A stretch of 33,104 nt of DNA, taken from the NCBI GenBank assembly GCA_902563095.1, contig CACEWA010000014.1, positions 1 through 33,104 on the forward strand. The letters run 5' to 3'. Both the position numbers and the translations under genes were made by a program. The stretch's first letter is position 1; every line of letters starts with the position of its first letter. This stretch comes from an uncultured Candidatus Poseidoniales archaeon (GTDB taxonomy: Archaea > Thermoplasmatota > Poseidoniia > Poseidoniales > Poseidoniaceae). Under the pieces are notes generated by a model, which was not told where the DNA came from, searched no databases, and saw only the letters and a list, made by a program, of their open reading frames with translations. This document shows, in pieces, positions 1 through 33,104 of the stretch.

Positions 1-630
1 AACGGCGAAAACGACAACGATGGTGACGGAATCCCGGACGATCTTGACAATGACGACGATAACGACGGAATTGCAGATGATCTAGACCAGAATCCTAACG
101 ATCACGACAACGATGGCATCGACGACGCTGAAGACAACGACGACGATGGCGATGGAATCGATGACCGCGAAGAGACTCAGGACGGCGATGACACAACCAA
201 CATCTACGACCATGACAATGACGGAATCAACGACGCAGTTGACCTTGACATCGACAACGATGGCATCGACAACCGCAACGACTTTGATGACCTTAACAAC
301 AACGGTGTAAGGGACGCTGGTGAAGACCGAATGCGTGACCATGACAACGATGGAATGGACGACATAGATGATACCGACGATGACAATGATAACATCCTAG
401 ACGTGGATGAAATCGGTGGCGCTACTGGCGCATACCGCTACGACCACGACAACGATGGAATCTGGGACAGCACAGACACAGACGACGATAACGACGGCTT
501 GTCTGACTGGTTCGAAGCTAACGACGGTAACGACCTAACTGGTCAATTTGACCATGACAACGACGGTATTGAAGACCACGTCGACGACGATGACGACAAT
601 GATGGAATCATCGACATCTTCGAAGTTTGA
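1..630 (+). CDS. 3' part of a secreted Asp-rich calcium-repeat (thrombospondin type 3-like) protein
   Basis: The reading frame is open from the first base to the TGA at 628-630, so this is the last 209 residues of a longer protein whose start lies outside the window. It consists almost wholly of Asp-rich units of the form DxDNDGI. I count about 12, with DHDNDGI and DDDNDGI largely alternating. This is the calcium-binding loop pattern of thrombospondin type 3 repeats, in which Asp/Asn side chains ligate Ca2+. The protein ends a few residues after the last repeat, with no membrane helix or sorting signal, so it is probably released or held non-covalently at the surface. The next gene carries the same repeats, which suggests tandem paralogues. 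Calcium binding is inferred from the family and the partner is unknown. Confidence 0.85.
   Translation, partial: NGENDNDGDGIPDDLDNDDDNDGIADDLDQNPNDHDNDGIDDAEDNDDDGDGIDDREETQDGDDTTNIYDHDNDGINDAVDLDIDNDGIDNRNDFDDLNNNGVRDAGEDRMRDHDNDGMDDIDDTDDDNDNILDVDEIGGATGAYRYDHDNDGIWDSTDTDDDNDGLSDWFEANDGNDLTGQFDHDNDGIEDHVDDDDDNDGIIDIFEV
1..630 (+). repeat. Coding tandem repeat, DxDNDGI units
   Basis: Degenerate DNA repeats of the type gaccacgacaacgatggaat recur every 30 to 70 bases. They encode the calcium-loop units. Spacing and sequence vary and the frame is kept throughout, so this is a protein-level repeat rather than a CRISPR or satellite array. Confidence 0.8.
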
Positions 631-689
631 AACTACTGAAATTGTTTAGGCAGTTGTTGTATACCCGTTCGATTAGGTTCGGGTCAGCT

Positions 690-721
690 GATTTCATCGG
701 GGGTTCGCCCCCGGTGAAATC
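690..721 (+). terminator. Hairpin terminator candidate with TTCG loop
   Basis: A 14-bp stem (one G-U pair, otherwise perfect) runs from gatttcatcggggg to cccccggtgaaatc around a TTCG tetraloop and is followed by a pyrimidine-rich stretch (tccccattttcctttctct). It lies 60 bases after the stop of the upstream repeat gene and before the promoter of the next gene. A bacterial-style stem of this strength is not needed for archaeal termination, so it may instead protect the mRNA 3' end. Confidence 0.6.
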
Positions 722-748
722 TCCCCATTTTCCTTTCTCTGCAAAAAT

Positions 749-768
749 TTTGAGAGTTGATACTCAAA
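749..768. promoter_or_regulatory. Short inverted repeat, possible operator
   Basis: The perfect 6-bp arms tttgag and ctcaaa flank an 8-base spacer, about 40 bases upstream of the TATA-like box of the 854 gene. The position suits an upstream regulator site. The arms are short and could occur by chance. Confidence 0.25.
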
Positions 769-807
769 CCCTCACGTGATACCATTGCGCACATACGCGT
801 AGCGCGC

Positions 808-816
808 TTGATATAG
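808..816 (+). promoter_or_regulatory. TATA-like box of the giant surface gene
   Basis: The sequence ttgatatag lies about 42 bases before the ATG at 854. Initiation roughly 25 bases downstream would give a leader of about 15 bases that contains ggag at 842-845, a Shine-Dalgarno site 8 bases before the start. Position and composition are the only evidence. Confidence 0.45.
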
Positions 817-853
817 TCGGCGTCAGTCACGAAATGATTCCGGAGAACTAACT

Positions 854-3800
854 ATGCTCTCAAAAAGACAATTTGCACAGAAGTTTGAGAACAGACGCAA
901 ATCCACAGTATCTGTGGGTCTTGTGTTCTTGATGATTACAAGTACTTGGCTAGGATTGATTTCTACAATTAATCAAGACTACGAAACTGAGACAAGATTG
1001 GTTGAGGCAGATCCCCTTTTGCTAAGTGATGTACAATCGACCGACCAAGGCGGTCAAGGCGAATGGAATGGAGGGATGCCACCACAGTATGGTCTGCAAA
1101 TGCACGATGCTCTGTGGGATTTGACATGGGCCGATCCAGGTGCTATGTACGGGCAAATTGACGATGTTTCTTCACTTTCCTTGAATGCGAATTACGGATT
1201 AATGCTCGAAGAATCTGGTGCAGATGATCACGATAACGATGGAATTGATGACTTAAACGATCTCGATGATGATAATGACGGAATCTATGATTTACTCGAG
1301 AGATTCGATGGTTGCTATGGAACAGACCCATACGACCACGATAACGATGGAATTCAAGACCACTTAGATTGGGACGATGACAACGACGGAATTCTTGAGG
1401 GGCCAATCGATTATGATGCACTTGAAGCGCAAGGACTAGATCCAAGAAATGTTTCAATGCACAGATTCGTAGACCCTACCACAATTCACCCTCTAACCGG
1501 CCAACCTGTTGGAATTGCATACCGTGCAGACCAACAGCCGTTTGACCATGATAACGATGGAGTTACCGATGAAGATACAGATGGCTCTGGGGCAGGCAGA
1601 TATGACGAAGACGATGATAACGACGGCCGAATTGACCAATTCCGCTGGCCTTGCGACTTTGATAACGATGGCGCCCAAGACTACTTCGACAACGATGATG
1701 ATGAAGATGGCACTCTAGACTGGAACGATGCAAATCCGTATGATGCTAGCATAACAGCAGCTATGGATGGCAGCGGCGCAATGTTCGATGCTCCAGTTAC
1801 ATGGAATTTCAATCAATACAGAATGTACTCTGCCGGTATCAATTTCGTAGATTTAGAAGCAGCAAAGGTTGACGCTAACGACGATTTTGATTATGCAGGC
1901 GGAGAAAATGGAGACGGTGCTGCAGGAACTCCCGCATTCACCACAATCGTCGACGGCGACTTGGATGGAGACGGAATCCCAAATTTCATCGATCCTGATA
2001 ATGATGATGACAATGTCCCAGACAGTTCTGATACCGATGACGACAACGACGGACTTCTCGATATGTACGACCCAGATGACGACAACGATGGAATCCCTGA
2101 CGTATGCTGGAATATCGATACCAACGGCGATGGACTAAACGATTACACTGGATTAAACTCAACTCCTTACCAGACACCTGGTGCGGATACGGACAACACT
2201 CCTGGTCACGACTGTGAGATGGATTATGACGCAGATTTGGACGATGATAGGTTCCGACCATTCGACCAGAATTACAACGGAATTTGGGACTGGCTCGACC
2301 CAGATATGGGAGGGACTCCAACCCCTGACGATGCTGTACAAACACAGTTTACAGCAACAGATTTCGCTTACGATATTGACAATGATCAAATCGAAAATGA
2401 GAACGACACTTACCCATTATCTATGAACTCTGAAGCATGGATTGCAACCTGTATGTCTCCTGCTAATCCGAACCCCCCTAATCCAGACCCTCGATGTTTG
2501 ACTGAAAGAGCATCCTATTCTCAATTCAACGATTGGGACGGCGACGGAATTTCTAACTGGGACGACATTGATGATGACGGCGATGGTATCATTGACATCA
2601 TTGACATCGATTGGGATTGCGACTTTGATAACGATGCTGTATTCCACCAAATCAACGGTAGTTTGTATCGTGACGATGGACCTAACGATGTCGACTCTGA
2701 TATCGATGGCGATGGATTACCAAACGACATCGATTGGGACGATGACAATGACGGACTCAATGATTTGTATGACCCAGATGACGGAAACTGTGGAATTGTT
2801 GATTTCGATGCAACAGATGCTTTCGCAACCCCCTACTATCCAGTGGGCGATGGTGGCGACCTTGATGGCAGTGCTGACAACCAAGATTACACAGATAACA
2901 CCGACAACTATTGGGCACTAGTTTGGAATGCAAACCCATTCGCTGACGTTGTTCTAAACTACAATGGGTTTGATGAAACTACTAACCCGCCTACTGGCGG
3001 AAATGTCCCTGAATTCTATTGGTTCATGTTTACTCGTTGGTCATCATACAATGGTGGTAACGAGTGGGATATCGATGCGGACGGTGACTCTCTAATCAAT
3101 GGATTAGATACTGACCAAGACGCAGACGGTATGCCAGATTGGTGGGACCAAGACGAAGGCAATGACGGACTACTGGATGTTAACGACCTCAAGATGGGAG
3201 GGACAATGGATCTAACACAATGTGGTATGACAGTTGGCCAATTAGGCTCAGGATTCACTTGTGGTTACGCATATGCAGTAGCATATCACATGCCATTAAC
3301 TGGAACCAATGCTAACTTCGGGTCTCCTTACTCAACAAGACCTGATGCAGCCTTTGACCAAGGCGCAGGTGGAAAGAACACATGGGCCTGCACTCCAGGA
3401 GCTCAAGGCGGATGCTGGCACTATGATTTCGGAGGAGATGGCGATGTTGAGAGCGCAATTTCATTCACTCAGATTCAAGATAATAGAGATGCATTCATCA
3501 CATGGATTGGCCTTCTAACAGGAGTTTGGCAGTGGAACTTTGACGATACTGCAAATGCTGCAACTGTTGGGTTCCCTGATGAATTAGGTGCCGACTTATT
3601 GAAGAACGCCGAAGACGGAGACGTTGATGGCGATTTCACCAATAATACAGTCGATCTTGACGAAGATTACGATGCAATCTATGATTGGAATGACGTAGAT
3701 GATGACAACGACGGCGTATGGGACTTCTTTGAAGTCGATACAAACGATGATTTGGACGACGACGCCAATCAAGATTATGGAAACGATTTCTTCACTGGTT

Positions 3801-6800
3801 TGAATTGTGATGACCTTGATGATGATGGAAATGACCAGGATGTTGATGGCGACGGTTGGTTCCAAGCTGTATGGGATAAGGGTGTAATGAGCCAAGGTTT
3901 GAAATCTCCAAAATTCTATGACGTAGACAACGATAATGACGGTGTACCAGATTCAGAAGACCCTGACGACGACAACAACGGCGTCCTAGATTCTGTACAG
4001 GAACTGCAGCCAGGCTGCTTCTCTGGAGAAGAACAACATCCGTTTGACCACGACAATGATGGAATCGTTGATTGGGCTGATGATGACTTTGATGGTGACG
4101 GGATCTCCAATTTAGTCGAGGCTCAAATTTCTATTACCGCTCCATTCGACCATGATAACGATGGAACTCGTGACGATATCGATGTTGATGATGACGAAGA
4201 CGGAATGCACGACGAAGACGAAGTACTACTATGGCCATTAAGATTCGATGCCGAATCTACTAATCCGTGGGACCACGATGACTTCGGTGGAGGATTAGGT
4301 ATTGCTAATCCAAACGACCCTTCTACTGGCCCAGATGCTATCGACAACGATGACGATAACGATTCGAGAGAAGATAACGATTGGGACCATTTGGAAGAGA
4401 ATTATATTTCAGACCCATGTTATGCAGGTTCAGAATCAAGTGATTGGGATAGTGATAACGATTGTATTCTAGATGCTGATGATAAGGCTCCAACTTACAT
4501 TACTCTAGACATTCCAGACACACTTTGGCTAGATGCGCAAAGCCCATCGATTTTCAGAGGGCATGTCGACTGGTTGAATCCGATAACTTCTGCCTATGAG
4601 TCAGCACCAGGATTGCCTGTTCAAGTTCACATTGAATGGACTGGAAACAATACTACTGCTATTGAAACGATCGATGTAATTACCAATATGTGGGGTAACT
4701 TCACAGTTGGCCAATTCTTGTATCCAGAAGATTTGGTAGTAGGTGATAACACCACATACCGAGTATATGCTGAAGTTACTGAAATGTTTGCTTTCAATGG
4801 AAACCAGTCCCAATCATACTATGTTGGTGCTGAAGCAAACATGACGGTGGACTATTCGGCTTGGACTTACTTCCGCAGCGATGAACAGCCTTTCTGGATG
4901 GATTTCAAGGCTCACTATGCTGCAGATTGGACTCGTGGATTGTACGATAACAGAATCATACATTCCCCAATTAGTTTCGAAATTACAGGCGGATTGTTTG
5001 GTAATAGAACAAACCCATCTAACTTCTCTGGATTCAATAACGATGGATACAGAACCGATAGTGACGGATGGGCGTCTTTGACATTCGTACAGAACCTAGG
5101 AGCTAATGGTACTTGGAAGCAAGTTCAGTGGAATTCTACTATGGACAACGGACAAGGACAGATACCTGGTGGTTACGAGGAAATCGTATGGAACGATTTG
5201 ACCAAGACTCACGATGTTCTAATCGATAGTAGCACCGGAATGCCACTACGCTATGATTACACGAACACTAGCCTGCCTGCAGGAGATATCGAAATCAAAG
5301 CATCAGTAATTCCAGAATTAGCTGACGAATGGCCATTCCCGTATCTACATGGCGATTCTTCAGACCCATTCTCTGTACGTGTTATGCACCGCATGAACAT
5401 CGAAGGAGAACTGACTGTCAGCGGGCTATCCGCGGTATACTACTGGGATGGAACAATCAATAACGGAGATGGAACCTTCGGAAATTGGGCTACATTATTC
5501 CACCAACAGGCATTGAATGCTGCAGGAGTTAGCTTCGAAGAAGCCAAGGTTTTGCGACCATATCCAAGCCTTTGGGACGGAATTCCAGATAATTTACCAG
5601 GCGAGGCAATCAATCTACGTGGTTTCTTATCAGTGAACACAACTCATTGGTTCATATCTTTGGTCAATGGTGGAGATGGAGACTTACCTCCTTGTGGGCA
5701 AGTTAACCCTACAGATCCTTCAAGCCCAATTAGATGTGAGATCGTTCCAGAAATGAACACTGGAGAATCCTTCGGTGTTCGTGGAACTGTAACAAATCGT
5801 ACAAATGACGCTTGGGACCAAGACCCAATTGCTTTGCAGGTCGATATTGACGGCAATGGGCAATTCATGGGAAGTCAAGAGACAGCGTACACTCAGCGTC
5901 CAATAATGAAAGACGGAGAGGCAACTTTCGAGTACAATTGGACTTGGTATAGCCAGTATACTGCAGGAACTTACGGTATACGTGTGGACTTTACTAACAA
6001 TGCTTACTACTTCACTGGTAACTCAACTAACCTTGCAGCTACAGGTGCTTACATCAACGTGACAGTAGTCGGAACAACCCAGTTCCAGATGACGAGTGTT
6101 CCAAGACTGTATCGTAACACTACGACAGTTATTGAGGCAAGATTGCTAGATAACTCATTGCAACCTCTACGCAATGCTCCTGTAACCTGGACTTGGTCTT
6201 ATGATGGTAGAAGTGGTGTAAATTACACCGACGACCTAGGGACTTTCTCGATACCATTCCAAATCAATCCAGAGGATTCTCTTGGGAATTATTCTCTACA
6301 ATTCGATTACGAAGGTAACCGGTTGATGAAAGGAAATATCGACAGCCAAAGCGTATGGGTAGTTTCTCGTACCTATGTAAATGTAATTTCTTCAGATGAA
6401 AATATCCGGCAATCGGGTGACAGATGGGATTTCACTGCACAGGTTACGGATGATAACAAGACTGTAACGATAAGAGACTCTGGTGGCCGAGAATTGAGCG
6501 GCGCAACAACGCCAAACGGCGGACTAGTCGATGTCATCTATGAAGGACTAGACTTCGAAGGAGTCATGCACAGGCAAGTTGTAGCAACCTTGGCACCTAA
6601 CGCTGGTTTGATTTCTCTACCTGAACCTCAGGCCGATGGAAGCCACCTCTGTTTCTATGATGGAAATGGCGATGGAATCCCTGACCGCGACTCCAATGGT
6701 AATGGACAACTCGACGACTCAGAATCAGTTGGATGTTTGAAGGCGAATGTATCTCCACTATCTCCGCAGATTCTACGTGAAGACCCAGACAGTTTCCTAC

Positions 6801-8740
6801 CTGATGGATTTGGACCTGTATCTGTTTACCTAAGATTCCGTGAGACTCTACCGAATGAAGGCTGTGAAGTCTTAGAGGTAGAATACTTGACAATGCAAGG
6901 AAAGTGGGATCCATGTGTAGATGTTGTTGGAAACGATCACTTCAGAGTACAAATGGCATACAATGCAAATGGATTCTCCTTGATTGGTAGAACTTCAATG
7001 GATGTAGATGACCAGATTGTATACACCAGCGAAATCGACCCATTGACCGGAGAGGTTGTTCCTAAGCCAATGGTGGTCACAGGACAACTAACCGACGAAT
7101 TAGGAACCAACTTAACGTTCAGAAATGTCCGTGTCAACTACGAGATGGTAAACAGTCCTGCGGGACCGGTTGCATGTTTCAATGGAATCACCGACATTAA
7201 CGGTAGATTCGCAATAACATGTCCACTGTCTGACGTATTAGCAGGTAAAGCTAGAGTCACTGTAACCTATTCTGCATGGGATAACAATGATGCTTACCGA
7301 TACCAAAACAAGACTGTACAAACCGAGTTTGATGTATTCAGCAATTCAACATTACAGATTGCTGAAGTTGGACCATTCAAGTCTAGCGTCGAAACATTCG
7401 TTGCACCAAATAATGGAAGCGCATTCCCTGTTCTTTACTTGAAGGAAAGTTTCCACATCGATGCGATTCTAACACAATCCAATGGACAATATGTTGGAGG
7501 AAAGTGCCTGAATATTTACCTCGACCCTCAGAAGAACGTACGCCCTCTATCGAGTATCTACACAAGAGAATCCGATGGAATGGTTGAATGGTTCAGTGGA
7601 GATCCGAGTCAGAACCCTGGTTTGAAGGGAGTTGAAACAACCGGTGGGGAACTTGAAGGATTCAGATTGCTAAGAGTTGCATTTGAACCAGACATCAACG
7701 TCCCAGGCGGATGTGATAAGGATACTAGCAATGTATTGAATGGTTCACACATGGATATTGTAGTTCTAGTAAGAAGCAGAGTCGATCTACAGGTAAAGAC
7801 CTCTTGGTCATATGTCAATAACAACGGATTGGACACTAATGACAATGTTCACGGAGAAATTGCACTATTGCGCGACAGGTTAGACCTAGCAGTTGAGAAC
7901 GAAGAGATATTCTTCATCAGAGAATACTGGGACTCCGACTCGATGGAATGGGTTGTAGAAGGCCGTAATGAGTCATATACAAACGAACAAGGTGTTGCCT
8001 CATTCGATTGGGCTTTCTCCGGTAGAACTTGTGAAGGAGAACCATGTTCGGGAGACTGGAGAATCAAGGCCTACTATCCTGGTTCCACATTCTTCGCAGA
8101 GTCTAGTGATAACATTACTCACGAAGTACATTACATGAAGGCAAAGGTTAGTGACCAAAGTGACGGAATCTTTACTCCGACCACGATTATGGCGCTGGTT
8201 ATTGTTCTATTAGGAGCATTAGTTGCTGGAGTGATGTACTATCAACGAGTTGTAGCAAGACGCCAAGTTGAAGCATTGCGCGGTATACTAACCGACACAA
8301 TGCTACAGTTGCAAGCTGCTAACGAATACATCGCAATCATCTTCGATTGTTACAAGCAGTTAGTCAAGCACTTCCGCCGACATGGATTCATGAAGAAGGT
8401 TTACGAAACCACACGTGAATTCGAGAGCGCAGTTCGTGGAGCATTCCACATGGTTCCTGCAGACCAGTTGGATGCATTCATCGCAATCTTCGAAGAAGCA
8501 CGCTATTCAGACCACGAGATTGGCCCAAGCCACCGTGATCGAGCAATTGCAACTCTGAATGAGATTACGAAGAGCCTTGCACTTGCTCTTGGCGATGGTG
8601 GTATGATTACTCGTACAGAAGCGCATGAAGCTAAATTGTATGGCGGTCTTACCAAGGCTGGAGAATTCGTAGCAGCAGACGGCACAGTCAAGCAGGCCGG
8701 TATCGACGAAAATCAAGACAATTCAAATTTCAAGATTTGA
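854..8740 (+). CDS. Giant anchored surface protein with calcium repeats and cytoplasmic DUF4129-like domain
   Basis: This protein has 2628 residues. A basic N-terminus is followed by a hydrophobic segment at about 20-40 (signal or anchor). Residues 125-1210 hold dozens of DxDNDGI thrombospondin type 3-like calcium units, broken by short Cys- and Trp-containing inserts. Residues 1210-2430 look like a string of beta-sandwich (Ig/carboxypeptidase-regulatory-like) regions, with one more calcium-type stretch near 1936-1956. A membrane helix at about 2440-2464 leads to a basic stop-transfer and some 160 cytoplasmic residues. That tail, with YKQLVKHFRRHGF, ETTREFESAV and FEEARYSDHEIG, resembles DUF4129, a domain otherwise found at the C-termini of membrane proteins such as transglutaminase-like ones. 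The ATG at 854 is preceded by ggag. The likely role is adhesion or substrate contact at the surface; function and partners are unknown. Confidence 0.9.
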   Translation: MLSKRQFAQKFENRRKSTVSVGLVFLMITSTWLGLISTINQDYETETRLVEADPLLLSDVQSTDQGGQGEWNGGMPPQYGLQMHDALWDLTWADPGAMYGQIDDVSSLSLNANYGLMLEESGADDHDNDGIDDLNDLDDDNDGIYDLLERFDGCYGTDPYDHDNDGIQDHLDWDDDNDGILEGPIDYDALEAQGLDPRNVSMHRFVDPTTIHPLTGQPVGIAYRADQQPFDHDNDGVTDEDTDGSGAGRYDEDDDNDGRIDQFRWPCDFDNDGAQDYFDNDDDEDGTLDWNDANPYDASITAAMDGSGAMFDAPVTWNFNQYRMYSAGINFVDLEAAKVDANDDFDYAGGENGDGAAGTPAFTTIVDGDLDGDGIPNFIDPDNDDDNVPDSSDTDDDNDGLLDMYDPDDDNDGIPDVCWNIDTNGDGLNDYTGLNSTPYQTPGADTDNTPGHDCEMDYDADLDDDRFRPFDQNYNGIWDWLDPDMGGTPTPDDAVQTQFTATDFAYDIDNDQIENENDTYPLSMNSEAWIATCMSPANPNPPNPDPRCLTERASYSQFNDWDGDGISNWDDIDDDGDGIIDIIDIDWDCDFDNDAVFHQINGSLYRDDGPNDVDSDIDGDGLPNDIDWDDDNDGLNDLYDPDDGNCGIVDFDATDAFATPYYPVGDGGDLDGSADNQDYTDNTDNYWALVWNANPFADVVLNYNGFDETTNPPTGGNVPEFYWFMFTRWSSYNGGNEWDIDADGDSLINGLDTDQDADGMPDWWDQDEGNDGLLDVNDLKMGGTMDLTQCGMTVGQLGSGFTCGYAYAVAYHMPLTGTNANFGSPYSTRPDAAFDQGAGGKNTWACTPGAQGGCWHYDFGGDGDVESAISFTQIQDNRDAFITWIGLLTGVWQWNFDDTANAATVGFPDELGADLLKNAEDGDVDGDFTNNTVDLDEDYDAIYDWNDVDDDNDGVWDFFEVDTNDDLDDDANQDYGNDFFTGLNCDDLDDDGNDQDVDGDGWFQAVWDKGVMSQGLKSPKFYDVDNDNDGVPDSEDPDDDNNGVLDSVQELQPGCFSGEEQHPFDHDNDGIVDWADDDFDGDGISNLVEAQISITAPFDHDNDGTRDDIDVDDDEDGMHDEDEVLLWPLRFDAESTNPWDHDDFGGGLGIANPNDPSTGPDAIDNDDDNDSREDNDWDHLEENYISDPCYAGSESSDWDSDNDCILDADDKAPTYITLDIPDTLWLDAQSPSIFRGHVDWLNPITSAYESAPGLPVQVHIEWTGNNTTAIETIDVITNMWGNFTVGQFLYPEDLVVGDNTTYRVYAEVTEMFAFNGNQSQSYYVGAEANMTVDYSAWTYFRSDEQPFWMDFKAHYAADWTRGLYDNRIIHSPISFEITGGLFGNRTNPSNFSGFNNDGYRTDSDGWASLTFVQNLGANGTWKQVQWNSTMDNGQGQIPGGYEEIVWNDLTKTHDVLIDSSTGMPLRYDYTNTSLPAGDIEIKASVIPELADEWPFPYLHGDSSDPFSVRVMHRMNIEGELTVSGLSAVYYWDGTINNGDGTFGNWATLFHQQALNAAGVSFEEAKVLRPYPSLWDGIPDNLPGEAINLRGFLSVNTTHWFISLVNGGDGDLPPCGQVNPTDPSSPIRCEIVPEMNTGESFGVRGTVTNRTNDAWDQDPIALQVDIDGNGQFMGSQETAYTQRPIMKDGEATFEYNWTWYSQYTAGTYGIRVDFTNNAYYFTGNSTNLAATGAYINVTVVGTTQFQMTSVPRLYRNTTTVIEARLLDNSLQPLRNAPVTWTWSYDGRSGVNYTDDLGTFSIPFQINPEDSLGNYSLQFDYEGNRLMKGNIDSQSVWVVSRTYVNVISSDENIRQSGDRWDFTAQVTDDNKTVTIRDSGGRELSGATTPNGGLVDVIYEGLDFEGVMHRQVVATLAPNAGLISLPEPQADGSHLCFYDGNGDGIPDRDSNGNGQLDDSESVGCLKANVSPLSPQILREDPDSFLPDGFGPVSVYLRFRETLPNEGCEVLEVEYLTMQGKWDPCVDVVGNDHFRVQMAYNANGFSLIGRTSMDVDDQIVYTSEIDPLTGEVVPKPMVVTGQLTDELGTNLTFRNVRVNYEMVNSPAGPVACFNGITDINGRFAITCPLSDVLAGKARVTVTYSAWDNNDAYRYQNKTVQTEFDVFSNSTLQIAEVGPFKSSVETFVAPNNGSAFPVLYLKESFHIDAILTQSNGQYVGGKCLNIYLDPQKNVRPLSSIYTRESDGMVEWFSGDPSQNPGLKGVETTGGELEGFRLLRVAFEPDINVPGGCDKDTSNVLNGSHMDIVVLVRSRVDLQVKTSWSYVNNNGLDTNDNVHGEIALLRDRLDLAVENEEIFFIREYWDSDSMEWVVEGRNESYTNEQGVASFDWAFSGRTCEGEPCSGDWRIKAYYPGSTFFAESSDNITHEVHYMKAKVSDQSDGIFTPTTIMALVIVLLGALVAGVMYYQRVVARRQVEALRGILTDTMLQLQAANEYIAIIFDCYKQLVKHFRRHGFMKKVYETTREFESAVRGAFHMVPADQLDAFIAIFEEARYSDHEIGPSHRDRAIATLNEITKSLALALGDGGMITRTEAHEAKLYGGLTKAGEFVAADGTVKQAGIDENQDNSNFKI
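1225..4480 (+). repeat. Coding repeat region, calcium-loop units
   Basis: This stretch encodes the long run of DHDNDGI/DDDNDGI units in the giant protein. Units are often paired (DHDNDGIxDxxDxDDDNDGI) and separated by inserts of very different length. The DNA copies have diverged at third positions, which argues for old duplication under protein-level selection. Confidence 0.75.
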
Positions 8741-8753
8741 ATAATTGGCTTTA

Positions 8754-8785
8754 GGGCAAAGTCGGGGGTTGTCCCGACTTTGCCC
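8754..8785 (+). terminator. Perfect 13-bp hairpin after the giant gene
   Basis: The arms gggcaaagtcggg and cccgactttgccc are exact complements around a 6-base loop. The hairpin starts 14 bases after the stop of the giant gene and ends 46 bases before the next start. No T-run follows. With the hairpin at 690-721 it makes the second strong stem placed directly behind a calcium-repeat gene. Confidence 0.6.
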
Positions 8786-8831
8786 ATTCGTCGGCGTAGG
8801 GTTGATGAGGCTAGTCCTCTGTGGGTATACT

Positions 8832-9275
8832 ATGAGCGATTGGAAGACTCTCATCGACCAAGCGATGATGCAAGAAGGAATGAATACGATTGAAGCGCAC
8901 AGAATCTATGGTTCTGCGGTACGAGCAGCGTTGTCGAATGCCCAGTTGTTGCTTACCGATTTAGAGGCAGCACAAATCATCGAATCGATTTATGGCGCAT
9001 TGGTTGCTTATTCACAACAGGTAATGTTGCGAATGAAAGCAGAAGACCCCGAGGTTGGCGGAGTAGATCACGCGTTTAGAGCAGGTCAAGCGTATGGCGT
9101 ATCTTGTGTGCTAAACCATTTGATCGACCAACTAACCGATGTTGCATCGATTACTTCGTTGCAGGCACTTGATGATTTTTCAGATACTCTTCACAACGAC
9201 ATTCTTGTCCAGGCTAGAGCTGCAGGATTAACCGTTGAACTGCTAGATGCTAAAGGCGATATTTTACTCGATTAA
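8832..9275 (+). CDS. Small soluble protein, unrecognised
   Basis: The protein has 147 residues and I do not recognise it. It is predicted mostly helical, without a membrane segment or signal peptide. It begins MSDWKTLIDQAMMQEGMN and has no Cys cluster or clear catalytic motif. The ATG at 8832 is preferred because the frame upstream of it runs back through the 8754-8785 hairpin. An in-frame ATG at 8805 is possible. No convincing Shine-Dalgarno site precedes 8832, so the message may be leaderless. It lies between the giant surface gene and the ribosomal operon, which says little about its role. Confidence 0.65.
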   Translation: MSDWKTLIDQAMMQEGMNTIEAHRIYGSAVRAALSNAQLLLTDLEAAQIIESIYGALVAYSQQVMLRMKAEDPEVGGVDHAFRAGQAYGVSCVLNHLIDQLTDVASITSLQALDDFSDTLHNDILVQARAAGLTVELLDAKGDILLD

Positions 9276-9385
9276 AATCTCGCAAAAGCGGCCTACTACG
9301 GCGCGAATAGGAGAATGCCCGCGTCGGTGCCTTCATAACAGGGTGGTTGGTCGGCGACTTGCTTCTAAAGCATCGAGTGAGTCAT

Positions 9386-9751
9386 ATGAGTAGACCCGTA
9401 AGCAAGACAAACCCAAATCTTGTCGATTTAATCGGCGATTTGAAGGCACAGTCTCGCGAGACCGGCGCACCTCTGTGGCGAGATGTCGCGCTACGCCTTT
9501 CTAAGAGCCGTAGTAATTGGGCGCAACCTAACCTAAGCCGTTTGAGCCGCCATTGCCCCGAGGGCGTAACAGTCCTTGTTCCAGGCAAGCTGCTCGGCAG
9601 TGGTGAAGTTTCAGCCAAGCACGACGTCGCCGCATACAGTGTCAGCGCAGGAGCCCGTGAGAAAATTGAGGCAGCAGGAGGCAGAGTCCTTTCGCTTGCT
9701 GAACTAATGAACGAAAACCCAAACGGATCGGGGGTGTACATCCTTGGTTGA
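9386..9751 (+). CDS. rpl18e: 50S ribosomal protein eL18
   Basis: This 121-residue protein matches archaeal eL18, a component of the large ribosomal subunit shared with eukaryotes. The N-terminus MSRPVSKTNPNLVDLIGDLK and the middle VPGKLLGSGEV are typical. The ATG at 9386 is chosen because the family starts at this point; an in-frame ATG at 9347 would add 13 residues that look unrelated. It is the first gene of the classical archaeal block eL18-uL13-uS9-RpoN. Its last 8 bases overlap the start of uL13, so translation is probably coupled. A possible TATA-like box, cttcataac, lies at 9331-9339. Confidence 0.95.
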   Translation: MSRPVSKTNPNLVDLIGDLKAQSRETGAPLWRDVALRLSKSRSNWAQPNLSRLSRHCPEGVTVLVPGKLLGSGEVSAKHDVAAYSVSAGAREKIEAAGGRVLSLAELMNENPNGSGVYILG

Positions 9752-10232
9752 TAGCAAGACATTCGTCTATGATGCCGATGGACTTGTCCTAGGCCGTTTG
9801 GCTAGCACAGTTGCAGAAATTCTTCTGAAGAGCACCCGTGCTGGTAACAGTGACCAAGTGGTTATTGTAAATGCTGAGAAGGCAGTCGTTTCCGGCAAAC
9901 CAACTTCAGTATTCGCTACCTATCACGAAAAGTATGCACTAAACCATGCTCGCAAGGGACCATATTTCCCTCGAATGCCTGATATGATTCTAAAGAGAAC
10001 AGTCAGAGGCATGTTGCCTTACCAAGCAAAGAGTAGCGGACGTCGTGCACTTCGCAATCTTCGTGTCGAAATCGGCTGCCCTAGCCACTTGTCAGGAGAC
10101 CTTCCAGAAGGTCACGAAGCAGGTGATGACAGCAAGATTCGACGCCCTCTTCCTCAGCGATTTGTTCGCTTAGGAGAGATTAGCGCTAACCTAGGCGCAC
10201 CAGCACACCGATGGAACGGAGGTGAGCAGTGA
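9744..10232 (+). CDS. rpl13: 50S ribosomal protein uL13
   Basis: This 162-residue archaeal uL13, a large-subunit protein, is recognised from YDADGLVLGRLASTVAEILL near the start, VVNAEKAVVSG-like residues around 50, and the basic stretch RTVRGMLPY in the middle. The start is a TTG at 9744, within the eL18 frame. It is supported by the purine-rich ggggtg about 8 bases upstream and by the family N-terminus; no ATG is available nearby. The stop overlaps the uS9 ATG by one base. The gene is the second in the eL18-uL13-uS9-RpoN operon. Confidence 0.94.
   Translation: MVDSKTFVYDADGLVLGRLASTVAEILLKSTRAGNSDQVVIVNAEKAVVSGKPTSVFATYHEKYALNHARKGPYFPRMPDMILKRTVRGMLPYQAKSSGRRALRNLRVEIGCPSHLSGDLPEGHEAGDDSKIRRPLPQRFVRLGEISANLGAPAHRWNGGEQ
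10218..10225 (+). promoter_or_regulatory. Ribosome binding site of uS9
   Basis: The sequence ggaggtga, a near-perfect complement of the 16S rRNA 3' end, lies 6 bases before the ATG at 10232. It decides for this ATG over the in-frame GTG three bases upstream. Confidence 0.7.
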
Positions 10233-10666
10233 TGGCTCGCAAAGGAAAGAAAGTCGTACATACATCAGGTAAGCGCAAGACCGCAGTTGCTCGTGCAACT
10301 GTCAAGGTTGGAAAGGGAAGAGTTCGAGTCAACAGCGAACCTATTGAAATCATGCAACCTGCTCTATCTCGCCGTAAGGCAATGGAGCCGCTGATTATTG
10401 CTGATGCAATGAACCGTTTGTCCAAGGTAGACATTAATATTCTAACACATGGTGGTGGAGTTATGGGCCAAACCGATGCAATTCGAACTGCAATTGCTCG
10501 TGGCTTAGTCCATTACAATGGTGGTGCAGAAGGCCTCGATGAGGAACTACGTGACGAGTACCTGCGATTTGATCGCAGCCTACTGGTTAACGACCCTCGC
10601 CGAAAGGAACCAAAACACCAGCTCGGTCGTGGTGCTCGCCGAAAGAAGCAGAAGTCTTACAGGTGA
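10232..10666 (+). CDS. rps9: 30S ribosomal protein uS9
   Basis: This is a 144-residue small-subunit protein. Diagnostic features are HTSGKRKTAVARATVKVGKG near the N-terminus, GGGVMGQTDAIRTAIARGL in the middle, and the basic C-terminus RRKKQKSYR, whose terminal Arg reaches the P-site tRNA in this family. The start is the ATG at 10232, overlapping the uL13 stop by one base and preceded by a strong Shine-Dalgarno sequence. Its own 3' end (aggtga at 10661-10666) serves as Shine-Dalgarno for rpoN. Confidence 0.96.
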   Translation: MARKGKKVVHTSGKRKTAVARATVKVGKGRVRVNSEPIEIMQPALSRRKAMEPLIIADAMNRLSKVDINILTHGGGVMGQTDAIRTAIARGLVHYNGGAEGLDEELRDEYLRFDRSLLVNDPRRKEPKHQLGRGARRKKQKSYR

Positions 10667-10671
10667 TTTAG

Positions 10672-10881
10672 ATGATTATTCCAGTACGTTGTTTCAGTTG
10701 TGGCGGTCTTATCGCACATAAGTGGGAAGAATTCAATGAAAAGAAAAAAGCGGGTACCGATGTAATGACGGCCCTTGATGAACTTGGATTTGACCTCTAT
10801 TGCTGCCGTCGAATGTTTGTTTCACACATCGACTTGATCAGTGAAGTTGCACCTTTCAGTGCACCTCGCGAGCGAGCTTAG
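10672..10881 (+). CDS. rpoN: DNA-directed RNA polymerase subunit N (Rpb10 homologue)
   Basis: This 69-residue protein matches archaeal RpoN, the zinc-bound subunit that helps assemble the D/L platform of RNA polymerase. The zinc ligands are visible as CFSCGG near the N-terminus and the adjacent pair in YCCRRM near residue 45. Length and N-terminus (MIIPVRCFSCG) are standard. It starts 5 bases after the uS9 stop, and the Shine-Dalgarno site overlaps that stop. It ends the protein part of the operon and is followed 22 bases later by tRNA-Pro. Confidence 0.96.
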   Translation: MIIPVRCFSCGGLIAHKWEEFNEKKKAGTDVMTALDELGFDLYCCRRMFVSHIDLISEVAPFSAPRERA

Positions 10882-10903
10882 TCGAATCAGATTCCCCGGG
10901 CAA

Positions 10904-10978
10904 GGGCTTGTGGGTTAGCTTGGCCTATACTTGGCGGCTGGGGGCCGTCAGACCCCAGTTCAAATCTGGGCAGGCCCA
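10904..10978 (+). tRNA. tRNA-Pro (anticodon GGG)
   Basis: The acceptor arms gggcttg and caggccc pair over 7 bp (one G-U). The anticodon stem ggcgg/ccgtc encloses the loop ctggggg, placing GGG at positions 34-36, which reads CCC and CCU proline codons. The T arm cccag/ctggg encloses ttcaaat. The discriminator base is A and CCA is not encoded. No intron is seen. It sits 22 bases behind rpoN and may be processed from the same transcript. Confidence 0.92.
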
Positions 10979-11011
10979 CTGCCTGGGATTATTCTAGGCG
11001 TATTGAAAAAA

Positions 11012-11030
11012 GAGTCTCCGTAGGAGACTC
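11012..11030. terminator. Short perfect hairpin after tRNA-Pro
   Basis: The arms gagtctcc and ggagactc (8 bp, exact) flank a 3-base loop. A run of A lies on its left side, so on the minus strand it would be a hairpin followed by a T-run. On the plus strand it lies between tRNA-Pro and the beta-helix gene. It may end the ribosomal operon transcript; its orientation is ambiguous. Confidence 0.4.
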
Positions 11031-11072
11031 GGAAGCAATGTATTGATGGTAGATGAGGCTTTACATGCCAAT

Positions 11073-14000
11073 ATGAGAAACCGTTCTTTGTTGCTAGCAG
11101 CCTTAATCACCCTCTCTTCTTTGTCGGTGGTAATCGCAAATGATACGGTCACAACACAAGATGTCGATTTATCTGGAAACCACACTATGACCGGGAATTA
11201 CACGGTTTCTCACGGTACTACTCTAACAATCAAACCAGGTACAACAATCGACATGCAGAATTATTGGATGGAAGTAGAGGGAACTTTGATTGCAAATAAT
11301 GCCACCATTATGTCTTCAATCCAAACAACCGGTCTAGGTTCTCACAATGCGGGAGTGTGGGATGCACTGACCATAACCTCAATTGGTAGTGCGATCCTTG
11401 ATAATGTCACAATCTCAAACGCAAAATCTTGCATGATTATTGATGGTACGCTAACTGCAAAATCTCTAGTTATCGAGGATTGCTTGATAGGTATCGAAGT
11501 TGATGGTTCTGCAACTATCGATGATGCAACCATTAGCCATGTGGATCACGATGGAATTCGCTCAACAGGTAATTTAGACATCACAGCAGCAACTATCGAT
11601 GATGTTTCAGCAGGAATTCATTCCAGTGGCGACATGGTGTTATCAGATGCAACATTCAGTAATGCTGGTGTTGGCATCGCATTAACTGGAGGTACTGCTG
11701 ATGTAGAAGAACTAGACTTCACAACAGGGGTTGGAAACGCACTAACTATCTCCTCTGGAGTTACTGGAGATGTGGATGGAATGGAAGGAGATGCCACCAA
11801 TGCAATCGTATCCGTCGATTCGACAGGGTTCACTGTATCAAACATCGATATGTCTGGTGAGAGATTGGTTAACTCATGGTCTGCTGGCGATTTGACAATT
11901 TCTGACGCCGCTTTTTTTGCAGATAGCCCTGAGACGCCCATCGATTTGAGAACATCAGGAACTGTAACTCTATCCAATATTTCTCTGACAGGACAGTTTT
12001 CTTCGGGTATGAATTCCTACGATGCTCCGTGGATTGGGGTGGCGCTTGCTGGTAGTGGAGATTACCTCGTAACCTCATCGCAAATAGAAGCATCAGATTC
12101 TGCACTCAAAGCCTCTGGTACTGGAACTCTATCGATCACAGATTCGTTGTTTGAATCTGATAGACTTGGGCTATCCTTTTCTGGAATCTCAGCAACGACT
12201 CTGGACTCTGTGGTAGTTAACATTTCGACAGGTGGAGAAAAGGGAATTGATATTCTTCAAGGAGCACACACATTCTCCGACTTGCACATAAACATGCCAT
12301 TCAATCAATTTGAATCCGGTAGTACGGGAATGGAATCCTGGTGGTGCAATATCGATGCTGAAGACATTTCAGTAAGCGGATTTGCAAATAGTATGATGGT
12401 ACACGAATCCATTCTACAATCCGACGATTTAACGCTGTTGGATTCTAGTGAACAGGGATTGTATAGCAGCTCTTCATCAATCCATGTTTCAGATTCCTTG
12501 GAAACACGAGTATCCGATAATGGATTGGTAATGGTTTCATCTAGTGCAGTATTGAGAACTTGGTCGTCAAGTTTCCACGAGGAAGCCGGAGTCATAGATT
12601 CGGAATCCGAAGTTACAGTCTGGTCTTGGACATCCGCAAGCAATCTAAACTCAGATTCAACCGGGGATGGAATTCTAAATTACGGAACTAGCCAAACTCT
12701 CAATTTGGCTACAACTACCAACAACCGCCTTTGGGAGATGACAATTAATTTTGAAGATTTAACAGGAAATCCAGTCGATGCAGATTGGCAAGTTCTAGGA
12801 TTTAGCGGAACAGCAAACAGCGGAAGTGCAGTATTGCCTGTTAGTGAAAGCGGGTCACAAATCACTGCAACATATGCAGGAGTTGGCGCATTATCCTCTC
12901 CAACGGGCATTCAAGGCGGTTCTCACACAATGCAAGTTCCAATCATGCCACAAGGGGATTGGGCTCTTGGTGCTGGTTCTGTAGTAGTCCTGGGCCCAAC
13001 TGAAGATGGCTCCCCACACACTGCTGGAGGCAACATTACAATTGCATCCAATGCTCAATTGATTCTCCAGCATACTAGTTTAGAAATCCCTGAAACCGCA
13101 TCCCTAACAGTGAACACATTAGGGGATTTCGAGGGAATAGATTCACAATTCTATGGAGACGTAATTTCTCATTCAGACCTGTTCAGCGATTCGATGAGTT
13201 CTAATCTAACAATAAATGGAGATGTTCTTTGGACATCCTGTCAAAGCGACATCACGTTGTATCACCTACACATCGTTGGCGATGTTCAATTGGATAATTC
13301 CTGTAAAGTTACAATCAATTCGGGTAGTGTTTCAAACGTAACTGTAGGGGTTGGCGCATCACTGGAAATAGTAAACACTCTACACGTCTCAGTTGTTGAC
13401 AAAGGAGATGCTGTCCAAGGCGCAACAGTAACAATCGATGGACAAAGCGTATCGACGGATTCTAATGGCGAGGCTAGCAAATCAACCACTGCTTTGCGCG
13501 TGGATTCTAGTGGAACAATAGCAACTGGGCTAATGCAGGTAGAAATGCAATGGGGGCAGATTACCGATTTGATGGCCTGGGACACATCGAGTTCTATGGA
13601 GCACACATTCATTGCATCTACAATTGATGGAGGCACTCTAGACGAGTGGCTAATTCTTGAAAAATTGTGGAGCCCATATCACCTGTCAAGCGATTTGGTC
13701 GTGCCACAAGGCGAAACAATGACAGTCAACGATGGTGCACATTTACGCATCGCAGATCAAGTAACAATTACTGTTGAAGGCACATTCAACTCTGGCTATT
13801 CTACAATCTCATCAATGGGAGGAGGAGCAAGATGGGGTGGATTATTAGTTGGTGATAATGCTGAAACTTCAGCACAGATTTTGGGAACTAGTTTGGTAGA
13901 AGGCTCACCATTAATGACGATTAACGGAGATGCTGATGTTGTATTCAGTCATTCATCTCTAGCGCGCTCGAGTAGTGCAGAACCACTATTGCGTACAACT

Positions 14001-15641
14001 AATTCAGCTCAAGGAACCTTGCACATTGCATCGACAACCTTCACCGATTCAGCAGCACACTGCTTCGAGTCTCAAGGTTCGATTTCAATAGTAATGGAAA
14101 ATGTGGATATGCAAAATTGCCATTCAGACGCAATCTGGGCACAAGGAGTTGGTATGGAGATTGATGGATTGACTGTAACGGACACGGTCAGTTTAGGTGC
14201 TGTTGAAGGCTATTTGTCGAACCTTGATGGAGCAGGCTTAGTTGTAAATAATCTCGATGGATTCGAAATGAATGAACTAGACCTGACTTCTTTGAATGGT
14301 ACTGATAACCGGGAGGTTATCATTGACACTGTTAGTATCAATGGCGCCCCTGCTATTGATTTGGATAATTCTGCAGGCAGTTTGTCGAACTTGAATATTG
14401 ATTGTGGAGGAAGTGGAACTGGTATTACTGCTCATCATGGCAGAGCTTCAGCATCGCTAGTCGTTTCCGATTCTACAATCTCTTCCTGTACGAAGGGAGT
14501 AGATTTGCACACTGATGGAGAATCGGCGCCGATGATTCTAATGGATGTTGATATCGAATCATTAGTTGCTATTTCTAGCGATGGGGCCTCAATTATGGTT
14601 TACGATGGAACGCTAAATGGCTCAGTTGACGTAGACTCTGCCATAGCCAATCTCTATGATGTATCACCAACATCGGAATCTACATCATTTGGGGAAATCA
14701 GAATATGGTCTACACACATCTTCGACGTAAGGCTTGATGGAAATTCTCAAGCAGCAGACCTGTTGCTTGAAGTAGAGGATTATTGGACCGGAACTGCACA
14801 AGGAAGCAGTATCCAAATAGCGTTACCAACAAAGGTTGTAGACGACACAGGGGAGCAAGATTTCTCAACGGTTAGAGTCATTGCTTCAGCACAAAATTTG
14901 CCAGATACAGATTCTAATTTTTCCTTTGGAATTAGCGAAGGTGATGTCATTCAAGTTGACATGATTGGCAATCAAGCACCCGAAGTAGAGATTATTATTC
15001 CAGATGATGGATTTAGAATTATGGAAAGTTTACCGATTGAGATTAGAGCGGTAATCAGCGATGACCTAGATGCCAATGCAGATTTAGATATTGTATGGAG
15101 CGTAGTAGTTGGTCAAACCGAAATGATGCAACTTTCGGGCGAGTGGAATAACATTACAGATCTTCCTGCGGGATTCTATGTTCTGTCGCTAGATGTCACC
15201 GATACACAAGGTAAAACCTCTAGCGATTCACTTAGTTTCGAAATTACCCTTTTAGATTCAGATGAAGATTGGAGTTTAACTTGCAATTCTGAAACCTGGT
15301 TTGATAAAGAAGAAAACTTGTATTGTGGGCCAGATATCTATGATACGGATGACGACAACGATGGCTCATTGGACGTTCGGGATGCGTGGCCTTACGACGC
15401 ATGTGCTAGTATTGACACAGACAATGACGGACAGCCTGATGACTTACATTGCCCATTAGGAGTAACGACCTGGCTTACCGTAGACCCGGATGATGATGGA
15501 GACGGGATCCCAGACATCTCGGAAGGAACAAGTTCAGGTGAAGACTCAGAGAGCAGTTCTATTGGAACTGTGTTATTTGTTCTTATTTTCCTTGGAGCAG
15601 CAGCGTTCATGCTGATGCGTAGGAAGCAGGACGTGCAGTGA
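11073..15641 (+). CDS. Large beta-helix surface protein with calcium-type repeats and C-terminal anchor
   Basis: This protein has 1522 residues. MRNRSLLLAALITLSSLSVV is a clear signal peptide, which supports the ATG at 11073 over in-frame TTG 11043 or ATG 11046. Most of the chain shows Ser/Thr/Asn-rich strands of the type xLxIxxxTxxNxxxGI that are typical of right-handed parallel beta-helices, as in pectate-lyase-like and NosD-like folds. An Ig-like region follows at about 1310-1410, then two calcium-type Asp-rich stretches (DTDDDNDGSLD and DPDDDGDGIPD) and a C-terminal helix (about 1495-1516) ending in RRK. It is probably outside the cell and membrane-anchored. Beta-helix folds may bind or cleave polysaccharides, but no catalytic residues are assigned. 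It overlaps the next gene by one base. Confidence 0.85.
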   Translation: MRNRSLLLAALITLSSLSVVIANDTVTTQDVDLSGNHTMTGNYTVSHGTTLTIKPGTTIDMQNYWMEVEGTLIANNATIMSSIQTTGLGSHNAGVWDALTITSIGSAILDNVTISNAKSCMIIDGTLTAKSLVIEDCLIGIEVDGSATIDDATISHVDHDGIRSTGNLDITAATIDDVSAGIHSSGDMVLSDATFSNAGVGIALTGGTADVEELDFTTGVGNALTISSGVTGDVDGMEGDATNAIVSVDSTGFTVSNIDMSGERLVNSWSAGDLTISDAAFFADSPETPIDLRTSGTVTLSNISLTGQFSSGMNSYDAPWIGVALAGSGDYLVTSSQIEASDSALKASGTGTLSITDSLFESDRLGLSFSGISATTLDSVVVNISTGGEKGIDILQGAHTFSDLHINMPFNQFESGSTGMESWWCNIDAEDISVSGFANSMMVHESILQSDDLTLLDSSEQGLYSSSSSIHVSDSLETRVSDNGLVMVSSSAVLRTWSSSFHEEAGVIDSESEVTVWSWTSASNLNSDSTGDGILNYGTSQTLNLATTTNNRLWEMTINFEDLTGNPVDADWQVLGFSGTANSGSAVLPVSESGSQITATYAGVGALSSPTGIQGGSHTMQVPIMPQGDWALGAGSVVVLGPTEDGSPHTAGGNITIASNAQLILQHTSLEIPETASLTVNTLGDFEGIDSQFYGDVISHSDLFSDSMSSNLTINGDVLWTSCQSDITLYHLHIVGDVQLDNSCKVTINSGSVSNVTVGVGASLEIVNTLHVSVVDKGDAVQGATVTIDGQSVSTDSNGEASKSTTALRVDSSGTIATGLMQVEMQWGQITDLMAWDTSSSMEHTFIASTIDGGTLDEWLILEKLWSPYHLSSDLVVPQGETMTVNDGAHLRIADQVTITVEGTFNSGYSTISSMGGGARWGGLLVGDNAETSAQILGTSLVEGSPLMTINGDADVVFSHSSLARSSSAEPLLRTTNSAQGTLHIASTTFTDSAAHCFESQGSISIVMENVDMQNCHSDAIWAQGVGMEIDGLTVTDTVSLGAVEGYLSNLDGAGLVVNNLDGFEMNELDLTSLNGTDNREVIIDTVSINGAPAIDLDNSAGSLSNLNIDCGGSGTGITAHHGRASASLVVSDSTISSCTKGVDLHTDGESAPMILMDVDIESLVAISSDGASIMVYDGTLNGSVDVDSAIANLYDVSPTSESTSFGEIRIWSTHIFDVRLDGNSQAADLLLEVEDYWTGTAQGSSIQIALPTKVVDDTGEQDFSTVRVIASAQNLPDTDSNFSFGISEGDVIQVDMIGNQAPEVEIIIPDDGFRIMESLPIEIRAVISDDLDANADLDIVWSVVVGQTEMMQLSGEWNNITDLPAGFYVLSLDVTDTQGKTSSDSLSFEITLLDSDEDWSLTCNSETWFDKEENLYCGPDIYDTDDDNDGSLDVRDAWPYDACASIDTDNDGQPDDLHCPLGVTTWLTVDPDDDGDGIPDISEGTSSGEDSESSSIGTVLFVLIFLGAAAFMLMRRKQDVQ

Positions 15642-16180
15642 TGACGGAATTTACCAGCGCATTACCTGATCCAGAAACAATGGCTCAGTTTTGTGTTGTA
15701 GTTCTAGCAATAATCGTTGCATGGGATGCTTGGTGGTTAGGCCGCCAAAGGATGGACATACCTGAACTTGGAGAGTTGCCTAACGGTGGCTTTGCTTGGG
15801 AATCTAATCAATCACAAGAAGTTTCACGCCAATGGGCAAATTTGCTGACCATGGGGGCGATGATGGTACTTCCATGGATGCTGGCTGAGTTATCCAATAC
15901 ACCGATAATTTGGGTATGGATATGGGACATATTACTAGCAATTCACTTGATATCACTGTTGATACCTAAGCGATATGCGATTACTAACACGCATCTTTTT
16001 GCGGATGGCCAAAGATATGAGTGGAATAGATTGAAACTGGCTAGGAAACAGCCGAGAAAGAGGATAATGTTGTTGCGCAAGGGGTGGGGCCCTTTCGGAC
16101 CCCTACCCCTTGGCGGAGACAGAAATGCACTCGATAGAGCAGCAAGTCTGATAGTCACAATTCTTCAAGAAGAAGAGTGA
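15641..16180 (+). CDS. Small membrane protein with basic cytoplasmic tail, unrecognised
   Basis: This protein has 179 residues. Three hydrophobic segments are visible: about 11-34, 65-83 and 88-107. They are followed by a C-terminal domain of some 70 residues starting RYAITNTHLFADGQRYEWN, which resembles the strand pattern of bacterial PH-like domains, though I cannot name the family. The ATG overlaps the stop of the beta-helix gene (ATGA arrangement), so the two are co-translated. The stop abuts the stop of the convergent rhodopsin gene with no spacer. It might assist the surface protein, but that rests on position only. Confidence 0.75.
   Translation: MTEFTSALPDPETMAQFCVVVLAIIVAWDAWWLGRQRMDIPELGELPNGGFAWESNQSQEVSRQWANLLTMGAMMVLPWMLAELSNTPIIWVWIWDILLAIHLISLLIPKRYAITNTHLFADGQRYEWNRLKLARKQPRKRIMLLRKGWGPFGPLPLGGDRNALDRAASLIVTILQEEE
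16081..16109. other. GC-rich helix inside the end of a coding region
   Basis: The arms ggggtgggg (16081-16089) and ccccacccc-like ccctacccc (16101-16109) can pair over 9 bp with one G-U. The element is coding (KGWGPFGPLPLG) but lies about 70 bases before the shared end of two convergent genes, so it could also act in transcript ending on either strand. Confidence 0.3.
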
Positions 16181-16990
16181 TCATTCCTCAGAAGAGGAAG
16201 CTTTGGTGTCCATGGTTGCTGCATACCAGACCATCATACCGAATGCAGTCTTGTTAACTACGTCAGCGATGTTGTATAGTATGTTCAAACCATCAGTATT
16301 GTCATACTGCTGGCCGAGGACGAAACCAATTGGATAGATTGCCCAGCCAACTGTTAGAATCAATGCCATCGCTTTGAAAGCAAATTGTGTACCTTCGCTA
16401 GCTTTGCCGACACTTTCCTTGGCTTCTCCCTTCCAAATCTCGTACATGATGTAGACCCATGCTGCACACCCTAGGACGAACAATGGCCAAACCATTCCTT
16501 CGCTTATCCAGCCGATGTTTTCTTCAGATTCTGCAAGGAATCCTGTTACTAACATGACAATTGAAGCTGCGAACAATCTCCAGAACAGTGCTGCTGTTGC
16601 TACACCTACTGCTGCTAAAATCAGATAAAACTCTGAAACTTGTAGAGGAACGGTGATCAACCAATCTACATACCTCAATACCAGAGGTGATTCTGTAGTT
16701 ACAGACCAGTGTTCACGCATGTAAGTGTAATGGTACCATGCGACACCTGTAACAAGTGCAGCAACGGTCATGGAAGTTTTCCACTTTGCGTCTACGTTAT
16801 TTCTCTCAAGAACGAAGAACACTGTAGATGCAAGCATCATAGCGGTTGCAAGCCAGAAAGATACAGCTACCATGTCGGTCGGATCTAATGCTGCATCCAC
16901 CTCTTCTGCAGACACTGTCTTGATAGTCAGCAGTGCAAGTGTTCCCAATATCAAAAGGCTCGATGTTCTAGTTAGGTTAGAAGATTTCAT
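16181..16990 (-). CDS. Proteorhodopsin-type light-driven proton pump, blue-tuned
   Basis: This is a 269-residue seven-helix retinal protein with an N-terminal signal peptide (cleavage near residue 28). The helix C signature RYVDWLITVPLQVSEFYLIL gives proton acceptor D109, T113 and donor E120, the DTE set of proteorhodopsin pumps. H87 in YHYTYM matches the conserved His next to the acceptor. K247 in ADVVNKTAFG is the retinal Schiff-base lysine. Q117 falls at the spectral tuning position (105 in the reference proteorhodopsin), where Gln gives blue absorption. The ATG at 16990 is preferred over an upstream TTG. The gene is single, 65 bases behind an ABC exporter gene. No retinal-synthesis gene lies in the window. 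Confidence 0.96.
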   Translation of the reverse strand: MKSSNLTRTSSLLILGTLALLTIKTVSAEEVDAALDPTDMVAVSFWLATAMMLASTVFFVLERNNVDAKWKTSMTVAALVTGVAWYHYTYMREHWSVTTESPLVLRYVDWLITVPLQVSEFYLILAAVGVATAALFWRLFAASIVMLVTGFLAESEENIGWISEGMVWPLFVLGCAAWVYIMYEIWKGEAKESVGKASEGTQFAFKAMALILTVGWAIYPIGFVLGQQYDNTDGLNILYNIADVVNKTAFGMMVWYAATMDTKASSSEE

Positions 16991-17013
16991 CAATTTATGG
17001 CCATATTGGTTAG

Positions 17014-17023
17014 CATATAATAG
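17014..17023 (-). promoter_or_regulatory. TATA box of the rhodopsin gene
   Basis: On the minus strand ctattatatg lies with its core about 24 to 30 bases upstream of the ATG at 16990. At that distance transcription would start at or very near the start codon, which predicts a leaderless message and a promoter independent of the upstream ABC gene. Confidence 0.55.
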
Positions 17024-17055
17024 GATGTATTTTCGCTAAGGCTTGTAAAAATATC

Positions 17056-18828
17056 TTAGATTTTCATTCCGGTTTGTACTGCCCACATGCGCGCGTAAGT
17101 ACCTCGTTTTTCGACTAAGTCTTCATGCGTGCCGTCTTCAATAACGTTGCCGTTTTCAAGTACAATTATTCTCTCAGCATTTCGGATTGTTGATAATCTG
17201 TGAGCGATAATTATAGCAGTCCTATCGCTAGAAATTTTACTAATTGAACGCTGTAAAGCCGCTTCGGTTTCATTATCAACAGCAGAGGTTGCCTCATCTA
17301 GAATTAGGACAGGAGCGTCTTTCAAAACCGCCCTTGCAATTGCTAGACGTTGTCTTTGTCCACCGGATAATCGATGTCCTCCTTCACCCACTAGAGTGCT
17401 CCAGTTGTCAGGCAAATCTTCGATGAAGCCAGACGCTTCCGCTACTAGGCCAGCAGCCTTGACTTCTTCATCCGAAGCATCTGGTTTGCCGTATCGTATA
17501 TTTTCCATAATGGTAGTTGGAAATAATGTGATGTGCTGGTCTACCAACGACATTGATGAGCGTAATTTCTCCAGGTCCCAATCCGGAAGAGACTTTCCAG
17601 CCCATTCGATGCTTCCTTCACTGGGTTCTGCGAACCTTAGTAGCAGTCTAATCAGAGTAGTTTTTCCAGACCCTGTCGCCCCAACAATTCCAGTTATGTC
17701 TCCAGATTTAATATTCAAATCGAGATTATCGAACACCTTTTCCCTACCAGTATATGCAAAACTTACATTTTTCAATTCGATATCTGAACTTGCAATATCC
17801 TCATGATTTGGTTTGAAATCGCCCTGCATGATTTCAGTTGGTGAAGAAAGAACATCCAACACTCTTGTCGATGAAGCCATGGCCCTTTGATAGAGATCAA
17901 ACGTTTCTCCTAAGCGGGTTAGCGGCCATAGTAATCTCTGAGTCATGAAAACAAGGACAGAGTATGCTCCAATAGCCAACACTCCTTCAAGAGTCAACCA
18001 TCCTCCGAGTAACAGCGTTGCAGTAAAGCCACAAAGAATCGCCATTCGAATCATTGGTACGAAAGCCACAGATAATCTGATAGCTTTCTTGTTGGCATTT
18101 CTGTATTCGTTACTCAAATCTTCTACACGCTTCAATTCTCTTTCTTCCGCAGTGAACGATTGAATAGTGGACATACCGGATAAATCATTTTCTAGCAAGG
18201 CGTTTAATCTGCCAGCAGTGTTACGAACTTCGGCATATCTTGGCTCTAAACTTCTCTGATAGAGGAAAGACCCCCAAATGATAACAGGGATCGGAAGTAC
18301 TGCGAATAGCGCAACTTTCCATGAGATTGCAAGGAACACAGCACCTACTACAATCACAGTTGTAGTTACCTGTAACAGGTCATTAGCACCCTTGTCTAAA
18401 AATCGTTCTAACTGATTGATATCATCATTTAGAATAGCTAGAATATCCCCCTTTTGCCTCTCATCGAACCACCCCATTCCTTGTTTTTGCACATGACTGA
18501 AGGTTTCTAATCGCAACTCATGCTGAACAGTTTGGGCCAAATTCCTCCACAATATCCCGTAAAAGTACTCGAACAGAGACTCCAATCCCCATATGATGAA
18601 AGTCAAAACAGACAGTAAAATCAGTTGGTGCCAGGCATCCACTACTCCAAATCCTGCTAGAAAAGACTCCTCTCTTTGTACTACTACATCTACTGCCAAA
18701 CCGATTAGTAAAGGGGGTGCTAAATCCCATATCTTGTTTAGCACTGAACATAGTGTTGCGAGGCGTATCGTTCCTTTATGCGGAGACATGTATCGTAACA
18801 ATCTCCTGAACGGCCCCCCTTCACTCAT
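17056..18828 (-). CDS. ABC exporter, fused membrane and ATPase domains (MsbA/multidrug type)
   Basis: This protein has 590 residues. Six membrane segments fill about 1-320, followed by an ATPase domain with Walker A GATGSGKTT near residue 380, signature LSGGQRQRLAIARAVL near 488, Walker B VLILDEATSAVD and the switch His in IIAHRLST. The order TMD-NBD and the length are those of half-size exporters that work as dimers and export lipids, peptides or drugs; the substrate cannot be read from the sequence. The start at 18828 (MSEGGPFRRLLRYM) is chosen because the frame upstream overlaps the divergent gene and lacks family character. It is divergent from the PPC-domain gene across 97 bases. Confidence 0.92.
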   Translation of the reverse strand: MSEGGPFRRLLRYMSPHKGTIRLATLCSVLNKIWDLAPPLLIGLAVDVVVQREESFLAGFGVVDAWHQLILLSVLTFIIWGLESLFEYFYGILWRNLAQTVQHELRLETFSHVQKQGMGWFDERQKGDILAILNDDINQLERFLDKGANDLLQVTTTVIVVGAVFLAISWKVALFAVLPIPVIIWGSFLYQRSLEPRYAEVRNTAGRLNALLENDLSGMSTIQSFTAEERELKRVEDLSNEYRNANKKAIRLSVAFVPMIRMAILCGFTATLLLGGWLTLEGVLAIGAYSVLVFMTQRLLWPLTRLGETFDLYQRAMASSTRVLDVLSSPTEIMQGDFKPNHEDIASSDIELKNVSFAYTGREKVFDNLDLNIKSGDITGIVGATGSGKTTLIRLLLRFAEPSEGSIEWAGKSLPDWDLEKLRSSMSLVDQHITLFPTTIMENIRYGKPDASDEEVKAAGLVAEASGFIEDLPDNWSTLVGEGGHRLSGGQRQRLAIARAVLKDAPVLILDEATSAVDNETEAALQRSISKISSDRTAIIIAHRLSTIRNAERIIVLENGNVIEDGTHEDLVEKRGTYARMWAVQTGMKI

Positions 18829-18925
18829 GCTTAGGCTAGGGGCATGAAGTATGAGAATGCTCGTCTTCAAACCGTCCTCAAAATATGAGATAACCATAAT
18901 TGAGCCCCAACCAATCGCTACGGTC

Positions 18926-19354
18926 ATGGAATGGACTCGTAGCGGCGAAGACCTGTTTGTCAGAATCGATTCAGGTGGTGAAATCCACGCATCTCTACAA
19001 AGACTTGCAGACGAAGTAGGCTTTGATGCTGCAGCGATTACTAGTGGTATTGGGAGAACTAGGGATACATTGTATGGCTACATGAATGAAGACGGCGTAT
19101 ACATACGTAGGCAACTAAACTCTCCATCCGAGTTGGTGAGTTTATCTGGCAACATATCTAGGACACAAGATGGTAAAGCGTTCACACATATCCACTGCTG
19201 CTGGTCTGATGATGACAACAATGTCCACGCTGGACACATGTTTCAGAGTGTAGTTCATGTAGTTGCAGAAATTCATATTCGTATTCTAACACATGCAATT
19301 ATGACGCGCTGTCCATTGCCAGATGTCGAACTTTTAGGGTTACAATTTTCGTGA
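18926..19354 (+). CDS. PPC (DUF296) domain protein
   Basis: This 142-residue protein consists of a single PPC domain (plants and prokaryotes conserved, DUF296). Typical elements are the Phe/Ala-rich helix LADEVGFDAAAITSGIG, the strand VSLSGNIS, and FTHIHCCWSDDDNNVHAGHM, where three His could form a metal site. The domain forms trimers in known prokaryotic structures. In plants it accompanies AT-hooks, but none is seen here. The start MEWTRSGEDL at 18926 matches the domain boundary; the longer upstream frame overlaps the divergent promoter region. The biochemical role in prokaryotes is not settled. ligA follows 31 bases later. Confidence 0.85.
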   Translation: MEWTRSGEDLFVRIDSGGEIHASLQRLADEVGFDAAAITSGIGRTRDTLYGYMNEDGVYIRRQLNSPSELVSLSGNISRTQDGKAFTHIHCCWSDDDNNVHAGHMFQSVVHVVAEIHIRILTHAIMTRCPLPDVELLGLQFS

Positions 19355-19385
19355 CATTGATAGCCCTTGGCTTAGGTGTATATTC

Positions 19386-20804
19386 ATGGCCGGAGAAGAG
19401 CGAATCAAGTATCTGGCCGATGCGGTCAGATATCATCGAGAATTGTACTACAATCACTCCGCTCCTGAAATCTCGGATGCTGAGTTTGACGCCCTTTGGG
19501 ATGAGTTGAAAGATTTGGATCCCAACAACGCAGTATTACACGAAGTGGGCCCCGAACCCCTTCCTGGTACTGAAAAAGTTGAGCACATGTTTCCGATGCG
19601 TTCATTGGATAAGGGAACTTCAGATGATGACATTATCCACTTTGTAACCCAATCAACTTTCGGTGGCAAAAGATATCTCGCACAACCTAAATTGGATGGT
19701 TCTGCACTATCTTTGGAATATGTCGCAGGTAACCTCTACAGGGCAGCCACAAGGGGCAGTGGGGAGAGAGGAGAAGATGTTACACTGAATGCCAAACTGG
19801 TAGCAAATGTTCCAACTAGATTGAACTCACCTGTTGATTGTCATGTGCGCGGGGAAGTGGTTATGCCGCTAGCTGTGTTTGAAGAAAAATACAGAGACAT
19901 ATCACCAAATCCTCGTAATCTGTGCTCTGGGGCATTGAGGCAAAAACACGGGGATGGAAAGGCCGATGCCTCAGATTTGGTTTTTTGTGCATATGATGTC
20001 AAATTCCCAAATGAAAGCCCAGATACGGTAAACGATAGCGAATTACTTTCATGGCTACAAGGAGTAGGAATCGAACCTGCTCCATGGGAGATTTTTTCTT
20101 CCGAAACTCCGCAAAAAGAGATGATTGAATACACTTCGAAATGGGGCGCTAAACGAGCGACTTACGAATATGAAATAGATGGAATTGTATTCAAATTAGA
20201 TAATTTAGAACAGCGAGAAAATCTCGGTATGACCGCCCACCATCCCCGATGGGCCCTTGCATGGAAATTCCCTTCACAAGAAGCACACTCCGTGCTATTA
20301 GGGGTAGATTGGCAGACTGGAAGGACCGGTGCTGTGACTCCAGTAGCTAGAATAGCTCCACAAATGGTTGGCGGAGTAACGGTAGAAAACGTGACTTTGC
20401 ATAATGTTGGTGAAGTCGAACGGCTAGGTATCAAGATCGGCGACAAGGTGAAAATTACTAGAAGAGGCGATGTGATTCCTAAAATCATTGAAAATTTAGG
20501 TGAAGCGTCGTTAAGTGACATGCAGAACCGATATCATGCGGATGGGAGGAAATTCAGCGCAGAGTTATCCGTCCAGAGAATTCAGATTCCGAAAGATTGT
20601 CCTGCATGCGGCAGAAACTTGGTAATGAAAGGTGCATTTTTGCGGTGTATGTCGTTAGAATGCGATGCAAGAACCGCACGAGCGTTGACCTATTGGTGCA
20701 GAACGCTAGAGATGGATGGAATTGGAGAGAAGTTAATCGAAGCATTGCTCGATAATGGTTTAGTCAAAACAATCGCAGATTTGTATAGATTAAGTCATTC
20801 ATAA
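19386..20804 (+). CDS. ligA: NAD-dependent DNA ligase, N-terminal fragment (interrupted by in-frame TAA)
   Basis: These 472 residues correspond to the first two thirds of LigA. In order come domain Ia (RYHRELYYNHSAPEISDAEF) that binds NAD+, the adenylation domain with catalytic K102 in PKLDG and ATRGSGERGEDVT, the OB fold (GRTGAVTPVARIAPQMVGGV), and the four-Cys zinc finger (CPACGR and CMSLECDA). The frame then meets TAA at 20802-20804 within the first helix-hairpin-helix part, at a point where LigA proteins carry an ordinary residue between ADLYRL and NLERMG. The same frame resumes directly behind it. LigA is essentially bacterial, so transfer into this archaeal lineage is likely. The fragment alone would lack the DNA-binding HhH and BRCT domains. 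Confidence 0.93.
   Translation: MAGEERIKYLADAVRYHRELYYNHSAPEISDAEFDALWDELKDLDPNNAVLHEVGPEPLPGTEKVEHMFPMRSLDKGTSDDDIIHFVTQSTFGGKRYLAQPKLDGSALSLEYVAGNLYRAATRGSGERGEDVTLNAKLVANVPTRLNSPVDCHVRGEVVMPLAVFEEKYRDISPNPRNLCSGALRQKHGDGKADASDLVFCAYDVKFPNESPDTVNDSELLSWLQGVGIEPAPWEIFSSETPQKEMIEYTSKWGAKRATYEYEIDGIVFKLDNLEQRENLGMTAHHPRWALAWKFPSQEAHSVLLGVDWQTGRTGAVTPVARIAPQMVGGVTVENVTLHNVGEVERLGIKIGDKVKITRRGDVIPKIIENLGEASLSDMQNRYHADGRKFSAELSVQRIQIPKDCPACGRNLVMKGAFLRCMSLECDARTARALTYWCRTLEMDGIGEKLIEALLDNGLVKTIADLYRLSHS
20802..20804 (+). other. In-frame stop codon inside ligA
   Basis: The TAA lies between AGT CAT TCA and ATT TCC AAT with no frame change, and the conserved sequence continues on both sides. A single substitution from CAA, AAA or GAA would explain it. 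It may be a true nonsense mutation, a sequencing or assembly error, or a recoded codon. Confidence 0.9.
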
Positions 20805-20822
20805 ATTTCCAATTTGGAAAGA

Positions 20823-21398
20823 ATGGGTGATAAAAGCGCGTACAACGTACTCGATGAACTTGGTAAAACAAGAAATTTGAATTTAGCAAGATTCCTTCAT
20901 GCGCTAGGAATGGAAAGAATCGGGCCAGAGGTTGCTACGACAATTTCTCAACATTTCACTTCAATGGAAAAAATGCTTCTTTGGGTCGATGAAGGAGAGA
21001 TTGATGAACTTACAATCATAGAGGGGATTGGTGAAAAAGTCGCTGCTATATTTAGAGATGGAATCAAAAAACGTAGAAGTTTGATTGATGATTTGTCTGA
21101 AATTATTACAATAACCGATGAAGCAGAATCTGCAACAGGAGTATTCGATGGCAAATCATTCTGCATTACAGGTTCACTCTCTCGCCCTCGCAAGGAAATA
21201 GCACTTGCAATCAAGAATTCTGGCGGAAAGGTGGTTGGAAGCGTGAGTGGCAATCTCGATGTTTTGGTAGCAGGGGAGAGGGCAGGAAGTAAATTAGCAA
21301 AGGCAGAATCTCTGAATGTTGAGGTTTGGAGTGAAGAAAAATTGTTCAACAAGATTTCAGAACCGAAAAAAGGACCCAAGACACTGTTTGAATTCTGA
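20823..21398 (+). CDS. ligA: NAD-dependent DNA ligase, C-terminal fragment (HhH and BRCT)
   Basis: This fragment continues LigA in the same frame as the upstream part. It holds the NLERMG/KSAYNVL helix-hairpin-helix segment, FLHALGMERIGPEVA, IIEGIGEKVA, and a complete BRCT domain (GVFDGKSFCITGSLSRPRKE to VEVWSEEKLF). Read through the stop, the whole gene spans 19386-21398 and gives about 670 residues, the normal LigA length. If translated separately, it could begin at the ATG at 20823 with the purine-rich ggaaag just upstream, giving 191 residues. That separate translation is possible, but a recent interruption or a base error is the simpler reading. Confidence 0.85.
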   Translation: MGDKSAYNVLDELGKTRNLNLARFLHALGMERIGPEVATTISQHFTSMEKMLLWVDEGEIDELTIIEGIGEKVAAIFRDGIKKRRSLIDDLSEIITITDEAESATGVFDGKSFCITGSLSRPRKEIALAIKNSGGKVVGSVSGNLDVLVAGERAGSKLAKAESLNVEVWSEEKLFNKISEPKKGPKTLFEF

Positions 21399-21443
21399 CG
21401 ATTAACACATGATACTAAAAACACACCAAACATGTAAGGGTAC

Positions 21444-23894
21444 ATGCGTCTGAAGTTAGCATCACTTCTGTTAGTGTCTATTTTGCTGGCATCAACTGTT
21501 CCAACATCAATTGGATACAGCAATGGAATATACAACCGCGGTAGTAGCGGATGCAATTGTCATGGTTACAATGTAGTAACTGTGTCAATGAGCGGCCAAC
21601 CAGCGTCATATAATCCTGGGACTACATACACTTTACAGATTTCAGTTAGTGGTGGTGGATCTGGTAATGGTGGATTTAGCTTAGATGTGAATAAAGGGAC
21701 ACTATCAACAGGTGGCGTTGGAATTATGGCCGTGAAGGTGAACTCTGCGGCAGACAGCGCAACACACACCACGAACAGTTACCGTAGTTGGAGCGTAGAT
21801 TGGACAGCACCTTCCGCAGGTTCAGGCTCTGTACAGTTCGACCTATCAGCGGTTGAAGCAAATGGCAATGGAGGTACAGGAGGAGATACTTGGGGCGATA
21901 CGACGATCACAGTACCTGAAGGCGGAACTCCGCCGTCTAACAATCCTCCGTCAGTATCCTCTGTGCTTTTGAGCCCCGCTAATCCAGTTACTACTGATAC
22001 ACTAAATTTGACATATACTTTCCAAGATTCTGATGGAGATTCAGAATCTGGAACTATGATTAGATGGTACAAAGATGGAATGTTAGAATCTTCTAGAAAT
22101 GATCAAACTACAGTTCCATCATCCTTGACTTCTAAAGGAGAGTCTTGGAATGTTACAGTCACTCCAAGCGATGGAACAGACGATGGTAATCCTGTACATT
22201 CATCGAGCCTAGTAGTTGTGAACTCGATTCCTTTTGTTAATTCGGCAGAAATCACTCCAACAGATGCTTTGGAATCAGATGATTTAACACTAATTCACTT
22301 ATCTTCAGATGCCGATAATGATATCGTAGCAGTCAGCGATACTGAATGGTATGTGGACGGTTCCAAGGTTTCAGCATTTGATGGTGATACGACAATACCT
22401 TCCGTTGCAATTCGAGATGGAGATGTTTGGTATGCTAAGATCAGAGTCAATGATGGGGAGGTAGACAGCGACTGGTTTACAACACAAGACATCACAATTG
22501 GTAGCGATAATACGCCTCCAACAATGGTAAGCGTATCTATTTCCGGAGGCCCGTACACGACAACAGATGATTTACAAGCAACTGCGCAAGCTACCGATGC
22601 TGATAACGATGCTTTGACCTATGAATGGGATTGGCCCGCAACAAATGGCGCAGTTTCATCATCAACATTACCTTCATTTTACACAGAAAAGGGAGAATCC
22701 TGGACTGTAAGATGCAGGGTTACTGATGGAGTTGTATATTCAGATTGGATGGAAAGTAGTGCAGTAATTATTCAAAACTCAGCCCCGGTACTGAATGAGT
22801 TGAGCATAGATCAAGAAACCGTATTCTTCGATACTGAAGCAACTTATTCCTATGACGCTTCTGATGTAGACGGAGATACACTTTCCACTTCAGAAACCTG
22901 GGATTTAACTGGAGATATTTTGACTCTGACCCTATCCGTATATGATGATGAAACGGCTTATTCCAATACATTGAGCGATACAGTTCAAATTGTCAATTCA
23001 TTACCTACCGTTTCGTATGATGGTCCAACAACACAAAGCGCTTTGATTCAACTCAATCCAACTCTGCAATCCAATGATGCAAACGGTGACATGGTCACTA
23101 CATCATGGCAATGGATGAGAAACGGATTCATGACCGATGAAAATGGAAGCACTATTTCTGAAATTAAGTTGGGCGCAGGAGATGTATGGACTGCCATGAT
23201 AACTCCTAACGATGGTCAGGACGATGGGCCTGTATTGGTAATCGATTTCACAATTTCAAACACAGCCCCTACTGCGAGCATTACCGCTCCAGAATCTCTA
23301 ATCAGTGGAGTAAATGCTACCTTTTCCGCAATGGATTCTACCGATGTTGATGGTTCAGTAGTAAATGCAATTTGGAGTATTGATGGTATAGTAATGCACA
23401 ATGGAATGACTTTCACAACTCCCATGTCAGAATATTTGAATTTGCAAGTCAAAGTGATTGATGATTTAGGTGCACACGATGTTTATTCTGAAACCTTTGA
23501 AGGAGTAGAGCCTCCGTTCGCAGAGGATGTAGAAGCTAAATTGGAAGGCAGTGATGTAGTTATTACATGGAAACAAGATGTTGATGGTACAACAGCAGAC
23601 GAGTGGGCGGTATTCCACAACGAACAACTTCTAGGCACTACACCCAATCTTGAATACCGTCATTCCCCTACATTGGAAGGAGAACATTCCTACATTGTAG
23701 TGGCAGTTGTTGATGACCAGATACCTCCACCGCTGACAGGTTGGGCAACTTCATCAGATTCAGTCGAAGTCAGTTCGAGTGTAGTTCCCGAATCTCCTGG
23801 GCCTAGCGATACTGCAGGATTAATTTTCAGCATCATTTTGTTGCTGGTCGGATTAACTGGTGTGATATTTTCATTCATTCCTAGGAGGGATTGA
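21444..23894 (+). CDS. Anchored surface protein with CxCH motif and Ig/PKD-like domains
   Basis: This protein has 816 residues. The signal peptide spans about 1-24 and is followed at once by SSGCNCHG (C37, C39, H40). Residues 45-155 look like a Reeler/choice-of-anchor V-type beta domain. Several Ig/PKD-like repeats follow (NNPPSVSSV, DNTPPTMVSVSISG, NTAPTASI and so on), then a fibronectin-like stretch and a C-terminal helix at about 785-810 ending in RRD. In choice-of-anchor V-like proteins the corresponding N-terminal position often carries a CxxCH heme c site; here only one residue separates the cysteines. The next gene starts directly after the stop, with aggagg at 23883-23888. Heme, metal or disulfide roles cannot be told apart from sequence. 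Confidence 0.82.
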   Translation: MRLKLASLLLVSILLASTVPTSIGYSNGIYNRGSSGCNCHGYNVVTVSMSGQPASYNPGTTYTLQISVSGGGSGNGGFSLDVNKGTLSTGGVGIMAVKVNSAADSATHTTNSYRSWSVDWTAPSAGSGSVQFDLSAVEANGNGGTGGDTWGDTTITVPEGGTPPSNNPPSVSSVLLSPANPVTTDTLNLTYTFQDSDGDSESGTMIRWYKDGMLESSRNDQTTVPSSLTSKGESWNVTVTPSDGTDDGNPVHSSSLVVVNSIPFVNSAEITPTDALESDDLTLIHLSSDADNDIVAVSDTEWYVDGSKVSAFDGDTTIPSVAIRDGDVWYAKIRVNDGEVDSDWFTTQDITIGSDNTPPTMVSVSISGGPYTTTDDLQATAQATDADNDALTYEWDWPATNGAVSSSTLPSFYTEKGESWTVRCRVTDGVVYSDWMESSAVIIQNSAPVLNELSIDQETVFFDTEATYSYDASDVDGDTLSTSETWDLTGDILTLTLSVYDDETAYSNTLSDTVQIVNSLPTVSYDGPTTQSALIQLNPTLQSNDANGDMVTTSWQWMRNGFMTDENGSTISEIKLGAGDVWTAMITPNDGQDDGPVLVIDFTISNTAPTASITAPESLISGVNATFSAMDSTDVDGSVVNAIWSIDGIVMHNGMTFTTPMSEYLNLQVKVIDDLGAHDVYSETFEGVEPPFAEDVEAKLEGSDVVITWKQDVDGTTADEWAVFHNEQLLGTTPNLEYRHSPTLEGEHSYIVVAVVDDQIPPPLTGWATSSDSVEVSSSVVPESPGPSDTAGLIFSIILLLVGLTGVIFSFIPRRD

Positions 23895-24995
23895 ATGCGA
23901 TTCAAAGTGGGATTAGTACTGTTATTGATGATTCTGTCAACGACAATTTCTACTGCAAACCCTGGTGGTAAAGGAGACGACATACGCTCCAGAGATTGCG
24001 CAGGGTCTTGTCACGCATCATCTTCATCGAACGGTATCTCGGATGCAGAATTAGATATTCAATATCCTGAACAAGTCTATGCTGGCTTACTGATGGAAAT
24101 TGAAACATGGGTTAATTTCGTTGAAGTAAGTTCGAATAATATGGTCGGGCTAGCATTGTTGGTAAACGAAGAAGGCGCAAAAGATCTGCCTGGAGTCGAT
24201 GGATGGGAAGTCGTTACAGACCCAAATGGCGGGACTAACAATTATGTAGAAATTGTCGACTCTTTTTCTTTGCAAAATGAAGTCAGAAAAACTTGGACAC
24301 TACGTGCTCCTGCTAGTCCGGGAACTTACGAGTTATACCTTGCAGTACAACATGGCACTCCGAATGGAGGAGTGGCAATGACTGGAATTTCCGATGCTAA
24401 GCAAGTTGTTGTTAGCGAAGTCCCAGAGAATCTTCCTCGCTTGTCTCCGGAATGGGAACCAGTCAATACTAGGCCGATTGGAGAAGAGACTGAAATTACA
24501 TTGCAATTGTTAAACACTGATTCTGCACTTGTGGAGTTGAAAGGTAGTAATCAAGGGCCTATACAAGTTGTCGACAACAAATTCACAATTCCAGCAGCGG
24601 TTAATCCTGGTACAGTTGAATGGAGAGTAGTCATGATTGGTGAAGGCCCAACACAACAATCTCCATGGTTCAGAATTACTGCTCAAGAACCTGGTTGGGA
24701 AGTAGACGAATTTGCACTATATCTCCAAGGATTTGCTCTTTTCATTCTCTGCATTGGATTAGTTGTTTTGCAGAGGCCGAAGGGTGAAGAAATAGAATCA
24801 AGCAAGTACGACAATACTGCAGATGTGACATCACAATTTGGTAGAATTCAGGGTTCTTCTCCTGCAATGGTTGACTTGCCTACCACTGGCCCTCCGATTC
24901 CAGAGGAAGGCCTTCCTGCAGGTTGGACTATGGAGCAATGGGAATATTATGGTCAAGAACACCTTGATGGTTTAGCAGGAGGTGGCCAACAATGA
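23895..24995 (+). CDS. Anchored protein with CxxxCH motif and acidic-aromatic tail
   Basis: This protein has 366 residues. The signal peptide spans about 1-22, followed by RSRDCAGSCHA (C35, C39, H40), the same place as CxCH in the upstream protein. One or two beta-sandwich domains follow to about 270, with a membrane helix at about 274-293 and a cytoplasmic tail that closes with GLPAGWTMEQWEYYGQEHL. The motif resembles a heme c site with one extra residue. The ATG at 23895 follows the previous stop directly, and the 3' end overlaps the third gene by four bases, so the three genes form one operon. The function is unknown; surface electron transfer or metal binding is a guess from the motif and the neighbours. 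Confidence 0.82.
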   Translation: MRFKVGLVLLLMILSTTISTANPGGKGDDIRSRDCAGSCHASSSSNGISDAELDIQYPEQVYAGLLMEIETWVNFVEVSSNNMVGLALLVNEEGAKDLPGVDGWEVVTDPNGGTNNYVEIVDSFSLQNEVRKTWTLRAPASPGTYELYLAVQHGTPNGGVAMTGISDAKQVVVSEVPENLPRLSPEWEPVNTRPIGEETEITLQLLNTDSALVELKGSNQGPIQVVDNKFTIPAAVNPGTVEWRVVMIGEGPTQQSPWFRITAQEPGWEVDEFALYLQGFALFILCIGLVVLQRPKGEEIESSKYDNTADVTSQFGRIQGSSPAMVDLPTTGPPIPEEGLPAGWTMEQWEYYGQEHLDGLAGGGQQ

Positions 24996-25501
24996 TTTCT
25001 GCAGGCACCTTTCACGTAATCTCAACCGAACTTACAATTGGAATGTTTGCTCTAGCCGGTGTCGCATTTTTGCTATGTGCAATTCAAAAGGGCCCAATCT
25101 CTAGAGAGCCTGTTGCCCATTGGGCTTTACTCGGCGGTTTGATAGCAACCCCATTCGCAATAATTAGTGGAGTAAATGCAGTTCCAAGTGAAGGAATCGA
25201 CAACCCGATTTTGGCTAACAAACTGTTGCTATCTATGACTTCCGCAGGTCTAGCAGTAGGCATTTTACTACGAAGAAAGTGGGGAGGGGAAGTAGACATC
25301 CGACACTCTAGTATCGGCATGGTTTCAGTTGGATTAATGTTGATTACAGCAGGTATGGGAGGAGAATATTCTCGCAGTGAAACTTTGTTACTATTCATTC
25401 CTAAGGAAACAGTCATGCTATTCCCAATTTGGGCTAGCATAGTATTACTCATTCTCGGAATTGCAATAGTTGGCAAATCAGCCGTAGAGCATAGAAGTTG
25501 A
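24992..25501 (+). CDS. Multi-helix membrane protein, DUF2231-like
   Basis: This protein has 169 residues. Four to five hydrophobic helices are visible (about 10-30, 42-62, 75-92, 108-125 and 138-160). His8 near the start of helix 1 and His43 near the start of helix 2, with their spacing, recall DUF2231-type proteins, some of which are suspected heme binders; the match is loose. The start ATG overlaps the stop of the upstream gene and is preceded by aggaggtgg. It completes the operon with the two Cys-His surface proteins. The 3' end overlaps the convergent PAC2 gene by 24 bases. Confidence 0.75.
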   Translation: MISAGTFHVISTELTIGMFALAGVAFLLCAIQKGPISREPVAHWALLGGLIATPFAIISGVNAVPSEGIDNPILANKLLLSMTSAGLAVGILLRRKWGGEVDIRHSSIGMVSVGLMLITAGMGGEYSRSETLLLFIPKETVMLFPIWASIVLLILGIAIVGKSAVEHRS

Positions 25502-26278
25502 AGATGGGGAAGGCTCGGAATCAGCTCCTTCCATCATGTTCCTAATCTGGTCTTCTAGTTGCTGTGCTTCGGCCAATAGCGGCTCATGATCTAAATCAAC
25601 AACAGGAAGCATCTTGTTTAGGTGCTCGATAATTACAGCAGCAGCCCTCGCATCAGGGAATCTAGGGTCCGCTTCAACCATTATACTCATCAGATTTCTT
25701 CCACGGCTAGAACCTTCACTTAGCATAGCCCCAGTCATTCCTTTGATGACTCCTTGTTCTAACAATTTGATATCCATTTCTTTAAGAATTTCAGCCATCT
25801 TTGGTGTTGCAGCAACCCCTAGAACATCGACCTCTTCAGTGTCCTCGTATTCGACTAAAGGCTCATTGCCATTTAGTCCACCCTTCATGCCTTTCCTAGC
25901 GAAAGCATCGATTAGAATTCCCATTGCAGCATTCTGTTCTTTTGACCATGTGAATAGAGAACTTACAATTTCGTGGACTAGAGGGTCGGGAACAATTAAT
26001 TCACTCATCAATAGAAGCACTTTGTCGCACACTCCTTCCAGTTTACAGATTGGTTCACCGGCATATGCTCTGATTGGGGGTAATGGAACCCCATCTTGAA
26101 CAAGGCAAATCGCTGGAAGTTTAGGATGTGCAACTCCGCCAACGAATTCTAAGTTGAGATGGTCAATCAAAAAATGCGCTACTACGCTGGAAACCATCCC
26201 AACACTAGGAAAACAGCACACTACGAGTGCATCTTCAATATCGATACTCTTGTCGAGCCATACCTTCGCTCCTTCCAT
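25478..26278 (-). CDS. PAC2 family protein (proteasome-assembly-chaperone-like)
   Basis: This protein has 266 residues. The sequence DALVVCCFPSVGMVSSVVAH, then FVGGVAHPKLPAICLVQDG and PIRAYAGEP, follows the PAC2 pattern; archaeal members (PbaA/PbaB relatives) bind proteasome or other complexes. A helical acidic C-terminus of about 60 residues follows the domain. The start MEGAKVWLDK at 26278 is preferred because the frame further upstream overlaps the divergent nuclease gene and lacks domain character. A TATA-like box (gtataat on the plus strand, 26302-26308) lies 24 to 30 bases upstream, and a Shine-Dalgarno-like aaggaggt lies about 13 bases upstream. Its target in this organism is not shown by the context. 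Confidence 0.85.
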   Translation of the reverse strand: MEGAKVWLDKSIDIEDALVVCCFPSVGMVSSVVAHFLIDHLNLEFVGGVAHPKLPAICLVQDGVPLPPIRAYAGEPICKLEGVCDKVLLLMSELIVPDPLVHEIVSSLFTWSKEQNAAMGILIDAFARKGMKGGLNGNEPLVEYEDTEEVDVLGVAATPKMAEILKEMDIKLLEQGVIKGMTGAMLSEGSSRGRNLMSIMVEADPRFPDARAAAVIIEHLNKMLPVVDLDHEPLLAEAQQLEDQIRNMMEGADSEPSPSSTSMLYG

Positions 26279-26301
26279 GAATTGATGACATACCTCCTTG
26301 T

Positions 26302-26308
26302 GTATAAT
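26302..26308 (-). promoter_or_regulatory. TATA-like box of the PAC2 gene
   Basis: The minus-strand attatac sits 24 to 30 bases before the ATG at 26278. That implies a start of transcription at about the start codon, although aaggaggt also lies in between and would then not be transcribed. Confidence 0.4.
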
Positions 26309-26371
26309 CTCGCCCCCTATTTTGCTCAAACTAACCCCAAGCAATTTGAAGTCGAAGCATAAAGGCAGTAT

Positions 26372-27517
26372 ATGGCCGGGGAAAGAGTGCACACACTGTC
26401 CCCTTCTGCGTGGAATAGGTATGAAACATGCCCGCGTATGTACTGGCTGAGTCGCCAAAGATTGCCAAGAAAAGCCGGAATGGCTGCAAGCCTTGGTACT
26501 GCAGTTCACGCTTCGGTCGAAGACCTGTTGCAAGTAGATTTGACCGGGCGGAATTCCGATGAAACTCATTGGCTGCCAGAGTTAGCTGAGAAGTTTTTGA
26601 AACAAAGATGGGAGGAAGAAAAAGAGGTTTTCTTCGCAACACCCAGAAGGCCAATGTGGAAAGAAAAAGAGTGGGACAAAGCGAAGAAAATGCAGAGAGG
26701 AGCAATCAAAATGCTGCTTGAATTTATTGGAGTTATTGGTGTAACCCCTCTCAAAACCACTATAGGAATGTGGAGAAATTTACTCTCGAGAGTTATCGCT
26801 GTAGAAGGAGAATTAAGAACGAGCGATAATCGATTGATGGGTAGACTCGACATGCTATTTGCAGACGTTGATTCTAACGGAGAATTACAAGGCTGGGTTG
26901 TAGCAGATCTCAAAACAGGCCGAGCGCCAAGTGAAAATTTGAAACCAGAAGTTCAGCGACAACTATTGCTTTACAGAGACATTCTTCTATCCAATAATCC
27001 GAATGCACCTCCGGTCAAAACCGAGGGGTGGTACACTGAAAATGCAACTAGATATACCGCCACAGGCAATTCGGTTTTGGAGGATGCACTCAAAGCATGG
27101 GAGAAAACCCAACCTACTGAAGTGCCTCTTGAAGCAACGCCGGGGCAATCATCTTGCGGCGGTTTCTGTGATTGGAAAGCGTGGTGCCCATATTGGTGGA
27201 ATTGGCGATTAGAAAATGGTACATTGGGGACACAAGACTTCTCTGATTCGGTAATATTGTTACATCATTATGAGGATTTGAACGGCTCTGGGGTTGCTGA
27301 AATATGCGAGCCTGCAAACGCTGAAGGAAGAGCTATGCCGACAGGAATTCAAGTTCCGATAAATTTCGATGGGCGTGGAAAGGAGGCGTTGCAAGAACTG
27401 CTTTCAACCGGACACCAAGGCCCAATTTTCATTGGTGGTGCAATGACTAATCGTGACACGTGGAGAGTTGGTCATTGGTGCGATGTTCTGGCCTGGTCAC
27501 CCATTCCTGATGCTTGA
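26372..27517 (+). CDS. Cas4/RecB-like PD-(D/E)XK nuclease with Fe-S cysteines
   Basis: This protein has 381 residues. The nuclease motifs appear in order: GTAVHASVE (H46), GRLD (D160), VVADLKTG (D179, K181), and QRQLLLY (Q197, Y201). Four cysteines, C20 near the N-terminus and C262, C266 and C272 near the C-terminal side of the core, match the iron-sulfur layout of Cas4 and AddB nucleases. A further 100 residues at the C-terminus are unassigned. No cas gene or repeat array lies nearby, so a role in DNA repair or end resection is more likely than CRISPR adaptation. The ATG at 26372 is divergent from the PAC2 gene. The 3' end overlaps the convergent exonuclease gene by 21 bases. Confidence 0.88.
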   Translation: MAGERVHTLSPSAWNRYETCPRMYWLSRQRLPRKAGMAASLGTAVHASVEDLLQVDLTGRNSDETHWLPELAEKFLKQRWEEEKEVFFATPRRPMWKEKEWDKAKKMQRGAIKMLLEFIGVIGVTPLKTTIGMWRNLLSRVIAVEGELRTSDNRLMGRLDMLFADVDSNGELQGWVVADLKTGRAPSENLKPEVQRQLLLYRDILLSNNPNAPPVKTEGWYTENATRYTATGNSVLEDALKAWEKTQPTEVPLEATPGQSSCGGFCDWKAWCPYWWNWRLENGTLGTQDFSDSVILLHHYEDLNGSGVAEICEPANAEGRAMPTGIQVPINFDGRGKEALQELLSTGHQGPIFIGGAMTNRDTWRVGHWCDVLAWSPIPDA

Positions 27518-28324
27518 TACCAATTGGCGCAAAATTTCTCTTGCGGCTTCATCTTCGATACCATTTTTTGAGATTAACCAGTCAACATATCTTGGGTCTT
27601 CTCGTTCAATACTTTGCAAATCCTTGCCTCTGTGTCTGCCAAATGCAACGACATATGCTCCTTCATCGATTCTAATTCTTCCATTTTTATCTAAGGACTC
27701 TAAGTCAGTAAGGGCCCTGCCTAATTCGCTCTCATCCTTGCGCACTTCACCACTGATTAACCACTCTTCAATCTCTTCTAGAGAGCGTCTGAAACTTGAG
27801 GGGTGATCTCTCATTACTTTCCACAACAGTAGCAAACAAGCAGCAGCATCAGCAGCAGCATTGTGAGCATTAGACAAGTCAATACCGTGTCTTGCACATT
27901 GCGCTCCGAGATTATGGGGTCTCGGAATTTTAAGTCTCCTCACCGCTTCTAAGGTGTCCAAAACGACCAACGGTTTTGGAGGCGAAATTCCGCACCTGTA
28001 GAATTCATTTTGAAGAAGAGGCATGTCGAATCTTCTAGCGTTATGCCCGACGATAACTGCACCGTCCATCAATTCTGATAATTCGTTAGCACATTCTTTG
28101 AAAATAGGTTTGCCCCGCACATCCGAATCATGTACTCCGTGAATTCGAGACGCTTCACGAGGAATAGGTCTTTGTGGATTAACTAGAATATCGTGGTGTA
28201 TAGGGTTACCATCTGCATCTGCCCCGATTAATGCGACTTGAACAATCCTGTCATTATTGGTTGAAATCCCGGTTGTTTCAAGGTCAAATGCTAGAACTCT
28301 ATGTCCCTCGAGAACATCGACCAT
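27497..28324 (-). CDS. DEDDh 3'-5' exonuclease (DnaQ/ExoX-like)
   Basis: This protein has 275 residues. The exonuclease core carries D14 and E16 in AFDLETTG, D100 in HNARRFDMPLL, and H154 with D159 in NAHNAAADA, the complete DEDDh metal-binding set. A C-terminal piece (VVAFGRHRGKDLQSI, then DPRYVDWLI) matches the small domain behind the exonuclease core in exonuclease X-type proteins. It probably trims 3' ends in repair or proofreading. The start MVDVLEGHRV at 28324 is preferred, since 14 further upstream residues lack family likeness. It converges on the Cas4-like nuclease gene with overlapping ends; a joint role in repair is possible but unproven. Confidence 0.92.
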   Translation of the reverse strand: MVDVLEGHRVLAFDLETTGISTNNDRIVQVALIGADADGNPIHHDILVNPQRPIPREASRIHGVHDSDVRGKPIFKECANELSELMDGAVIVGHNARRFDMPLLQNEFYRCGISPPKPLVVLDTLEAVRRLKIPRPHNLGAQCARHGIDLSNAHNAAADAAACLLLLWKVMRDHPSSFRRSLEEIEEWLISGEVRKDESELGRALTDLESLDKNGRIRIDEGAYVVAFGRHRGKDLQSIEREDPRYVDWLISKNGIEDEAAREILRQLVSSIRNG

Positions 28325-28398
28325 GACAAGGCCTAGAAGCCGAGTCAAATGAACATCACTACACAATTTCTATTTTCATGATGCCCCGAAAGGTGTAC

Positions 28399-28731
28399 AT
28401 GGGCATCAGAGACTGGTTCAAGAAAAAGGGCGAAGAGCCTGAAGAAATTGTCCAACAGCCAATTGAATTACCCGAATTGGATAAGGAAGAATTACTCGAA
28501 GAAACTCTTGCCGCTCTTGAATCTGCAGAAGTTGAGTTAACTGAATTAGAGCCCATAGATGCAACTCCCGAATATGATTCTGGCGACGTGGAAGTAAACG
28601 CTTTACTCGATGACGAAATGGAATCAAATTATCAGTTGAATACGGTAAACGAGACCGAATTCGAAGATTTATTACAAGGTGTTGAGGTAATCGGCGACAT
28701 ACCTTCTGAGGTTGATTTTGAATCAAATTAA
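28399..28731 (+). CDS. Small acidic protein, unrecognised
   Basis: This protein has 110 residues. A basic amphipathic start (MGIRDWFKKKGEE) is followed by a highly acidic, Glu/Leu-rich chain without Cys or a membrane segment, probably partly disordered or coiled. The ATG at 28399 is chosen because ggtg lies 3 bases before it within aaaggtg; an in-frame ATG at 28381 would add six residues. It stands alone, divergent from the exonuclease gene across 74 bases, and is followed by the lipoprotein gene. I do not recognise the family. Confidence 0.65.
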   Translation: MGIRDWFKKKGEEPEEIVQQPIELPELDKEELLEETLAALESAEVELTELEPIDATPEYDSGDVEVNALLDDEMESNYQLNTVNETEFEDLLQGVEVIGDIPSEVDFESN

Positions 28732-28756
28732 TTTAGTCCGCCGAAGGGACACAATT

Positions 28757-28764
28757 AGATATTA
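28757..28764 (+). promoter_or_regulatory. TATA-like box of the lipoprotein gene
   Basis: The sequence agatatta lies 19 to 26 bases before the ATG at 28783, suggesting its own promoter and a very short or absent leader. Confidence 0.4.
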
Positions 28765-28782
28765 AGCACTCAAGCGAAAGGC

Positions 28783-29946
28783 ATGAACAGCAAGCGGCCG
28801 TTGTTTCTCGGGGCCCTATTGTTGGTTCAATTATTGACTGGCTGCACAGGAGTTTTGGAATCTACTGTTGAGCCGAGAGCAGCCTTGACAGCCACTCCAA
28901 CTGAAATCCAGCAAGGCGAAGAGGTAACTTTTGATGCTAGGGCATCAGATGCTATTGAAGGCGTAATTACCGATTATAGCTGGGATTTCGGAGATGGAGT
29001 TGAAGCAACCACGATCACAGGTTTTACCTCCCATCAGTTCATGGAATCAGGCCAATTCAATGTCCGATTAACAGTGACTAACGACCAAGGAGGTACCGAC
29101 TCAACCACAGTTCTAGTCAGAGTTAATGGGGCCCCGCAAATCAATCTATCAATACCTGATGTTGTTCGAAGTGGAGACATAATACTCCTAGATGCATCAA
29201 ATACAGTAGACCCTGAAGGAGGCCCAATGGAATTCATGTGGGATTTGAATTTCTTGGAAGATAGTGACGGTGATGGCGACACAAGAAATGACATCGATTC
29301 TACAGAAGATACAGTGTATTTGCCTACTGAAAGCAGTGGGTCAATAATGGGTTCTTTAACCGTGGATGATGGAGTAGGAGGAGTCGTCTCCGAGCAATTC
29401 ACTATCGTTATTCAACCTCGCCGATTCAAGGTATCATGGATTCAGAATACTTTGGAGTGGGATTATGACGAATATCTAGCTCAAGGAGATTCTTGGAGCG
29501 ATAACATGACCCCTGGATTAGATGTTAGAATCTTGGCATATGACGCTGTTCTTGAACTGGATCAGGACTTGGTCCTCCCTCCAGACAACTTCACATTGTC
29601 ACTAAATATTCTCGATGATGGACACCGGCGTAGTGCTCAGACTAGTCCGGGAAATATTACTAGAAATGAATCCACCATGGCTGAATTGAATGATAGCAAC
29701 TTGAATCCAGTAGGAGAAGAAGGAGTCTATGATGCCGATAGCGAAGAAGAACTCTTGATGAGTCTGCTCAATGAACCTGGTGCGAGGTTCGGTCAAGGAG
29801 AATGGGTATGGACTGTTGTAGCACAAAATGCAGACCCTGATTCGATAATTCCAGGTGCGCCGGACCCAGACGGAGGTAACGATTGGACACTAACAATTGT
29901 GATTACAGTCTTAACTCCGATATTGACCGAAGTAGCGTACGAGTGA
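28783..29946 (+). CDS. PKD-domain lipoprotein
   Basis: This protein has 387 residues. The N-terminal hydrophobic run ends in the lipobox LLTGC (C21), so the mature protein should be lipid-anchored outside the membrane. Two PKD/Ig-like domains follow at about 32-115 and 120-210. The first has YSWDFGDG, the PKD hallmark, and the second contains a short Asp-rich calcium-type insert (EDSDGDGDTRND). The remaining 180 residues are unassigned beta-rich sequence with several possible N-glycosylation sites. The stop lies one base before the stop of the convergent gene. It is probably an extracellular binding or adhesion protein; the ligand is unknown. Confidence 0.85.
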   Translation: MNSKRPLFLGALLLVQLLTGCTGVLESTVEPRAALTATPTEIQQGEEVTFDARASDAIEGVITDYSWDFGDGVEATTITGFTSHQFMESGQFNVRLTVTNDQGGTDSTTVLVRVNGAPQINLSIPDVVRSGDIILLDASNTVDPEGGPMEFMWDLNFLEDSDGDGDTRNDIDSTEDTVYLPTESSGSIMGSLTVDDGVGGVVSEQFTIVIQPRRFKVSWIQNTLEWDYDEYLAQGDSWSDNMTPGLDVRILAYDAVLELDQDLVLPPDNFTLSLNILDDGHRRSAQTSPGNITRNESTMAELNDSNLNPVGEEGVYDADSEEELLMSLLNEPGARFGQGEWVWTVVAQNADPDSIIPGAPDPDGGNDWTLTIVITVLTPILTEVAYE

Positions 29947-29947
29947 T

Positions 29948-30301
29948 TCAGTTAAACTGGATTGGTTGAACAGTTTTCCAATTTGCATTTGCAAGTTTCT
30001 TCGCTTTACCATCTGCAATAATTGGATGAATATGAGTTAACTTACCATGCATGCCATGAACTCCAAATTTGACTCTTAACTCAACTTGGCGATCTCTTTC
30101 AGCAGCCTCTACTTGCTCATCATCTAATTCGATGCTAGCCATCTCTCTTCCATTGGTCGCTGATGAAATCGAAAATCGATTTCCAGCTAGGTGAGTACGA
30201 GGTTTGAAATCCATATCATCGGGATTATTCATCCATACTTCAATGTCGACGGAAAGGTAATCGCGAATACCTACTCTCTTGATTTGAACGGAATCTACCA
30301 T
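29948..30301 (-). CDS. Small protein, unrecognised
   Basis: This protein has 117 residues, mixed alpha/beta in appearance, without membrane segments or cysteines. Features are MVDSVQIKRVGIRDYLSVD at the start, an acidic helix (ELDDEQVEAAERDRQVELRV), and a His-containing segment GVHGMHGKLTHIHPIIADG that could bind metal. The ATG at 30301 is chosen over an in-frame TTG at 30310. It converges on the lipoprotein gene with one base between stops. The nested inverted repeat at 30305-30352 lies directly in front of its start. Confidence 0.65.
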   Translation of the reverse strand: MVDSVQIKRVGIRDYLSVDIEVWMNNPDDMDFKPRTHLAGNRFSISSATNGREMASIELDDEQVEAAERDRQVELRVKFGVHGMHGKLTHIHPIIADGKAKKLANANWKTVQPIQFN

Positions 30302-30304
30302 GTT

Positions 30305-30352
30305 GACCAATACATGCGAGAGGTCGGTGATTCAAAATCTCTCGCATTGGTC
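30305..30352. repeat. Nested inverted repeat between divergent genes
   Basis: The outer arms gaccaa (30305-30310) and ttggtc (30347-30352) enclose the inner arms tgcgagag (30315-30322) and ctctcgca (30339-30346), with a 16-base loop and a one-sided bulge taca. All pairs are exact. It begins 4 bases from the start codon of the minus-strand gene and ends 57 bases before the plus-strand gene at 30410. It could be an RNA leader structure or an operator. Confidence 0.45.
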
Positions 30353-30409
30353 GGGACTCATGGGGATTCAACCTAGTCTTTGATATGGGTTGACTGTGAT
30401 TTTGAACTT

Positions 30410-30679
30410 ATGTCACCACCTACAATTGGTAAAGGCACTCAAAAAAAGGCACGACTGCAGCGACTTAAAGATGAAATTAAGCGGTTTGTTTTTGCAAATC
30501 CCGGTTGTAGCGCACAAACAATTGTTGCCCACTTAACCCATGATAAGAAATTGAAAAATCACGGCCTTACACCGAGGAAAGTGGGCTTTTTCATTCCTAG
30601 ATACTTGAAATCACAACTCACCTGGTGGCAGGACCATGTGGCGGGACGTCGAGTATACGGTCCAGAAGATAGTGATTGA
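30410..30679 (+). CDS. Small basic protein, probable winged-helix
   Basis: This protein has 89 residues and a basic start (GKGTQKKARLQRLKDEIKRF). It then has the pattern of a winged-helix DNA-binding fold: helix, FANPGCSAQTIVAHL (helix-turn-helix), and TPRKVGFFIPRYL as a likely recognition helix. The start MSPPTIGKG at 30410 is preferred to an upstream in-frame start at 30380. It is followed by the HAD gene 38 bases later on the same strand. It is probably a transcription factor or nucleic-acid binder; the target is unknown. Confidence 0.65.
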   Translation: MSPPTIGKGTQKKARLQRLKDEIKRFVFANPGCSAQTIVAHLTHDKKLKNHGLTPRKVGFFIPRYLKSQLTWWQDHVAGRRVYGPEDSD

Positions 30680-30717
30680 GCGACAATGTGAAGGGCAACC
30701 GTCTCCGCCATGTAACC

Positions 30718-31380
30718 ATGAGTGGTGTTACGGCCTACTTTGATCTGGACGGCACATTATTGGATGCTTCCAGCGAAAAGAGCCTGACTGCAATGCTATC
30801 TCGCAGGCGCCCATGGAGGATTCCTTTAGGTGCGACCATGTGGGGTCTTGGATTCATTGGTAACTTATTGCGAGGAAGATCTGTATACGACGCAGCTAGA
30901 AATCGTGGTCATTTGGCATTGTGTAATTGGGAAACATTGCGAAGATATTCTGCTGAGTTAGTAGAGACCAAACTTTGCAAAAAGGTTAGTGCTGAAGCAC
31001 TTCAAAGATTGGAATGGCACCGTGAATTAGGGCATCGTTTGGTGCTTGTTACAGCGACTGTAATGCCTATGGCACAAGCGATGTCTGATTACCTTGGGAT
31101 GGATGCAGTATATGGCTGTGGCCCAGAACAAATGACGGGAATAATGAGCGGTTCTGAGAGAGGATGGAGCGTCCCTAGACGGAAAGGAAAAGTCCCAGTT
31201 GTACAAGCGGATGCTGAAAGTTTAGGTCACGACCTTTCAGATTGCTGGGGTTATGGTAATACTCATGCCGATTCGTTTTTCATGGCAATTACTGGCAATC
31301 CTGTTGCAGTAAATGCAGAGGGTGGGCTCAAGACGATTGCTAAAGAACGCAATTGGCTTCAATTCGAGTGGCGTGTTTGA
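30718..31380 (+). CDS. HAD family phosphatase (SerB-like, HAD-IB)
   Basis: This protein has 220 residues. Motif I FDLDGTLL contains the nucleophile D9 and acid/base D11. Motif II is LVTAT, motif III the Lys in PRRKGKVP, and motif IV the acidic GYGNTHADSFFM. A helical cap between motifs I and II is typical of subfamily IB, which includes phosphoserine phosphatases and related enzymes acting on small phosphate esters. The substrate is not decided by sequence. The start MSGVTAYFDLDG at 30718 fits the family; an in-frame TTG at 30676 would overlap the previous gene. tRNA-Arg follows with its own promoter. Confidence 0.87.
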   Translation: MSGVTAYFDLDGTLLDASSEKSLTAMLSRRRPWRIPLGATMWGLGFIGNLLRGRSVYDAARNRGHLALCNWETLRRYSAELVETKLCKKVSAEALQRLEWHRELGHRLVLVTATVMPMAQAMSDYLGMDAVYGCGPEQMTGIMSGSERGWSVPRRKGKVPVVQADAESLGHDLSDCWGYGNTHADSFFMAITGNPVAVNAEGGLKTIAKERNWLQFEWRV

Positions 31381-31393
31381 TGCGCCCGTCGCG

Positions 31394-31400
31394 CTTAAAT
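31394..31400 (+). promoter_or_regulatory. TATA box of tRNA-Arg
   Basis: The sequence cttaaat in a GC-rich setting (gcgcttaaatgg) has its centre 30 bases before the first base of the mature tRNA, the distance expected if transcription starts at or just before the tRNA 5' end. Confidence 0.55.
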
Positions 31401-31426
31401 GGAGAAGGTAGGTCGCCGAGTTACAA

Positions 31427-31503
31427 GGCCCCATAGTGTAGCCTGGATATCACAGTGGCTTGCGGAGCCACGAACCCGTGTTCGAATCGCGGTGGGGCCG
31501 CCA
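31427..31503 (+). tRNA. tRNA-Arg (anticodon GCG), CCA encoded
   Basis: The acceptor arms ggcccca and tggggcc pair over 7 bp. The anticodon stem gtggc/gccac encloses ttgcgga, giving anticodon GCG for CGC and CGU arginine codons. The T arm ccgtg/cgcgg encloses ttcgaat. The discriminator is G and the genome continues CCA (31501-31503). No intron is present. The next base begins the stop codon of the minus-strand gene. Confidence 0.93.
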
Positions 31504-32124
31504 TCACTCTTCTTCATTCACAAGAGTAACATTTTGATTCAATGCAGCCCTAGCAGATGCATTGAGTAAAGGTAGAGCTGCGAGAGCGACACACATCAAC
31601 ATGCAAACGCCACATAAGTAAGACATCAGTTCGGTAATTTTTGTAACTTCTTCTGGAAGCATTTTCTCAGAAACTTGCACCATCATCCAAGTGCCACCAA
31701 ACCCGCCTAGAAGCCCAATTATTGAGCCTGCGAGAGATAGTTTCACTCCAAGCATATTCAACCTGAATAGAAGAAAACCTCCTGATAATACCAATGCACC
31801 GCCAACCATCAAAGAGTATCCACGAACTGAGTAAGCACCATCGTCTCGAACATCGTCATGATATTCTTGATATTCTTCTTCTGTGATATTGATATCTTGA
31901 TTCTGATAATTTCCTAAAATCGCATCTAAGTCCGCATCAGGGAAATCTTCAGCCATTGAATTTTGAATATCCCCCCACCCAATTAGGAGCATCAATACTG
32001 AGCCCATTATCAACAAAATTGAGATGGTCTTTGGGCCCTTTTTATCTGGCCTTGGAGCGAATAGAGAGGCGGGCGGCGCCAGGCTATCTTCGTTATTCAT
32101 TCGAATTGAAACATCATCATTCAT
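31504..32124 (-). CDS. Membrane protein with four helices, unrecognised
   Basis: This protein has 206 residues. A cytoplasmic-looking N-terminal part of some 30 residues is followed by a helix at about 33-50, an acidic loop (about 52-95, rich in Asp/Glu/Tyr), then three closely spaced helices at about 100-118, 126-148 and 168-190. The second and third of these are Gly-rich. The start ATG lies inside the end of the thioesterase gene (8-base overlap), so both are translated from one message. The stop abuts the tRNA-Arg CCA. I do not recognise the family. Confidence 0.75.
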   Translation of the reverse strand: MNDDVSIRMNNEDSLAPPASLFAPRPDKKGPKTISILLIMGSVLMLLIGWGDIQNSMAEDFPDADLDAILGNYQNQDINITEEEYQEYHDDVRDDGAYSVRGYSLMVGGALVLSGGFLLFRLNMLGVKLSLAGSIIGLLGGFGGTWMMVQVSEKMLPEEVTKITELMSYLCGVCMLMCVALAALPLLNASARAALNQNVTLVNEEE

Positions 32125-32530
32125 TTGTGCATGCCTCCAAACCTGTGCGCAATTCAGCGGGAATTGGTAATGATTCCATGTTTGTCATACTGACACAAAC
32201 AGTTACCTGTTCACTAGACCACAACAATTCATCATTTTGATTATGAAATCTGTATTGCCAAGTGCAGGATTTCACTCCAACCTTCGAAATCCAAATCGTC
32301 GCGTTGACCGTATCTCCATATCTAAATGGAGAATGAAATTCTGATTTTATGTCAACGACAGGAAAACCAATCTTCATTTCTTGAAGGATGTGAGGATAGC
32401 CAACTCCACACATCTCTTCCCACGATTCTTCAAAGAATCGATGAGCCAGATCGTAAATCCTCGGATAGAAGGCAATGCCCGCTAGGTCAAGCATTGGAAA
32501 GTCCACACGCCGAGATAGCCGAACTGCCAT
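32117..32530 (-). CDS. Hotdog-fold acyl-CoA thioesterase (4HBT/YbgC-like)
   Basis: This protein has 137 residues. DFPMLDLAGIAFYPRIYDLA corresponds to the N-terminal signature of 4-hydroxybenzoyl-CoA thioesterase-like hotdog proteins. D15 is the likely catalytic Asp, and the long hotdog helix follows it (RFFEESWEEM). FRYGDTVNATIWISKVG matches the later strand region. Such enzymes hydrolyse acyl- or aryl-CoA esters as dimers or tetramers; the substrate is unknown. It is co-translated with the downstream membrane protein through an 8-base overlap. It stands 25 bases downstream of the pentapeptide-repeat gene on the same strand. Confidence 0.85.
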   Translation of the reverse strand: MAVRLSRRVDFPMLDLAGIAFYPRIYDLAHRFFEESWEEMCGVGYPHILQEMKIGFPVVDIKSEFHSPFRYGDTVNATIWISKVGVKSCTWQYRFHNQNDELLWSSEQVTVCVSMTNMESLPIPAELRTGLEACTNE

Positions 32531-32555
32531 GAACTTCCGTGGAGGCTATACTTCT

Positions 32556-32978
32556 TCAAGCATCCTCGGGCTTGGGCCATTTCTTTGCTAAAATTTTAGC
32601 GAGGTCGTCATCTAATTTCGCGTTCCACCAATCAGTCCCCTGCCAAATAGCATAACGACCTCGAATCCCTCTAATGTCAGCTCCTTCGAAGGAACAATTT
32701 CTGAAATTGGAAAGGTTCAGACGAGCCTTTCGTAAATCCGCTCCACGAAAATCACAATTGTCAAATGCAGATTTCATCAAATCAACTTCTACCATTGAAG
32801 CACGTCTAAAATCTGAATCAACAAAGTTACCCTCGGTCAAATCAGCATTATCTAGGATACACCGTCTAAAGTTCGAGCGAGGGTGATTTCCTCTTCTTAG
32901 CAATTCACCAGCGTGGTTTTGAAACGACCAATCCAGTGGCACTTCTTCGTTGTCGGTACTGCTGCCCGACATTACCAT
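32556..32978 (-). CDS. Pentapeptide-repeat protein
   Basis: This protein has 140 residues. From about 33 to 108 the chain follows the A(D/N)Lxx pattern (NFRRC, ILDNA, DLTEG, NFVDS, DFRRA and so on), about 15 units, which fold into a right-handed quadrilateral beta-helix. Short non-repeat ends flank it, and the C-terminus is charged and helical. The function of this class is varied; some members mimic DNA and protect gyrase, but nothing here points to that. The ATG at 32978 is supported by gaggtg five bases upstream, part of which overlaps the stop of the preceding gene; an ATG at 32972 is the alternative. Confidence 0.88.
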   Translation of the reverse strand: MVMSGSSTDNEEVPLDWSFQNHAGELLRRGNHPRSNFRRCILDNADLTEGNFVDSDFRRASMVEVDLMKSAFDNCDFRGADLRKARLNLSNFRNCSFEGADIRGIRGRYAIWQGTDWWNAKLDDDLAKILAKKWPKPEDA

Positions 32979-32983
32979 GTGAG

Positions 32984-32989
32984 CACCTC
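32984..32989 (-). promoter_or_regulatory. Ribosome binding site overlapping an upstream stop
   Basis: On the minus strand gaggtg, five bases before the ATG at 32978, shares bases with the TGA of the regulator gene. This implies translational coupling of the two genes. Confidence 0.55.
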
Positions 32990-33104
32990 AATATCGGCTG
33001 CGCTTATCCAAATGCGCTCTTCCTTCAGGGGTTAGAATTGCATAACGATTCTTCTCTTTAGCAGAAGGGGGAGTCACCAAGAAACCTCGTTCGCGTAATC
33101 TGTT
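32988..33104 (-). CDS. 3' end of a winged-helix transcription regulator
   Basis: Only the last 38 residues are inside the window. The end of a winged-helix domain is visible: RLRERGFLVTPPSAKEKNRY forms the end of a recognition helix and the wing, and AILTPEGRAHLDK is the strand and following helix found in many MarR/PadR-type and archaeal regulators. The protein probably binds DNA. It is cotranscribed with the pentapeptide-repeat gene, nine bases downstream. The ligand or operator cannot be judged from this part. Confidence 0.75.
   Translation of the reverse strand, partial: NRLRERGFLVTPPSAKEKNRYAILTPEGRAHLDKRSRY

Follow-up and report, generated by a model that had tools for sequence, protein, structure and literature searches.

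The window, the whole 33,104 nt stretch of DNA analysed here, forms contig C14 in a genome from the Poseidoniales (marine Group II) that is incomplete (63 %). Close to its start it carries a gene for a giant surface protein, with the end of a companion gene upstream. The features assigned to this locus, with the evidence used, were:

1..630, + strand: 3' portion of a secreted companion protein of the Asp-rich/TSP3 type, truncated by the contig start (conserved upstream ORF)
854..8740, + strand: giant surface protein, paralogue A, 2,628 aa (one open frame)
902..970, + strand: N-terminal signal sequence, aa 17-39 (hydropathy; N-termini of relatives)
1154..4603, + strand: Asp-rich repeat ectodomain, aa 101-1250, with 35 DxDxDG loops, Ca2+ binding likely (motif counts)
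4604..8158, + strand: Ig/MG2/CarboxypepD_reg-like stalk, aa 1251-2435, with many N-glycosylation sequons (weak sub-threshold Pfam matches, sequon counts)
8159..8257, + strand: transmembrane helix, aa 2436-2468 (hydropathy, structure model)
8348..8557, + strand: DUF4129 domain, aa 2499-2568, modelled as a helical bundle (Pfam match, structure model)
8579..8737, + strand: C-terminal extension, aa 2576-2628, for the most part modelled with low confidence (structure model)

The first-pass annotation had described a large ectodomain connected by one helix to a DUF4129-like tail, and this layout was confirmed. The DUF4129 model PF13559 matched aa 2499-2568 of the whole giant with an E-value of 1.3e-8 and 35.2 bits, and the tail alone with 41.5 bits, both above the Pfam cut-off of 24.8. 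This was the sole Pfam match of the giant at E 0.01, a transglutaminase core domain being absent at that threshold, and NCBIfam held no family for the protein. Hydropathy indicated only two segments, the signal sequence at aa 17-39 and the transmembrane helix at aa 2436-2468. Lysine and arginine made up 12.8 % of the tail (aa 2496-2628) compared to 2-8 % of the outside regions, so the tail is predicted to lie inside. The DUF4129 domain is thus predicted to follow the transmembrane helix on the cytoplasmic side, in agreement with the placement originally proposed.

In the structure model of the tail the transmembrane helix ran on into a cytoplasmic helix, with a helical bundle after it (mean pLDDT 75, pTM 0.60, 50 rows, the final ~45 residues being mostly of low confidence). 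Searches with this model using Foldseek and VIA-align returned generic helical bundles only and no informative structural match. Comparison of the tail with solved structures gave nothing convincing, the best hit (E 0.0075) being a helical stretch of an EF-hand protein, and the Asp-rich part had no match among solved structures at E 0.01. A structure model of the Asp-rich region itself (aa 101-1250, 35 rows) was unusable, with a mean pLDDT of 34.6, and was discarded.

The Asp-rich region contained 35 DxDxDG-type motifs, compared to a mean of 3.0 and a maximum of 9 in 2,000 shuffles of aa 101-1250, and from their composition these loops would probably bind Ca2+. The excess agrees with the initial description of the repeats as thrombospondin type 3-like, although the Pfam TSP3 models (PF02412, PF18884) did not score above cut-off on giant A itself. 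A second secreted Asp-rich ORF was found 109-471 bp upstream of A in 40 A loci where it was visible, a count that omits loci with a hiding antisense ORF or a contig end; the full-length companion of one relative (L041, 486-2045) passed PF18884 (TSP3_bac). Asp-rich repeats yield long antisense open frames, such as one of 2,255 aa in L061, and real genes are consequently hidden by an artefact of longest-ORF calling. By eye, a hairpin with a TTCG loop was seen at 690-721 of the window, between the companion ORF and the giant. Perfect stems of at least 7 bp occurred in this gap in 25/40 A loci, the window not among them, and such hairpins suggest that the companion and the giant may be separate transcripts.

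Several other genes in the window were recorded. Positions 11043-15641 encode an apparently secreted protein of 1,532 aa with a C-terminal transmembrane helix and no Pfam match, which is a conserved neighbour of A loci in Group II (cluster c10). About 7 kb separate the giant from a bacteriorhodopsin-like gene (16181-16993, - strand; PF01036, E 5e-45). The NAD+-dependent DNA ligase (19386-21398) appears as two same-frame ORFs of 472 and 194 aa separated by an in-frame stop, which may reflect either an error in sequencing or disruption of the gene; in L053 and L054 it is intact, as one ORF of 707-712 aa. In each of two adjoining, apparently secreted proteins (21444-24995), a short CH motif rich in Cys lies close to the N-terminus (GCNCHG, CAGSCH).

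The distribution of the giant was determined from PF13559 matches, which were present in 141/145 of the same-family genomes searched and in 82/155 genomes drawn from the phylum. Two matches were found in 34 of the 40 Poseidoniia of the phylum draw. In the Group II loci read, the two paralogues were distinguished by length (A about 2,580-2,730 aa, B about 2,940-3,030 aa), and in the listed loci by DxDxDG loops (31-40 in full-length A orthologues, 13-19 in B). In most loci read, including the window, the A gene was upstream of a small conserved gene and the ribosomal protein genes L18e, L13 and often S9. The window giant is paralogue A of two giants that occur throughout marine Group II. In a contig scan for relatives, the best 80 of 547 confirmed places were nearly all from Poseidoniales; the group assignment of the window is based on named relatives such as L171, the MG-II chromosome CM001443.1. 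A record titled as a Rhodobiaceae bacterium (L103) contained a Group II A-type locus and is probably mis-binned.

Comparison of the paralogues and of more distant DUF4129 proteins showed the tail to be the part held in common. BLASTP aligned A and B only at aa 2466-2575 (34.5 %), and matched the tail in eight of nine other DUF4129 proteins; the ninth, L064, aligned in the Ig region only, and in L057, L058, L073 and L077 the Ig region aligned with the giant besides the tail. The DUF4129 domain was the most conserved region or tied for it, with identities of 0.67 in A and 0.63 in B, while the transmembrane helix was among the least conserved (0.34 in A, 0.23 in B). Conservation of the tail in both paralogues alongside divergence of the helix suggests a cytoplasmic constraint on the tail.

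Twenty hand-chosen loci outside or near Poseidoniia (L061-L080, including one MGIII locus) were also compared. At least 14 DxDxDG motifs were combined with DUF4129 in 11 of them, which represent eight families. Nine of these motif-rich proteins, all but L061 and L069, were compared with shuffles, and each exceeded all 300. The remaining proteins had few or no such motifs, and one (L066) was only 273 aa and had no large ectodomain. The suggestion that the combination is a lineage-specific invention was too narrow. The design is universal in Poseidoniia, but its occurrence in eight or more further families within the phylum indicates that it is not a marine invention. Phage records gave no match to the tail. 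The L061 tail as query matched two plasmid records, both from Streptomyces, and on a Streptomyces plasmid a 325 aa DUF4129 protein is encoded in the order DUF4129-gene-MoxR-DUF58, as in archaea. This shared order with a small DUF4129 protein supports an exchangeable outside part and a tail serving the machine.

The first-pass annotation had noted that MoxR ATPases often accompany DUF4129, and this association held outside Group II rather than in the window. MoxR (PF07726) and DUF58 (PF01882) were searched for in 36 genomes, picked mostly for DUF4129 and including 27 from outside Group II, and both were present in all 36. For the 27 genomes, 38/50 DUF4129 genes were at most 6 kb from MoxR and/or DUF58 and 29/50 were that close to both, with at least one linked match in 23 genomes; the 12 matches with neither gene within 6 kb included some at contig ends. 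The usual order was DUF4129-DUF4350-MoxR-DUF58-membrane protein. Nine loci had DUF4129-DUF4350-MoxR(-DUF58) in order, three lacked MoxR between and one lacked a recognised DUF4350. The first four ORFs of the series often overlapped or abutted, for example in L056, L058, L077 and L079, and the intervening gene was DUF4350 in all three proteins tested with Pfam. The fifth gene, after DUF58, encodes a multi-pass membrane protein of about 300 aa that is divergent but related between sets.

The composition of this cassette bears on what kind of protein the giant is. A mechanical or ligand-sensing receptor, as initially proposed, with the DUF4129 tail signalling via MoxR/DUF58, would account for a single helix between the very large ectodomain and the conserved bundle in the cytoplasm, particularly as the helix is modelled running unbroken into the cytoplasmic part. 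The conserved cassette, however, showed no kinase, cyclase, methyl-acceptor or DNA-binding partner, and DUF4129 proteins span a range from 273 aa without a large ectodomain (L066) to giants, which would be odd for a dedicated sensor. With no signalling domain in either the tail or the AAA+ ATPase/DUF58/DUF4350 cassette, which published work interprets in terms of secretion or assembly, the receptor proposal gained no specific support and we regard it as very unlikely. Alternatively, the giant may be part of a secretion or assembly apparatus, such as an outer scaffold, rather than its client. Its gene directly precedes DUF4350-MoxR-DUF58 in relatives, and Ig-like S-layer proteins are included in the apparatus as drawn by Makarova et al. 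(PMC5898192), but its size and repeats would seem more in keeping with a fibre for coating or adhesion than with a component of a pore, and a role in the apparatus is considered quite improbable.

Co-occurrence also indicated a dependence of DUF4129 on DUF58. In the 155-genome phylum draw, DUF58 was present in 81/82 DUF4129-positive and 16/73 DUF4129-negative genomes (Fisher p 2e-26, uncorrected for shared ancestry), and outside Poseidoniia the corresponding numbers were 41/42 and 16/73. The lone positive genome without DUF58 (G230) was counted as positive through a frame of 77 aa that matched weakly. A tail profile run on the 16 DUF58-positive, DUF4129-negative genomes found no convincing DUF4129, with one weak match at E 0.002. 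The dependence between DUF4129 and DUF58 therefore runs one way.

Within Group II the cassette genes were dispersed. Neither MoxR nor DUF58 was among the 19 window ORFs given to Pfam, a set that took in only part of the small ORFs, and no cluster of MoxR, DUF58 and DUF4350 with the giant was found among them; on the upstream side this covers the locus only as far as base 1, where the contig starts. A search of the window's whole genome gave a single MoxR and a single DUF58 match, both on contig C1. No cassette genes were near a giant in the nine Group II genomes compared, and the closest cassette-giant distance in the single-contig genome G011 was about 290 kb. The genes instead formed two sets, a linked set of DUF4350-MoxR-DUF58-membrane protein (L081, L086, L090, L091, L096) and a split set of DUF4350-DUF58 (L083, L085, L088) plus a lone MoxR (L082, L084, L087, L092); in the incomplete genome of the window, only the split set was found. 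DUF58 was in two copies in 39/40 Poseidoniia examined. The presence of the partners in two copies away from the giants explains the empty neighbourhood in the window, and since two giants are matched by two DUF58 genes the partner numbers agree.

Trees of MoxR, DUF58 and DUF4350 each contained two well-supported Group II clades, with no firm tie of either clade to A or B. The A tail grouped with tails from operons including L077, L114, L141 and L166 (87/93), also near the linked DUF58 set, which is suggestive of the linked MoxR/DUF58 set going with A. Profile correlations for the A/B assignment were 0.88 versus 0.79 for DUF58, 0.79 versus 0.81 for MoxR; for DUF4350 they did not reach significance.

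Dispersal would fit a giant that is a structural coat protein or adhesin whose DUF4129 tail is an ancestral anchor only, with no present MoxR/DUF58 work on the tail in Group II. Among eight A orthologues, conservation of the ectodomain comes close to that of the tail (0.53-0.60 versus 0.67 for DUF4129 in mean pairwise identity), and thrombospondin genes of Poseidoniales have been discussed as adhesion factors (PMC6461757). A mere anchor would not readily account for tail identities of 0.63-0.67 in both paralogues against 0.23-0.34 for the membrane helix, nor for the retention of a second DUF58 gene across nearly all Poseidoniia examined, and this explanation is considered unlikely.

To our knowledge, DUF4129, DUF58 and DUF4350 are widespread families without an assigned function, and we know of no client for most MoxR/DUF58 operons. 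Where the DUF4129 gene so plainly encodes a surface giant, as in this family, it offers both a candidate client and a testable handle, and the giant is a probable envelope component of uncultured archaea that are abundant in the surface ocean. No earlier description of an Asp-rich/DUF4129 giant was found in the open-access papers searched. The observations comprise the domain layout, a conserved tail as the shared element, the cassette of relatives, co-occurrence across genomes and agreement in copy number. From these we lean towards an explanation, held to be moderately probable, in which the giant serves a MoxR/DUF58/DUF4350 envelope machine as client or surface subunit and is docked to it by the DUF4129 tail, a handle on the cytoplasmic side. 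The giant would be a single-pass, extracellular, probably calcium-stiffened cell-envelope protein. Its tail would dock a MoxR AAA+ ATPase along with the DUF58 protein that partners this ATPase. These two, working with DUF4350 and the multi-pass membrane protein, would see to the export, folding, assembly or upkeep of the giant at the cell surface. We infer that the tail contacts MoxR or DUF58 directly, that the machine uses ATP to act on the giant, and that the giant has a surface role in adhesion or an S-layer-like coat. A MoxR protein, MoxR1, has been reported to interact with the exported protein RipA (PMC12067865). More tentatively, DUF4129 might be a general handle for MoxR/DUF58 machines gripping surface proteins, with the Group II giants as the main envelope fibres, each with a dedicated, relocated MoxR/DUF58/DUF4350 set.

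For comparison with known systems, the vWA family of Makarova et al. was taken to be the DUF58 family, the two partners in the PA2875-PA2874-tgpA operon of Pseudomonas aeruginosa are presumably MoxR and DUF58, and the C-terminus of TgpA is assumed to be DUF4129. Makarova, Galperin and Koonin (2015) predicted that archaeal MoxR, vWA and DUF4350 proteins form a complex for secretion or membrane remodelling together with Ig-like S-layer proteins (PMC5898192). The present system is similar in having DUF4350 (arCOG01314), MoxR, a vWA-type partner, and Ig-like surface and multi-pass membrane proteins in one neighbourhood, and differs in its DUF4129 and Asp-rich giants, of which the sections consulted make no mention (PMC5898192). 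In the table of that paper, arCOG01314 was marked as absent from most of the Thermoplasmata then examined (PMC5898192). To that prediction we would add the DUF4129 tail as a handle held in common, a surface subunit in the form of the Asp-rich giants, occurrence throughout Poseidoniia and the dispersal in Group II.

The P. aeruginosa operon likewise co-transcribes an outside-domain membrane protein with two partners; unlike the repeat-rich giant with its one helix, TgpA has a transglutaminase as its outside domain and six predicted transmembrane helices (PMC3507681). The bifidobacterial PFNA operon (pkb2, fn3, MoxR, DUF58, tgm) also places a large secreted adhesion protein beside MoxR and DUF58, but its FN3 surface protein is separate from the transglutaminase-type protein and a Ser/Thr kinase is present (PMC8430577). 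Finally, the giant resembles thrombospondin type 3 repeat proteins in its serial DxDxDG loops, as does the companion ORF of a relative in passing the bacterial TSP3 model, and is distinguished from them by irregular loop spacing, interrupted by inserts with conserved Cys and Trp.
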